Shown: one piece after another, positions 1 to 57,289 of the stretch
Position numbering within the stretch: the first letter of the stretch is position 1
Layout: each line of letters begins with the position of its first letter
Virus record (IMG/VR): IMGVR_UViG_3300006793_000034
Span: 1 to 57,289 of that record
Length of the DNA stretch: 57,289 nt
Origin: a virus
Strand: one strand, 5' to 3'
Translations under genes and position numbers: made by a program
Notes under the pieces: model-generated
The model's input: only the letters and a program-made list of their open reading frames with translations
Database searches by the model: none
Told to the model about the DNA's origin: nothing

Positions 1-498
1 AAGCACAGGGTCAGCGAGAGCATCACAGGCGACGATTCTTGACAGTGCTGTGTAGCGGTTGTTCTCAAGCACCAGTGGGTGTTCAAAGAACCGTTGGAGG
101 CCCTTCTTTCCGTGACTGTTCATGGTGCCTGTCCCACCACCCGATGTCCAGTCAGCACCGTCGGGTTTCTCGGCATTCATAGCATCAAGGACGACAGCGG
201 TTGTCGTGGTGTTGAGGGCAGTGGTGGTGAGGCTGTATTGATAGCCAGCACAGTGGGCTTTGGCGAGGATAGCAAACAGCATTCGGAGCAGGGTGGTTTT
301 GCCAGATCCTGCGACGGCTTCAATCACTGATGAAATCGGGTGGCCGGAGTGAATCATGGTGATTGCATACGACATGATGTCCGTTTGTTCCGGTGATGGT
401 GGGTTTCCGTTGTGGTCTTCACTCGGCATCCAATCACGCAGTGCGGCGTTTAGGGTTGGTTTAGCGGCTGGCTTCAATGTGGCGTTCTCTTCCGACAT
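1..498 (-). CDS. SF1 (UvrD/Rep-like) DNA helicase, N-terminal part; runs off the window
   Basis: Reading the complement from the ATG at 498 gives 166 uninterrupted codons to the window edge. Residues 34-38 (PSPEQ) fit the adenine-sensing Q motif, and residues 61-69 (AVAGSGKTT) are a Walker A P-loop of the SF1A type. A TTALNTTT stretch and a T-M-N-S-H-G-K string lie about where motifs Ia and Ib are expected. The protein should be an ATP-driven 3'-5' helicase acting in viral replication or recombination. Its C-terminal two thirds are outside the window, so Walker B and later motifs cannot be checked. It is transcribed away from the large plus-strand gene block, which suggests a replication module to the left. 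Confidence 0.75.
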   Translation of the reverse strand, partial: MSEENATLKPAAKPTLNAALRDWMPSEDHNGNPPSPEQTDIMSYAITMIHSGHPISSVIEAVAGSGKTTLLRMLFAILAKAHCAGYQYSLTTTALNTTTTAVVLDAMNAEKPDGADWTSGGGTGTMNSHGKKGLQRFFEHPLVLENNRYTALSRIVACDALADPVL

Positions 499-621
499 GG
501 CTCATCCACCCACTCCGGCCTATATGAAGGCACGGCTCATACAGACCCGCAGTTCAACGGTTCGCAGGAGGGGCATTTACAGCCACGATTTGACACCGCT
601 GGGGCACTTCCCTCACTATCC

Positions 622-711
622 TCACTTTCTTCATTCATCAGTGCCCCCATAGGGCCATAGAGAGGCATAGAGAGAGGGGGAGAAGAAGAGAGAGAGAAGT
701 GAAGAAAGTGA
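622..711. repeat. 12-bp perfect inverted repeat
   Basis: TCACTTTCTTCA at 622-633 is the exact reverse complement of TGAAGAAAGTGA at 700-711. The 66-bp spacer includes a purine-rich tract and two copies of CATAGAGAG. It could be a protein-binding site or part of an origin; no function can be assigned. Confidence 0.6.
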
Positions 712-1213
712 TGAAAGTTCAACACATGATACATGACATGACACATGGGACATGAGCATGAGTTCATGCACGGCACACATGACACTGAAACAGCAGGACA
801 CATCAATGTGCGACCAGCACACCGAAAAGAACACCCTCACGACACCCTGCGTGGAGGCTCGGCGAGGCGGTTTTGTCGCACGGATCTGCTGTGTGGGTGG
901 GTGGTGGTGTGTGATTTCATGCAAACACGCCGAATCACACACTCAAATGCACACCGAACGAAGGGTCGATCATGAGTGCGACAGCGAGCGACAACCAGCC
1001 AAAACAGGCTGAAATGGCCGTTTGACCCAGCCAACAGGCCAAAACAGCGTGTGAGTGGGCCACAGAACGCATGACAGCGAGCCTGTGCGACGGGAGGGCT
1101 GGGCGTGCGCCCAGCCAGCCCTATTGATGTGTGATACACCCAGCCAGCCCCAAACGATGCACTGCGAGCCATGTGTGATGCTGGGCGGGTGTGTGATTGG
1201 GGCGCAGGGAGCG

Positions 1214-1263
1214 AAAAAAAAACACCCACCGGCTTGCTGGTGGGCACATTTTTTTTTTTTTTT
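1214..1263. terminator. Bidirectional hairpin terminator with A- and T-tracts
   Basis: An 8-bp stem (1225-1232 with 1237-1244, one G-T pair) closes a CTTG loop. Nine A residues precede it (1214-1222) and about fifteen T residues follow (1249-1263), so either strand gives a U-run after a hairpin. Archaeal termination depends mainly on the T-tract. The position suits insulation of the leftward helicase module from the plus-strand operon. Confidence 0.7.
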
Positions 1264-1317
1264 GCTCGGCCTCCCTAACCACAGACGCTACTCGGAAAAA
1301 AATTGAGAACTTTTTTT

Positions 1318-1338
1318 GTCAGTATTGACAGGACTGAC
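1318..1338. repeat. Short inverted repeat after a T-tract, operator-like
   Basis: GTCAGT (1318-1323) and ACTGAC (1333-1338) form a 6-bp inverted repeat with a 9-bp spacer, directly after a seven-T tract (1311-1317). It lies about 170 bp upstream of the first operon gene. A regulator site is one reading; chance is another. Confidence 0.3.
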
Positions 1339-1382
1339 AACCCTCCGTAATTTTCATAACAAAACACACCTTGAGAGCAATT

Positions 1383-1457
1383 GGTTCACCACTACCTCAC
1401 GGCATCCCACGCTACCTTCACAGCCTACCTCCGATTGGCGACGAATCGTGGTGAACC
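1383..1457. repeat. 10-bp inverted repeat upstream of the HMG-CoA lyase gene
   Basis: GGTTCACCAC (1383-1392) is the perfect reverse complement of GTGGTGAACC (1448-1457). The right arm lies 50 bp upstream of the start codon at 1508, within the presumed promoter/leader region of the effector operon, so it is a candidate operator or leader structure. No repressor gene is adjacent. Confidence 0.4.
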
Positions 1458-1507
1458 ACCCCTCTTTGAGCGAAGTGTTTTTTTGTTTGGTGCTTTTACA
1501 GACGAAC

Positions 1508-2398
1508 ATGGCGGGTATTACCATTTTTGAGGTTGGCCCCCGTGATGGGATCCAAAACCTCAAGCATGAGGTAAAATCCGCCGAAAAAATTGAATTGGTG
1601 AAATTGCTTGAGGATGCTGGCCTCAAGGACATAGAAGTGACCTCATTCGTGAATCCGAAGCGAGTTCCCAATATGGCTGACGCCGAAGAGGTATTTACTG
1701 CTGTTAGGCTCAATACTTCATATAGTGTCAAACATTCAGTGTTAGTGCCCAACAAGCGTGGGATCGACCGTGCTAAGGCGGTTGGGGCGACCAATTTCAA
1801 CATATTTTACTCTCCGAACAGTGATTTTAACCGTGAGAACTACGGTTTGACACTGGAACAGATCATCGCAGGGTATGAAGAAGCCCTTGTGGGTGTTCCG
1901 ACCTCCGATGTTCGGGTGTATATTTCAATGGCCTTTGGTGGTTGCATAGAGGAATTGTATGACGCAATTGAAACGGGCTTGCGATTCGGGGACAAAATCG
2001 TGTTATGCGACACTGACGGCACTGCATCACCCTTTGACATCGCTCTTGCTCTTGACATCGCCCATGATTTGACACGAAACATAGCCATGCACCTCCATGT
2101 TGGTCGGCATCTATGGTTGAACATTGAAACCGCATACCTTCACGGTGTCCGAGAGTTTGACGCCAGCATCGGTGGATTGGGTGGTTGTCCGTTCGTGGCG
2201 AAGTCCGGTGCTAATTTGGCGACCGAAGACCTCGTTCAATGGGCGGAGGAAAGAAACATCCCCTGTGCCGTTTGTGCCGAAACACTGAAACCTGCTGTTG
2301 AACTGGCAAGCCGCATAAAGAACCCGACTTTGCGGATCGCGCTCACCAATAAGGTGCGAGAAACAAAGGGGCGGTTTATGCGGGCGGTGAAGAGATGA
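1508..2398 (+). CDS. Hydroxymethylglutaryl-CoA lyase-like protein (DRE-TIM metallolyase)
   Basis: This 296-residue protein has the normal family length. Family signatures are clear: GPRDG (residues 10-14, with the catalytic Arg12 and metal ligand Asp13), TSFVNPKRVPNMAD (45-58), the His-x-His metal ligands (195 and 197), and GGLGGCPF (222-229) with the active-site Cys227 followed by Asn236. HMG-CoA lyases cleave HMG-CoA to acetoacetate and acetyl-CoA. After H-x-H the usual D-T-Y-G-Q segment is replaced by VGRHLW, so substrate or activity may differ. The start at 1508 was chosen because upstream sequence is not family-like. The stop overlaps the next start (ATGA), so it is the first gene of the tagged-protein operon. 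Because HMG-CoA feeds archaeal isoprenoid lipid synthesis, a lipid-directed metabolic role is possible. Confidence 0.8.
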   Translation: MAGITIFEVGPRDGIQNLKHEVKSAEKIELVKLLEDAGLKDIEVTSFVNPKRVPNMADAEEVFTAVRLNTSYSVKHSVLVPNKRGIDRAKAVGATNFNIFYSPNSDFNRENYGLTLEQIIAGYEEALVGVPTSDVRVYISMAFGGCIEELYDAIETGLRFGDKIVLCDTDGTASPFDIALALDIAHDLTRNIAMHLHVGRHLWLNIETAYLHGVREFDASIGGLGGCPFVAKSGANLATEDLVQWAEERNIPCAVCAETLKPAVELASRIKNPTLRIALTNKVRETKGRFMRAVKR

Positions 2399-2895
2399 GC
2401 GCATTTGACAGGGCATTCAATCTTCTAAAAACAGGTTTTGTTCCCTACGCCCATATTCCCGATGTGGTGGAAGCGATGCAGTATGACAACCAATTTTACC
2501 ACATGGATTGGACTTCGTTTTACCCACACTTTAACAATAACAAACACAAACCCGATAGAGCAACACCCACAGGTGAAACACGCCCTTCGCCTGTTATGAC
2601 AAGAGGTGTGGCGGAAATTGTATGTGAAAGATGCGGCGAAAATCTAACGGATGGTTTAACGCATGAGCATTTAGATCAGCCACCTAAACGCCACCTTATA
2701 CACGGAAAAGCCCCCGACGAGGACTATGGAGATGAAGTGAACAGGTGGGAGAACAGACATCGTTGCCCCGACGGTGTATCGCCGTGGGATTTGTTCGTTG
2801 AGCAAGGTCGCTCTCAAGAAGGCCGAGCATTAGAAGACGCACAAGGTGATCAATACTGGCGTGAGATGGAGGGGGAAGGGGGTGACTACGAATGA
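2395..2895 (+). CDS. Tagged protein of unknown function with CxxC motif
   Basis: The 166-residue product opens with MSAFDRAFNLLK, the signature shared with the following genes. After it come a Tyr/His-rich stretch, a C-E-R-C pair near residue 80 that could be half of a zinc site, and an acidic C-terminal helix rich in Trp and Glu. I do not recognise a domain in the body. The start overlaps the HMG-CoA lyase stop by four bases and its own stop overlaps the next start by four bases, so translation is probably coupled. The shared N-terminus suggests the same destination as its neighbours, which I infer to be the capsid interior. Confidence 0.8.
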   Translation: MSAFDRAFNLLKTGFVPYAHIPDVVEAMQYDNQFYHMDWTSFYPHFNNNKHKPDRATPTGETRPSPVMTRGVAEIVCERCGENLTDGLTHEHLDQPPKRHLIHGKAPDEDYGDEVNRWENRHRCPDGVSPWDLFVEQGRSQEGRALEDAQGDQYWREMEGEGGDYE

Positions 2896-3848
2896 CCGCA
2901 TTTGATCAAGCCTTCACCCTTCTCAAGATGCCCATTGACTGGGACACGGTGACTGAACCTGTTTGGACGCCCGGATGGAGGGCGCACGAAAACGATACAA
3001 TGGACGGTGAGGCGTCAGCACAGTGGATTCACCCCGAAACCGGAGAACGCTACGATTTACGCATGGATAAGTGGATTCGCCACATTCTTAAACCAAACGA
3101 GGCTGACATTGAGGGAGCGAAACGCATGTCCCCCTACATGCGAGAAAGCGGTGAATTGTCCGTGACTCAACCTATGAGCGAAGAAGAGGCCGACGCCCTC
3201 GCCGAAACGATGGACACCAGCCGTGAAGTGCTGGCCGAGTATGGAGATGATCAAGAAAAGGTGGGAGGGACAGCGTTCTTCAATGAAACAGATCCGTTTG
3301 GTCGGAATTGGGGACGACTAAGCGATGATGAACGGTCAGTCCCCATGCCTATACTCCCAAGAGAATTGCACGGTCTTGGTTTAGGAACGGACATGTATGA
3401 TTTATTGAACCATTGGGGTGTCAAATTGAAGCCGGATGATAACCAAAGCAAACACGCAAGGAGGCTTTGGGCGAGGAATCAAGGGTATGACCGTGATATT
3501 GCCGACCAAATGGCGACAGGTATTTCGGCACAAACCGCCCCGTATCACTCCCTTCTCCGAGAAGCCGTGCGGCGTGTGCGTGAGAGTGGATTGCACCCCT
3601 CGTTTGACTTCGATCCTTCTTCACCGGCTTCAATTGTTGGTTTGCTTAGATTTTGGGAAACGCAGGGATATGATGAGGCAACCGAAATCAAGAACTGGTT
3701 GGACGGGGCAGTGGCTTCTAAGAAACTCCCCCCACTAACTGACTCCCCACCGTGGATAGAAAGGGGTGGCGATACAAACAATTGGTATGAGAATTACGAC
3801 AATATGAGGGGCGGCTGGACATGGAGGGGTCATAATGAACGCCTTTGA
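2892..3848 (+). CDS. Tagged protein with a GNAT acetyltransferase-like core
   Basis: The 318-residue product starts with MTAFDQAFTLLKMP. Around residues 158-172 the string ELHGLGLGTDMYDLL, followed by a polar S-x-H-A-x-x-L-W stretch, resembles the acetyl-CoA-binding turn (R/Q-x-x-G-x-G/A) and following helix of virus-encoded GNAT proteins, although the first basic residue of the turn is not obvious. GNAT enzymes transfer an acetyl group from acetyl-CoA to amines. The C-terminal third is helical and acidic. It overlaps the next gene by 14 bases; its TGA stop is formed by codons of the next gene's tag (TTTGAC). The domain call is tentative; the tag is certain. Confidence 0.75.
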   Translation: MTAFDQAFTLLKMPIDWDTVTEPVWTPGWRAHENDTMDGEASAQWIHPETGERYDLRMDKWIRHILKPNEADIEGAKRMSPYMRESGELSVTQPMSEEEADALAETMDTSREVLAEYGDDQEKVGGTAFFNETDPFGRNWGRLSDDERSVPMPILPRELHGLGLGTDMYDLLNHWGVKLKPDDNQSKHARRLWARNQGYDRDIADQMATGISAQTAPYHSLLREAVRRVRESGLHPSFDFDPSSPASIVGLLRFWETQGYDEATEIKNWLDGAVASKKLPPLTDSPPWIERGGDTNNWYENYDNMRGGWTWRGHNERL

Positions 3849-4536
3849 CTCCGCCTTTGAACTCTTGAAGGCGCAACCTCGTTTTGCTTATCACGGCGGG
3901 CATGTTCCTGCTGGTGAACCCCTAAAGCCCTCCGAAATGGGCGACCACCAACACGCACTCATCAGCACCATGCCTCACAACGAAATACTCGGTCGTGAAC
4001 ACGGTGTGTTCGGGATCCCCATTGGGTCTTCTAAATTGCCTGTTTCGCAGTTAAGGGACTTCACTGGCATGACGAGAGGCGGAATAGGGCACAACATCAT
4101 TGATTTGAAGCCTTACATGGATGAAACAACCGCTGGCAACATGAAGGTGGCTGACGGTATGGGCAATTTTTATCAAGGGCTTGAAGAAGCAAACCCCGAT
4201 TTTGAAACACCATACAGTGACGAATGGATGCAGGAATTGAAGGACATTATCGCAAGAAAATATGAGGACTTCAATATGCCTTTGAGCGAATGGCAAGGAA
4301 AATTGATTGGCGAAAATCAAATTGACACTACTATGCGTGACCCTTACTACAACGCAATTCACCTCCAAACACCCGACTGGAATGAACTGACTCTTGAAAT
4401 ACCGGCTGATATGCCGGAGATGAACCATGAAACGATTACTCACAGGCAAATAGATCCCGAAGATGTGTTGCCAATGCGTGGCAACAGCATGAGGAACATA
4501 AAGCAGTGGATGGCTGAAAGGATGCGTGATTCATAA
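3835..4536 (+). CDS. Tagged protein, possible ADP-ribosyltransferase-like fold
   Basis: The 233-residue protein begins MNAFDSAFELLKAQP and continues directly into FAYHGGHVPAGE, similar to the Y-H-G-T start of ART/RNA 2'-phosphotransferase-like toxin domains. Near the C-terminus, THRQIDPEDVLPM resembles the I-x-P-E-x-V strand that often closes such domains. ART enzymes move ADP-ribose from NAD to a target. The catalytic glutamate cannot be identified with confidence. The gene is fully embedded in the operon, overlapping 14 bases with the previous gene and 1 base with the next. An alternative is a toxin-like fold without NAD activity. Confidence 0.7.
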   Translation: MNAFDSAFELLKAQPRFAYHGGHVPAGEPLKPSEMGDHQHALISTMPHNEILGREHGVFGIPIGSSKLPVSQLRDFTGMTRGGIGHNIIDLKPYMDETTAGNMKVADGMGNFYQGLEEANPDFETPYSDEWMQELKDIIARKYEDFNMPLSEWQGKLIGENQIDTTMRDPYYNAIHLQTPDWNELTLEIPADMPEMNHETITHRQIDPEDVLPMRGNSMRNIKQWMAERMRDS

Positions 4537-5369
4537 TGACCGCCTTTGACGCCGCATTCTCCATGCTCAAAATAGACGAGGGCATGTGGGAGGAAATCTA
4601 TGCCCCTCTCTTTGAGGTGTTGGGAGGGAGAGGTCAAAACCCCCACCGAAAGGCTGGAACGAACTCTCCGCTTGACTTTATGCTGACGAGCGATCTGCCC
4701 GAAGAAAGACACTGGCAATTGCAGGAACCCGACGACTCCGAATACATTGAGAGATTGATGCAAAGTATTCTTGAAGATGGATATATGGGTCGTGATTCTT
4801 CACATTGGCGGTGGAGGGACGACACACCCGAACAAGGCCGTGCAAGATACGACGCAAACAAAAGAGGGGAAACGACTGTCGGGAATGTAGCAATCCCAAA
4901 CATTGGATTTGACAGGCAGGGGTGGGTCATTGGAGAAGGAAACCACCGAACAGCCGCTTTGCGACGATTAGGCGCACCTTACATTCCCACCTATGCTTCT
5001 TCTAATTCTTGGGGGCGCAAAAGCCAACACCCATATTCCGCCGAATTGCCTATGGGCGAGGACTTGAAGCGATGGATGGGTGCGGATATGAGCGATGAGG
5101 ATTACCTTAACCACTCCGAAGGTTATGGGATTGGGGCAAATGTGGGTCGCCGAGGGATGGGTATGCCGACCTCATTCTTGTTCGGTCAAGAATTGGTTCC
5201 CGGTATGGGGCGAATGGTTCCCGATTTGCCCGATGGCTTAACTGCGGCTGACATGCCGCTTGCTGAAACAAGACGCTTTGATGGGCATTGGGGCAAAGCA
5301 AATGACCCCGAAGGACATTTTTATCAATTTCAAAACGATCCGAAGTGGAAGGTGGTTCACGATGAATGA
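4536..5369 (+). CDS. Tagged protein with ParB/sulfiredoxin-like domain
   Basis: The 277-residue product starts with MTAFDAAFSMLK. Residues about 70-85 (YIERLMQSILEDGY) and about 133-146 (GEGNHRTAALRRLG) match the two halves of a ParB N-terminal/Srx-like fold: an E-x-L-x-x-S-I helix and the G-x-G-x-H-R nucleotide-binding loop. Family members bind CTP or ATP and act as DNA-binding switches, nucleases or kinases. There is no HTH like that of chromosomal ParB, which favours a stand-alone enzyme over a partition protein. The start codon shares one base with the previous stop (TAATG). Confidence 0.75.
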   Translation: MTAFDAAFSMLKIDEGMWEEIYAPLFEVLGGRGQNPHRKAGTNSPLDFMLTSDLPEERHWQLQEPDDSEYIERLMQSILEDGYMGRDSSHWRWRDDTPEQGRARYDANKRGETTVGNVAIPNIGFDRQGWVIGEGNHRTAALRRLGAPYIPTYASSNSWGRKSQHPYSAELPMGEDLKRWMGADMSDEDYLNHSEGYGIGANVGRRGMGMPTSFLFGQELVPGMGRMVPDLPDGLTAADMPLAETRRFDGHWGKANDPEGHFYQFQNDPKWKVVHDE

Positions 5370-5847
5370 CGCCTTTGACACCGCATGGGAATTGGTGAAA
5401 GCACCAATACGAGGAACACAGGACAAATACTACGATCAAGCCATGCAAGAAGGCGTGATACCTGCAAGGCAGGTTGAAAAGGATCGTAAAGGGGTTTGGG
5501 CGAGCGATTCTATGGCTACGGCTCTTGCTTATGCTCTCGGTGCGGCAAAACCCGATGAAGCCCCCTTAGTCCATTATTTACCACGAAACATAGAAGGCGT
5601 TGGTGATTATGACGAATATACGGGTTATGGTTATTATCCGTTTGATATTCCCGCCGAACATTCACAGGAGATATGGAGAGGGCAACCCTATGCGGATTGG
5701 GAAAAGGAAATGAATGACAAGTATTATGCCGCTATGGATGCTGACGATTTACCTTTGCCTAAACAACCAACAAGGCATAGATGGAGAGCCGCTATGACCC
5801 CATTAGCAAATGAAGCACTTGAGAGGTGGAATAATGACCGCCTTTGA
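5362..5847 (+). CDS. Tagged small protein, ART-like
   Basis: I place the start at ATG 5362, preceded by AAGGTGG, giving 161 residues that begin MNDAFDTAWELVKAP. The segment GVWASDSMATALAYALG (about residues 46-62) resembles the strand-helix of ADP-ribosyltransferase-like proteins where a V-x-A-T/S-D motif is followed by A-x-x-Y-A. The same element recurs in the second half of the next gene as YWTPDKEKALAYAL, which suggests paralogy. No catalytic residues can be proved. The stop lies inside the next gene's tag (14-base overlap). Confidence 0.7.
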   Translation: MNDAFDTAWELVKAPIRGTQDKYYDQAMQEGVIPARQVEKDRKGVWASDSMATALAYALGAAKPDEAPLVHYLPRNIEGVGDYDEYTGYGYYPFDIPAEHSQEIWRGQPYADWEKEMNDKYYAAMDADDLPLPKQPTRHRWRAAMTPLANEALERWNNDRL

Positions 5848-7114
5848 CCGAGCATGGGAACTCACCAAAGCGTTCCCAAACATGGAATACTGGCACGGGA
5901 CAACAGCCGACGCCGCCCGACAAATCCTTGATGAAGGGCTTGAGGCTTGGTCGTTTGGCGCAGACGACCCCGATGATCCGGAAATGTATTCGCTTGACCG
6001 AATGGAAGCCCGAAATGAAGCACCGGCCATGCTTGCCTTTGACACCACACCCGAACACACTATCCACGATCCAAAAGAACAAGGTTATGACATTGGTTCG
6101 GAATATGGGCATTGGTTGGTTGAAGAACCCGTTTCGCCCGAAAATGTTCGGTTGTTTGCGATGGGGAGCAAGGACATGGACGGGGATGAATGGATTCGGT
6201 TTTTGGATATGCTAAGGGCCGCTGACAGACTTTCTTATCGCTATCCCGACATGGATGAGGCTTACGCTAACCGTGCTGTGCAAAAGGCATGGGAACTCAT
6301 CAAGGCTCCGTGGGACATTGACCCTGCCCCAAATCACGATTATGGTTATGAGGCGGGCAAATTGGGCGAAGTCGCAGGGCCGTTATATTCCGGTGGTGAC
6401 AGAATACACGACGAGTTCACATACTGGACACCGGACAAAGAGAAAGCGTTGGCGTATGCCCTCTTTGGTTCGGCTATCCCAACATCCCAAAGCCAAAGAT
6501 TCGTCACCGAAGGCGTTCCCATGCGAGAAACATACCCAGCAATCAAGGTCGCACCCGACCCCGGTGTGGATGAACACGGGCGGAATGCCTCGTTTGTCAC
6601 AGAAGACCCGCAATCAAAGGACTACATTCAAGACCAACAAGAAGGCATGGACGCCGAGTTCATGGATGAAGGCGAATTGTTGGACTGGATTTCTTCGCTA
6701 ATTCCGGATCCCATGAGTGAAAAACCAAATTATGATGTTGAAGCACGGGGTGGGAACCGTATTCCCGGTTTGCCACTTTTGGGGACATCAGCGAAACGAC
6801 ATGGCCGAGAAGCCATTATAGATCACATGGAGATGGCCTTAAACAGACTACAACGAGGGGCTTCGGGGCATGTCGCCCTGCCCGATGAACTGTTGCCGCA
6901 TCTTTCAACCAGTCGTAGTGATAACCTCCATGATTTGTCTTTGGATGAAATGGAACAAATGTGGCGAGAGGACTTGTTTGAAGAGTGGGAAAAGAACTAC
7001 ATTCGTTTGAATAAGCGTGGGCATTGGTTTAATGCCATCCACTTAAACGGCTTAGACCCCGAATGGGATGCCAACAGGGACATGGGTGTTCAATTGCACG
7101 AACGGGGGGGTTGA
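5834..7114 (+). CDS. Double-tagged tandem ART-like protein
   Basis: The 426-residue protein looks like two tagged units joined together. Unit one has the tag MTAFDRAWELTK (1-12), then YWHGTTADAARQILDEGL (about 19-36), a strong match to the H-G-T-x-x-x-A-x-x-I-x-x-x-G-L start of ART/Tpt1-like domains, and PVSPENVRLF near residue 100. Unit two has a second tag (RAVQKAWELIKAPW, 147-160), then a YWTPDKEKALAYAL element matching the preceding gene. The natural reading is gene fusion or duplication of effector cassettes. If active, the product would modify host protein or RNA with ADP-ribose. The ATG at 5834 follows AGGTGG. Confidence 0.75.
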   Translation: MTAFDRAWELTKAFPNMEYWHGTTADAARQILDEGLEAWSFGADDPDDPEMYSLDRMEARNEAPAMLAFDTTPEHTIHDPKEQGYDIGSEYGHWLVEEPVSPENVRLFAMGSKDMDGDEWIRFLDMLRAADRLSYRYPDMDEAYANRAVQKAWELIKAPWDIDPAPNHDYGYEAGKLGEVAGPLYSGGDRIHDEFTYWTPDKEKALAYALFGSAIPTSQSQRFVTEGVPMRETYPAIKVAPDPGVDEHGRNASFVTEDPQSKDYIQDQQEGMDAEFMDEGELLDWISSLIPDPMSEKPNYDVEARGGNRIPGLPLLGTSAKRHGREAIIDHMEMALNRLQRGASGHVALPDELLPHLSTSRSDNLHDLSLDEMEQMWREDLFEEWEKNYIRLNKRGHWFNAIHLNGLDPEWDANRDMGVQLHERGG

Positions 7115-7116
7115 AC

Positions 7117-7233
7117 ATGGAAGGCGACTCGTTGGGTATGTTGTTGCTAAAAGGGCTGGGAGCCATGCTCTTAATCCCAATCCTTATCATTTTACTCCCC
7201 TTAGCGTGGCTGTATTCGGTGGTGATGGAGTGA
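7117..7233 (+). CDS. 38-residue single-pass membrane peptide
   Basis: An ATG at 7117, two bases after the previous stop, opens a 38-residue frame: a short polar start (MEGDSLG), a hydrophobic run of about 25 residues rich in Leu and Ile, and an acidic end. Its TGA overlaps the GTG start of the next gene (GTGA, 7230-7233), the same coupling as elsewhere in the operon, which supports it being real. It is the only gene in this run without the shared tag. Holin-like, spanin-like or membrane-delivery roles are possible, none proved. Confidence 0.6.
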   Translation: MEGDSLGMLLLKGLGAMLLIPILIILLPLAWLYSVVME

Positions 7234-7976
7234 CGAGCAACAGTTCCTTTGAACGAGCGTTTTCACTGCTGAAAATGCCCTTTGTTCCCGGTTCAGTGCG
7301 CCCTTTGGAGGGCGAGTTCATGGAGGGCGACGACGACCACGCACCAGCGCAAAAGTTCGTAGGCGACTTCTATGACCCCATAGACGACCGAACTCTCCCT
7401 ATCAACATTGAACCAGCAAGGGATTGGATAGGAGAAGACAACCCCTCGCACGGCTTTGGGCGCAAACACAAGCGCATGGATCGTATGGACGCCGCTGTCA
7501 TTCCTATGGACATGATTGACGAAGACCGTGAAAGTGAAATGCAGTTCGGTATGCCTCAAAAGAACCCTTTTGCCGCTATCATTGACAATTTGATTGAACG
7601 GGTTTATGTTCCCAGTGATTTGCGAAGAAGGGAAATGGGGCAGGGGCTTTTGGACGCCTTATTGGAATACCGAACCAATTTCGCAAATAGAGGGCGAATG
7701 AAACCGTCCCGTGAAAACACAGGCGACATGCTTGGGCTTTTAGCAAGTCGTGGTTTATTTCCCCGTGGTTTAGCACGAATACCCAAAGAACAGAATTGGA
7801 ATGACCCCGACACACAATACATGCACAGCGAGTGGCCGGACAGTGCCCATTGGCAAAACGCCGAAGACGCCAATTTTCCCAACAAAGTTCCTAAACATAG
7901 GTGGGAAAAACGATGGAACGAGGCAGGAAAGCAATACGCAAGAGATCAAGAAGAAATGTGGGGTGATGGGCCGTGA
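7230..7976 (+). CDS. Tagged GNAT acetyltransferase-like protein
   Basis: The GTG at 7230 places the shared signature (SSFERAFSLLKMP) at residues 5-17 of a 248-residue product; longer upstream readings would run through the preceding membrane-peptide gene. Residues about 124-148 (ERVYVPSDLRRREMGQGLLDALLEY) match GNAT motif A: the V-x-P-x-x-R strand, the R/Q-x-x-G-x-G loop and the following helix. The enzyme should use acetyl-CoA; the acceptor is unknown. The C-terminal 60 residues are Trp-, Asp- and Lys-rich. Its stop overlaps the next start (GTGA). Confidence 0.75.
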   Translation: MTSNSSFERAFSLLKMPFVPGSVRPLEGEFMEGDDDHAPAQKFVGDFYDPIDDRTLPINIEPARDWIGEDNPSHGFGRKHKRMDRMDAAVIPMDMIDEDRESEMQFGMPQKNPFAAIIDNLIERVYVPSDLRRREMGQGLLDALLEYRTNFANRGRMKPSRENTGDMLGLLASRGLFPRGLARIPKEQNWNDPDTQYMHSEWPDSAHWQNAEDANFPNKVPKHRWEKRWNEAGKQYARDQEEMWGDGP

Positions 7977-8155
7977 GCGCATTCGATCAAGCCTTCGCTT
8001 TGCTCAAAAGACAGGAATGTCAGTCTTGTGATGCACCAACAGAAGAGGAATGTTCCGTTTGTGGTTGGTCTGTGTGTGAACCCGATGGTTCTTGTTCGCA
8101 CCATAACGATGAGGGCGAGATTGTTTGCGACGACTGTTTAGAGGGTGATGATTGA
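7973..8155 (+). CDS. Tagged 60-residue zinc-finger protein
   Basis: GTG 7973 opens a product that is almost only tag plus a metal site: MSAFDQAFALLKRQ, then C-x2-C, C-x2-C, a further Cys, a His pair and a final C-x2-C, enough ligands for two zinc ions. The DNA of its tag (7991-8008) is identical over 18 bases to the next gene's tag (8173-8190), indicating recent duplication or conversion. It could be a binding module or a degraded effector. Start and stop overlap the neighbouring genes. Confidence 0.75.
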   Translation: MSAFDQAFALLKRQECQSCDAPTEEECSVCGWSVCEPDGSCSHHNDEGEIVCDDCLEGDD

Positions 8156-9537
8156 TGGCCGCATTTGACCGAGCCTTCGCTTTGCTCAAAGAAAGCGCAA
8201 GTAAATGGGAATACCGACAAAACCCCCACGACGAACCCGGTGGCTTCGGTGTCCAAGACTGGGAACTTAACCCAAATAATATGCCCGATGATGGAACGGG
8301 TGTCGCTCGTTTGTTCCCAAACCGTTGGCTGTATTTGCCGGATGGGGAGGAAATGCCCAACCAATACAAAGCCCATTCATACTCAAGAGTTCAACCTTCT
8401 CTTGGCCGCAAAACCCAAGCCATGTTGGCTGATGGTGGATCTTTGCCGGACAATTTTGATGAAGAAGCAATTCAATACCTAAGCAGGGTTGGTTCGCACG
8501 AATCCATGCACCAAGCCCTGCACGGTGTAAAACCGGAGATGGTTCACCAACCAATCATAGGGCACGAAGCAGGGGCGGTTATGGGCGAGTTCAAGGATTG
8601 GGGCGACATAAGAGAAAGGATGCGGTGGCTGAAAAGCCACCCACGCATTGGCGAATCCTCACAACGCCAAATACAAGAGGTGTTGGACGCTTTGGTTGAC
8701 AAGAACCCCGAAGAACAGGCGCAAATAATGGGGCACAGGGCAAGGGGCAACGCTATGAACCAAATGTCAATGCAAACAGAACTTGAGCGACTTCAAGCGG
8801 CTGAAAAAGAACTTGAAGCCGAAATAGACGAGGTTGAGCGTGAGATATACCGACCAAAAAGAACGACTCAAAGTTTTTTTGACTACAACGATAATTGGGA
8901 TGCCGAACAAGAAAAGCAAGAAAAGCAAGAAAGGCTCCGTGAAGTGTATAGACGATACCAAGAGATAGGGGGTCAAATCATGGACATTGAAAGAAAAATC
9001 ATCAAAGCACCCCTGTATTATCCCGATGAGGACTGGGGTGATATGGACGACCCCGACTACGCTGGCCCCACCGAAGGCGGTGCATCGGCACGGGAAAAAG
9101 AGAACTTTCCCGATTACATGGAGGATCTGATGGCACCAGCAGGGTTCTCCGATGTTTCGTGGCAATCCGAGGACGGAATGGCGAGAGGTGTGGCTCAATT
9201 GAACTTTGACACAGGGCAGGTGAATGTTCACCACTTTGAGGTCGCAACCCCTGTGAGGGACAGTGGGCTTGGTGAATCATACCTCCGTGAAATGATTCAA
9301 GAGATTGAAGCGGATATGATGGGCCAAGTTGTCCATGACGGACAATTTCATGCCCATGCTACAAAGGTTGAACCCGAAAAAGCGGGCTTTTGGGACAAAA
9401 TGGTTGACCGAGGTGCTATACACAGTGCTTCGTCACGAACGAACCCCCGTGTCACCCAAGACGGCAAATACTTCGCTCCTAAGATCAGCAGTGATAAATT
9501 AGAGCCGTGGGATTGGTTGGGCGAAGACGACATTTAG
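8155..9537 (+). CDS. Tagged HExxH metalloprotease-like protein with C-terminal GNAT-like domain
   Basis: ATG 8155, overlapping the previous stop by one base, gives 460 residues starting MAAFDRAFALLK. H115-E-S-M-H119 fits the zincin HExxH motif, and a G-H-E about 25 residues later could supply the third ligand. A coiled coil rich in Glu, Arg and Leu spans about 195-290. The C-terminal part (about 363-375, VATPVRDSGLGESYL, then FWDKM) fits the GNAT acetyl-CoA loop and terminal strand. The product may therefore combine peptidase and acetyltransferase activities. It converges on the thermosome gene with only two bases between stops. Confidence 0.75.
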   Translation: MAAFDRAFALLKESASKWEYRQNPHDEPGGFGVQDWELNPNNMPDDGTGVARLFPNRWLYLPDGEEMPNQYKAHSYSRVQPSLGRKTQAMLADGGSLPDNFDEEAIQYLSRVGSHESMHQALHGVKPEMVHQPIIGHEAGAVMGEFKDWGDIRERMRWLKSHPRIGESSQRQIQEVLDALVDKNPEEQAQIMGHRARGNAMNQMSMQTELERLQAAEKELEAEIDEVEREIYRPKRTTQSFFDYNDNWDAEQEKQEKQERLREVYRRYQEIGGQIMDIERKIIKAPLYYPDEDWGDMDDPDYAGPTEGGASAREKENFPDYMEDLMAPAGFSDVSWQSEDGMARGVAQLNFDTGQVNVHHFEVATPVRDSGLGESYLREMIQEIEADMMGQVVHDGQFHAHATKVEPEKAGFWDKMVDRGAIHSASSRTNPRVTQDGKYFAPKISSDKLEPWDWLGEDDI

Positions 9538-9539
9538 CG

Positions 9540-11111
9540 TTATCGTGGGCCAGCCTTGCGTGATGAAATCACATCATCAATGCGGAGAATCATGGTCGCT
9601 GTTTCAACAGCCGACTTCAATGCCTGTGCCACAACACGCTTTGGCTCATATACACCGGCTTCACCCATGTGCATGACGCCACCAGCCAATACATTGACAC
9701 CGTGATGATGGTTTCCTTCGGCATGTGCCTTGCGTAGTGCCATCATTTCATCAACAGGGTCAAGACCGCCGTTTTCAGCAAGTGTTCGTGGAATGACCTC
9801 AAGTGCCTGTGAGAAAGCCTCCAAAGCCATGCGGTCACGACCACCGATAGTGAGAGCGTGATTAGCGAGATCCCTGCTTAGAGAAGCATAGATTGACCCG
9901 CCACCAGTGAGAACTTCGCCGTCTTCATAGGCAACAGCCACTACACCGACCGCATCGTCAAATGCTCGTTCAATTTCTTCAACGAATGGTGCTGTGCCGC
10001 CTCGCAGAAGCAAGGTGACAGCCGAAGAGTTCGGTGTGGAGAAGAAAGACATTGGCAATTCGCCCACTTTCTTTTCCGTGAGGCTTTCACAGGAACCAAG
10101 AGCCTCTTCAATATCCTCAAGGTTGTTGATGATGCCCGCACCCGTAGCACGGGAAAGTGCCTCCATGTCGGAACGCTTGACCTTTTCAAGCCCAAAGACG
10201 CCAGCCTTTGACAAATAATGCTTGGCGAGGTCGTCAATTCCCTTTTGACAAACGACAACGGTTGCACCGCTGTCAACAATTGCTTTGACAAGTTCACGGA
10301 TGTAGCCTTCTTCTTGCTCTAAGAAAGCAGTGATTTGGCTCGGATCAGTGATTTGAATGTTGGCGTCCATTTCAGTGGACTTCACTTCAAGGGGGAAATC
10401 AATGAGAAGCACTTTTCCGTTGGAAATGCCCGCTGGCATCCCGCTGTGCGCTCGCTCTTTATCAACGATAATGCCGCTGATGAGTTCGCTGTCATGTGCG
10501 TCGCCACCAATAGCCTTCACCACATTGATTTGAGTTAGATCAACAGCCCCGTTTTGGGCAAGTGCCTCCACTGTATCAACGCAAATACCACCGAGGTGGT
10601 CTTTGATTGAAGCAGATGATTTGCCAGTGAGTGCTGTGGTTGCGATAGCAAGTAAGCGATCTTCGGTTTTTTCGGCATAAGCGTCCAATTTACCTGCTAT
10701 GAACTGCCCTCCTTCACGGAATGCCGAACAAATCGTGGTCGGGTGGATGTTTTGGGTGATGAGTTCTTCGGACTTCTTGAGAAGTTCGCCGGAAAGAACA
10801 ACCGCACTGGTTGTCCCATCGTAGCATTCTTGCTCTTGAGTCTTTGCGACTTCAATAATCATCTTCGCCGCAGGGTGATCGATGTCCATTTCACCGAGGA
10901 TGGTTGCTCCGTCGTTGGTGATGATAACATCGCCACCTTCGTCAACGAGCATTTTGTCCATGCCTTTCGGGCCGAGAGTGCTTCGCACTGCGTCAGCGAC
11001 CGCTTTTGCGGCGGCGATGTTGTTTGACTGTGCCACTCGTCCGTGGCTTCGCTCGGTTCCTTCTTTGAGAATGAAGATTGGTTGCTGTCCGTTTGGCATC
11101 ATGTTGCTCAA
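9540..11111 (-). CDS. Group II chaperonin (thermosome subunit)
   Basis: The 523-residue protein is collinear with archaeal thermosome subunits over its full length. Nucleotide-binding motifs are present: LGPKGMDKM (46-54), TNDGATIL (65-72), DGTTS (98-102, preceded by Tyr instead of the usual Gly), GGG (403-405) and GLDPVD near 455. It lacks the Gly/Met-rich C-terminal tail common in cellular subunits. It would form an ATP-driven double ring that folds proteins in the cytoplasm, either viral capsid and tail proteins or host clients. It is one of the few minus-strand genes, flanked by convergent and divergent plus-strand genes, so it probably has its own promoter. Confidence 0.95.
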
Positions 11112-11232
11112 TCACTGCTCATCATCAATGGCTTATCAATGTTGTGAGGCTTAACAGCCTTAACATAAAAAAGAACGGGTTCGGGATGCTTTCATCGGCA
11201 GTTATTTGAAACCCGCTTTACATAGCGCACCC
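11112..11232. promoter_or_regulatory. Divergent promoter region between thermosome and plus-strand genes
   Basis: The start codons face away from each other across 121 bp. On the minus strand a T-rich TTTTTTATGTTA element (about 11163-11174) lies roughly 55 bases before the thermosome start and could be a TATA-type box. The complementary A-rich stretch could serve the plus-strand gene. Exact elements are uncertain. Confidence 0.35.
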
Positions 11233-12723
11233 ATGCCGAGTATGGGAGGACGACCTTCGCCGCCCAACGGCGGGCCTCGGATTGGGTTATACCCCGACGC
11301 CCAACCTCCAAACGAATACGGTGAAATTGAAGTTCCCGAAGAAGTTCAAATGGAGGACGGTGACTCATGTTGCGACGATGCAAAGGAAAAATTGGCACAG
11401 TCTTGGAGTGATAAAAACAATTTTTCACCCAGTCAATACCAACAATTGAGAAGCCAATTAGATTCAATGGACTGTGGTGAGTTCCGAATGATGTTGGAAA
11501 CGATACCGGGCACAGGGCCGGGGACTGACATGGCTAACCATGAAAGCAACATTAACCGCGATCAGAACATTTTAGACGAATGGGACGAATGTGCCAGCCG
11601 AACAAGCATGGGGATGAAATATGCCTCGGCAGATCCGTTTGAGGCCGCATGGGACATCATGCAAAAGCAAATCGGGCGTGAGGACTTTACCTATCGGATG
11701 GCCGTTCAACCCCACTTGATGTCAAACAAGTTCGGCAACATGCCTCCCGAATTGGGATTGAGAACCACTGGTAAATTGCCAATCAAAGAAGCCATCCGGC
11801 ACCTTGAGAACTCTCAAAGCATTGAGGACTTCGCACGCACGAAGGGTTGGGAAAGTGCCGAAGATGTTGGATTGAAATTGGAGGACTTTGACGATGAAGA
11901 TCAGTTCTATGAAGCCCAAGCCGAAATGGGCGTTGGCTATGACCCACTAGATCACTTGGCGGGCGAATATCAGTATTTCCGCCCTTATCACGCTAAAGAC
12001 ATAGCAAGAAGACCGGATGGAGGCATTACAGATGCAGAAATCCTGCGTGTCAATATGGAGGGGATGGGGCACCCCAACGAGTATAGAGAAGCATTCCCAG
12101 CGGTGGCAAGGGACACTATGCTTGAAGGACTTGACTCAAGGCTTGAGGCAGGTGCGACAAAAGCACCAGTGTCCACTGGCTCAATAAGTGCGATGGGACA
12201 AGGCCCGATGATCGATGTCAACCCTGCGTTTGCAGGAATGGGGCTGGGATATTCAACCCTCGCATCCCTCTTAGAAAACACTGGGAGGCTTCAAGAAAAT
12301 TACATGAGTGCTGGGGGTCTTGCTACATTACAAGGTCTTGGTCGCAAATTGGATGAGGCGGGGATTGGGCACAACATGAGTATATCACCTATGGCCCAAA
12401 GGCCCGTGATGAATGCCCAGCAACAATTGAACAATTGGCAAGAAAGCAACGCTCGCTATCCCCATCAAGGAACCGCTGAAATGTCAATAGACGACGGAAC
12501 GCAATTGACACATCAAGGAACACCGGACAAATTAGGCTACATTACACATTCAATCAATCAGCAATTGGACAATGAACGGCCCTCAACGATTCAAGAATTG
12601 AAAGCCATGCTTGAAGCGTCAAAGCGGCGACGGGGAATCATGGGGGGTATGCCGCCGTCAATGAACAGGTTCCCTCCATTCTCGGCACCTTCGTGGCAAG
12701 AACGCATATCGTGGGGTGAATGA
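11233..12723 (+). CDS. Unknown protein with internal tag-like motif
   Basis: The frame is open from a TTG at 11206; I prefer ATG 11233 (496 residues) but the start is uncertain. An N-terminal Gly/Pro-rich stretch is followed by an acidic segment with a CC pair. DPFEAAWDIMQKQ (134-146) resembles the operon tag but is internal and one residue longer before the Lys. The rest is Met-, Gln- and Asn-rich and helical, with no recognisable catalytic motif. It abuts the next tagged gene with no gap (TGAATG). A virion structural or internal protein seems more likely than an enzyme. Confidence 0.6.
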   Translation: MPSMGGRPSPPNGGPRIGLYPDAQPPNEYGEIEVPEEVQMEDGDSCCDDAKEKLAQSWSDKNNFSPSQYQQLRSQLDSMDCGEFRMMLETIPGTGPGTDMANHESNINRDQNILDEWDECASRTSMGMKYASADPFEAAWDIMQKQIGREDFTYRMAVQPHLMSNKFGNMPPELGLRTTGKLPIKEAIRHLENSQSIEDFARTKGWESAEDVGLKLEDFDDEDQFYEAQAEMGVGYDPLDHLAGEYQYFRPYHAKDIARRPDGGITDAEILRVNMEGMGHPNEYREAFPAVARDTMLEGLDSRLEAGATKAPVSTGSISAMGQGPMIDVNPAFAGMGLGYSTLASLLENTGRLQENYMSAGGLATLQGLGRKLDEAGIGHNMSISPMAQRPVMNAQQQLNNWQESNARYPHQGTAEMSIDDGTQLTHQGTPDKLGYITHSINQQLDNERPSTIQELKAMLEASKRRRGIMGGMPPSMNRFPPFSAPSWQERISWGE

Positions 12724-13200
12724 ATGAGCGCAATTGATGTGGGTTTCAGTCTGTTGAAAAACGACGATTTAGACGACATACCCGCTGAAAACAAAGGCGG
12801 GGATTGTTATTACAATTCATTCAATTACATGTGCGCCAATCCCAATCACACACTTGTTCATGCCCAAGTGACCCCACTCATGGGGCCGCTGGCTGGTCGC
12901 CCTTACGGGCACGCATTCACCACTTTCATGGGTGAAGACGGCAGGAAGATGGTTCACGACCCCAGTGCCGATGGAGGCAAAGGAATGACAATACCTGCCG
13001 ATGTCTATTATGGGATAGGGCAAATCGGTGCCCCAAACATGATTGAATACAGCCATGAAGAAATGTTGCGCCAAATCCAAGACACCATGCACGCAGGGCC
13101 GTGGGATCCAATGACTGAACAATGGATGCACAGTTCCGACGAAGACCGTCAAAAAAAGCGTGAGATGGATGGCGAATTGCTTGACGATGGTGAGGAATGA
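12724..13200 (+). CDS. Tagged papain-like cysteine protease or amidase
   Basis: The 158-residue protein starts MSAIDVGFSLLKND, a variant of the tag with Ile for Phe and Gly for Ala. Three spaced motifs match a Cys-His-Asp active site of papain-like or C39-like folds: GDCYYNS with Cys28, GHAF with His63, and HDPS with Asp79. These would give a thiol hydrolase acting on peptide or isopeptide bonds. A transglutaminase-like fold is an alternative. The gene abuts the previous stop and overlaps the next start by four bases. Confidence 0.7.
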   Translation: MSAIDVGFSLLKNDDLDDIPAENKGGDCYYNSFNYMCANPNHTLVHAQVTPLMGPLAGRPYGHAFTTFMGEDGRKMVHDPSADGGKGMTIPADVYYGIGQIGAPNMIEYSHEEMLRQIQDTMHAGPWDPMTEQWMHSSDEDRQKKREMDGELLDDGEE

Positions 13201-14288
13201 TGGTTGAGCCTTTTGACATCGCAGGTTTGAAAGCCAATCCCGACTGGATGCGAGGTAAAGCAATACCCGGTTATGTCAAACACCCCGGAAACAAAAACAA
13301 ACCTCACTACAACACTCTTGGTCGGTATGCCGCCCAACAAGCAGGAACCACAGGTATTCAAGACCCTGCAAGCGGGCCGGGTGGCTTCATTCAAGGTATT
13401 TTGCCCGAAGGGACGAGCCAAATGAACGAATGGGATGTCGGCCTCCATAACTTGACACAACAAGTGAAGCAGGGTGGGTTCACTGTCCCATTTGACGAAG
13501 GGCCGATGGATAAACAGCGTTGGATGGACGACATACGAGGAACCACCATATCGCAAATCAATTTGGGGAACTTGCCAAATCAAGGTTCACTGAACAACAC
13601 TCTCCATCGTTTGCGACAAGGCTTGGACTGGAATGACATGACTCCCGAAGAAAAAGTGGCTTTTGCGAGGATTTACTACAAAAACAAGAAAACTGGTCGG
13701 CAAGGAGGCATAAGAGCCGGAACTGGCTACAACAACAACACTGCTGGTTCACTCCGTCCTTTCAATGTGGGACAGGTGGACGACCTATCACATTACGCCC
13801 CTTTGTTTGCTGACACTGAATTGAGGCAAGGTGATGCCACAGAAGCCTTACGAGAATGGGATGTGGACACCGACAAATTGTTGACTTCGGATCCGCCCTA
13901 TGAAGGAGAACCTTCAACCTATTCGGGGAACTTTGCACTACAAGGCTATTTGCGAGAATTACAAGAACGCTTAGAAGAAGGACAGCCAATGATTGCCTTT
14001 GACAGTGCCGAAGTCGCTCCATTGTATGCCGACATCGGACTTGAACCGCAAATTATGAATCGGCCCGACAACACAGCACCAACAGGGAAACACCGAGGAA
14101 TAAAACCGGAAATGGTTGCTTTTGGGAACATTGAGGGCTTAGAACCTCTTGAACTCTTGAGTCGTTTCGGTCATAACAAATATGCACCCGATTCAAAGCA
14201 ACAGTCCGAATTATTGGACTTTGAACTCTCCGAACCCCAAAATGCCTTTGAACATGGGTGGGCTGTGCTGAAACAGGAGGAACACTGA
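13197..14288 (+). CDS. D12-class adenine-N6 DNA methyltransferase-like protein with C-terminal tag
   Basis: The 363-residue product has features of Dam/D12 methyltransferases: an EWDVGLHNLTQQVK segment (about 80-93) like the family's acidic loop, IRAGTGYNNN near 180, a GDATEAL strand, and DPPY at 232-235, the catalytic motif that holds the flipped adenine. The N-terminal FxGxG cofactor motif is only loosely recognisable (GGFIQG). The last 15 residues (NAFEHGWAVLKQEEH) are the operon tag at the C-terminus instead of the N-terminus. It could methylate host or viral DNA at entry or during infection. ATG 13197 or the adjacent ATG 13200 may start it. Confidence 0.7.
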   Translation: MMVEPFDIAGLKANPDWMRGKAIPGYVKHPGNKNKPHYNTLGRYAAQQAGTTGIQDPASGPGGFIQGILPEGTSQMNEWDVGLHNLTQQVKQGGFTVPFDEGPMDKQRWMDDIRGTTISQINLGNLPNQGSLNNTLHRLRQGLDWNDMTPEEKVAFARIYYKNKKTGRQGGIRAGTGYNNNTAGSLRPFNVGQVDDLSHYAPLFADTELRQGDATEALREWDVDTDKLLTSDPPYEGEPSTYSGNFALQGYLRELQERLEEGQPMIAFDSAEVAPLYADIGLEPQIMNRPDNTAPTGKHRGIKPEMVAFGNIEGLEPLELLSRFGHNKYAPDSKQQSELLDFELSEPQNAFEHGWAVLKQEEH

Positions 14289-16330
14289 TGGCGGCACCTT
14301 TTGACTGGAAACGAACGAGGGCTGGTGAGAAACACATAGGTCTTGGGAATACCCCGAAGGACGACTCCATATCCACTTTCCGCAACATAAGTCAAGCCAG
14401 TCCCGGTCGTGATTTGCGTTTGCCTCCTGCACTACGCCCACTTCACTTCGATCAGTTCCCATCAGATCCAAAAGACCCAACACGAAGAGGGCCGGGTATG
14501 GTTGCAGTTCAAAGAAGATTGGTCGGCAGTGACGGCAAATCAAAAGGAAAACACAGTGTTGAAGCGGCGACTCAAGTTCCTTTACTTGACCCGATGGTGT
14601 CAATTGACAGGACAGCCCAACAAGACGCTTGGCACGGAAACAAAGCATACAGGGGAGAAATACAAGGAACTCCGAGGGCACCGGGCAGGACGCTTCACGC
14701 ACCCATCAGTGGCACTTTGCCAATATCGGAGTCCCAACAATACCTCATGGGTGATGCTTTGCCCGAAGATGTTCACGATTATGATGTTGAACTTGATAAC
14801 AACGGAAACGCAAGAGTCCTTGACGAAGAAGGACAGCAAGCGGATTTGGTGACATACCGCCCGTTCTTTTACGATTCGCAAGGCAATATCGTTTATCGGG
14901 ACGACACTGCTGTGATGGAACCCGAAGATCATAAACAATTGGATATTCACCCCCTGTTTGGACGAAGAACAAAGACGCAAACCGAACACATGGGTCGCCC
15001 TCTCCCTCACCAAATTACAGGAACGGGCGACTTCGTTATGTTCCCAGCAGGGCCAGTCGGTGAAATGGCCGAACCTATACCCATCAGTCAAGGAACACGG
15101 TTTGCAGGAAACACTGGTGTCGTGACCCCTCACGGCATGTATTTTCCTAAAAACATTGACTGGACGAATGTTCAACGAGCCGAAGGGCTGGCTGAACTTG
15201 GTGCTGTTCTCATTAAGGCAATTTCAAGCGATCCCGACGATTGGGAGAAAATGTATGATTGGGACACCAACCTCGGTGGCGGTTTTCCGTCAGCGAAAGA
15301 AAGTGGAACAAAAAGAACGGGCGGTGGCGGTTTTCAAGAGATTGCTGATTGGGTCGCCAACAATCCCGACCAAATGCGTGCGGCTATTGGAGGCCGTGGT
15401 GCAAAGGCGAGAAAGGTGGATTGGCCGTTAAAAGGTCGTCAAATCGCTGAATGGGACGACATAATGGAGGACGAAGGTGTCCCCGAAATTGACAGGCTGG
15501 ATGAAGCCCTCAAAACACATTATGGGTATGGGAGAGCAAAAGCCATGCCCGGTCTTTCAATTCTTGACACTTCTCCACTTGCTTGCCCTTATTCAACACC
15601 GGAAGACCCGCTTAGTGCGTGCGGCAATTGTTATGCGTGCAAAAATCATTTCCTTTTCAACAATGCTCAAAACAACATGTGGGGCAGAACACGAATGTTG
15701 CATAATGACCCAATGCGCTTGGCTTCGGCTTACAAAGAGTCACTGTCCCCAATGTCGGCTCAATACAAAATGACAAGGAGAAGCCGACCACCCGTGAGAG
15801 GTAAAGTCAGTGGTGATTTGACACCGGGTGAATTGTCAATGCTTGCTGACATTATGGAACAACAACCTGATCATGACAAGCAAGACCTTTGGCTTGCTTC
15901 AAGGCAATATCCCACGATTAAGAACTTCTTAGATGCAAGAGGATGGGATGATTGGAACCCCGATAATATCCGACTCCGCCTTTCAATGCCCGGAAAGAAA
16001 ACACATAACGATTTGCCCGGTGGGGATTTAATTTCGGAATTGCTCACCCATCCCAATGTCGTGCCCTCGTCTTATGACACCGTTGCTCCGGGCTATGTCA
16101 TTTGCCCGAAAACCGAAAAAGGCAACACACCGCAGTGCAATTCAAACATAGATCCATTAACGGGACAAAAGGGTTGCAGGGCTTGTTGGAGCGATAAGCC
16201 GGTTGTTTATGGGCACCATGACGGCAAGCCTTCAAGGGTATTTTCACCCGAAGAAAAAGCGATGGGTCAAATGGAGTCAAGCCACAATACCCCGACTAAT
16301 ACTCGTCGTTTGCCGATGTTTAGGGAATAG
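14288..16330 (+). CDS. Large Cys-rich protein with gp88-like motif
   Basis: ATG 14288 is chosen for the strong AGGAGG seven bases upstream; it overlaps the previous stop by one base and gives 680 residues. The N-terminal half is polar and unrecognised. The C-terminal half has KAMPGLSILDTSPLACPYST then C-G-N-C-Y-A-C-K, and later C-P-K-T, Q-C-N, C-R-A-C-W and V-V-Y-G-H-H. This order (K-x-P-G-x-S, clustered Cys with CYA, late CxxCW and Y-x-H) is like the phage 'gene product 88' family of unknown function. A metal or iron-sulfur cluster is likely. A weak tag-like ELGAVLIKA occurs near residue 310. It overlaps the convergent minus-strand gene by 11 bases. Confidence 0.75.
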   Translation: MAAPFDWKRTRAGEKHIGLGNTPKDDSISTFRNISQASPGRDLRLPPALRPLHFDQFPSDPKDPTRRGPGMVAVQRRLVGSDGKSKGKHSVEAATQVPLLDPMVSIDRTAQQDAWHGNKAYRGEIQGTPRAPGRTLHAPISGTLPISESQQYLMGDALPEDVHDYDVELDNNGNARVLDEEGQQADLVTYRPFFYDSQGNIVYRDDTAVMEPEDHKQLDIHPLFGRRTKTQTEHMGRPLPHQITGTGDFVMFPAGPVGEMAEPIPISQGTRFAGNTGVVTPHGMYFPKNIDWTNVQRAEGLAELGAVLIKAISSDPDDWEKMYDWDTNLGGGFPSAKESGTKRTGGGGFQEIADWVANNPDQMRAAIGGRGAKARKVDWPLKGRQIAEWDDIMEDEGVPEIDRLDEALKTHYGYGRAKAMPGLSILDTSPLACPYSTPEDPLSACGNCYACKNHFLFNNAQNNMWGRTRMLHNDPMRLASAYKESLSPMSAQYKMTRRSRPPVRGKVSGDLTPGELSMLADIMEQQPDHDKQDLWLASRQYPTIKNFLDARGWDDWNPDNIRLRLSMPGKKTHNDLPGGDLISELLTHPNVVPSSYDTVAPGYVICPKTEKGNTPQCNSNIDPLTGQKGCRACWSDKPVVYGHHDGKPSRVFSPEEKAMGQMESSHNTPTNTRRLPMFRE

Positions 16331-16832
16331 GAGCCATTGGCATGTGGTTGGTGTGTGAAATCCCAGCGGCACCAGTCGGGCCGTTGTTTCCTTCACAAGT
16401 CTGCAATTGCTGAATCAAGGAATTGACAAGGTATGCGGTTTCCGTGTTCCCCGACACATTGTTCGCCACAGCCCACTGATTCAACCATGATATGTCGCTG
16501 TCAAACAAACGCTGTGGGCGTGTGATGTTCGCAATCAACAATTGATCGTCAATCCAAACCGCTTCGTCTTGAAGAATGCTTTCGGCACCATTCATCAAAG
16601 AAACCCATGCCGTAGTGCCTGTCGGTTGATTTGAGGGGGTTGCATAGAGTGGGTGGTTGAAATGCGCCAACACTGCGACAGCGGCCTTGAAATCAAAGTC
16701 AGCGGCCAAGTTCTCATCGGTGTGGCGTTGGATCCACGATGAAAGGAGAGGGGCACTATTTGGTGATGCGCTTACAATTCGGTTGTATGAACGCATGGCG
16801 GCGACGGCCTCCGGCATATTGGGGTTTGACAT
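16320..16832 (-). CDS. Unknown minus-strand protein
   Basis: The 170-residue frame has a balanced composition, a start next to a divergent promoter-sized gap, and no overlap with plus-strand genes apart from 11 bases at its 3' end, so I consider it real. It is mostly helical, with Trp-rich segments (SSWIQRH, ISWLNQWA) and a Pro/Gly-rich end. No domain is recognised. With the thermosome it is one of few minus-strand genes here, which suggests separate timing of expression. Confidence 0.6.
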   Translation of the reverse strand: MSNPNMPEAVAAMRSYNRIVSASPNSAPLLSSWIQRHTDENLAADFDFKAAVAVLAHFNHPLYATPSNQPTGTTAWVSLMNGAESILQDEAVWIDDQLLIANITRPQRLFDSDISWLNQWAVANNVSGNTETAYLVNSLIQQLQTCEGNNGPTGAAGISHTNHMPMAPIP

Positions 16833-16899
16833 AGATAGCGGATAGCGTCGTCGTATTTAATCACAACCTTCATAGCCTTGACAGGAGTGGGATTTACAC
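16833..16899. promoter_or_regulatory. Divergent promoter gap with TATA-like element
   Basis: This 67-bp gap separates the divergent starts. TATTTAATC (about 16852-16860) resembles an archaeal TATA box for the plus strand, about 40 bases before the ribbon-helix-helix start, and an AGGAG at 16883-16887 would be its ribosome site. Confidence 0.4.
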
Positions 16900-17043
16900 A
16901 TGAGCCGTCATGTGTCAGTCGTGATGCCCGATGAATTGTTCGCTGAAATGGAAGCGGCAAGGGGCCGAGAATCAAAATCCTCATTCGTTTGCCACATATT
17001 GAAAGAGTTCTTCAAAAACCGACAAAAAGGAGATGATGAATAA
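16900..17043 (+). CDS. Ribbon-helix-helix (CopG/Arc-like) regulator, 47 residues
   Basis: ATG 16900 opens a 47-residue protein: a polar strand (SRHVSVVMPDEL), helix one (FAEMEAARG) and helix two (SKSSFVCHILKEFFKNR). Size and pattern match small MetJ/Arc-type DNA-binding dimers in which the first strand enters the major groove. It has an AGGAG upstream and its TAA overlaps the next ATG (TAATG). As the first gene of the plus-strand membrane/GTPase cluster, and next to a promoter-like gap, it is likely an autoregulator or early/late switch. Confidence 0.65.
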   Translation: MSRHVSVVMPDELFAEMEAARGRESKSSFVCHILKEFFKNRQKGDDE

Positions 17044-17519
17044 TGCAACAGCCAATAGTGCCGCAACCACAACGAATACCACCGTGGGCAGGAGGGGACG
17101 ACAATAACCGGATCGACATCAATTTGATAGCCATGCTTCTATGGCAATCACTTTTGACTGGGGTTTCAGTCACAGTGTCGCATTTGGACTGGTATTTGCC
17201 GGACGCTTCACCGGGTGAAATGGGACTTCAATACGGTCTTATTGCATTCGGTTTCCTATGTGTCGCTATGGTTCTGTTTCATGTTGGGGGCATTCGTGAC
17301 TCCCTTGCCCTTCGTGCCGAGTTCTCTCAAGAAGGACGCCATGACAAATGGCTCCGCAATCAACAAAGACTACAACAACGCCGCATGAGAAAGGACTACA
17401 ACATGGCTCAAGAGGCTCAAATGTATAAGCAACAGGCTTGGCAACAGGTCGATCCGAATCAGCAAACTTTCGGCTTACCGAACACCGAAGAATCCAATAA
17501 CGACAAAAATAACGAATAG
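17043..17519 (+). CDS. Two-pass membrane protein
   Basis: The 158-residue product has a Pro-rich N-terminus, two hydrophobic segments (about residues 27-47 and 63-83), and a long charged tail rich in Gln, Arg and Asn. AAGGAG precedes the start, which overlaps the regulator's stop. The topology fits a hairpin membrane protein with a cytoplasmic coiled tail. The function is unknown; holin or membrane remodelling are options given the GTPase two genes later. Confidence 0.65.
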   Translation: MQQPIVPQPQRIPPWAGGDDNNRIDINLIAMLLWQSLLTGVSVTVSHLDWYLPDASPGEMGLQYGLIAFGFLCVAMVLFHVGGIRDSLALRAEFSQEGRHDKWLRNQQRLQQRRMRKDYNMAQEAQMYKQQAWQQVDPNQQTFGLPNTEESNNDKNNE

Positions 17520-17530
17520 TGTGGTGGGAC

Positions 17531-17755
17531 ATGATGTGGCCTTTCAATACCGCACAGGAAAGACAAGCGGAGGCCATGTCGGCTATTCTCGCTGAAAACG
17601 CATACGATAGAAGGATGGAGCGAGCCGCTTGGACTGTGAAATCCATACTTGCCTTTGTTGGGGGAATCGCTCTCACTTTCTTTGTTTTGCTGGGCTTGGA
17701 TATTTGGCTTGAGATCAACCCGACTTCTGTTTGGAACTGGATTCGGGGGAAGTGA
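17531..17755 (+). CDS. Single-pass membrane protein
   Basis: The frame can start at GTG 17519 or ATG 17531; I prefer the ATG, which follows GGTGGG. The 74-residue product has an amphipathic N-terminal helix rich in Ala, Glu and Arg and one transmembrane segment (about residues 39-61), ending in a Trp/Arg-rich tail. It sits between the two-pass membrane protein and the GTPase, so the three may form one membrane complex. Confidence 0.6.
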   Translation: MMWPFNTAQERQAEAMSAILAENAYDRRMERAAWTVKSILAFVGGIALTFFVLLGLDIWLEINPTSVWNWIRGK

Positions 17756-17760
17756 GGTGA

Positions 17761-18489
17761 ATGGCAACATGGATGCTTGCTGGACACATATTGATGGGTT
17801 CGGCCCAATTAGCGGCCTATGTGTATCGGCTGATTAGACCACATAAAATCGGCATATTCGGCCCATCGTTGGCTGGCAAAACCACCCTCGATCAATACTT
17901 GACAGTTCCGGGGGACATCGATCCGATACCCGTTGAATTGAGAACCACGCATCCTGTGAAGAACGGTGCCTTTCAAACCCCCCACGCAACCAAAAAACAA
18001 GTGCGGTGGAAAGGGGAAAAGACACCAATAATGACAGCCGACATCGGGGGACAATCCCAATACTGGAACCTGTGGGCCGAAGACATGATTGAGCGAAACA
18101 CAAGCGTGGTTTTCTTTGTTGTTGACGACCGTGTTGGTTGGTCGCAACCAGCCATGCAAGAAGCCGTTGCCGGTTTCAAATACCTCACCGATATTATCGT
18201 CAATCATAGGTTTCCCAGCACTTTCTCACGAAGCATGAAGAAAAAAGCAAAAAAATACAAACCAAAGGTCGTTTGCTTAGTTCTCAACAAAATGGATCTG
18301 TGGTGGACAAACGAGTCCCAGCAGATGTGGGATATGGGTTTGCGTCGTCAACACCCGATGGTGATGCCTTTTCAAGAAGATATGCGGAGGCTTAGAAAAT
18401 CCGCAGTGGCGACAAATGTTGAGGCTATGGCGGCTCAATACGGGCTGAATGTGGAGGGTGCCGTGATAAGGACACTTAACATGATTTAG
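17761..18489 (+). CDS. Membrane-tethered small GTPase (Arf/Rag-like)
   Basis: The 242-residue protein has a hydrophobic N-terminal helix (about 3-22), then the G-domain motifs in order: P-loop GPSLAGKT (34-41), switch II DIGGQ (94-98) and base-recognition NKMD (176-179). D-x-G-G-Q with a Gln at the catalytic position is typical of Arf, Rag and Sar-like GTPases, and the N-terminal hydrophobic helix is in the place where Arf proteins carry their membrane-binding helix. GGTGA precedes the start. It should cycle between GTP and GDP on a membrane, downstream of two membrane proteins. Such a gene is unusual in a tailed virus. Confidence 0.8.
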   Translation: MATWMLAGHILMGSAQLAAYVYRLIRPHKIGIFGPSLAGKTTLDQYLTVPGDIDPIPVELRTTHPVKNGAFQTPHATKKQVRWKGEKTPIMTADIGGQSQYWNLWAEDMIERNTSVVFFVVDDRVGWSQPAMQEAVAGFKYLTDIIVNHRFPSTFSRSMKKKAKKYKPKVVCLVLNKMDLWWTNESQQMWDMGLRRQHPMVMPFQEDMRRLRKSAVATNVEAMAAQYGLNVEGAVIRTLNMI

Positions 18490-18542
18490 GCCGCAACCCT
18501 TTTCATGTTGTCAGTCCTCACAGGGTCAAGGGGGAGTTATGA

Positions 18543-19451
18543 GTGAGGTTCAACCCATTCGGCAACGGCGGCATTTCATTGAACGGTTTAACCGATGATG
18601 AATTGAAAATGCTGGCTGTTCAAACAGGCGTTTCATACAACATGTTGAAAACCCAACAGCGGGCTGAAATGGCGAGTGCTGGATCGACTGGTGGAGTGGA
18701 GGGAGAATCCCTTATCCCAACAGTGGAACTTAAACTCGTCACCAACACCAAAAACCCACGAAAGGCTCGCAAAAAGAACATCAAGAAAATGCGTAAAGCC
18801 CTTCGTCCACCAAACTACAATTTGGGTCTTTTCAAGGTATATCGCTACAACGCCGCACATGAGTGCGCTTGCTGTGGTGTTGATGTGCGCCGTTTCCTTG
18901 AAGGCGACAACGCATACAATCACATTGTTGATGAAAAGACAGGGTTGTCGTTGGCTGACATTTATTGGTTTGATGAAGACACTGGACAGGCACGAAAGCC
19001 TCTTGCCCGCACACACGGTGATCACGGCGACGAAATGAACAGCACGCTTTGTCCAGCACATTTGCACATTTACCACACCTTGAGGTGTATGGTTGATGAA
19101 CACGAATTAGCCGAAGAAGGATTTGGCAAAGTGGTCGCAAAAGGAACTCGTTTCTTGAAAGTTCCCGGTTTGAGCAAGTCGCAAAGTAAAAATCGTTCAA
19201 CCCCCGAATCATTGGCGAAGTATGCACAGTTCTTTCAAATGATTCAAAAAGACGCCCAATACTCAAAAGGAGTAGTCCTTAATCAGCACACCAACCCAAT
19301 AACAGGGGTTGCGGATTTGGTGACAGTGACCTTTGATATGCGAGCCATGCAAATGGAACAAATGGCGCAACAACAATCTATGATGGGTGTTTCCCCTCAA
19401 GACATGCAAGGCACTATGGTGCCCCAAGAGCCGATGGTGGCGCAACAATAA
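18543..19451 (+). CDS. Unknown Cys/His-containing protein
   Basis: GTG 18543 is preferred because the overlapping ATG two codons earlier leads to a stop after 19 codons; AGGGGGAG lies just upstream. The 302-residue protein has a basic segment (about 70-95), then C-A-C-C and later H-G-D-H, C-P-A-H, H-I-Y-H, which together could bind zinc in an HNH-like or zinc-knuckle arrangement. The C-terminal 60 residues are Met/Gln-rich. An HNH nuclease is possible but the core motif is not clear enough to claim. Confidence 0.6.
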   Translation: MRFNPFGNGGISLNGLTDDELKMLAVQTGVSYNMLKTQQRAEMASAGSTGGVEGESLIPTVELKLVTNTKNPRKARKKNIKKMRKALRPPNYNLGLFKVYRYNAAHECACCGVDVRRFLEGDNAYNHIVDEKTGLSLADIYWFDEDTGQARKPLARTHGDHGDEMNSTLCPAHLHIYHTLRCMVDEHELAEEGFGKVVAKGTRFLKVPGLSKSQSKNRSTPESLAKYAQFFQMIQKDAQYSKGVVLNQHTNPITGVADLVTVTFDMRAMQMEQMAQQQSMMGVSPQDMQGTMVPQEPMVAQQ

Positions 19452-19464
19452 ACAGGTGAATAAT

Positions 19465-20130
19465 ATGGGACTTTTTGGATTTGGAGGAAATAAACCGGCA
19501 ACGACACAACAATTCGGTGCCCCCTCTTTGGCCGCACAGCAAAACCAATTTGGTGGGATGCAAGGCTATGGGATGCAACAACCCCAGCAAATGGGTGCTA
19601 TGGGAATGATGCAACAAGCACAGAATCCCATGATGCAACAAGCCGCTTCAGATCCTATTCTCGCAACCTCTCAATTGTTGTCAATGTATGACCCAGTGTC
19701 AGCATTTATTGTCACCCAAAACCTCCCGCTAATGCTGGACTTGATTGGTGAAATCGTGCAATTGTCGCTCAAAGAGTTCTTCAACAATGTTCAATTCAGC
19801 GTTGATGAAGGCAAAATGAAATTAGACACTGGTTCAATGCCTCAAACCCTCCAAACACTTTCGCCGGAAAACCTTGCTTTGACACTACAAAAGGCTCAAG
19901 GTGCCGCACAGAATGTGCTGAACCAAAACCAACAACAATTACAGATGTTCCTTGCGGCACACCAGCAAGGAATGATGATGAGCAACATGCAAGGGGCACA
20001 ACAACCGGGATTCTTCGGAAGCCTTCTCGGAGGAATGATGGGCAACGCTGTTCAAAATCAAGGCGGTTTCGGAGCAACGATGGGGCAAGGCGTGAATATG
20101 GCCGCTAAGGCGGCACCATTAGGACTGTGA
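19465..20130 (+). CDS. Gln/Met-rich protein with hydrophobic core
   Basis: ATG 19465, five bases after AGGTGA, gives 221 residues. The ends are low-complexity (Gly, Gln, Met); the centre (about 60-110) is a hydrophobic helical region with LLSMYDPVSAFIV and LIGEIVQLSLKEFF. Its style matches virion-associated or scaffold-like proteins rather than enzymes. No family is recognised. Confidence 0.6.
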   Translation: MGLFGFGGNKPATTQQFGAPSLAAQQNQFGGMQGYGMQQPQQMGAMGMMQQAQNPMMQQAASDPILATSQLLSMYDPVSAFIVTQNLPLMLDLIGEIVQLSLKEFFNNVQFSVDEGKMKLDTGSMPQTLQTLSPENLALTLQKAQGAAQNVLNQNQQQLQMFLAAHQQGMMMSNMQGAQQPGFFGSLLGGMMGNAVQNQGGFGATMGQGVNMAAKAAPLGL

Positions 20131-20134
20131 TAAC

Positions 20135-20389
20135 ATGGGGAAGGAAGACGAACAAGCAATTAGCGGAGAGGTTTCGTGGTCGTCGGCCACGATTGATATT
20201 TTGAGTCCAAAGAAATTATTGGTGGAAAGTGCAACGATGATCTATATCATCGCCTTCATTCTTTTCTCCCTCGTCATTTTGGTTTGGAAAGGCCCAGCGT
20301 TGGGAACCAGCGCAGTGATGGCTATGTTCTTCGGTTTGATTCTCACTGGCACTATCGCCATCCGTCAATACGCATCCTTTCGCTATTGA
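20135..20389 (+). CDS. Small two-pass membrane protein
   Basis: The 84-residue protein has a short polar N-terminus, then two hydrophobic segments (about 31-48 and 54-72) separated by a short basic/Gly loop. It begins four bases after the previous stop. A holin would look like this, but so would many small viral membrane proteins. Confidence 0.6.
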   Translation: MGKEDEQAISGEVSWSSATIDILSPKKLLVESATMIYIIAFILFSLVILVWKGPALGTSAVMAMFFGLILTGTIAIRQYASFRY

Positions 20390-20429
20390 TGGGCGCAGGT
20401 ATTCCGTCCCGCATTCACAGGCGTATGAT

Positions 20430-20570
20430 GTGAAACCTCCCCCTCCCACAGTCGTTCAGCACAAATCACCGAAGTGTGCGGCTAAGAAAAAAGACGGTTC
20501 GCCGTGTAAAAACCGACCGATGCTTGATAGCGACTTTTGCGGTGTCCATCGCCGTAAGAATGAAAAGTGA
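20430..20570 (+). CDS. 46-residue zinc-knuckle protein
   Basis: GTG 20430 opens a 46-residue basic protein with the pattern K-C-A-A-K-K-K-D-G-S-P-C-K-N ... F-C-G-V-H. The C-x9-C-x10-C-x2-H ligands match a common small phage family in which a 'CxAxTKxGxxC' loop pairs with 'YCxxH'. It probably binds nucleic acid. No ATG is available in this frame, so the GTG start is the weak point. Confidence 0.5.
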   Translation: MKPPPPTVVQHKSPKCAAKKKDGSPCKNRPMLDSDFCGVHRRKNEK

Positions 20571-20597
20571 AATAAACTCGCCCGCTATCGGTAAAAT

Positions 20598-21308
20598 ATG
20601 ACGGGGAGGCGTGTTCGCAGGAATTGTCCTTTTTGTCAAGACGACAGGCGTGATCAATGGGAACAACAAATCCGCATTGGATTGCTTGAACCCGCCGAAT
20701 TAGATTTGACCCATGACTGGCCCGAAGGCACTGCACATCGCCACATGAGAAGGCATTCCGGCGAGTATCATAACAATAGCAATACAGAATGTCCTCTATG
20801 CACTCATCCCGAAAGAGCCAACATTGAACACGCTGTCCTTGAGCGTCTTGTCAGTATGGACGACATGGCGACTGAATTGGACATAAGCGAAGAGGCTCTT
20901 GCTCAACACATGGAAAATCACACTCAACCTATCATTCAACGACAGGTCAACATGGAGATTATGCCCGCCGCCATTGACAGCGCACGCACGGCCATGCAAC
21001 AAAGTGAGCGAAACCTCCAACGACTTAATGGACTCTTTAACGACCACTTGGATCTGATGCAAGAGGAACGGATGGAGTCGGGGACACTTGACTACAAGGG
21101 ATTAGACACCGCAGTAAAACTGCACCGTGAAGTCCGTGATTCATTGACCGAGATTGGCGAGTGGCTGGAAAAGGCCGAGGCCGTTGGTGGCAACGAACAG
21201 GTCAGCGTCTTGACAGTCATACAAGCACACTTCTCCGAAAAGTCGCCCGAAGAGTGGCGAGTCATGCGTAAGGCGTTAGCCGAAGCGGGGGTGCTTGAAG
21301 ATGGCTAA
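20598..21308 (+). CDS. Tandem zinc/helix-turn-helix protein, candidate small terminase subunit
   Basis: The 236-residue product begins with two copies of one module: C-P-F-C followed about 40 residues later by H-M-R-R-H, then C-P-L-C followed by H-M-E-N-H. Each module encloses a predicted helical pair; the second reads like an HTH (MDDMATELDISEEALAQH). The C-terminal two thirds is coiled-coil-like, suited to oligomerisation. DNA-binding HTH plus an oligomer domain, in the interval before the large terminase, fits a small terminase subunit; a transcription regulator is the alternative. Confidence 0.55.
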   Translation: MTGRRVRRNCPFCQDDRRDQWEQQIRIGLLEPAELDLTHDWPEGTAHRHMRRHSGEYHNNSNTECPLCTHPERANIEHAVLERLVSMDDMATELDISEEALAQHMENHTQPIIQRQVNMEIMPAAIDSARTAMQQSERNLQRLNGLFNDHLDLMQEERMESGTLDYKGLDTAVKLHREVRDSLTEIGEWLEKAEAVGGNEQVSVLTVIQAHFSEKSPEEWRVMRKALAEAGVLEDG

Positions 21309-21711
21309 TGAATGTGCAACGATGAACTGTGAAGACAAATCCGACAAAGACGATTTCGCATACTGTGGACAAGGCAATTGTTCCTCATGCGGTGGTGGAT
21401 GCGGTGATGATAATTGCTCAAAGTGCAACCGCCGTCCAAAATGGGGTTCTAAGAAGGCATCCATTGACCGAGCGTTCAGCACAGGTTGGTCTATCATCAA
21501 AGCAAAGACACCTCGCTTTTGTCCCATGTGCATGTCTTCGGAATTAGAACTTGACACGAAAGAGGATAACCTGCGGGAATTGAAAGAGGGAAGAGGTTCA
21601 TATCGCTTTGATAGAGATCCTGCTTATTTGAGGCGTGAAGAACAAAAAATCATGCAAGGCCCGAATTATTGGGGCTATTGCTTGAATTGTGATCATGAGA
21701 TGGAGGGTTAG
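21301..21711 (+). CDS. Cys-rich protein with internal tag
   Basis: ATG 21301 gives 136 residues. A Cys-rich N-terminus (ten Cys in about 45 residues, in C-x2-C and C-x3-C pairs) is followed by SIDRAFSTGWSIIKAKTP; residues 59-67 fit the tag consensus. C-P-M-C and C-L-N-C pairs follow, forming a zinc ribbon across the rest. It overlaps the previous gene by eight bases. The Cys region ahead of the tag is also seen in the gene at 22625. Confidence 0.65.
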   Translation: MANECATMNCEDKSDKDDFAYCGQGNCSSCGGGCGDDNCSKCNRRPKWGSKKASIDRAFSTGWSIIKAKTPRFCPMCMSSELELDTKEDNLRELKEGRGSYRFDRDPAYLRREEQKIMQGPNYWGYCLNCDHEMEG

Positions 21712-21714
21712 TCA

Positions 21715-22137
21715 ATGGATGAAAGAGGCTATCAAACAATCCCAGCGTTGATGTTGAAGCACACCGAATACGCTGAACTATTGCACGGCAACAGCGACAT
21801 TTTTACAATGTGTGAAGCACTGCAAATGTGCGACGCACTTGAAGAAGTCGTCGGGGTGTGGAAAGAAGGTCTTGACGCATTTGGCCTCACATCCCAAGAG
21901 GATTGCTCAAGTGAAGCATTAGGCGCAATCATGCTCATGCGTATGGGCTTTCACGATCTCAAGAAGGCTTTGCCCGAAGTTCCCCGTGAAGAAGCCGACG
22001 AACTTTTGCGAGCCGTAGCAAGGGCGTTCCTGCCTTTGGCTCAATCATACTCCAAGACACCAATGTTGGCGCAGTGGTATATGGGACTCCCTATACTCGT
22101 TGCCGAAACATACAACCGCTTGAGGGGGCAACGATAA
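21715..22137 (+). CDS. Unknown all-helical protein
   Basis: The 140-residue protein is predicted to be helical throughout, with hydrophobic heptad-like stretches and three Cys residues. It lies between two tag-bearing genes; its stop overlaps the next start (TAATG). No domain is recognised. Confidence 0.6.
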   Translation: MDERGYQTIPALMLKHTEYAELLHGNSDIFTMCEALQMCDALEEVVGVWKEGLDAFGLTSQEDCSSEALGAIMLMRMGFHDLKKALPEVPREEADELLRAVARAFLPLAQSYSKTPMLAQWYMGLPILVAETYNRLRGQR

Positions 22138-22625
22138 TGCAAGCAATAGGAAGAAACGCATTTTTAGCAGGACTTGAGTTCATCAAAGAAGATCCATGTT
22201 GGGACGGCTACGAGCAAGTCGGCATGAAAAATAAGGGAGGGCGTGAAGTGCCGAACTGTGTCCCAGCGAGCAAGAAAATACCGGACAGCAAAAAGAAAAG
22301 TAAAGTGAAGAAGTCAATTTGCTCTTGTCCCGAATGCCACATGATGGCTAAGGCACTTCTCACCAAAGAAAGCGACAAACCCTTTCACGGCTACAATCCA
22401 AACAAACACAGCCGCAAAGGCGGATTGAACGCTAAAGGCCGTGCAAAGGCCAAGCGTGAAGAAGGAGCAAACCTCAAACCACCAGTCACCGAAAAGAACC
22501 CGACTGGCAAAAAGAAGGCACGAAAGAAGTCCTTCTGTGCCCGTATGGGTGGTGTCAAAGGGCCGACCAGCAAAGGCGGCAAAAAGACACCAAAGGGTGC
22601 CGCACTTGATAGGTGGAATTGCTAA
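22137..22625 (+). CDS. Basic Cys/Gly protein of a marine phage virion-associated family
   Basis: The 162-residue protein starts with a tag-like NAFLAGLEFIK (F9-K17), then DPCWDGYEQVGMKNK and VPNCVP, a string that recurs in virion proteins of many marine phages. The lysine-rich C-terminal half has GGLNAKGRAKAKREEG and ends KSFCARMGG ... RWNC, which I associate with phage proteins annotated as DUF6321 (from memory, not searched). It probably binds DNA or the capsid lining. Start and stop both overlap neighbours by one base. Confidence 0.65.
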   Translation: MQAIGRNAFLAGLEFIKEDPCWDGYEQVGMKNKGGREVPNCVPASKKIPDSKKKSKVKKSICSCPECHMMAKALLTKESDKPFHGYNPNKHSRKGGLNAKGRAKAKREEGANLKPPVTEKNPTGKKKARKKSFCARMGGVKGPTSKGGKKTPKGAALDRWNC

Positions 22626-22990
22626 TGAAAGACGGTTGCTGTTGCGGTGCGACAAAATCTAAACCATGCGTTTGCATGAAGAAAGGCATAACAAAATGTT
22701 CAAGCAAAGAGCCGAAGTGCCCTTGCTACAAAGCGAAGGATTTGAAGAAGTCTTTTGATGCTGGTTGGTCTGTGGTGAAAATGAACCCACGCTTGCCAAA
22801 GGACGGTGCGCTTGACGGAGTTCTTTCAAGGAACCCCGACCCACCAACCATGCACGCAGGTATGCCGAGAGATCCCGATTTGTTGGCTCGCTTGAAGCGA
22901 ATGCACGAAGCAAAAATGAAAGAGGAAGAGGAAAACACTGTTGACTTTGACCCCGAAACCGCCAAATACGGAATTAACAATTTAGAGTGA
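22625..22990 (+). CDS. Cys-rich tagged protein
   Basis: ATG 22625 overlaps the previous TAA. The 121-residue product begins MKDGCCCGAT and has eight Cys in its first 35 residues (CCC, C-V-C, C, C-P-C), followed by KSFDAGWSVVKMNPR; residues 44-52 fit the tag consensus. The tail is charged and helical. The Cys cluster ahead of the tag could bind metal or form disulfides. Its arrangement parallels the gene at 21301. Confidence 0.65.
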   Translation: MKDGCCCGATKSKPCVCMKKGITKCSSKEPKCPCYKAKDLKKSFDAGWSVVKMNPRLPKDGALDGVLSRNPDPPTMHAGMPRDPDLLARLKRMHEAKMKEEEENTVDFDPETAKYGINNLE

Positions 22991-22995
22991 TTATT

Positions 22996-24663
22996 ATGTC
23001 AATGGCAAACCCCCGTCGCAATCCCGGTGAAGAATCCTTGCGGGTTCAAGAGTTCACTGGCGGTTTTCGTGGGCGAGAAATGATGGGGGACTATGATGTC
23101 AACCCAAATGAAAACGCTGACGGTTTGTCCCACATCAGCCAATACGGTGCTGGCTCGCAAGAAACACGCGATCAAATGGATCCGGTGACACGCAAAAAGA
23201 AAGCCCTCAAAGAATTGGAGGGCGACATCCCACACATTTCAATCCAACCCGAAGAAATGGCTGAAACTCTCAACGACACCCCAATGATGGCTGGTGAAAG
23301 CGCACTGCTTGAATCGGGCATGGGTGTTGATATGGGGCATAAAAACGGCTTGAGCATTTCAGCCGGTGCCAACGCTGGCCCTGTTCAGCGTGAAGGGCCG
23401 GGAATGATTTTTGGCCGAAGCAACGACGCATTTGAAGACGCTTGGTCGTTGGTGAAGAACGGTGAAGATGAGGACTTACCTTCAAGAGAAGAAATGATTG
23501 GGGACATGGAAGACCAAAGAGCCGAAATGTTGCAGGATCAATACTCCGAGATGGACGAAGAAAAGAAGGGGAGAATGCAAGGATTCATGCTCTCCGACCT
23601 GTTTGAACTCAAAGATGTCGGTTTTGCTGGCACTTCAAAGGGCGGTTTTATGGAAGGTCAACCACCTATTACACCGGACTTGGCACCCGAAGCGGAAAGG
23701 CAAGCGATGGAGCAAATGCCTCATCCACTCGGAGGCTGGCCCGAAGGCTCGTTCAAATGGTTCGCTCCAACACCTATGGGCGAAGAACAAGAGTTCTCCG
23801 AAGACTTTCAAGAAAAACTCGCATCATCCGACCCTCGGTTCGTTTCCGACATCGTAAAGGCAAAGCGCAAAAAGAAAGGGCGCAAATACGAAGAGGACGA
23901 GGAATCCGAAGAGGATGAAAAGAAAGCAAAAAAGAAAGGCAAGAGGGAACGAAAGCGCAAAATGAAGCGTGGCAAGAAAGAAGCCAGTCGTCAACCCGAA
24001 AGCAAATCAAAGCGTCGTGCCGCCGCCGCTGAACAAAACCTCACACGCCACACCAAGCGTCAAGCATTTGCTCCACGCCGTATGTTTAGTGGCAATCCAC
24101 GGGCGAAAGACATGCCCCTCCGACTCCGAGATCCGGTTGCATATCAACGCAAATTAGCGGCTGAAAAGTTCCGTCGTGAAATGGGTTCACTCCCAACCGG
24201 ACAATCCGCACACGCCGATACAAGAGGTATCACAGGAAAGGTGCAAACAATCGGTATGGGCGGAAAGGGAACAAAAATGCCTTCACAACCCTCATCCAGT
24301 AAAGGCACATCCTTCAAAAAGCCAAAAAATGCTGAAAGGGACGCCGCTTTGCTCCATGACCCACTGGGCGGGGACGCATTGAAAATGGATATTGAAAAGC
24401 GTCTTCAATCAAGGGCAACCGACATCAGTGGCTTCACCCGAACCGAACTCCAATCCCTCAAGCGTGATTTGAAGAAACTCCTTGAAGCAGTTCAAAAATT
24501 GACAAAATCCACCCCCGAACTTGGTGCCGAAGCCAAAAGAGGGAATCAAGCAAGTGAGGAAAAAGCAAGTGCCCCGACCGGCCCGACTGAAAATCTAAAA
24601 GGTTGGAGATTTGACGACACCTCGCTTATGCCCGTGGCGTTTGCGGGGGCCAGCAAGCGATGA
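22996..24663 (+). CDS. Large disordered basic protein with internal tag
   Basis: I favour ATG 22996 (555 residues) over the GTG at 22987. The N-terminal 145 residues are polar and contain short MADY-like acidic stretches; NDAFEDAWSLVKNGED follows with F146-K154 matching the tag. After an acidic segment comes a highly basic KKKGRK/EDEESEEDEKK/KRERKRKMKRGKK region (about 290-330), then a Lys/Pro-rich tail. The charge pattern suggests DNA binding inside the capsid. It overlaps the next gene by four bases. Confidence 0.65.
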   Translation: MSMANPRRNPGEESLRVQEFTGGFRGREMMGDYDVNPNENADGLSHISQYGAGSQETRDQMDPVTRKKKALKELEGDIPHISIQPEEMAETLNDTPMMAGESALLESGMGVDMGHKNGLSISAGANAGPVQREGPGMIFGRSNDAFEDAWSLVKNGEDEDLPSREEMIGDMEDQRAEMLQDQYSEMDEEKKGRMQGFMLSDLFELKDVGFAGTSKGGFMEGQPPITPDLAPEAERQAMEQMPHPLGGWPEGSFKWFAPTPMGEEQEFSEDFQEKLASSDPRFVSDIVKAKRKKKGRKYEEDEESEEDEKKAKKKGKRERKRKMKRGKKEASRQPESKSKRRAAAAEQNLTRHTKRQAFAPRRMFSGNPRAKDMPLRLRDPVAYQRKLAAEKFRREMGSLPTGQSAHADTRGITGKVQTIGMGGKGTKMPSQPSSSKGTSFKKPKNAERDAALLHDPLGGDALKMDIEKRLQSRATDISGFTRTELQSLKRDLKKLLEAVQKLTKSTPELGAEAKRGNQASEEKASAPTGPTENLKGWRFDDTSLMPVAFAGASKR

Positions 24664-26687
24664 GCATTCTCCGCACACCGTGGTCTATTCTTGATCGATG
24701 CACCATAATTAACAAAGGTCTTGGGTTCTTTGACTTTAATGAACTCATCAACGGTTTGCTTGGAATGGTCGGCCCTAACGGCCAGTTAATGGGTTATCCA
24801 ATGGCTATGGACGACATTACAGGCGAACATTTGACTGGCGTTGAAGCCGACGCTGTGTATGAAGCAATTTACAACGCCGACCCATCAGATCCGCAACACT
24901 TGACAATCCAAGAAGCCGCTTTAATCCAAGCGGGGCCACAGGGCGATGAAGACACTTACAAAGCCGCACTGCAAAAAGCAATTGAAATCGGCAGTAAAAC
25001 CATCAACCACGCCGTTGAAGTGCAAAATCACCTATGGGGACAAAAGCGTCAAGAAGCCTCCATGACAGGAAAAGGTCTTGACAAAATACCCGACGATTTA
25101 CCACTGCCCTTCAAGACCGATATGGGGCGTGCGGTTTTAGATTCGCAGTGGCGTGAAGGGGTTTGGGGGCCACAGAAGAAAGAAACACCGTGGCAATTTG
25201 ACGCATACGGTGTGCCTAAACTTCGGGTCGGAAACCGAGATCAAGAAAACTTTCAAAACGAATCATGGAACCGACCATATCACGAAGGACTCAAGTGGGT
25301 GCGTGAGCAATCGGGCCACACAGGCAATACAAGCAAAGTCATTAAACCCGGCAAAGTTCGGCCAAACGGCATTTACATTAACAATGAAGCATACAAGCAT
25401 AGTATTGCTATGGTGAATGAAATGGCTCAACAGGCTCAAATGGGCGGCTATGAATTGACACCCGAAATGGTTCAAAACGCATGGTTGAATCACCCAGTGT
25501 TGAGCCAACACGCTCCCGAAAACAAAACCAACATCCAGCACCTCTATGGCATTCGCCGACGAGAAGCCGCACAGTCACCCGACACACCCGGCATTGTCGC
25601 CGACGCTGTGCCCGAAGGGCCGGATGCCGCACAGCAAGCAATTGAGCAACAGCAAATGCCTCAATCCCCAATGGACGCATACAGCACATGGTTTGAAGAT
25701 GGGTTCAAGAGCGAGAAGGGCGTGGACTTGTATGCAAACTCATTTGCCAACAAGCGTGCTTACCTCCCTAAATTGCACCAATACTTGGGTGACAAATACA
25801 ACATGGGCGACAATATGCCTTCAATTGAAGAATTGGTTGCTCAAGGTTCCGGCAGGGCTGGGGCAGATCGTCTTGTCAGCGGTTTCATCAGTCACATTCA
25901 AAGAACCAATCCGGGCATTCAGCCAAACCAAAACAGGATGCAAGAACCTCAACAACCACAACCTCAACCCGAACCGCAACCTCAACAACCACCTCAACCC
26001 ACAAACACAGGACAGCCACAGGGGCCGCAGGGACTTCGTGAAGCGATGGAGCGTCAAAAAGCAAGGAGAGCGCAAGCCCGTGAACCTCAACAACAGCCAC
26101 AGCCACCAGCACCTCAACCCGAACCACAGCCACCAGCACCCCCCGTCGTTCAGCCCCAACCACCAGCACCTCCTGTGCCACGCCAACAACCAGCACCACC
26201 AGTTCCTCGTCAGCAACCAGCACCACCAGCAACAGTGGGACAAATACCCCCCAACATTCCCCCCGAACAACCTCCTTCTCGCCTAAATGCTTTTCAAGCG
26301 CAACCTGCTGGCTCTCAACGGCAGGACGGCCCGCCACGATTTAGAGAGGGATGGAGAGGAATGGCTGATAAACTTGCATACCTCACTGGACGAGGTGCCG
26401 GACGCATGGGCAACATGTTCGGCAAAGAGGACATTGAATCCATGCTTGAAACCGTCCAATGTCAAATCGCTTTGCAGGATGATACCATCGCAAAGTCCGT
26501 CCCCCACACCCCTATGATTCAATCCAACGCAACGGATCTCGCCATGATGGCGGGCCAAATACAACGCCCAGTGTCCGATGTCGTCGCCATCCTCAATAGC
26601 AGGGGCGACTGGCGTGAGATGTCCAAATCAATGGACATCCCGTTGGATTGCATACAATTGGTGAAGGTGACTTTCAATGATCAGTAA
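24660..26687 (+). CDS. Large protein with Pro/Gln-rich linker
   Basis: The 675-residue product has a mostly helical N-terminal region (about 1-400) containing GVEADAVYEAIYNADPSDP and repeated Gln-rich helices. About 140 residues of Pro/Gln-rich linker follow (about 420-545), then a C-terminal globular segment of about 100 residues ending DWREMSKSMDIPLDCIQLVKVTF. Domain-linker-domain layout fits a minor virion or scaffold protein. Not recognised. Confidence 0.65.
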   Translation: MSILRTPWSILDRCTIINKGLGFFDFNELINGLLGMVGPNGQLMGYPMAMDDITGEHLTGVEADAVYEAIYNADPSDPQHLTIQEAALIQAGPQGDEDTYKAALQKAIEIGSKTINHAVEVQNHLWGQKRQEASMTGKGLDKIPDDLPLPFKTDMGRAVLDSQWREGVWGPQKKETPWQFDAYGVPKLRVGNRDQENFQNESWNRPYHEGLKWVREQSGHTGNTSKVIKPGKVRPNGIYINNEAYKHSIAMVNEMAQQAQMGGYELTPEMVQNAWLNHPVLSQHAPENKTNIQHLYGIRRREAAQSPDTPGIVADAVPEGPDAAQQAIEQQQMPQSPMDAYSTWFEDGFKSEKGVDLYANSFANKRAYLPKLHQYLGDKYNMGDNMPSIEELVAQGSGRAGADRLVSGFISHIQRTNPGIQPNQNRMQEPQQPQPQPEPQPQQPPQPTNTGQPQGPQGLREAMERQKARRAQAREPQQQPQPPAPQPEPQPPAPPVVQPQPPAPPVPRQQPAPPVPRQQPAPPATVGQIPPNIPPEQPPSRLNAFQAQPAGSQRQDGPPRFREGWRGMADKLAYLTGRGAGRMGNMFGKEDIESMLETVQCQIALQDDTIAKSVPHTPMIQSNATDLAMMAGQIQRPVSDVVAILNSRGDWREMSKSMDIPLDCIQLVKVTFNDQ

Positions 26688-27705
26688 GCGTGAGTTCAGT
26701 GCAGACAGAATGGCAAGAGCGAGAATGCTTGCTGAAAGAGAGGCTTTTGAGAAAGGGGCAAAATGGGATGCCGCAAAAAGGGGAATGATGAATCCTATTC
26801 AAAGTGCAAAAGGGGTGGCGAACCGCCTCGGCGATGCCAACGAAAGACGAAAAGCAAGAGGCGAGTTCAACCAATTAGGAGCAACGGCTCAAGCATCATT
26901 CGGTGGAGATGCCGATGCTTATGCAAATCAAATCAGTGATAAACGCAGGAAAGGGAGAGAAACTGAACAATTGGACGCTATGAACGCTAAGGTCGGAAAT
27001 CCACTACCAGCCGCCGCCGCACCAGCGGCAGGGGCACCAGCACCAGCGGCAGGGGCACCAGCACCAGCGGCAGGAGCCGCACCGGCAGGAGGCGCACCAG
27101 CACCAGCGGCAGGAGCCGCACCAGCAGGGGGCGCACCAGCAGGAGGCGCACCGGCAGGGGGCGCACCGGCAGGTGGAGCAGGAGCAGGAGCCGCACCAGC
27201 AGGTGGAGCAGGAGCAGGTGGAGCAGGAGCAGGTGGAGCAGGAGCCGCACCAGCACCAGCGGCAGGAGCCGCACCGGCAGGAGGCGCACCAGCGGCGGCA
27301 CCAGCGGCGGCACCAGCGGCGGCACCAGCGGCGGCACCAGCAAACAACATGCAACAAATGGCACAGAACATGGCGTTCGGTGCTGACGCTCAAGCAATTC
27401 AAGCCGGAAAAGGCGGCGAAAAGCAATCGTGGATGAAAGACCGTTCATTTGGTGGAAAGGTTGCCGATGTATTGTCAATGGGATTAACAAGCGGTATGGG
27501 GTCAACAGGAATCATGGCTCGCAACCAAGCCAACAAAAAGAACGAGGCGCAAACACAACGCTACAATCAAGCACAGAATAACATGCAACAACGCTTCATG
27601 GGCAACCAAGTGGCGAACCCAATGTTCGGCAAAGCCCAAAAATCCGCAGATCGTATTCACCGTTCAATTGAACATATTATGCTACGCAAACAAATGAGAA
27701 GGTGA
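26677..27705 (+). CDS. Ala/Pro/Gly-rich repeat protein
   Basis: The 342-residue protein has a charged helical N-terminus (about 1-108), a long run built from APAAGA and AGGAPA units (about 110-223), and a Gln/Asn-rich C-terminus with RSFGGKVADVLSMG. The repeat is mirrored in the DNA as GC-rich tandem units. Such flexible linkers are common in virion proteins. It overlaps the preceding gene by 11 bases. Confidence 0.65.
   Translation: MISKREFSADRMARARMLAEREAFEKGAKWDAAKRGMMNPIQSAKGVANRLGDANERRKARGEFNQLGATAQASFGGDADAYANQISDKRRKGRETEQLDAMNAKVGNPLPAAAAPAAGAPAPAAGAPAPAAGAAPAGGAPAPAAGAAPAGGAPAGGAPAGGAPAGGAGAGAAPAGGAGAGGAGAGGAGAAPAPAAGAAPAGGAPAAAPAAAPAAAPAAAPANNMQQMAQNMAFGADAQAIQAGKGGEKQSWMKDRSFGGKVADVLSMGLTSGMGSTGIMARNQANKKNEAQTQRYNQAQNNMQQRFMGNQVANPMFGKAQKSADRIHRSIEHIMLRKQMRR
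27008..27345. repeat. GC-rich degenerate tandem repeat within coding sequence
   Basis: Short units of the type GCACCAGCGGCAGGA and GGAGCAGGTGGA repeat across about 340 bp. Because the unit length is a multiple of three it encodes alternating Ala, Pro and Gly, and it keeps several other frames open on both strands. Length polymorphism by slippage is likely. Confidence 0.8.
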
Positions 27706-27711
27706 TTTCAA

Positions 27712-29964
27712 ATGGATAGATACGACGACATGCTACTCAAAGCCCGTGCTGAAATGCTGGGCAAAGAACCACTACGCAAAGCACCACCGCATGATGCACT
27801 TTTCTCGCATGTGTGGAACCATGTTGTCAAAGCACCCGCTGACGATCCATACGGTTTAATGCAAGGCTACCAAAACGAAAGAAACCAACAACGACAACAA
27901 CAAGTGCAAGAGCGCACACAGTCTTCACCAGCACCAGCCGATCCGTTCGGTCAAATGAACGAGGGTGCATCGCTGGATGGGCCAACACAAGGCATGGGGG
28001 CTAATTTCCGTCAAGGGCGACAAGAAACCCGTGATCCAAACAAGACGGGAATGTTTGGCCGAGCCAAGCAAGGCATTGGCAATTTTATGAACAGATTCAA
28101 ACGAACACCCTCCCAACAAACCGAAAGCACTCCACCTTCACTTCAAGAGGAACCAGCACCGGCTGACGAGCGTTCATTTATGGACACACCAAGAGCCGAA
28201 CTCCCTCCGTCGTTTCGATCATGGAACCGATATGGGAGCCGTGAAGAAGAGTTCCCAACAAGGGACTGGGTTCGCAATAACATGGATGCTGGCGGAAACG
28301 ATTTAGCCGAATGGGAAAGAATGAATGCCCTTCGGGAACAGCGAGAAGCCGAAACCCAACAAACTCAACAAGCCGAGCAAGGCAACGACCTCCGAGCCGC
28401 TACAAGGGACAAAATGACCCCATCAGCATGGCCGTCGCCTATGCAAGAAGCACAGGAGAGGAAACCTGCTGTTGACGCTGGCATGGACGCTATGCGTGAG
28501 CCAGTGGACAACGACTTCTATAACCGCTTTGCTGGTGTGGAGGAACAACCGATGAGGCAACCCCAATCCGAAGCCCCAGCACCAGTGGAGGAACAACGAG
28601 AGTTCAGTGATCCGTTCGGTCAAATGAACGGATTAGAGGAACGAGAAGAACTGCCTCCCGACTTCAATACTGAAATTGAACCTCAACAAATGCTAATGAC
28701 TGACCCTCCGTATATAGGGGGACAGGAGGAAATGACCGAAGAACGGCAAAATGAGGATGCACTTTCTTACAAGGAGAGGGCATCTAAGAATGCGGAGGAA
28801 AGAAACCCGGAAGCCCTTCAACGGTTGGAGGAATCGCAAATGCTAATGACTGACCCTCCGTATGTGGGGGAACAGGAAGACGAAAACCCCGATTGGATGA
28901 AGGGCATGGACGAAGAGGAATACACCGATTGGGCACGGTCAATGAGAAATGAATATGGCGGGCAGGAGGAATCACCCCGTGCTACGACACGAACTGGGAC
29001 AGAAATACCACGAAAGGCGTTGCCAGCACCAAAGGTGGCACCCGAAAACCGACAATTGCCCGAATCAACCGGAGAAAACAAACCCGGTGAAATGGCTGGC
29101 ATCCCGTCCAAAGCACGCACAGGATTCAATGAAGTCAACAACCGAAGCGAAGGCGACAAGGCCAAGCAAGATCCAAGAGCAAGAGGAAAAAATAACCGCT
29201 TGATGGAAACAAAGCGCAGGGAAAAATTGCGAAACGAAAAATACAATGTCATGCCGGAGGAACAGCAAGAAAAAGCACCTCCAAAGAAGGCCGCACCAAA
29301 GAAGGCTAAGAAAAGCCCAGCCGCAAAGGCTGTGAAGAATACCGACAAAGGCAAAGAAGTCGCCGAAGCAAACAAGAAAGGCGCACTTGAAGGCACCGAA
29401 GAAATGCGAGAAGAAGCACCAAAGAAAGGTGCGGCAAAGGTGAAAGCAACAACCTCCAAAAAAGCACCTAAAATGGAAATTGGTGAAGGGGCTGAAAGGA
29501 TTGAAGCCAAGCCAAAGAAGGGTGCGGCGAAGGTGAAGGCAACAACCTCCAAAGCCAAGCCAAAGGAAGGCTCGGCTCTCGCAAGGGTGAACTCACTTGA
29601 CGAAAAGCGAAAGGCAGGGGAAAACCCCAGCAAACCGTTCGCCAACAAAGCAAAGCCAGCACGCAAGCGCACCAAGAATCCAAAGAAAGCCGCTATTGAA
29701 GGACTGGGTGAAGCGGCGGCTCGTTCAAGAACACGACAGGCCGCAAAAGCAAAAAAAAACGAGCCAAGTGAAGAAAGCGCACCCGAAAAAGAATACGGTT
29801 TGAGTATCAGCGGCAGTGCATCCGAAAGCGACATCAGCGAAATTATGGAGGCCGCAAGAAACGGCAACAAGTCGGCTCAATCGGCGGTGTATAACAACGC
29901 CGCAACCTTAGAGGATATATTCAAAATACCTGTTGACGACATACGAGAAGCGAGTGGCCGGTGA
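27712..29964 (+). CDS. Large disordered virion-type protein with histone-H1-like tail
   Basis: GGTGATTT precedes ATG 27712. The 750-residue product has a tag-like segment near its start (F31-K40, FSHVWNHVVK), then Pro/Glu/Gln-rich disordered sequence with internal repeats: DPFGQMN occurs twice and MLMTDPPY[IV]G twice. From about residue 430 it becomes Lys/Ala-rich, with KKGAAKVKATTSK in two copies, similar in composition to histone H1 tails. A role in DNA condensation or as an internal scaffold is suggested. Its stop overlaps the terminase start (GTGA). Confidence 0.65.
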   Translation: MDRYDDMLLKARAEMLGKEPLRKAPPHDALFSHVWNHVVKAPADDPYGLMQGYQNERNQQRQQQVQERTQSSPAPADPFGQMNEGASLDGPTQGMGANFRQGRQETRDPNKTGMFGRAKQGIGNFMNRFKRTPSQQTESTPPSLQEEPAPADERSFMDTPRAELPPSFRSWNRYGSREEEFPTRDWVRNNMDAGGNDLAEWERMNALREQREAETQQTQQAEQGNDLRAATRDKMTPSAWPSPMQEAQERKPAVDAGMDAMREPVDNDFYNRFAGVEEQPMRQPQSEAPAPVEEQREFSDPFGQMNGLEEREELPPDFNTEIEPQQMLMTDPPYIGGQEEMTEERQNEDALSYKERASKNAEERNPEALQRLEESQMLMTDPPYVGEQEDENPDWMKGMDEEEYTDWARSMRNEYGGQEESPRATTRTGTEIPRKALPAPKVAPENRQLPESTGENKPGEMAGIPSKARTGFNEVNNRSEGDKAKQDPRARGKNNRLMETKRREKLRNEKYNVMPEEQQEKAPPKKAAPKKAKKSPAAKAVKNTDKGKEVAEANKKGALEGTEEMREEAPKKGAAKVKATTSKKAPKMEIGEGAERIEAKPKKGAAKVKATTSKAKPKEGSALARVNSLDEKRKAGENPSKPFANKAKPARKRTKNPKKAAIEGLGEAAARSRTRQAAKAKKNEPSEESAPEKEYGLSISGSASESDISEIMEAARNGNKSAQSAVYNNAATLEDIFKIPVDDIREASGR
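28687..28863. repeat. Exact 27-bp direct repeat, 150 bp apart, inside coding sequence
   Basis: Positions 28687-28713 and 28837-28863 are identical. The repeat encodes QMLMTDPPY twice, exactly 50 codons apart, and similarity continues weakly beyond it. DNA identity in a disordered region suggests recent duplication or selection on the DNA or peptide itself. Confidence 0.85.
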
Positions 29965-31406
29965 ACGCCATGAGTGCCCCCGTAGCAGATCTCGCCCGCC
30001 AAGTGGATTGGGAGATGGGACGCAGGGATTTCAAGTATTTTTTTGAAGACATTTGCGGAAAAGAAGAAAATTACATGGTCGCCGACTTTCACCAAGAATG
30101 GTTTGATATGAGCGAGAACCATAACAAAACATGTGTTATCGCTTCTCGTGATCACGGAAAGTCTGTGTTTTATCGGGTGTATTTGTTATGGAAAATGGCT
30201 TACAACCCCGGCACAGAAGTATTATTCTTTTCACACAGTCAACACCAGTCCATTGAACACATGGCGAAAATGAACGAATTGATTGAATCAATACCCACAC
30301 TTCAACATTTGAAACCAAAGCGTGGGTGGGCGAAACAGAAGTTCAAGTTCACCAACAAATCCTCAATATCGGCTATGTCAGTCGGCAAAGCAGTTCGTGG
30401 TGCCCACCCCGACATTGTAGTGCTGGACGACATATTATCCAGTGAAGCGGCTACGCAATTGACGCATATTGCTTCATGGTTTTACACAGCCCTCCTGCCT
30501 GTTCTCCACCACACCGCACAGTTATGTATCGTCGGAACTCCGTTTTCATACACTGATTTATACCAAGAACTCAAGGGCTTGAAAGGCTACAAAGTGGGCG
30601 AATACCCAGCAATAAGCGAAGAAACAGGCCATCCACTTTGGCCCGAACGCTGGTCGCTTGAAGCACTACAACAACGCCGTGGTGAAATGACTTCAATTGC
30701 TTTCACCCGTGAATACCTGTGCAAACCTATTGCCAGTGAATCAAGCCTATTCCCAGTGGACATGACTGATCCGTGTAAAGACGAAGACCATGCCTTTGTC
30801 TTTGACCCGTATGCGGGCGACTTTGATGAGAATGTCAATTATTACATCGGGTGGGATCCTGCTATCAGCCCCGACCGAAAAGCCGACTACACTTGCATGT
30901 GCGTTTTGGCTATGGACGAAAACCGACACAAACGGGTCGTTTGGATGCACCGAGAAAAGGGAATGGATTTCAGTTCTCAAATTGACAAAATCATTGAACT
31001 GAATGCTCGTTTCAACCCAGTCATTGTTGAACTTGAAACAAACAATTTCGCTCAAGCCTTTCATCAAGTCTTGAAAGAAATTAGTGATTTACCTATCAAA
31101 CCATTCACCATGAGCCGCATGAGAAAAGAAGCGATTATGCACTCACTTCAATTGCACTTTGAACAGCGTCATTTGATTTTGCCATACAAAGACGAAGGCA
31201 GGACAAGGCGCATGATGGACACCCTACTCAATGAACTTTCAATGTTCACTATGTTGCCCAACGGGAAAATGGAGTCGCTGGGCAAGCACGACGACACAGT
31301 TATTGCCCTTGCACTCGCAGTTCAAGCGACAAAGGAATATAGGGACAACATCGTCGTCCTTGATGGGGCGGCATGGTCGCAACGCTTGGGGTGGAGTGAA
31401 GTATGA
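29961..31406 (+). CDS. terL: Terminase large subunit (packaging ATPase and nuclease)
   Basis: The 481-residue protein has the ATPase motifs ASRDHGKS (61-68, Walker A with the usual Arg) and DIVVLDD (151-157, Walker B and catalytic acidic pair), then the RNase H-like nuclease acids in GWDPAI (Asp299), VIVELETN (about 355-361) and GKHDDTVIALALA near the C-terminus. It pumps DNA into proheads and cuts concatemers. The GTG at 29961 overlaps the previous stop; ATG 29970 is an alternative start. It opens the canonical head module. Confidence 0.95.
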   Translation: MNAMSAPVADLARQVDWEMGRRDFKYFFEDICGKEENYMVADFHQEWFDMSENHNKTCVIASRDHGKSVFYRVYLLWKMAYNPGTEVLFFSHSQHQSIEHMAKMNELIESIPTLQHLKPKRGWAKQKFKFTNKSSISAMSVGKAVRGAHPDIVVLDDILSSEAATQLTHIASWFYTALLPVLHHTAQLCIVGTPFSYTDLYQELKGLKGYKVGEYPAISEETGHPLWPERWSLEALQQRRGEMTSIAFTREYLCKPIASESSLFPVDMTDPCKDEDHAFVFDPYAGDFDENVNYYIGWDPAISPDRKADYTCMCVLAMDENRHKRVVWMHREKGMDFSSQIDKIIELNARFNPVIVELETNNFAQAFHQVLKEISDLPIKPFTMSRMRKEAIMHSLQLHFEQRHLILPYKDEGRTRRMMDTLLNELSMFTMLPNGKMESLGKHDDTVIALALAVQATKEYRDNIVVLDGAAWSQRLGWSEV

Positions 31407-32821
31407 CACGAATTATGTGGGATAGCGAAGTTCGTTCAATGGACGACGCCCTTATCAAATTAGCACCATTGTTAGCCGGAGCCGCCCGATTAGCGGCACC
31501 AGCCGCAAAAAAGTTAGCACCCATCGCCGCAAAGGAGGGTGCAAAAATGGCCGCACCAAAAATCATGGATGCGGCAAAGGGAAAAATCACCGGCCTTCTT
31601 GATCAGAAAAGGCAACAGGAACAGGAATTGGCTGAAACAGAACAGCAGATTGAAACCAATGAGCAAGAGCAAGAAGTGGAACAGCCGGAACAGCAACAAC
31701 AACAAACCCCGCCGCCAACAGGACAACCCATGCCACCTCAAGCGACCGCAGGTTCCGAGATAACAGGCATGAAGGGTGGCGACCAACCAAGCAACCCAAC
31801 CGAACAACCCGGCACTACGGCCACACCCGTCGTGGGAGTCAGCAAATCCTTCTTCAAAGATGAAATAGGAATGAGTGGTTCAGATCTAATTGACCTCTTT
31901 CAAAAAGCAGGTGAAACAGAAGCCATACCGGCGGTTGTTGAATTGTTGCGGCAAGAGCAACATGCTGTGCTAAAATCATTTGACTGGTGGGACGAAAACG
32001 ATTGGGGGCTTTTGGAACTACAAGACAACGACTTCAACCTTCTCACCATTTATCCCGAACGATTGGAATATCAATTAAGGAAAACAGTGGCGGGTGTTAA
32101 AAAAGCCCAAAGCCAAGACGAATGCCGAACGATTTGGAAAGCGTGGCATGATAGATTGAATGCTGAAAACCGCTTGAGCCGCAGGGAAAGAAGTGTTCTC
32201 AAAGAATGTCTTAACACACTGCAAAAGCACGGTGACATGAATGCCGCAACCATCACCAGTTATGGTGTGGATGCGACCACTGCCGAAGTCGCTGGCCTCA
32301 TCAAAACATACGGTCATTTGTATGACATGAAAGTGGTGGGCAAGGGAACCAAATACGATGATCGAACACTCCATTACGGAGCCAACAAACCACCAGTATT
32401 CTTGAAGAGAATTGACTCGTTTATCGGGAATCTGTGGGAGGTTGGTGGTGAAATGTCCATAACAAAAAGCGGAATACCCCGTCTTACCCTACCGTTTAGC
32501 ACAAAGCGTGCCGAAGATTACACCAATGTTTTGAAGAAGGAATTGGGTGTGGAGAGTATTATGTGGGAGGGTCGCCAGTTCTTGATTGAAGGAGATCGAG
32601 CCGTTTATGAGGCGGCTAAAGTCGCACTGCCGTATTTAGAAAAGCAATTTTCCGAAGCGGCCATTTTACTTTCAGCACTTGAAGGGAATGAAAACGCAGG
32701 TCGTATCATCGCCTTTAAGCAAGCAATTCCCGAAGATCAAGTGTCAATGCTCAAAGCATGGAACACTTCAATTGACGGATTAGATGAATGGAAAGAGGTG
32801 ATTGTCAATGACCGCCGATAA
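31403..32821 (+). CDS. Unknown head-module protein with amphipathic Ala-rich N-terminus and possible LAGLIDADG-like fold
   Basis: The 472-residue protein starts with an Ala/Lys-rich amphipathic region (about 15-75), then a Gln/Glu/Pro-rich linker. The C-terminal half is globular. SFIGNLWEVGGEMSI followed by a basic strand and DYTNVLKKELGV (near 340-380) resembles the LAGLIDADG motif and the strand-helix after it, with the usual catalytic acid position unclear. It could be a domesticated homing-endonuclease fold or an unrelated resemblance. It lies between terminase and portal and overlaps both genes. Confidence 0.6.
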   Translation: MTRIMWDSEVRSMDDALIKLAPLLAGAARLAAPAAKKLAPIAAKEGAKMAAPKIMDAAKGKITGLLDQKRQQEQELAETEQQIETNEQEQEVEQPEQQQQQTPPPTGQPMPPQATAGSEITGMKGGDQPSNPTEQPGTTATPVVGVSKSFFKDEIGMSGSDLIDLFQKAGETEAIPAVVELLRQEQHAVLKSFDWWDENDWGLLELQDNDFNLLTIYPERLEYQLRKTVAGVKKAQSQDECRTIWKAWHDRLNAENRLSRRERSVLKECLNTLQKHGDMNAATITSYGVDATTAEVAGLIKTYGHLYDMKVVGKGTKYDDRTLHYGANKPPVFLKRIDSFIGNLWEVGGEMSITKSGIPRLTLPFSTKRAEDYTNVLKKELGVESIMWEGRQFLIEGDRAVYEAAKVALPYLEKQFSEAAILLSALEGNENAGRIIAFKQAIPEDQVSMLKAWNTSIDGLDEWKEVIVNDRR

Positions 32822-34610
32822 GAAACGCATTGACCGATTATTCGCCGCACTTGGTGTGGATATGGAACGCCATTCAACACCCACGCCCGAAATGCCTTTG
32901 TTTCAAAGCGGCGTTCAAGAACCAGCACTTTTGCAGGGAATCACTATCCCAGCCCTCTATGCGGCTTCTTTTGAATGTCTTGTCCTCCGTTCTATTCTTA
33001 CACACCTCGCAACAGAATGTTTCCGCAAAGGCTGGGTTTGGAAACCAAAGTTCGTTTCAAAATGCCGAGAGTGCGAAGAGGAATACCAAAAAGAAGTGGA
33101 CTCCTGTTTGAAGTGCGGTGGCGAAGTCCGACCGGCTGACAAAGCGCAATTGGATTATGCCGACGCTTTGTTGAACTCCGAGAACAGAATGGCTCAATCA
33201 TTCCTTGAAGTTCTCCGTGAAATTGAAATGGATTTGAATATCGTTGACGATGCTTACATCATACTCACAAAAGAATACTTCGTGGATCCTACAACGGGCA
33301 AGCCGCAATTTTATCGCATCAAAGAAATAACCCGTGCTGACCCAATTTTCATGCGTATTGTCGCTGACAAGCGTGGTGTTCGTGGTGGCAAGCAATACAC
33401 CAGCCTCCTTGACCGTTCATTCCGAACAGGCAACAAGGACGAGAAGTGTCCTAAGACTGGGTTGCCAGTCGTGCCAGTTCATTACATCAACCTCGCTGGT
33501 GTGGGCGCAGGTCAAGTCTATACCGAAGGCGAAGTTATCCACATCAGCAAATGGTCGCCGTCTAAACTCTATGGTCGCTCTCCTGTCGCCACACTATGGC
33601 GTCAAGTGAACACACTCATTTCAATGGACAATTATGTCTATTCTGCATATCAAAAGCGAAGAATGCCAAGAGGTGTTATGGTGATTAAATCGTCCAACCT
33701 TGAAACGGTGGAACGAACAGCACGAAACATACAGGAACACCTTGAGCGTGACCCGAACTACATTCCCACCGTTGGTGTTGAAACGGAGAGTGGTCGTGGT
33801 GGTCTTGAGTATGTCCGTATGATGGACACACTTGAAGAACTCCAATACATTCCTATCAAAGACGACATACGACAGCGTATTTCATCATTCTTTGGTGTAT
33901 CAAATGTCTTTATGAACGATGTTTCCGGCGGCGGATTGAACAATGAAGGTATGCAAATTGTTGTCACGAATCGTGCCCTTGCGGCCAGTCAAAACCTTTA
34001 CAACAAGCGATTATTCCCGTTGTTGCTCCAAGCATTACAAATTGATGAATGGGAAATGTCCCTACACCCACACGAAGAAGAAGACGAAATCATGGTTATG
34101 CGTCGTGATGAAATGGCGATTCGCAATATGCTTCAAATGAAGCAAGCGGGCTATGATGCCAAACTCCGTGACGATCAAGGCATCCTCCAATTCTCCTACA
34201 AAGAAGCACCACCTCCACCTCCACCTCCACCGGGCGCAACCAACGCCGCACCCGCACCACCGGACGGAGGCGGGCCGGTTCAAACCAGCAATTGGCTCTT
34301 ACCTCCAACAATGGACGACATTTTGAAAAGAACAGAAGCAGATCCAGTTCATGGGCAGGAACCCATCCCCGAAGCCATGCGAACAACATACGGCACAGAT
34401 TTGAAACCACTTCGGCGTGTTGGTTTATCACAGTTAGGACTCAAGAGTCGGCGCACCTCCGGCAAGGGCAAAAGCCCAACCGATGTGAAGCGGTTTGAAG
34501 GTGCCCACCACATGTCCTCAACCGAACGAGATAGCAGGGACACTGCCCCTCAAGGAATTAAGAATGCGGAGGAACGCATTAAGAACTTAGACAGGCGGTT
34601 GGGACTATGA
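32808..34610 (+). CDS. Portal protein with inserted zinc ribbon
   Basis: ATG 32808 follows AGGTGATT. The 600-residue protein has portal-type features: an N-terminal helical clip region, the long central stretch with VIHISKWSPSKLYGRSPVATLWRQ, and the ISSFFGVSNVFM segment typical of portal wing/stem, ending in a Pro-rich disordered tail. Cys86, Cys89, Cys100 and Cys103 (C-x2-C-x10-C-x2-C) form a zinc ribbon inserted in the N-terminal part. It forms the dodecameric DNA channel at one capsid vertex. Position after terminase supports this. Confidence 0.88.
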   Translation: MTADKKRIDRLFAALGVDMERHSTPTPEMPLFQSGVQEPALLQGITIPALYAASFECLVLRSILTHLATECFRKGWVWKPKFVSKCRECEEEYQKEVDSCLKCGGEVRPADKAQLDYADALLNSENRMAQSFLEVLREIEMDLNIVDDAYIILTKEYFVDPTTGKPQFYRIKEITRADPIFMRIVADKRGVRGGKQYTSLLDRSFRTGNKDEKCPKTGLPVVPVHYINLAGVGAGQVYTEGEVIHISKWSPSKLYGRSPVATLWRQVNTLISMDNYVYSAYQKRRMPRGVMVIKSSNLETVERTARNIQEHLERDPNYIPTVGVETESGRGGLEYVRMMDTLEELQYIPIKDDIRQRISSFFGVSNVFMNDVSGGGLNNEGMQIVVTNRALAASQNLYNKRLFPLLLQALQIDEWEMSLHPHEEEDEIMVMRRDEMAIRNMLQMKQAGYDAKLRDDQGILQFSYKEAPPPPPPPPGATNAAPAPPDGGGPVQTSNWLLPPTMDDILKRTEADPVHGQEPIPEAMRTTYGTDLKPLRRVGLSQLGLKSRRTSGKGKSPTDVKRFEGAHHMSSTERDSRDTAPQGIKNAEERIKNLDRRLGL

Positions 34611-34659
34611 TTCTCCATAACCTTCATTTAATGGGATAGCATGGGATGGTTTGGTTAAG

Positions 34660-35034
34660 ATGAACGAAGGCTTTCTTGATTTTGGAATAATCGCAAAAAT
34701 GGATCCTATGGCACGCCGAGCAACGGCAAGTATGGAGGCCATGCAAAACGCAATCGCACACAACAATATGGACGATGTAGCAAAGCACATTGAACAGGCA
34801 AAAAACGCACTATCAATCCTTGAGCGCGATCTCAACCTCGCTAAGTCAATGAAAGCGACAGCCGCAATCACCAAGAGCGAAACTGAAATCATTCAAGGCA
34901 CAGGACAAACTCTTGGGAATGTCGGACGCCATCAAAACACCGTGAGCGATTACGACGGAACCGAAGGAGCAACAGTTCTCGGCGTTTCCCGATATGGTCG
35001 TTCTTCAACAATTTGGCGACCACAGCAGGAGTGA
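34660..35034 (+). CDS. Small helical head protein
   Basis: ATG 34660 gives 124 residues, mostly one long amphipathic helix (about 17-75) and a polar tail ending RSSTIWRPQQE. The N-terminus MNEGFLDFGIIAKMD faintly resembles the tag but breaks the consensus. Likely a minor head or scaffolding component; not recognised. Confidence 0.6.
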   Translation: MNEGFLDFGIIAKMDPMARRATASMEAMQNAIAHNNMDDVAKHIEQAKNALSILERDLNLAKSMKATAAITKSETEIIQGTGQTLGNVGRHQNTVSDYDGTEGATVLGVSRYGRSSTIWRPQQE

Positions 35035-35039
35035 TCACA

Positions 35040-35630
35040 ATGTATCGTGGTTCACCGTCTATTGCCGACCGAATGCGAGTCTTGGATTTTGCCGCTTCGC
35101 TCCGCAAGGCTGACGACATGGACAGTGGTTCAAGCGGTCAAATGGTTTCAAACCCGATGCCAACAAGCCCTCCTTCTTCACCTATGAGTTCCCCGCCCGA
35201 AATGACTGGCGGCGGTGGCCCATCGCCCGAAGAAATGAGCGCACTCGTTTCAAGTGGCAAAGTGTATGGCAACAGCAAAGAAGCATTGGCTGATTTTGAA
35301 ATGCGCCTCACCGAACTCGCAACCGACATCACCGCACACATCGGGACTATCGGCCAATCCAAATACACAGACGATCTAGATGGCGACTCCGTTATGGGAC
35401 ACGCTTCTTCACTTATGGCTCTCCGAAGTCAAATAGAAGAAACACGAAACTTCGTTGAAGTCGTGCGACTCAAAGATGCTGGAATGGTGAACCACATGCC
35501 CGGAATGGGTATGCCGCCCGACATGAGCGCACCTCCTATGGGTGGACTACAAAACATGCCAGCACCCGGCCCAGCAGGTATGCCACCCGGTGGAATGCCT
35601 ATGCCCGGCCCAATGATGGGAGGCATGTGA
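35040..35630 (+). CDS. Pro/Met-rich head-module protein
   Basis: ATG 35040 follows CAGGAG. The 196-residue protein has an N-terminal helix (IADRMRVLDFAASLRKAD), a central helical domain (about 75-150) and a repetitive Met/Pro/Gly C-terminus. It belongs to the head operon, but the role is unknown. Confidence 0.6.
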   Translation: MYRGSPSIADRMRVLDFAASLRKADDMDSGSSGQMVSNPMPTSPPSSPMSSPPEMTGGGGPSPEEMSALVSSGKVYGNSKEALADFEMRLTELATDITAHIGTIGQSKYTDDLDGDSVMGHASSLMALRSQIEETRNFVEVVRLKDAGMVNHMPGMGMPPDMSAPPMGGLQNMPAPGPAGMPPGGMPMPGPMMGGM

Positions 35631-35631
35631 T

Positions 35632-35982
35632 ATGAGCGACAATGCAGGTGAAGCAACCGCCGATTTGTTGAAAGAAATGGTCGGAGAACTCCGTCTATTG
35701 CGACAAAGGGTGGAACAATTAGAAACCGAAAACGCAACGCTCTCCAAAGCAGTGGACGACCCCGAAACACTGATGAAAAAAGCAGGATGGCTCAAAGCCG
35801 TCACTCCGTTATCCGCCGAAGTCTATGATCCTCTTAACCGTGAGGCTGGCGACGCACCAGCGTTTGTCAGTGGATTCGGAACTGAAATGCTCAACAAGGG
35901 AATGGATGAATTGAAAGAATGGCAACAGATGGAAAACTCCATGCCGAGCCACACCACCCCTTCTTCAATAAAATACAGGTGA
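35632..35982 (+). CDS. Coiled-coil head-module protein
   Basis: This 116-residue protein has a clear N-terminal coiled coil (about 9-42, heptads of Leu with Glu, Arg and Gln) followed by MKKAGWLKAVTPLS. It starts one base after the previous stop. Scaffold or adaptor roles are plausible. Confidence 0.6.
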   Translation: MSDNAGEATADLLKEMVGELRLLRQRVEQLETENATLSKAVDDPETLMKKAGWLKAVTPLSAEVYDPLNREAGDAPAFVSGFGTEMLNKGMDELKEWQQMENSMPSHTTPSSIKYR

Positions 35983-35987
35983 TTACA

Positions 35988-37076
35988 ATGCAACCACGAT
36001 GGCACGAACCAAAAAATACAGCCGAAGGCGAACTACTACAACATGTGCTACAATTAGAGCAAATCGTCAAAATGCGAAAGAACATGAACTGCATGGGTTG
36101 TAAATCCGACGATTGCCCGTCTTGTTCTAAGAAAGCAAGCAAAGCAGGTCAAATTAAAGTCACGGACGCTGACAGACATAACAACAAGGTTTTCGCTGAC
36201 ATCATGGGTGACGGTGATGAAGACGCCGCACACAAGAACTATGAAGAAGCCAGTGAAATGGATCGCAAAGGTCAGTTCAAACCAAACCGTGGTGATGAAA
36301 AGAAACCGACCTTGAAAGGACGAGGCGGCATGTTATCCAATTTTGATTTCAGCAAGAATACCGGCAAGGGAGAGCCTATCGGTGAAGGAGGTCAAAGAAT
36401 GACTCAAGAGGAAGCGATGGGTGGTGGCAAAAACGACCGCATGGGTCAGCCATATACCGTCGATCCGAAAGTTAGGAGTATGCACAGCAGAAAGCGATTT
36501 GATGATGGGTCAATAAGCCATACAGGAAGAGGTGGGCGTGGCTATACAAACGCTGGTAGTAAAATCACACGAACACCACGACCCGGTGTCGGACAACGCT
36601 CGGATTTCAGCACAGAAGGTGATGGGTCAAGTGTGCTTGAGCCTAAACCCGAATGGATGGTGGACAAAGGCGACATCACCTCACAGTTCCTTGCATCAAA
36701 AGGCGTTATCGTCAAGTATGAGCAAGAAGGCTCCGTTGAAAACGGCGTCCCTCAATTTATGGATCACAGCGGCGGAACACCGATTGAAGCAAGACCATAT
36801 CAAACGAATGGGACATACCCGGACTTTAATGAGGTTGCACCCAAAAAATCATCCATCAGCGAAGTGGCTAAAATGCCAGCATACGCAAAGACGGGGTATG
36901 ATGAAAAAGGCAGTTCAGTCCACATGCACTTAACAAACGGAGGCGACCGCAAAGGCGGCAATTGGAACATCGCTCCAATTGAAGAAAGCCTCACGCAATT
37001 GAGAAAGGGATATGGAAACCCCGGAATCATTGAGGAAATTGCCTCCCTTATGGAAAATGTCGCAAAGAACCTCTAA
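35988..37076 (+). CDS. Cys-containing disordered head-module protein
   Basis: ATG 35988 is preceded by AGGTGATT. The 362-residue product has an N-terminal helix with a C-M-G-C-K-S-D-D-C-P-S-C cluster (about 36-47) that could bind zinc, a long polar Gly/Lys/Asp-rich middle, and a C-terminal helix. The composition suggests an internal or decoration protein. Not recognised. Confidence 0.6.
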   Translation: MQPRWHEPKNTAEGELLQHVLQLEQIVKMRKNMNCMGCKSDDCPSCSKKASKAGQIKVTDADRHNNKVFADIMGDGDEDAAHKNYEEASEMDRKGQFKPNRGDEKKPTLKGRGGMLSNFDFSKNTGKGEPIGEGGQRMTQEEAMGGGKNDRMGQPYTVDPKVRSMHSRKRFDDGSISHTGRGGRGYTNAGSKITRTPRPGVGQRSDFSTEGDGSSVLEPKPEWMVDKGDITSQFLASKGVIVKYEQEGSVENGVPQFMDHSGGTPIEARPYQTNGTYPDFNEVAPKKSSISEVAKMPAYAKTGYDEKGSSVHMHLTNGGDRKGGNWNIAPIEESLTQLRKGYGNPGIIEEIASLMENVAKNL

Positions 37077-37090
37077 TTGGAGGTTTAGGC

Positions 37091-40000
37091 ATGGATAGGC
37101 AAGAGTTCTTGAGAATACGCACCGACACACTTCTGTCGTTGGTGTCAAACCATGAGGTCAGTCACGACCTGTATTTGAAAGCCTTCTCCGACTACTACGG
37201 GGATGAAACCTCAATTGAAAAAGAAGATCAGGCTATTCTCGGTATGCTTCCTATGACAGCACCACCTCAATATCACATGGAAAACATGGATAACCCGTCA
37301 CCAGTCACCACACTCAACCTCCCCAGTGGTTATGAAGACTACATCGCAGGACAACGCAGGTTCGTAAAGACATACGCCCAAGACTGGCCTATGGCGAGTG
37401 AAAAGAACCGATTCGGAAAAAGACACCCGTTGTCATACGATTTGCCAACCATGCCTTTACTTCACGGTGCGGAATGGGGCGAACCGGCTTTTGTCGATCA
37501 CCTTTTGCATTTGATTGAAGAGGATGAAGAAGGTCAATCGGTTATCAAATCCATGAAAGACGCTGAACGCATGGGCGTTATTCCCAAAGAATACGCAGGA
37601 ATCGTCGGTCGCCCGACTGAAAGCCTTCACGACCTTTACATGACCGACCGCAGAACCCGTTTTGCTTATGCTGACGATGATGAATACATTGATGCAAAAA
37701 AGGAACAATGGGGTGGACGCAACAGTCGTCTTGGTTTGCTTTCATATTTATTCGGCCTTGAATGGCAATCCTCCGACCAGCGAGAGGCTTTTATGGACAC
37801 TCTCAAAAAATTAGGCGGAACCGAAGGGCCAGCAGATCCTAATGCTCGCAAAGTTATGAATGACTTCACTGCCTCATCCGGCATTTCATGGGATAGGGCA
37901 AAACGCAATTGGTTTGAGCGTATTATCCCCATAGCCCGTTGGTGGGAACGCCCATCGGACAGACACGGGCCAGTGTCAGCGGAGGACATACCCTCCGGGT
38001 TAAATCACATGAAATCGCCGTGGGTGAAGAATGCTGACATGGTTGACCCAAATGACAACATGATTGAACCGTCAGCAAATCACCATTGGTGGTTGCCGTT
38101 TCAACATTGGGGAGGGGTTGGGCGTGATGCACAGTCGCTTCAAACCATGTTGAGAGATTCATACCCAGCCGCTATGCAGGGATGGCTTGGTGATGAAATG
38201 ATTGGTTTTCTCGCTGACCGACAGCACCCATTGAATGACAGCGAAGACGCATACCACAGCAGTGGTTCATCATTTTTCCCTCAAACAGCAAATCACCCGA
38301 TGATGGCTGGACACCCGCACCGTTCGGCAGTATCAACGGGGTGGGCGGCTGGTTCTGATCATCCGTATGTGCGTTCATTCCCACGCCGACGCTCTCTTTG
38401 GTCGTCTGTGTCAAACGGCGCACATTTGCACCCGTCGGAAATAGAAGGCGGAGGCAAACGCATGATTATCCCATCGTATGCTTTTGCTACAAACCCGAAC
38501 GGATTAGGACGAATCATTTCTTCTCACACAGATCAAGGACAACCAAGAATTGGCCCTACACGGGAAAGGCACCCCGGTGACGAAGAATACCACACATTTC
38601 ATAACGACCATTATGAAAAAAGTGATGTTTTAATCGGCCAAATGATGCAAAAAATGGCTATGGAATTGATGGCTGAACACGGCCCTGCACTACTGCATGG
38701 GACAAAACCAAACGACATCACAGGAAACACGCTCGCCCGTGGAAACCTGCAACAATTGGCTAAAGCGGCCAACATGCAATTGATGAGAGGTGGAGGTTTG
38801 GATAAAATGACAACCTTCGCCCCAATGGTTGCAGGGGGAGGACTTGCCACCCAAGAAGTGCCTCTTGGGCCAATCCATCCTCAATCACACGCTACAATTC
38901 CGCCAGTGTATTTGACAGGCGATAAAGACGCTTGGGGACATAAAATGCCAGCGACCCTCGCATTTAATTGGGACAGGGAAAACAATAGCACACGGTTTGA
39001 GGTAAAGGACAAGCCGTTTGAAACTCTTCAACGCACCGTCCATGAAGGCCATGTGGGAATGGTTCACCCTACACATGCAGATCACGCATTGAAACCAAAG
39101 GTCAATTCAATTCCGGCTCTTGAAGTCACTGATGAAATGGGCGCACCTCCTATTCTAAATGGCGACATTTTCAAAGCCGACGATTATGAACCAACGGGAG
39201 TGTTTGAGAAAGTCATTGTCCCAGCACATACTGTTTATGATTTTAGTTCAATAGACGACTTGAGAGGATTCACTGGTGATTGGGTCGTTCAAAAGAAACC
39301 CGAAGGAAAGCGTGTATTCATCCAAAAGAAAGGCGGCCATATCAAAGCCAGCAACGGAAAGGGCAGGGATGTGTCTTTGCCGAAGAAGGTCAAAGAAGGC
39401 ATACGCAAACAAGAAGGAGATTGCACTTTTGACGGTGTTTTGAAAGACGGCAAGTTCCGAGCCATCGATCTGTTGGTGCATAAGGGCGACGACATTCACA
39501 TGGAAAAATTAGAAGACAGGCTCACCATCCTTCGCACACTTTACGAAACTGACGAAGGCGTTTCATTCCCAATGCCAGCCGACTGTAAGTTCAGTGACCG
39601 TGAAGGTTTGCGGTCAAACATGGACGCACTTGGCGGAGAACTATGGCTTCGTGACTCCACCTCCACCTTTATGAAAGGAAAAGAAGCACACCATAAATGG
39701 GTTCACTACGCACCGGACGGAGATGGTGTCAAGAAAATGTATGGGCCGTTCCCATCGGTTTCTATTCGCAACAACCGAATGGTGCTTGAATACCCCGGAC
39801 ACCCTGCACCGTTGGTGGTGAAGGGTGAGTGGGATGGGGAAGGTTTTGACTATCAAGGATTTGAGAAAGGTTCACGGCCACTATTGATTCACGCTGAAAG
39901 GCAAATGAATGTGTGGGGGCCAGTCGGTGTTCACTTGCTGAAATATGAAATTAGTGAAATTACACCATACCCACCATTCATCAAGACCGCTTCTTCAACG

Positions 40001-40621
40001 CTTTTCAAAGCCTCCTTATTGGACACCGATGGAAAGGCGAATCCGGTTGAAGAGATACTGACTCACGCCCGACAACACTTGACGGGTGGTGACGAAGCAC
40101 TGACCCCAGCCGAATTGAAGGCTAATGTCAAAGGTTTGACCGATGAAATGCTCGATCAGTTCGGTGCCGAATATGGTTTAGAAGCCACTGAAAACGGAAA
40201 GTGGACTGTCAATCAAGCGATTGACGACGATATGATGGGGGAAAAGGCCATCAGTTCACCAATAGCAAGGATAAGCGGCAGTGTTCAAGGTGGTGGCTGG
40301 GCTGGTATGATGGACGCTTATACGGCTCCAAGAGGGCCAACCGAATTACTTGACGACGAGGCAACGCCGTTTTTTGACCCAATGCAACCGGATGATGCCC
40401 AATTAGAGGGAATGCCACAGCACATCAAGATCCAAACAACAGACGGGGAGGGGGAAGAGATTGATGGGGATTTAACCCTTGAAGGCAACACTGCGACCCT
40501 GCGTTTCCCTCAAAAAACAGAACAAGAAGTCAAGGATGAGCAAGAAATTAAGGTGCCTATGGAGGATTCGGAGGGGGACGGAATGATGCCTCCCGAACCC
40601 CCTGCCGCCCCTATCGCTTAA
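37091..40621 (+). CDS. Giant minor virion protein containing a DNA-ligase-like nucleotidyltransferase domain
   Basis: The 1176-residue product has an unrecognised N-terminal part (about 1-690) rich in Trp, His and Met. From about 700 to 900 it follows the order of the ATP-dependent ligase/capping nucleotidyltransferase fold: motif I K736-P-E-G-K-R741 (consensus K-x-D/E-G-x-R), motif III-like DGVL (781-784, Val where Glu is usual), IIIa-like FRAIDLL (789-795), motif IV-like GELWLR (849-854, Glu displaced by one) and motif V-like KWVHY. Motif I is preserved but other catalytic positions are altered. It sits between head proteins and the prohead protease. STLFKASLLD follows the domain. Confidence 0.7.
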   Translation: MDRQEFLRIRTDTLLSLVSNHEVSHDLYLKAFSDYYGDETSIEKEDQAILGMLPMTAPPQYHMENMDNPSPVTTLNLPSGYEDYIAGQRRFVKTYAQDWPMASEKNRFGKRHPLSYDLPTMPLLHGAEWGEPAFVDHLLHLIEEDEEGQSVIKSMKDAERMGVIPKEYAGIVGRPTESLHDLYMTDRRTRFAYADDDEYIDAKKEQWGGRNSRLGLLSYLFGLEWQSSDQREAFMDTLKKLGGTEGPADPNARKVMNDFTASSGISWDRAKRNWFERIIPIARWWERPSDRHGPVSAEDIPSGLNHMKSPWVKNADMVDPNDNMIEPSANHHWWLPFQHWGGVGRDAQSLQTMLRDSYPAAMQGWLGDEMIGFLADRQHPLNDSEDAYHSSGSSFFPQTANHPMMAGHPHRSAVSTGWAAGSDHPYVRSFPRRRSLWSSVSNGAHLHPSEIEGGGKRMIIPSYAFATNPNGLGRIISSHTDQGQPRIGPTRERHPGDEEYHTFHNDHYEKSDVLIGQMMQKMAMELMAEHGPALLHGTKPNDITGNTLARGNLQQLAKAANMQLMRGGGLDKMTTFAPMVAGGGLATQEVPLGPIHPQSHATIPPVYLTGDKDAWGHKMPATLAFNWDRENNSTRFEVKDKPFETLQRTVHEGHVGMVHPTHADHALKPKVNSIPALEVTDEMGAPPILNGDIFKADDYEPTGVFEKVIVPAHTVYDFSSIDDLRGFTGDWVVQKKPEGKRVFIQKKGGHIKASNGKGRDVSLPKKVKEGIRKQEGDCTFDGVLKDGKFRAIDLLVHKGDDIHMEKLEDRLTILRTLYETDEGVSFPMPADCKFSDREGLRSNMDALGGELWLRDSTSTFMKGKEAHHKWVHYAPDGDGVKKMYGPFPSVSIRNNRMVLEYPGHPAPLVVKGEWDGEGFDYQGFEKGSRPLLIHAERQMNVWGPVGVHLLKYEISEITPYPPFIKTASSTLFKASLLDTDGKANPVEEILTHARQHLTGGDEALTPAELKANVKGLTDEMLDQFGAEYGLEATENGKWTVNQAIDDDMMGEKAISSPIARISGSVQGGGWAGMMDAYTAPRGPTELLDDEATPFFDPMQPDDAQLEGMPQHIKIQTTDGEGEEIDGDLTLEGNTATLRFPQKTEQEVKDEQEIKVPMEDSEGDGMMPPEPPAAPIA

Positions 40622-40648
40622 ATACCATGACATAAAATGGGTGAGATA

Positions 40649-41965
40649 ATGGCGACCACTGCAACATGGACAGCGACCGGAGCAGACTTCATTTTGAAGT
40701 CAGCAACCGGAAACGATCTTGTTATTGCTGGCTACGCTTCTGTTGACATGGTTGATAAGCAGGGAGATAGAATCCCTGTGTCGGCTCTCAAGAAGGCATT
40801 CAACGGCTTTATGGCCGACCCAGCATACCGAAATGTGCAATTAGCGCACAGTGGTATTCAAGTGGGAGAAGTTCTTTCAAATTATACTGACAGTGAAGGC
40901 CGAGTATGGAAATCCACTGTTGATGATCACGGACTGTTTGTCGTGTGCAAGATCCGCAACGACATTGAAAAGGCCCGTGAAGTCCAAAAGCAAGTTCGCA
41001 GTGGCGAACTGCGAGCATTCTCCATTGGGGGCCAAGCGTTGTTCCGTGTTAGCAAGACTACACCGGAACACGGCACCCACCGTGAAATCACGGACATGGA
41101 ATTGCATGAAATTACTTTGTGCAAAAAAGGAATAAACCCCGAAAGCACATACACCCTACTGAAAATGGACGATGATAACATGAGCAACGAAGCAGAAACC
41201 CTAACCGAAATCCGTGACGCTTTGTCACGAATCAACAAGCAAATTGAACAACCAACATACGAAGAACCAGTATATGCTGATGATTCGTTGGCTAAGGAAG
41301 AAGAAGCCGCAGTGGCTTACATTGACTCTCTTGAAAAGTTCGCACACCAGCAAGGCGTGAACCTTGACGGCCTACGAGATCACTTTGGACTCGGCAAGGC
41401 TTACATGGTCGGCGTTGATGGAGAGCATGGATTCGGACACCGAGGACAAGGCGACCTTTACGGAAGTGGAGAAGACGCAACCCTCGCTACTGCACCAAAA
41501 CTCCCAAATGCAAAATCCAACAAGTATGTCATTAAGCAAAATGGCGTGCCGAACATGAAAATGAATGCACCGTCCGGTGGCCGAAATGTCATCAAAGGCG
41601 GATTGGATCTTTCCCCTGCCTCCCTTGAGCGTGGCTACGGTGCTTACTCCGCAATTCGTGATGAAGAAGCGGTCAAAGCACTTGTTGAGAAAGAATGGCA
41701 CGACCGCTATGAAGCGGAAACCCAATCAGCCCTCAACATGCAAAAGGCCACTGATTACTCCGGCCAAATTGAGATGTTGAAGCAAGAAATCGCATCCCTA
41801 CGCAACGAAACCTCCACCATAGCGAAATCCGCAGTGCCAGTTCCGGCACAGTCGGACATTCGTGTTCCGACCCATGAAGAGTTCATGGCTCTTGGAGATG
41901 GCTTGGACGGATGGCGTGCGCTTGAAGAACTCGGACAGCGTGCCCTTCATGGAGCAAACTTTTGA
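40649..41965 (+). CDS. Prohead maturation protease fused to scaffold-like C-terminus
   Basis: ATG 40649 is preferred because GGTGAG lies just upstream; ATG 40637 is in frame. The 438-residue protein has an S78/U35-type protease fold: GYASVDMVDKQGDR near the N-terminus, His67 in LAHSG, Ser125 in AFSIGG and the MELHEITL strand. About 170 residues in, a YTLLKMDDDN linker leads to a long charged helical region ending in a coiled coil (about 370-400), as expected for a scaffold. It should process head proteins during assembly. The next gene is the capsid protein. Confidence 0.85.
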   Translation: MATTATWTATGADFILKSATGNDLVIAGYASVDMVDKQGDRIPVSALKKAFNGFMADPAYRNVQLAHSGIQVGEVLSNYTDSEGRVWKSTVDDHGLFVVCKIRNDIEKAREVQKQVRSGELRAFSIGGQALFRVSKTTPEHGTHREITDMELHEITLCKKGINPESTYTLLKMDDDNMSNEAETLTEIRDALSRINKQIEQPTYEEPVYADDSLAKEEEAAVAYIDSLEKFAHQQGVNLDGLRDHFGLGKAYMVGVDGEHGFGHRGQGDLYGSGEDATLATAPKLPNAKSNKYVIKQNGVPNMKMNAPSGGRNVIKGGLDLSPASLERGYGAYSAIRDEEAVKALVEKEWHDRYEAETQSALNMQKATDYSGQIEMLKQEIASLRNETSTIAKSAVPVPAQSDIRVPTHEEFMALGDGLDGWRALEELGQRALHGANF

Positions 41966-41979
41966 AAGGAGATGATTAG

Positions 41980-43146
41980 ATGAGTGGAAGCACAGGATAT
42001 ATTCGCACAATTGAAGACATGGAACGACTCTATTACGGAGCCGGAACAGGACAAAACGCATGGGCATACGCTGGAACCGACCTTTTGAAGTCGGACTCCC
42101 CGCTAATGTCCTCAACCGGCGGAACATACCAAGCGATCTTCGGTCGTAAAGTATGGTCGCAATTGAACCAAGAGTTCAACGCATTCTCCATCCTCCCTAA
42201 GAAACCGTGGGAGAAGAGTGGATGGCGTGTCACCACAGCAAAGCCGGACTTCGGAAAAGGCGGCGGTGTGGCTGAAAACGCAACCCTACCGGAAACCACC
42301 AAGCCGACCTTTGAGCATGTTTCAACCAAGCCAAAGACGGTTGCACACTCCTTTGACCTCTCCGAAACAGCCATGTTCTTGGCTGACAAGGATGATGGAC
42401 TGGGCGATGCACGGGCTGTTATCAAAATGGAAATGGCAAAGCACCACACAGAACACATCAACAAGATGCTTCTTCAAGATGTCAACACTGTTGCTGGAAA
42501 CGACTTTGAGTCCCTTGACAGAATCACTTCTTCGTCTTTCGTTGAAAGCACAGGCTTCGGCGACATTGACGCAATCAGCAATCACAACATTTACAACCTC
42601 ACCCGAAACGGTGCTGGGGCTGGATCTCAACAGTGGTATGACGCTCAAGTGGACGCAGGTGCAAACAACGGAACTGACCGTGCTTTGACCCTCAACATTC
42701 TTGACGGAATGTTCCGACAGATTTGGGAAGCAGGAGGTCAGCCAAAGGTTATCCTCACTGGCTACGACACTCTTGAAACCATTCAGCAATTGCTCCAACC
42801 TCAACAACGATTCGTTGAGATGAAGCGTGTCGTCCCCGGCGTCAATGGCGTTAAGGGTGTTCCGGGCATTCAAGGTGGATTCATGGTCGCAACCTACAAC
42901 GGTGTCCCAATCATCCCATCTAAGGATGTTCACAAGGGCACTGGCGGTTCTTCTCGCCTTTACTTCTTGGACACAGACTACTTGTGGTTCACCACTGCAA
43001 AGCCAACACTCTATCACGAATCGGGAATTGAAACCGGAGATCCTTTCGGTATCAACAGGCTCGGACAAATGGGAATGTTTCACACAATGGGTGAACTCAT
43101 CGCATCTTTCTTCAAGGCAAGCGGAAAAATCCGTGACCTATCGTGA
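41980..43146 (+). CDS. Major capsid protein (HK97 fold)
   Basis: The 388-residue protein follows protease/scaffold with a strong AAGGAGATGATT site. It has an N-terminal helical segment of about 37 residues (a possible delta domain, ending DLLK at 34-37), then E-loop and A/P-domain-like features: QLNQEFNAFSILPKKPW, FDLSETAMF, a long spine helix region (about 140-165) and GFMVATYNGVPIIPSKD, frequent in HK97-type capsids. It builds the icosahedral shell. Confidence 0.9.
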   Translation: MSGSTGYIRTIEDMERLYYGAGTGQNAWAYAGTDLLKSDSPLMSSTGGTYQAIFGRKVWSQLNQEFNAFSILPKKPWEKSGWRVTTAKPDFGKGGGVAENATLPETTKPTFEHVSTKPKTVAHSFDLSETAMFLADKDDGLGDARAVIKMEMAKHHTEHINKMLLQDVNTVAGNDFESLDRITSSSFVESTGFGDIDAISNHNIYNLTRNGAGAGSQQWYDAQVDAGANNGTDRALTLNILDGMFRQIWEAGGQPKVILTGYDTLETIQQLLQPQQRFVEMKRVVPGVNGVKGVPGIQGGFMVATYNGVPIIPSKDVHKGTGGSSRLYFLDTDYLWFTTAKPTLYHESGIETGDPFGINRLGQMGMFHTMGELIASFFKASGKIRDLS

Positions 43147-43179
43147 TACAAAAAATGAAAAATATGGAGATGATTTGAT

Positions 43180-43587
43180 ATGGCAAATACGAATGTAAAA
43201 GGAACCCCGACCGCACTACTTGACACCCGCCTTTGGGCTGGTAGTCCAACAGACAGCACAGCATGGCTACAATCCCCAATCGGCTCAAACGAGGCTGTTG
43301 GGACAATGAGCATGGCTGTCATTGAACTTGTTGCTGACGATGGCGATGCCGCCACCGCCTATGACATCACAGGCAGTGGTAATGCAAGCATCATCAACCC
43401 AGTGATTGGAACTGAATTGATTGCTGTTATGAGCATCATTTCAAGTGCCGAGGAAGATGGAACAGCAGGAGCCGCTTCGGCGATCCCTGTCGCTGGAAAC
43501 TTGTCAAGCCCAACAGCAATCAAGTTCACTGGTGCAGGAGCCAACGGAAAGGACACGACTTACCGAATCGCCTTCTTATACCGTTGA
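43180..43587 (+). CDS. Probable capsid decoration protein
   Basis: A GGAGATGATTT site precedes ATG 43180. The 135-residue protein is Ala/Gly/Ser/Thr-rich with alternating strands, typical of small beta-rich head decoration proteins that follow the capsid gene. No family motif is certain. Confidence 0.55.
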   Translation: MANTNVKGTPTALLDTRLWAGSPTDSTAWLQSPIGSNEAVGTMSMAVIELVADDGDAATAYDITGSGNASIINPVIGTELIAVMSIISSAEEDGTAGAASAIPVAGNLSSPTAIKFTGAGANGKDTTYRIAFLYR

Positions 43588-43608
43588 GTCGGTTAGGAGG
43601 GATTTAGC

Positions 43609-44052
43609 GTGGCAATACTACAATATGTTGGCGACAGGCCGTATGTTGAGTTCAAGGTTGGACAAAAGACATTCGGCTTCGCAAGAGGCACAGAACGAAG
43701 TGATGTTCCCAAAGAACTTCTTGAGCGTTTCAAGGGCGACAATTTCCCACAGTGGAAAGTCATTGGCGGCGAAGAAAAGAAGTCCGAGGAAAAGACCAAG
43801 AAAATGGTTGAAGTGATCGAAGCCCCCGCTGTGGTTGAAGAAACACCAGCACCGGCACCAAAGACAGTCGCCACTGACGAGGACAAGACCGAGCAGATGG
43901 CTGACGCTATCATTCCGCCTTTTGACACTACATGGACAAGAGCCAAAATGGTTGACTGGATGAAGTCGCAGGGTGAAAGCGTATCAAAGGCTGACACCAA
44001 AGCAATTCTCACTGAAAGGGCACATGCACTCACCTCAAAGGGTGATGAGTGA
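43609..44052 (+). CDS. Small head/neck protein with C-terminal SAP/HeH-like motif
   Basis: GTG 43609 opens 147 residues. The N-terminal 50 residues look like a beta domain (YVEFKVGQKTFGF), followed by a charged Pro/Glu linker and a helix-extension-helix segment (WTRAKMVDWMKSQGESVSKADTK) resembling SAP/HeH DNA-binding modules seen in phage neck proteins. It overlaps the next start by one base. Confidence 0.6.
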   Translation: MAILQYVGDRPYVEFKVGQKTFGFARGTERSDVPKELLERFKGDNFPQWKVIGGEEKKSEEKTKKMVEVIEAPAVVEETPAPAPKTVATDEDKTEQMADAIIPPFDTTWTRAKMVDWMKSQGESVSKADTKAILTERAHALTSKGDE

Positions 44053-44627
44053 TGCCTCAAAGCGACCTCACCATATTTGACGGCGAAGCCCGTTATGCAG
44101 GTCGCACCCGTGTCAATCGCATGGTCTATGAGTTCACTCAAGCGGATCTAAGCGGCCAAACAGCCGTCACCTCCGATTCTTTCGGGTTGAACGGCGAAGT
44201 TCACCAAATTATTCTTGATGTTTCGGGATCAAAATTGACAACCAACGGCAACACACAGACGACACATGGCTCAATGGCTTTAGTTATGGACATCACTACT
44301 GTTTCCGGTGCTATGATAACACCGTTTTCACCAATCACCAGTCTTGACTTCACCAATAAAACACCCGGACGCTTTTATCAATTTCAAACCAATGAAGGTG
44401 CGGCTATGGGCACACAGGAACACGCCTTGACAGTCCGACCCGGACTATCGGGACACGACACCCCTGCGGCACCGAGAACACCCATCGTGAACGGCACACC
44501 GACAGCGATTAACAAGAACCAACCGTGGACTGGACGAGTATGTGGCAATTACAACATCATGCTTGGTTCGGGAACCGCTTGGGCGGCTGATACCGACACA
44601 ATCCGTGTTATCATCATCTATTCATAA
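44052..44627 (+). CDS. Beta-rich virion protein
   Basis: ATG 44052 gives 191 residues, strand-rich, with Thr/Gly loops. Position after the capsid and before the connector suggests a head decoration, head-completion or neck protein. No motif is recognised. Confidence 0.6.
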   Translation: MPQSDLTIFDGEARYAGRTRVNRMVYEFTQADLSGQTAVTSDSFGLNGEVHQIILDVSGSKLTTNGNTQTTHGSMALVMDITTVSGAMITPFSPITSLDFTNKTPGRFYQFQTNEGAAMGTQEHALTVRPGLSGHDTPAAPRTPIVNGTPTAINKNQPWTGRVCGNYNIMLGSGTAWAADTDTIRVIIIYS

Positions 44628-44643
44628 GGAATCCTTTTAACAA

Positions 44644-45042
44644 ATGACTTACACCCAAGAGATGAGCAACATGGCATTGACAATTACACGAAGCAAGCGA
44701 AACTCCATTGACGGATCACGAATCACAGCATTCCGAACCGTAGCCTTTGACAATCCATACCCTGCTGGCGGCGAACCTTTTGATGCCTCCGCTGAATGTG
44801 GCCTCAAAAGCGTTGAAGAAGTCCGAATCGGTGCAGGTTTGCCCGCAGGTTTCACAGTGCGATACGACTACGCCACCAAAAAACTCCAATTGTTCGGTGA
44901 ATCCACCGAAGCATCGGGCGATGCCGTCAATCCCGGCACCAACCCAGCCGCCGAAACTCGCCCTCTTGCCGAGTTCGCAGACACTTTTGACGCAAGCGGC
45001 ATTGACGCACTTGAACTTATTATCAAAGGCACACGGTCTTGA
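44644..45042 (+). CDS. Small conserved-type virion protein
   Basis: The 132-residue product contains ALTITRSKRNSIDGSR, AFDNPYPAGGEPFDASA and a GLKSVEEVRIGAG turn, a layout (strand, YPxGGE, GLxxVxxV) that I recognise from small virion proteins of many phages, function unknown. The start could instead be an internal ATG at 44665. Confidence 0.65.
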   Translation: MTYTQEMSNMALTITRSKRNSIDGSRITAFRTVAFDNPYPAGGEPFDASAECGLKSVEEVRIGAGLPAGFTVRYDYATKKLQLFGESTEASGDAVNPGTNPAAETRPLAEFADTFDASGIDALELIIKGTRS

Positions 45043-45065
45043 AGTCGCCGTTGGGGTGATTTCAA

Positions 45066-45398
45066 ATGCCAAGAATGGAAATTGAAGACATTGATCTCGG
45101 AGAGGTCATGGACATTGAGCGACGCCGCCAAGTCCGAATGGCCGAAATCAAACACGCATCCCGTTCATCCGTCCAAGAGGACGACAGCCCCTTTTCCGAT
45201 GAAAACATGCGATACGCTACTAAAAAGCGTGTGCAAATGAGGAAAAGTGAACGAAAAGACATTCAAAACATTGGTTCGGGGACTCGTTGCACCACATGTG
45301 GTTGTTTGCACTTTTGCTGGGCACCCAAATGCGGTGCTTGCGGAAGTCCTATGACCTTCAACCTCGGCCATCATAGCATGGGCCGGAGGGTTATTTGA
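45066..45398 (+). CDS. Zinc-ribbon protein of the neck region
   Basis: GGGGTGATTT precedes ATG 45066. The 110-residue protein has a charged helical N-terminal half and a C-terminal zinc ribbon (C-T-T-C-G-C ... C-G-A-C-G). It lies just before the connector gene, two bases from its start. Possible roles are DNA binding or neck assembly. Confidence 0.6.
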   Translation: MPRMEIEDIDLGEVMDIERRRQVRMAEIKHASRSSVQEDDSPFSDENMRYATKKRVQMRKSERKDIQNIGSGTRCTTCGCLHFCWAPKCGACGSPMTFNLGHHSMGRRVI

Positions 45399-45399
45399 A

Positions 45400-47016
45400 A
45401 TGCCCCGTGCTTTTTCACCCGGCCATCGTCCCGATGCGCCACTTTATCCCGATGAATTAACCTACACCACCATTGAGAAAGTGGCCGATTACCTACAATT
45501 GCCTTTGCCCGATCCAGTATCACTGGCTGGCGACAGTGTGATTGCTACAAATGACATCAAGTTCCCAATAACTGGTGCCGATTATCGCAGGTGGGGGTAT
45601 TCCGCAGGTGAAAAAATAGTGGTTTATGACGACGCCAACGCTATGGGCATTGAGTTCGTCATAGGGAGCATTGAGTCGGTTGGTTCAAACGGTCATATTT
45701 ATTTGGTCGCACCAAAAGGAACCAGCCCATCATTCACCACAGCCAACAAAGCACAGGTTCAACATCAGTCGGCCATCACGAACAGCAAAGAACGAGGCAT
45801 CAAAAAGAGCCATGTTGAAAACTTGATTCGCCAACGGCAAGACTACATTGACAAGGTGACACGCCACGCATGGCGACCACGCCTTGTCGCCGAAGAGTAT
45901 GTTAATTTCACCACATTCAAACCATTCCGAAGACGATACTACACCGATTATGTGGGTGCTGTTTTCGTTAAGCGGGGTGCTATTCAGCGCATCCTCAAAC
46001 TGGGTGCTTGGCAAGGGGACTATTACAGGGAGATGGCTGGGGCAAGGGTGTCCTTTAGGGTGTCCGACCACATCGCCCTATCGGGTCAATCCATTTTGCT
46101 GTGTCCCGGTGCTAACGGTGTTGCCACACTAACCGAAGGCGACGACGCACAGACCAAGTGGAGATCTGACTTCGATCACAAATCAACCGCCGAAAACATA
46201 GGTGCCCTCGTCAATAAAGACCCAGCGTTTAACAAATCCGCTGTTCCTATTGGCACACTCACAGTGGAGTCAGCAGACTCCGCCAATGTCACCCTCAATG
46301 TGCATGAAGAGTTCTTGGCTTTGTCCAACAGCGACACTGGCGACGGGGTTGTTGAAATCAGTTCAATGCGTAGCACCGAAGGCGGTGAAAACGCAACAAT
46401 CGCCATCACCCACGAATCGGCTGTGTCGTTTAACACAAGCCTCTCATCTTTGGTGTCAAGCACCGTTGCGTCAATAACCAATTCACCCGCCACATCGTTC
46501 GTGCTAAACGACGGAACCACCTTCGTTGAAGGGCATGGGTTGGTGTATATCACCAGCGGCACTACGAACAGGGTGGCTCTTTGCACACGAAATGAGAACA
46601 CATTCACCATAGTCGCTGATCAATTGAACGACTTTGACGGCCAATTGCAGGTCGGCGATACTGTCAAACAGATCCGATTCAAAAACGACATCACCGATGA
46701 AGAACGCCAAAAGTCTTGGTGGTCTATTGAAGAAAACGGAATGATTTTGTTTAACAACGAATACCCATTCTTTGAGAACCACTCCATCCGATGCTCCTAC
46801 ATTTACGGCGAACGGTATGTGGAGGGTTCAATCCATGAGGCTTGCACTAAACTGGTTGTTATGGATATTCTCATGTCCGACGATTATTCGGTGATGTTCC
46901 CCGAAGGAACTCAAAGCATTGATTTGAACACAAAACACCAAAAATTAGAGGCCGAAGTCGCCAAATTGTTGGTGCCGTTTCAAGAGTCTATTGTCGTGGC
47001 GGGAATGGGTGGTTAA
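45400..47016 (+). CDS. Head-tail connector/adaptor protein with inserted domain
   Basis: The 538-residue protein has an N-terminal helix and beta insert, then RGIKKSHVENLIRQRQDYIDKVTRHAWR, which matches head-tail adaptor proteins that cap the portal (R-x-x-Y-I-D-x-x-T-x-x-x-W), and VNFTTFKPFRRRYYTDY. A beta-rich middle (about 240-430, Thr/Ser/Val) appears inserted, and the C-terminal helix region completes the adaptor fold. It is much longer than typical adaptors (about 100-200). Confidence 0.7.
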   Translation: MPRAFSPGHRPDAPLYPDELTYTTIEKVADYLQLPLPDPVSLAGDSVIATNDIKFPITGADYRRWGYSAGEKIVVYDDANAMGIEFVIGSIESVGSNGHIYLVAPKGTSPSFTTANKAQVQHQSAITNSKERGIKKSHVENLIRQRQDYIDKVTRHAWRPRLVAEEYVNFTTFKPFRRRYYTDYVGAVFVKRGAIQRILKLGAWQGDYYREMAGARVSFRVSDHIALSGQSILLCPGANGVATLTEGDDAQTKWRSDFDHKSTAENIGALVNKDPAFNKSAVPIGTLTVESADSANVTLNVHEEFLALSNSDTGDGVVEISSMRSTEGGENATIAITHESAVSFNTSLSSLVSSTVASITNSPATSFVLNDGTTFVEGHGLVYITSGTTNRVALCTRNENTFTIVADQLNDFDGQLQVGDTVKQIRFKNDITDEERQKSWWSIEENGMILFNNEYPFFENHSIRCSYIYGERYVEGSIHEACTKLVVMDILMSDDYSVMFPEGTQSIDLNTKHQKLEAEVAKLLVPFQESIVVAGMGG

Positions 47017-47026
47017 GGTGGAAGAA

Positions 47027-47275
47027 ATGCTTGCGTTCCTTGAAAAACACCTCAAGAACACCGAAGATCTTCTTGCCGCTATGAAGATACAACAAGCCGC
47101 CGAACCAGCGCATTTAGAAAAATTGGAGATTTACGAGCGTGAAACACAGGACACCGATGAGCCAGTGAGTGAAGAGGATGTCAACATTGTCATGCAAGCG
47201 CATAAAGCCGCAAGCCCCTTCGCCTTAGATGTAGCGGTGGCTCACGCCAAAATGTTGGAGGGGATGCAAAAATGA
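47027..47275 (+). CDS. Small helical tail/neck protein
   Basis: AGGTGG five bases before ATG 47027 favours this start over GTG 47018. The 82-residue product is two amphipathic helices. Its stop overlaps the next start (ATGA). Likely a neck or completion protein; not recognised. Confidence 0.5.
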   Translation: MLAFLEKHLKNTEDLLAAMKIQQAAEPAHLEKLEIYERETQDTDEPVSEEDVNIVMQAHKAASPFALDVAVAHAKMLEGMQK

Positions 47276-47703
47276 CAGACGCAATTGAAGCCATTCGTGA
47301 CATCATAGACAGCAATTGGTCTATTTCACCAAAACCGTCTATTTTGGACATCGCTACATTGGATGCTGGCGAAGGAAAGCGCACTCGGTTGCAGGATCAC
47401 GACATCATTCGGATTTTTGAAACAGCACATAACGAAGCACAGCCCGAATTGGCTTTTGACTTTGTAAATGAACACATCAACCTCACCATTGACATACGCA
47501 CTGTGAAGAATCGGGAACGCCTAAGCGCACTCCGAGATGAAGTCCGGCGCATACTACATTTGGTGAGAAAGGGCGATAATAACACATTTGATAGGGTAAT
47601 CTTCAAAACCCGCACCGACTTGTCCGACCGGAGCAAGAGGTTGTTCCGCTATACAATGCAAGCCGAATGTGTGATTTTCGCCCAACCACTACCAACCCTA
47701 TGA
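47272..47703 (+). CDS. Putative tail terminator/neck protein
   Basis: The 143-residue protein has the alpha-beta order of tail-completion proteins: an N-terminal helix (AIEAIRDIIDSNW), strands with HINLTIDIRT, a helix RERLSALRDEVRRIL, and C-terminal strands (FRYTMQAECVIF). Position between connector and tail tube supports a terminator role. Confidence 0.6.
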   Translation: MTDAIEAIRDIIDSNWSISPKPSILDIATLDAGEGKRTRLQDHDIIRIFETAHNEAQPELAFDFVNEHINLTIDIRTVKNRERLSALRDEVRRILHLVRKGDNNTFDRVIFKTRTDLSDRSKRLFRYTMQAECVIFAQPLPTL

Positions 47704-47714
47704 GATGATGAAAA

Positions 47715-49955
47715 ATGGCTGTAAATCAAGTATTCAAGGGCGACATTGTTGAAGTGTCGTTCGGAAAAGAAACCGGACTGTATGGGCAAGGAACGAATGT
47801 CACTTCGGGGACTGGTGCTACTGCTGGTTGGAATACAGTGACCGCTGGCAACAACACCACCATTAGCCTCGGAGCAGGAATGTATTGGGTTGGCTTGAAT
47901 GCGGCGGGAAACGCACCTCACGCCCTTATTCCCGACGGAATGCTCACAGGCGCAACGCTTAGGATTTATTCATCGGGAAGCAACACCAATTTCAACGCAG
48001 ATCACTATCCTACGACCAAGCGCACCTACTACATCACCAAAAACAGTGGAAACACAATCACTATCACCCCTGCGTTGGCAACAACAGCCGACACAACCGC
48101 AGACACAGCCGACTACTTCATCATTGACGCCAACCGTGTCCCAACACATGACCCGGCTATGGGTGAAAACGATCAACGGGTATTAACCGACCAATTCATC
48201 GGTCTTCTCAATTCATTCACACTCCCCGAACCCGAAGTGGAGATTCGCAAACAACACATCGTCGGTATGGGCCGTGATGTGAACATTTTGACCTCCGGCA
48301 AAGAAACTCTTGCTGGCGGTTCTTTTGATGTCAACGCCCACACCCTCCGCTACTGGAAATATGCACTTGGGGGTCATACAGCACGAAGCAGGGGAGAGTT
48401 CTCAAGTATCACCGGAGCAAACACCGTATTGACTGACTTGCCTCTTAACATCAAAGACGGTGCAACAGCCGCTTATGCGGCACAGGATGTCGGAGGTGCC
48501 GCAATAGATGTGAGCATCACAGCCACCGTCGGTGCAAATGGCTTAACTGGCCTTACGGGCACTGCTGGCACAGAAGTATTCGTCGGTGCGCTTTCAGTGG
48601 CCGACCTTGACGCTGGTGAAATCACCCTCACCAATAACGCAAGTGTGAGCCACGAATCAGCACCCGTAGCAGGGCTATTCAAGGTTCTTTCAGCCGACGG
48701 AAACGATGTTTTGCTTGGCTATTATACCGCAGGTGGCGGGGCATCAGCCACACTTACAGGCTGTGCTGATATTGATACGGGGGCATTAGCAAGGGCGAAA
48801 GCCGCCAATGTTCCGATTTACCTTCTTGCTGGCATCACAGGCAACATCACTTGCGGTGATTTGCGAGTCAATGTCGGAGCAACAAACGCCGCCAAGTTCA
48901 CAATCGGCGACTACATTCAGATCTTTGACAAGGACACAGTGGTTATACCCGGTGCCGATGTCACCGCACCAACAGTCAACAGGCACGAAATCCGTCGTGT
49001 TATCGCTATCGGAACCGCCAACGGTGGTGACGCTGGGCAATTGTATGTTGAAGAGGCTTTTATGTTCGATCACATCGCCGCTTCATGTGGCGTTGAAAGG
49101 CTACAATACACATACAGCGACAATGAATACAGAAGAGGAAGCCCTGCGCTTTTATCCACTGGTGAACTCAAATATGGTGTTGAACACACTTTCTTTGGTT
49201 ATTCGCATGTTCCTACATTCGCTGTTGAACAATCATTCCGTTCTTCGGATTCAACACCGGGAGCCAATCAATTGCTTCGTGTTTTCAGTGGTTGTAAAAT
49301 GGGCGACTTGAACCTTGCCGCTGACAGCGAAGGGGAATTGAAACTAAGTGGATCCTTTGAATCCACACGCATGTTCAAAGACACTGCCTCAAAGTTCATC
49401 ACACCACACCGAATGTTTGAGAATACTGCTAATACTCAAATTAAGCGAAGAGTGTCGGGTATTGCAGTGAACGGCGAAAAGCCATATCTGTTTCAGCACA
49501 TGCAATTCAGTGCCTTCGGTGCTTCGGTGCTTCGTGCCAAAACAGTGGACATAACAATCGCAAACACCAATACAGCCCAATTTTACATTCGTGGCTCAAG
49601 TCAAACACACCTTGACGGAGATCAGGTTCAACAAGCGGCAACGCAGTTCGCATCGGAAATAACCGAAGCCGCCCGTGAATACACTTTCAAGTTCTCCGCA
49701 CTTGTTGAGGATGATCGCTGGTTTGAACAATTGCGAACACGCAAGCACCACATTAACTCAAACGATTGCACGCTGACTTTGACAAAATCCGGCGCACATG
49801 CCACTCGCCAAAACGCAACAATCACACTTGAAGACTATACAGTCACGAAGGCCGAACATCCGGTGCCGGATGATAAAGGGCCAGTCACAGCGACCGTGGA
49901 GTTCGCTGTTCGCCACTTGAAGGTGGCCGAAACTTCTCCATACTTCGTCGTTTGA
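47715..49955 (+). CDS. Putative major tail tube protein with large insertion
   Basis: At 746 residues this protein is much longer than usual tail tube subunits. It is strand-rich throughout, with IVGMGRDVNILTSGKETLAGGSFD, later FSGCKMGDLNLAADSEGELKLSGSF, and a C-terminal segment (VEFAVRHLKV) that fit a tube fold with beta-sandwich insertions. The Ala/Thr/Gly-rich middle (about 230-420) may be a surface domain. It precedes the chaperone and tape measure genes. Confidence 0.7.
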   Translation: MAVNQVFKGDIVEVSFGKETGLYGQGTNVTSGTGATAGWNTVTAGNNTTISLGAGMYWVGLNAAGNAPHALIPDGMLTGATLRIYSSGSNTNFNADHYPTTKRTYYITKNSGNTITITPALATTADTTADTADYFIIDANRVPTHDPAMGENDQRVLTDQFIGLLNSFTLPEPEVEIRKQHIVGMGRDVNILTSGKETLAGGSFDVNAHTLRYWKYALGGHTARSRGEFSSITGANTVLTDLPLNIKDGATAAYAAQDVGGAAIDVSITATVGANGLTGLTGTAGTEVFVGALSVADLDAGEITLTNNASVSHESAPVAGLFKVLSADGNDVLLGYYTAGGGASATLTGCADIDTGALARAKAANVPIYLLAGITGNITCGDLRVNVGATNAAKFTIGDYIQIFDKDTVVIPGADVTAPTVNRHEIRRVIAIGTANGGDAGQLYVEEAFMFDHIAASCGVERLQYTYSDNEYRRGSPALLSTGELKYGVEHTFFGYSHVPTFAVEQSFRSSDSTPGANQLLRVFSGCKMGDLNLAADSEGELKLSGSFESTRMFKDTASKFITPHRMFENTANTQIKRRVSGIAVNGEKPYLFQHMQFSAFGASVLRAKTVDITIANTNTAQFYIRGSSQTHLDGDQVQQAATQFASEITEAAREYTFKFSALVEDDRWFEQLRTRKHHINSNDCTLTLTKSGAHATRQNATITLEDYTVTKAEHPVPDDKGPVTATVEFAVRHLKVAETSPYFVV

Positions 49956-49997
49956 CGAGGACAAGGTATATTAACAACAATGAGAAGGGTGAGAACA

Positions 49998-50354
49998 ATG
50001 GTAAGACTGACAGGATATGTGAACATCGCAGGGCGACGAGAATACTTGAATTGGACAATAGAAGGAACAAGCATCATTGAAGGTGCTGGCCTGTCCAGTG
50101 GAGAAATCGTTGTCCATGCTGACGCTCCTGTCGCTTCACCCGCCCCTGCAACACCAGCAACACCGGAATTGGCCCCAGCGGAGCCGACATCATACGACGA
50201 CATGAACAAGACCGAATTACAGGTCTTGTGTAGTCAGCGTGAACTGTCAACCGCAGGAACCAAAGCCGACTTGATTGCTCGTTTGAACGAAGGCGATGAA
50301 GCCGAACCAGCAACCGAAGGTGAAACAGATGGCGGAGAAAGCGATAGCGAGTGA
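49998..50354 (+). CDS. Small protein with SAP-like domain
   Basis: ATG 49998 follows AGGGTGAG; ATG 49980 is in frame. The 118-residue protein has an N-terminal strand region (RLTGYVNIAG), an Ala/Pro linker, and a SAP/HeH helix-loop-helix (MNKTELQVLCSQRELSTAGTKADLIARL). It overlaps the next gene by 26 bases. Its tail-module position suggests tail tip or tube decoration; DNA contact is possible. Confidence 0.6.
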   Translation: MVRLTGYVNIAGRREYLNWTIEGTSIIEGAGLSSGEIVVHADAPVASPAPATPATPELAPAEPTSYDDMNKTELQVLCSQRELSTAGTKADLIARLNEGDEAEPATEGETDGGESDSE

Positions 50355-50694
50355 TTTAATCACAGGCACAGATGCAGAAGAAACGAGAGTGGAAACACCA
50401 TACGGGGAAATGACCCTTTGGATCCGCCCTCTTTCTTGGGTTGATCGGCAAAAAGCACTGACGAAGTTCGTGTCCTTGTCGGCTGACGGGGACGGAAATA
50501 TGGCTCCGAAAATTGACTTCGGGGGCTACTGGAAGTTCGTTCTCACGACCTGCATTGAGCGCACAGAACCCGCACTCACGACAAAGCAATTGCTGAACAT
50601 TCGCCCCGAAGTCGGTGCCGCAATACAGGCTGTATTGCCTTCATTTGAGGATTTGATGGCCGGTATGGCCGGTGCAAGCGGCCCTTTGGAATAA
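50329..50694 (+). CDS. Tail assembly chaperone, short form (gpG-like)
   Basis: The 121-residue protein starts at ATG 50329 with AAGGTGAAA upstream. It has a beta-rich N-terminus and a helical region ending GASGPLE. It lies directly upstream of the tape measure gene, the standard place for the G/GT chaperone pair, and carries a -1 slippery heptamer six codons or fewer before its stop. It should coat the tape measure during tail assembly. Confidence 0.7.
   Translation: MAEKAIASDLITGTDAEETRVETPYGEMTLWIRPLSWVDRQKALTKFVSLSADGDGNMAPKIDFGGYWKFVLTTCIERTEPALTTKQLLNIRPEVGAAIQAVLPSFEDLMAGMAGASGPLE
50682..50688 (+). promoter_or_regulatory. -1 programmed frameshift site CCCTTTG
   Basis: Read in frame as C CCT TTG, this is a canonical X-XXY-YYZ slippery heptamer just before the TAA at 50692. 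A -1 slip continues through GGA ATA ACC into the frame open to 51023, giving a fusion of about 231 residues. Slippery sites at this gene position are conserved in many long-tailed phages. Confidence 0.65.
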
Positions 50695-50717
50695 CCCTTG
50701 ATGATGTCCGTTCATTT

Positions 50718-51023
50718 ATGAAATGGGATGGAGAGGGCGAACTGCCGATTGACGATTACAAAATACCAGTTATTGCTGGCAACATGCCCACCTTTTTTCT
50801 CGGACATTTTTTCAAGTGTGCCCCTTCTTCATGGGATCACTTGCCACCCGAAAGAGTCGTTTTAGACTACTTCACATTGTCGGCATATAAGGAGATGGAG
50901 GCCGAACAGATGGAACAATTGAAGCGTGAGAACACCGTCGGTGCAAACAAGGGGCGGTCAGTTCGCACTACAAGTGACTCCGACTTCTTTGAGCGAATGA
51001 ATGCAAAACTGGGGAGTGAGTGA
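50718..51023 (+). CDS. Tail assembly chaperone extension (T part of G-T fusion)
   Basis: The frame is open from before the slippery site; 50718 is the first ATG in frame, giving 101 residues if started independently. No clear ribosome site precedes it. Via a -1 slip at 50682-50688 it fuses to the upstream chaperone with the junction GPFGITLDDVR. The C-terminal helix is rich in Glu, Gln and Met. It overlaps the tape measure start region by a few bases. Confidence 0.65.
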   Translation: MKWDGEGELPIDDYKIPVIAGNMPTFFLGHFFKCAPSSWDHLPPERVVLDYFTLSAYKEMEAEQMEQLKRENTVGANKGRSVRTTSDSDFFERMNAKLGSE

Positions 51024-51025
51024 AT

Positions 51026-52594
51026 ATGGGAGCAGTAAAGAAACTCGATCTGGAGTTCGCTGATGGTGTGTCCACCCTTGAAGCATACAGGGACGCACTG
51101 GCTATTCTCCCCGATAAAACCCGTGTTCTTTTGAAGGTCTTTGGGCCTTTAATGTCCACCTATTTGAAGGTGGATTTAGCACTTCAAAGCCTCAACAAAA
51201 CCTTCGGGGATTCGTCAAAACCAATTGAAGAACTTGGCGACACTATGGAGGAAAGTGGCGACAAAGTGGAAAAAAGTGGAGGTGCTATGGGCAAGGCGGT
51301 GAGCGTTCTCAACGCCCCTTTTGTAGCACTTGGTGGCACTCTCAAACTGGTCGGAAGCATGTTCAAAAGCCTGTTGTTGGGACTATTGCCCCTCATGGGC
51401 GTCGTCATGGCCGTCACGGGTATTGTCATGTTATTTGTCGCCGCCTTTGACGCTGGCGGAGGGAAACTGAAACAATGGCTGGCTGATTTGCCGATTATCG
51501 GGGGGATGATGGCTACAATTGAAGCGGCGATCCAAGCGGTCAAGGACATTTGGGAAACACTGAAAGCCAACCTCACTTTGCCCGAAGGGACTGACAGCGA
51601 ATCATTCTTCACAGGCATTATTGACGGGATCACGATGGTTTATGAGATATTTCAAGGCTACTGGATGATGATTATTGAACTCATCAGTGCATACATCACT
51701 GCACTGGCCGAGTCGGGGCTTCTCCAAGCCATTATTGATGCAATCGTTTCCGTTTATGATTCTTTCATGGAGGCTTGGGACATGATCATGGGTGCCTTTG
51801 GCGACGGGGGAGTGCAGAACTTCTTTGATATGGTCGTCGGCTTGTTTCAATATACAATGGACTTTTTGGTGAGTTCGGGCATATTTGCATTCATTGGTGA
51901 CATTATTCAATTGGTTGGTGAAATCATCGGCACAGTGGTGTTCCTTGCGGCGGTCATTATTCGCATCGTCGTTGAAATTGTCAAGTTCGTCTATCCGTAT
52001 GTCGCACCATACTACAAAATGCTGATTGCCGCATTCGGCATGATCCTCACCGTCGTCATGGGTGTTGTTCGCACTATTATGAAACTCGTCAGTGCCTTCG
52101 TCGCACTGCTTCGTGGCGACTTTGACAAAGTGGGTGAAATCCTATACTCAATCAAGGACATTTGGGTTGATGTGTTGGACGGAGTGATAGGCTTTTTCAA
52201 AGGTTTCATCAACAACCTCATTGATTTCGCCAGCCCTGCTTTGAAACTCATAAACAAGGTCATAGGTGCCTTTAACGCCATCAATCCATTCGGTGAAATA
52301 CCGGAAATTGACATTGGTGGCCTCAAACTCGCAAAGGGTGGCGTAGTCAGTGGGCCAAAGTCCGGCTATCCAGCCGAACTACACGGCACAGAAGCCGTAG
52401 TCCCACTGCCCGACGGGCGCACTATCCCAGTCACCATGCAAGGTGGGGGCGGAATGGGTGGAGAAACGACAATCAACATCAATGTCAGCGGCGCAAGCGG
52501 CGACCCTCGCAAGATAGCACGAATGGTGGGTGATGAAGTCGGGCGTTTGTTCAAAAGCCGTTCACGCACTGGTGGTTTCAGCAGGGGGGTATGA
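51026..52594 (+). CDS. Tape measure protein
   Basis: ATG 51026 (GTG 51020 is in frame) gives 522 residues. A charged N-terminal helix is followed by hydrophobic helical segments (about 95-460) with many Ile, Met, Val and Phe, then GGVVSGPKSGYPAELHGTEAVVPLPDGR, a C-terminal signature common in tape measure proteins, and a Gly/Arg-rich tail. If the usual rule of about 1.5 angstrom per residue holds, the tail would be roughly 75-80 nm. It follows the chaperone pair. Confidence 0.85.
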   Translation: MGAVKKLDLEFADGVSTLEAYRDALAILPDKTRVLLKVFGPLMSTYLKVDLALQSLNKTFGDSSKPIEELGDTMEESGDKVEKSGGAMGKAVSVLNAPFVALGGTLKLVGSMFKSLLLGLLPLMGVVMAVTGIVMLFVAAFDAGGGKLKQWLADLPIIGGMMATIEAAIQAVKDIWETLKANLTLPEGTDSESFFTGIIDGITMVYEIFQGYWMMIIELISAYITALAESGLLQAIIDAIVSVYDSFMEAWDMIMGAFGDGGVQNFFDMVVGLFQYTMDFLVSSGIFAFIGDIIQLVGEIIGTVVFLAAVIIRIVVEIVKFVYPYVAPYYKMLIAAFGMILTVVMGVVRTIMKLVSAFVALLRGDFDKVGEILYSIKDIWVDVLDGVIGFFKGFINNLIDFASPALKLINKVIGAFNAINPFGEIPEIDIGGLKLAKGGVVSGPKSGYPAELHGTEAVVPLPDGRTIPVTMQGGGGMGGETTININVSGASGDPRKIARMVGDEVGRLFKSRSRTGGFSRGV

Positions 52595-52597
52595 CGG

Positions 52598-53848
52598 GTG
52601 CCGAAAATACAATTGATTCGCAAAGACGGGCAAGTCATTGAACTTGATGCAACCGATATAGGCATGTCAGTGACCCGTGGTGTTTCTGTTTGGCCGATAC
52701 CGATTATCGCCACCCGTGCCGCATTAGATCTCAACGCAAACATGCTCGCTATCACCATTAACGGTGTGATCACTGACGACACTTCAAGCACAGGCGATAA
52801 CGGAGCATCCTGCGTTTTGGATTTGTCAAGACCCACTGCGGTCTGTCTTTCTTGGCATGAGCAATTGAGAAACGAATACGGTGCTTATGTTCTCAAAGAT
52901 GTGTTGCATGGAAAGGAAATCATGTTTAGCACAGCGGGGCAAATGAGCGCAGGGCTTGGAGAAAAAACTGTTTTGCGTTTTGACAAAGCGAGCAATTTTT
53001 CAAGCAGTGTCGCAACCGAGTCCGTCGTTCGTGTTGACTTGTCGGGAACAGTGAACCACACGGGCCATGTGGCTACGGCAATAAAAACAGCCTTAGATGG
53101 AGGCACTGTCAAAGTCGGAGGTGCAAACACCGCAATAAGTTCACTCTTAACCACCACTCTTTCGCTCGGTGAGCAATCCGAATTAAGCGCAAATAAACAA
53201 GGGATAGGTGCGGCTGTCAACGAAAAGGTCACGATAGCAAACCTAACGACAGGAAAGGCAGGGAACTTGCCTCTTGTCAAGCGTGGTGCCATGCCCTTCT
53301 CAACAACGGCTGACTGGTCGCACTCATTCTTCACTTCGGCATTTACAGGTGGTGTGGACGGTTCACGCAAAAGCAAGGGGGACAAGGTGCAAGACCTCCT
53401 TAACATGACAATGAATGCAAATGTCGGTGGTTTTATGGTTTCACCTCAAGCACTGACTGGTGATCTTGTTGAAATGCCGGACTCACTATCGTCTTTTGAC
53501 ACATCAAAATTGCTTGGAATCAGTGAATCTTCGTCTATTCGCAAATACATTGTCGGTCTTCGCATACCGTATGAATCAATGGTGACGGCAGGGGTCAGTG
53601 GTGAGGTATTGCGCCAATTCATCATTCCTTCGGGGCCGGGAACAGATTACCCGTCCGAAGAAAATACAGAACCATTCGATCCGACCAACACAGAAGGCGG
53701 AGAAATCACAAGACCCAACCCGTTTTTCCGACAAAAGGTTGCTATTCCGGGTGTAGTTCAAACATTTCAACCTGCATATCAAGCAGGTGATTCGGTTTGG
53801 ACTTATTCGCTCGGTTTTGCCGCAGTGGAACAATTGATTGGGGTTTGA
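52598..53848 (+). CDS. Tail protein downstream of tape measure, distal tail-type
   Basis: GTG 52598 opens 416 residues; no ATG fits. It is beta-rich, starts IQLIRKDGQVIELDATDIGMSVTRGVSVWPIPII and ends VWTYSLGFAAVEQLIGV. Its place after the tape measure suggests a distal tail or hub protein. Not recognised by sequence. Confidence 0.65.
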   Translation: MPKIQLIRKDGQVIELDATDIGMSVTRGVSVWPIPIIATRAALDLNANMLAITINGVITDDTSSTGDNGASCVLDLSRPTAVCLSWHEQLRNEYGAYVLKDVLHGKEIMFSTAGQMSAGLGEKTVLRFDKASNFSSSVATESVVRVDLSGTVNHTGHVATAIKTALDGGTVKVGGANTAISSLLTTTLSLGEQSELSANKQGIGAAVNEKVTIANLTTGKAGNLPLVKRGAMPFSTTADWSHSFFTSAFTGGVDGSRKSKGDKVQDLLNMTMNANVGGFMVSPQALTGDLVEMPDSLSSFDTSKLLGISESSSIRKYIVGLRIPYESMVTAGVSGEVLRQFIIPSGPGTDYPSEENTEPFDPTNTEGGEITRPNPFFRQKVAIPGVVQTFQPAYQAGDSVWTYSLGFAAVEQLIGV

Positions 53849-53853
53849 TATTC

Positions 53854-56745
53854 ATGCCGATCAAAAAACTGCATTCACAGGCCATTCGTTTTAATGGTTT
53901 CACTGACGGTATTGTTGTCCCTACGGGTGCATTCCGAGAATCGGGTGTGGATTTGTATGCCGCATCGCACACTGAAAAAACAGGATCAACCAACAAAGTT
54001 CCCTCATATAATAGCGACGACCCCAAAATAGGGAGGCGACACATACCCAACGAAGGGAACGGTCTAAACAACATAATTGGCCCATTCACCATAGAAGCCT
54101 TTGTCATACCCGATAAAGGAGGCATAATCGTTTCAAAGGAAAATTGCTACACATTGGAGATAGGGAGTCCACTTGCGCCTAAATCCGCTGTGTTCACCGT
54201 GTTCACCCGAAGCACTTCGGGTGCTAAAGACGCTGTGAATGTAGCCACTTCTTTCAATTTTCCCACTTTGAATAACCCATACAGCATATTATTGACGGAT
54301 GAAGGTTTTGAAGAAGGTGTTTATCAATTCAACCCAATTGAAGATGGTGAACAAGGGCACAAGCCCCATGATTTAGATTTGCCTTTACAGCCATTGTTGT
54401 ATTTGAACGCACAGTTCACTGGAAAGGACTTGCGACTTTACATCAATGGAGATTTGGTGGCAAAGTCGGACTTTGGTGGAGAGGAAAGAACAATTCAAGC
54501 GAGTTCTTCTGATCTGTTCATAGGCGGGCGAGGGGGAGAGTTCCGAGGTGTCATTGAAAGTGTTCGGATTAGCAGGGGTGTTGTAGCACCGAAACTCCAA
54601 CCATTTACTAAACAAGACAACACTATGGGGCTATGGGATTTTGAAGATGAAGACGACACCCCCAACCTGTTTTTCGCTAACCATAAGAGTCCGGCACAGG
54701 CTGATTATAGCGGGAGAGATGGAGTCGGCCAAAGTGACGGGAAAATGTCGCACCCAATGGTGTGCGTCGGTTATGATTTCACTAATGTTGCCGTCAGCGG
54801 CAATATAACCACCCCCTTGTCATTGACAACGGGCTACGACTACGCTACTTTCAAAATCCGTGATTTTGGGGGAACCAAGCCCAGTGCTTTGGAAATGCTC
54901 GCTTCTCATATCCTATCCATACCGATTGACGACTTGCCTCTCCAATCATGGTGGAACAATGGGACTGGTGTGCTTGACATCGGGGCACATGTCACTAAAG
55001 CACGCTATCATGCTGATGGGTTGCCAGTGTCAAACTTAAACGCAATCGTCAATGCCAGCGGCACAGATCCGAACACAGGGGTGCCGGTATCAGCATACGA
55101 CTATGAGGATTTGGCACAAGACCCCGCAGGTGGTGTCAGTCTTGACCCTATGGCGAACCCAATAGAACGAATCCGCATAATTGCTCTTGACTTCAACGCA
55201 CACGCAATAGTCGTGCAAAACTCAATGCTCAAGAACGAAGATGGAGTGGCCGATGCAAAAAGTCAAGGGTTCATTTTCGCACACCCCGATAATACGCCCA
55301 TTTGGTTCACTCTCGGAAACGGGGACTTATTGATCGATTTAGGCAACGACTTGCGCCCAGCAGGACAAATGACAAGGGCGAGGTTCACTCAAGGCCAACG
55401 ATTCAAGGACAAATCGGGTTTTGGGAATGCGGCATACTTTGTCAACACCCATTCAAGGAACACAAACGAAATGAAAAACCGCCTTCAAAACATCGGTGGT
55501 TTAACACAAAACACCGACTATCCGCCAATGACGCCTTCATTGTTGCTTTGGCTTGATGCCGACGATCCGGCCACTATGTTGAGGGGCGATATGCAACCCC
55601 TCATGGCGGTGACTGACAACAGCAATTACCCAGTGTGGTGGAAAAGTAAAGCCCCAGCGGCACCGGATTATCATTTTTATGGCGGAAGCATGGTTGGAAA
55701 CGCATGGCGTTGGATTAAAAACAACCCAAAGGTGAACAGTCGTGGTGGCCTCCAAGCCGCCGGAATAGCCGAGCAGGTCGGTGTCACTGAAATTGACCCC
55801 GGACTGGAACAAGCGGGTGAAATAAATACAAACCTCATACCACTTACACCCACCACCACTGAAAAATCCATGTGGGTCAACGGAGAGGGTGCATTCAATC
55901 AGCCGGGGAGAGTTCCCGGTTTTGATAGTGCGAACGGGCCAGCACCAACACCTTTCGCTGTCGTTCATAATACGGAAATTGGTGGTGTTGCGACCAACAA
56001 TGGCGATTTCACATTCTATTATGTTATTACACCGCAATATGAGTCCGGCGTCTTGCATTTGTTGAAAAATGTGGCAAACACACCCGACTTTCAATTGGAC
56101 AACGGAAGTGGTGTCCCATCCATAGCGTATTCAAACATCACAGCCGCACTTCACCAAGACGGAAAGCCGACAGCAGGACAACCCTGTTTAGTCGCCATCA
56201 CTGTCAACGGCACTGAAAATGGCCTTTACAAAATGTGGGCGAAAGGTTCGGGTGCTGGGGCAACCCACAGTCAAGCGTTAAGCGGAACACCAAATGCCGA
56301 CCTTTCGTTTTTAGATGCCACCACTGGGACAGCGGGTTTAGAATTGTTTGGTTTCTTAACGCACACACCAGCCAGTGGCGGCGGCGGTGGCGGCGGCGGT
56401 GGCGGCGGTGGCGGGGAACCCGACCCCGAACCACCCGAAGAACCCGAAGAACCCGAACCCGGAGAGATTGGCGGAGAACCCGGATTTGGCGGAGAAGACC
56501 CCTTCAACCCCACCGAACCCGGATTTGGCGGAGAAGACCCCCCGAAAGCAGACCCCTTTGACCCCTTCAACCCCCCCGGAGGTGGCGGCGGAGGCGGCGG
56601 TGCCCCTTTTGTCCCCGAATCAAATACCGCCACTGCTACCGCACCGCCGGGTTTCATAGTTCACGAAGTATTGATTTATGCTGGTTATCACGGCACTTCT
56701 ATGAACGATGTGCGACAGTATGTTGAAGACAAATGGGGGATCTGA
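53854..56745 (+). CDS. Tail adhesin with LamG-like domains and Gly/Pro-rich insertion
   Basis: ATG 53854 gives 963 residues. An N-terminal LamG/concanavalin-like domain (about 1-260) contains YLNAQFTGKDLRLYINGDLVA and LFIGGRGGEFRGVIESVRISRG. A second such fold begins near 560 (LLLWLDADDPATML) and its final strand (GFIVHEVLIYAGYHGT ... YVEDKWGI) follows a run of Gly and then Pro/Glu/Gly repeats (about 842-916), which splits the domain's last strands. It probably binds host surface glycans or proteins. Confidence 0.8.
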   Translation: MPIKKLHSQAIRFNGFTDGIVVPTGAFRESGVDLYAASHTEKTGSTNKVPSYNSDDPKIGRRHIPNEGNGLNNIIGPFTIEAFVIPDKGGIIVSKENCYTLEIGSPLAPKSAVFTVFTRSTSGAKDAVNVATSFNFPTLNNPYSILLTDEGFEEGVYQFNPIEDGEQGHKPHDLDLPLQPLLYLNAQFTGKDLRLYINGDLVAKSDFGGEERTIQASSSDLFIGGRGGEFRGVIESVRISRGVVAPKLQPFTKQDNTMGLWDFEDEDDTPNLFFANHKSPAQADYSGRDGVGQSDGKMSHPMVCVGYDFTNVAVSGNITTPLSLTTGYDYATFKIRDFGGTKPSALEMLASHILSIPIDDLPLQSWWNNGTGVLDIGAHVTKARYHADGLPVSNLNAIVNASGTDPNTGVPVSAYDYEDLAQDPAGGVSLDPMANPIERIRIIALDFNAHAIVVQNSMLKNEDGVADAKSQGFIFAHPDNTPIWFTLGNGDLLIDLGNDLRPAGQMTRARFTQGQRFKDKSGFGNAAYFVNTHSRNTNEMKNRLQNIGGLTQNTDYPPMTPSLLLWLDADDPATMLRGDMQPLMAVTDNSNYPVWWKSKAPAAPDYHFYGGSMVGNAWRWIKNNPKVNSRGGLQAAGIAEQVGVTEIDPGLEQAGEINTNLIPLTPTTTEKSMWVNGEGAFNQPGRVPGFDSANGPAPTPFAVVHNTEIGGVATNNGDFTFYYVITPQYESGVLHLLKNVANTPDFQLDNGSGVPSIAYSNITAALHQDGKPTAGQPCLVAITVNGTENGLYKMWAKGSGAGATHSQALSGTPNADLSFLDATTGTAGLELFGFLTHTPASGGGGGGGGGGGGGEPDPEPPEEPEEPEPGEIGGEPGFGGEDPFNPTEPGFGGEDPPKADPFDPFNPPGGGGGGGGAPFVPESNTATATAPPGFIVHEVLIYAGYHGTSMNDVRQYVEDKWGI
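56377..56602. repeat. Gly-rich and Pro/Glu-rich low-complexity tract in adhesin gene
   Basis: GGC/GGT triplets give a Gly run of about 13, followed by imperfect repeats of the type GGATTTGGCGGAGAAGACCCC (first 20 bases shared) and a second Gly run. The tract is in frame and keeps other frames open. Copy number could change by slippage. Confidence 0.8.
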
Positions 56746-56747
56746 AT

Positions 56748-57289
56748 ATGCCCGAAGAGGACAATTACCCCAACCCAAGTCTTGGACTGGGCGAAGAAGC
56801 CATTAACGGAATTGACAAAGAGCCAGTGAACCATTTCGCAGGGTGTTCGGGTGTCACTTCGTATAATCGTGTGAAAGGGCACTTTTTCCTTGCGAGTTTG
56901 CCTCAACCACAGGATGAAACCATAACAAGGACTGTTCAAGGACTCGCTGATCGATTTGAAACCACTCACGAAGACCCTTCGGTGGCGTCAATTGTGTCAA
57001 TGAACGCCAATGTTCAAATCACTGAAACCGTATATCAAGGTGAAGTATTGAATGTCATTGACAAAAGCAATATGGCTACATTGACTCAATCGTTAAGCCC
57101 GAACCATAAGCAATCCGCCATCGTGGTGCAAGGCGGCTACGGCTACAATAACAACCTTGCACATGCTTCATCAACAGCCGACTCCATTATCGCAATCGGC
57201 CTTGACGACATACGCCCCTTTGCGTTGAAAGGACTTGATGTTGAACACACTGCGTTATTTGACGCAACCAACCCAACCAAACCAACCAA
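56748..57289 (+). CDS. Unknown tail-module protein, truncated by window end
   Basis: ATG 56748, two bases after the adhesin stop, stays open for 180 codons to the window end. It is beta-rich with Asn/Thr/Ser loops and ends in a repeated N-P-T-K-P-T-like stretch that could be a linker. The function cannot be judged from this part. A tail tip or fibre protein fits its position. Confidence 0.65.
   Translation, partial: MPEEDNYPNPSLGLGEEAINGIDKEPVNHFAGCSGVTSYNRVKGHFFLASLPQPQDETITRTVQGLADRFETTHEDPSVASIVSMNANVQITETVYQGEVLNVIDKSNMATLTQSLSPNHKQSAIVVQGGYGYNNNLAHASSTADSIIAIGLDDIRPFALKGLDVEHTALFDATNPTKPT

Follow-up and report, generated by a model that had tools for sequence, protein, structure and literature searches.

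Two overlapping reading frames upstream of the tape measure gene

The analysed stretch of viral DNA (57,289 nt, IMG/VR record IMGVR_UViG_3300006793_000034; in the following, the window) contains two overlapping open reading frames directly upstream of a tail tape measure gene. The second of them is in the -1 frame with respect to the first (Table 1). The first frame carries the heptamer C_CCT_TTG in slippery phase close to its end, and the sequence bears out its position, its phase and the borders of the ORF as given in the preliminary description. Starting at 50649, the -1 frame has no stop until a TGA that ends at 51023. It was said to extend to the immediate vicinity of the tape measure gene, and both the ORFs and the PHROG match of the latter confirm this: The tape measure ORF (524 aa) starts with GTG at 51020 or ATG at 51026 and leaves no gap after the -1 frame. 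By a rough estimate, the 45-nt overlap has a chance of 2-3% of containing some in-phase X_XXY_YYZ motif (Y = A/T). CCCTTTG was not found in slippery phase among the 6,971 codons of 12 further genes of the window.

Table 1. Positions of the frameshift locus and of genes used for virus affiliation in the window
Feature	Position	Strand	Basis
0-frame gene, predicted tail assembly chaperone (G-like), 121 aa	50329..50694	+	ATG 50329; PHROG 25860, hhalign, fold match
Putative -1 slippery heptamer C_CCT_TTG	50682..50688	+	same in 63/63 and 65/65 loci; codons 19/19
0-frame stop TAA, one codon past heptamer	50692..50694	+	position common to 63/63 loci found with the first protein
-1 frame coding region (putative T-like C-terminal extension), 111 aa + stop	50688..51023	+	conservation in 19 representatives
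Predicted downstream stem, 5' arm CCCTT	50695..50699	+	6 nt past heptamer; MFE folds; modest in window
Predicted downstream stem, 3' arm GAGGG	50733..50737	+	MFE folds, sub-family pair count
Tail tape measure protein gene	51020..52594	+	PHROG tape measure families, best E 2.1e-14
Major capsid protein gene	41980..43146	+	SU10_MCP E 3.2e-10
Thermosome (group II chaperonin) subunit gene	9540..11111	-	NF041082, 656.8 bits (cut-off 450)

The first protein as a predicted tail chaperone

Sequence comparison and modelling predict a role as tail assembly chaperone for the first protein and a relationship to its counterparts in the haloviruses HCTV-2 and HHTV-2. A match to PHROG 25860 (tail assembly chaperone) was obtained for 13 of 19 members, with a best E-value of 2.6e-5. 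The profile of the first protein aligned with the annotated HCTV-2 chaperone and its HHTV-2 counterpart (hhalign 92.3%, E 5.5e-7). Its predicted fold has a mean pLDDT of 78, and the best named fold match is the HHTV-2 tail assembly chaperone (E 6.6e-6), followed by several phage tail-assembly or tape-measure chaperones with weak E-values. Sequence and fold searches against the PDB yielded no match. Thus, PHROG, profile-profile and fold comparisons agree with the identity that had been proposed for this gene. For the second (T) domain, neither a PHROG nor a fold match was found; T domains are generally too divergent for such a comparison. Neither protein has relatives in 50,697 phage records searched by tblastn, and none were found in bacterial or archaeal genome contigs. 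In all relatives that reach far enough (62/62), a long ORF begins within a few bases after T.

Conservation of the slip site

IMG/VR profile searches yielded 31 loci at first and later 63 with the first protein and, in an independent search, 65 with the second protein. Both sets share contigs, and the 63 loci correspond to 43 distinct junctions. Altogether, about a hundred related viral contigs have the same slip site. In 63/63 and 65/65 loci, respectively, the position of CCCTTTG is the same, although the identity of the first protein across the 63 loci ranges from 40 to 100%. In each of the 63 loci the 0-frame stop follows exactly one codon after the heptamer (TAA in 57, TGA in 6). The preliminary description had called for a check of this conservation and had named findings that would refute its proposal, among them a heptamer that is not conserved and fused frames: The heptamer is fully conserved, and no fused frames were found among the relatives.

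This conservation concerns the nucleotides and not only the encoded amino acids. In 19 non-redundant members, the Pro codon is always CCT and the Leu codon always TTG (19/19 each), whereas in other Pro/Leu columns only about 15-36% of the same-residue pairs use the same codon. The codon preceding the heptamer varies (GGC, GAC, AGC, GCC, TCC, AAC, CGC, ACC), but its final base is always C, which selection at the protein level does not explain. Strong nucleotide-level selection acts on the heptamer.

A second codon-invariant column of the chaperone alignment, AGT GAT, is attributable to the conserved stop overlap of the upstream gene 49980-50354 (+). This gene encodes a SAP/HeH-like C-terminal stretch and overlaps the chaperone gene by 26 nt; the gene at 43609-44052 has a similar ending.

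A predicted hairpin downstream of the heptamer

MFE folds place the start of a stem about 6 nt after the heptamer. The 45 nt following the stop were compared with synonymous-codon shuffles that preserve the -1 protein. For the 19 members, the folding energy was -13.0 kcal/mol compared to -7.4 kcal/mol in the null (z -9), while 9 of 10 windows slid further along the gene ranged between z -1.5 and +1.2. Twenty further non-redundant loci, which had no part in the first noticing of the stem, gave a z of -7.6 (-8.4 in a rerun). In 31/39 loci the first paired base lies 5-8 nt from the heptamer. In a 16-sequence sub-family with one register, 4/8 pairs display changes on both sides; the pair measures surpass almost every shuffle and every slid version, with the sub-family and the structure having been picked after the stem was seen. 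RNAalifold found no common stem in the 19-sequence alignment, since the 3' arm slides in register. The hairpin is absent or different in a few members and modest in the window itself, where z varies with window length from -1.6 to about 0. Therefore, the hairpin is claimed for the family: Folding comparisons predict a stimulatory downstream structure family-wide and a modest one in the window.

An upstream stimulator was considered, too. SD-like GGTGA/GGAGG motifs are frequent before the heptamer and more so than at other positions of the gene. They do not exceed synonymous shuffles, so that the amino acids account for them, and no such stimulator is claimed. The last of the ten slid windows, at about 50934-50980 (+) late in the -1 frame ORF and just before the tape measure start, was likewise more folded than its synonymous shuffles in the 19 members (z -5.3).

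How the -1 frame is reached

In 19 representatives, conservation of the second protein starts at the first codon after the heptamer. Across the first 11 codons of the -1 frame, the window differs from its relatives L018 or L022 by synonymous changes only, and the other two frames contain stops there. The first ATG of the -1 frame in the window is at 50718, and AlphaFold2 predicts a confident N-terminal helix from the residues before it (mean pLDDT 94 for residues 1-10). These data bear on the possibility that no frameshift occurs and the second frame forms a gene of its own, with translation starting by termination-reinitiation or internally, e.g. at ATG 50718. In tightly packed viral operons, ribosomes commonly reinitiate a short way past a stop, and the window as well as most of its closer relatives have this early ATG, 12 codons into the -1 frame. 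However, ATG 50718 lacks an SD-like sequence in the 15 nt before it, in line with the earlier statement that the second frame has no good ribosome site, and neither ATG, GTG nor TTG occurs in codons 1-20 of the -1 frame at 18 of the 43 distinct junctions. Conservation as protein upstream of the ATG, the missing SD-like sequence, the junctions without an early start and the helix make reinitiation unlikely, and the first three led to its rejection as the main mode. The same upstream conservation contradicts the idea, named at the outset as one that would refute the proposal, that close relatives reinitiate differently. A separate gene, which would moreover leave the invariant CCCTTTG and its phase unexplained, is regarded as very unlikely.

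The -1 frame might also be entered by another kind of recoding, i.e. slippage of the RNA polymerase, a +2 shift or a short hop. Going by the resulting frame alone, -1 and +2 look the same. On the other hand, there is no long homopolymer run on which a polymerase could slip, and the sequence that never varies fits X_XXY_YYZ perfectly, is correctly phased and has a hairpin at the customary spacing, which renders such events highly improbable. That the heptamer is there by chance or that an assembly or sequencing error has split one gene has a negligible probability. The bare heptamer is indeed common in the window (16 copies vs. 12.2 expected), but all independently assembled relatives exhibit the same arrangement and its nucleotides are under strong selection; its recurrence at the same position in 63/63 and 65/65 loci rules out chance.

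Proposed mechanism

With high confidence, the locus is interpreted from its sequence as the signal for a programmed -1 ribosomal frameshift between the two tail assembly chaperone frames of a tailed virus of archaea, the hosts being probably marine Poseidoniales. This proposal builds on the observed heptamer and frames, the nucleotide-level selection, the family-wide hairpin and the chaperone homology. In this marine archaeal virus, a -1 slip at CCCTTTG very probably gives rise to a second version of the tail-building chaperone. That ribosomes slip in the host, how often they do so and how G and GT share the work is inferred as follows. Most ribosomes would read the 0-frame to its stop and synthesize G, the chaperone of 121 aa. 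Some ribosomes, with their Pro-tRNA and Leu-tRNA paired to CCU and UUG, would slip one base back onto CCC and UUU, assisted in most family members by the downstream hairpin about 6 nt away. These ribosomes would continue in the -1 frame to yield a GT fusion of ~231 aa with the junction ...ASGPL|GITLDD.... The junction peptide predicted earlier, GPFGITLDD, does not agree with tandem slippage, which gives GPL-GITLDD with the Leu from TTG; for GPFGITLDD to arise, slippage would have to precede the decoding of the A-site codon. In other family members, the corresponding junction would read, for example, APLGITLDD or NPLGITFSE. By analogy to lambda, G might coat the tape measure protein, tail-tube subunits might be recruited by the T domain, and the G:GT ratio would likewise be taken from lambda.

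A further-reaching proposal is tentative and nearly evenly balanced: The family might represent a distinct archaeal signal composed of an obligatory invariant C_CCU_UUG and a positionally anchored hairpin of free sequence, with the heptamer fixed by the Pro/Leu tRNAs or the ribosome of the host. If so, comparative evidence for slip site and stimulatory RNA structure alike would be available for an archaeal -1 frameshift for the first time.

Comparison with known systems

Among tailed phages, G/GT frameshifting as in lambda is widespread (PMC5009743). The lambda chaperone gene, which precedes the tape measure gene, undergoes a low-level -1 frameshift close to its end (PMC5009743), as is proposed here, whereas the host is bacterial and the proteins and the slip site are different. 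Among archaeal viruses, a -1 frameshift of the gene pair has been reported or predicted for HVTV-1, HCTV-1, HCTV-2 and HCTV-5 (PMC5009743, PMC8211752) and that of the tail chaperone pair for Hardycor1 (PMC7911831). A review from 2021 lists one experimentally shown archaeal -1 frameshift and reports in a few haloviruses (PMC8211752). Hence, the mechanism is not new in an archaeal host. The earlier suggestion of a G/GT arrangement used in such a host is supported, but its novelty is not, as the haloviruses precede it (PMC5009743, PMC8211752, PMC7911831). The new aspects are C_CCU_UUG as the site, the fact that it never varies, and the conserved hairpin downstream.

A joined -1 CDS is present in three Druskaviridae records and one Saparoviridae record, and the heptamers G_GGA_AAG, G_GGA_AAC and A_AAA_AAC were found in three of these four. 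The Saparoviridae HCTV-2 (genes 40/41) and HHTV-2 (genes 47/48) resemble the window in that the chaperone precedes the tape measure gene and the G proteins are homologous; by contrast, their T domains have no detected relation to the T domain here. The joined CDS of HCTV-2 is annotated at A_AAA_AAC (PMC5009743) instead of C_CCT_TTG. In HHTV-2, the homologous chaperone is followed by an ORF in the -1 frame, and no X_XXY_YYZ site was found in the overlap (L177:31040-31076), so that this virus may use another shift signal or separate initiation. The Druskaviridae HVTV-1, HCTV-5 and HCTV-1 share the gene order, the annotated joined -1 CDS and a related major capsid protein with the window, but they have G_GGA_AAG or G_GGA_AAC as heptamer and a stop 27 nt later. 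A direct homology to their chaperones was considered and found unsupported (hhalign 7.9%).

Slip sites of the C_CCU_UUN type include CCCUUUA of Giardiavirus, for which a downstream pseudoknot was proposed as partner. In contrast to the virus studied here, Giardiavirus is an RNA virus of a eukaryote, and its -1 model was later questioned (PMC8230311). A full-text literature search for CCCUUUG together with frameshift returned only an unrelated West Nile virus prediction. At eukaryotic slip sites, G is disfavoured at position Z. C_CCU_UUG has Z = G, which counts against the frameshift reading.

The tail-chaperone pair is an exceptionally well-conserved case with an uncommon heptamer of a mechanism already predicted for haloarchaeal viruses. 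The family adds about a hundred viral contigs, probably of marine-archaeal viruses, to the few archaeal -1 frameshift cases. With selection visible on both heptamer and hairpin, the evolutionary evidence for frameshifting in an archaeal virus is unusually strong, so that -1 frameshifting in archaea can be put to the test with simple reporter assays or by looking for junction peptides in marine metaproteomes. Automated gene prediction would split up a single chaperone product in such genomes.

Host and virus affiliation

An archaeal host, as assumed earlier, is well supported by two genes. The window encodes a thermosome subunit, whose best PDB match is the Thermoplasma-type thermosome 1a6d, and a major capsid protein for which tblastn retrieved nine matches in 50,697 records, all of them archaeal viruses. 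Additionally, 1496-2398 (+) encodes an HMG-CoA-lyase-like protein (Pfam HMGL-like, E 1.2e-19); its best NCBIfam is hydroxymethylglutaryl-CoA lyase, with a score below the cut-off of that family. Aoguangviridae, which are linked to Poseidoniales, carry a chaperonin (named GroEL there) and an HMG-CoA lyase (PMC10768690), and the window thus has gene types described for them. A placement in Magrovirales, for which a relation to Druskaviridae would be a further mark, is tentative. Judged from these genes, Poseidoniales are the likely host.

Two observations concern other parts of the window. The thermosome gene lies on the strand opposite to its neighbours, and its product shares 50% identity with a Woesearchaeota MAG protein, the sole match of a pattern-limited genome scan. 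At 2395-14288 and 21295-22990 (+), about a dozen successive genes encode proteins with the N-terminal motif M-x-AFD-x-AF-x-LLK, for instance MTAFDQAFTLLKMP and MNAFDSAFELLKAQ, as though unrelated proteins had been given one shared tag for targeting or packaging.
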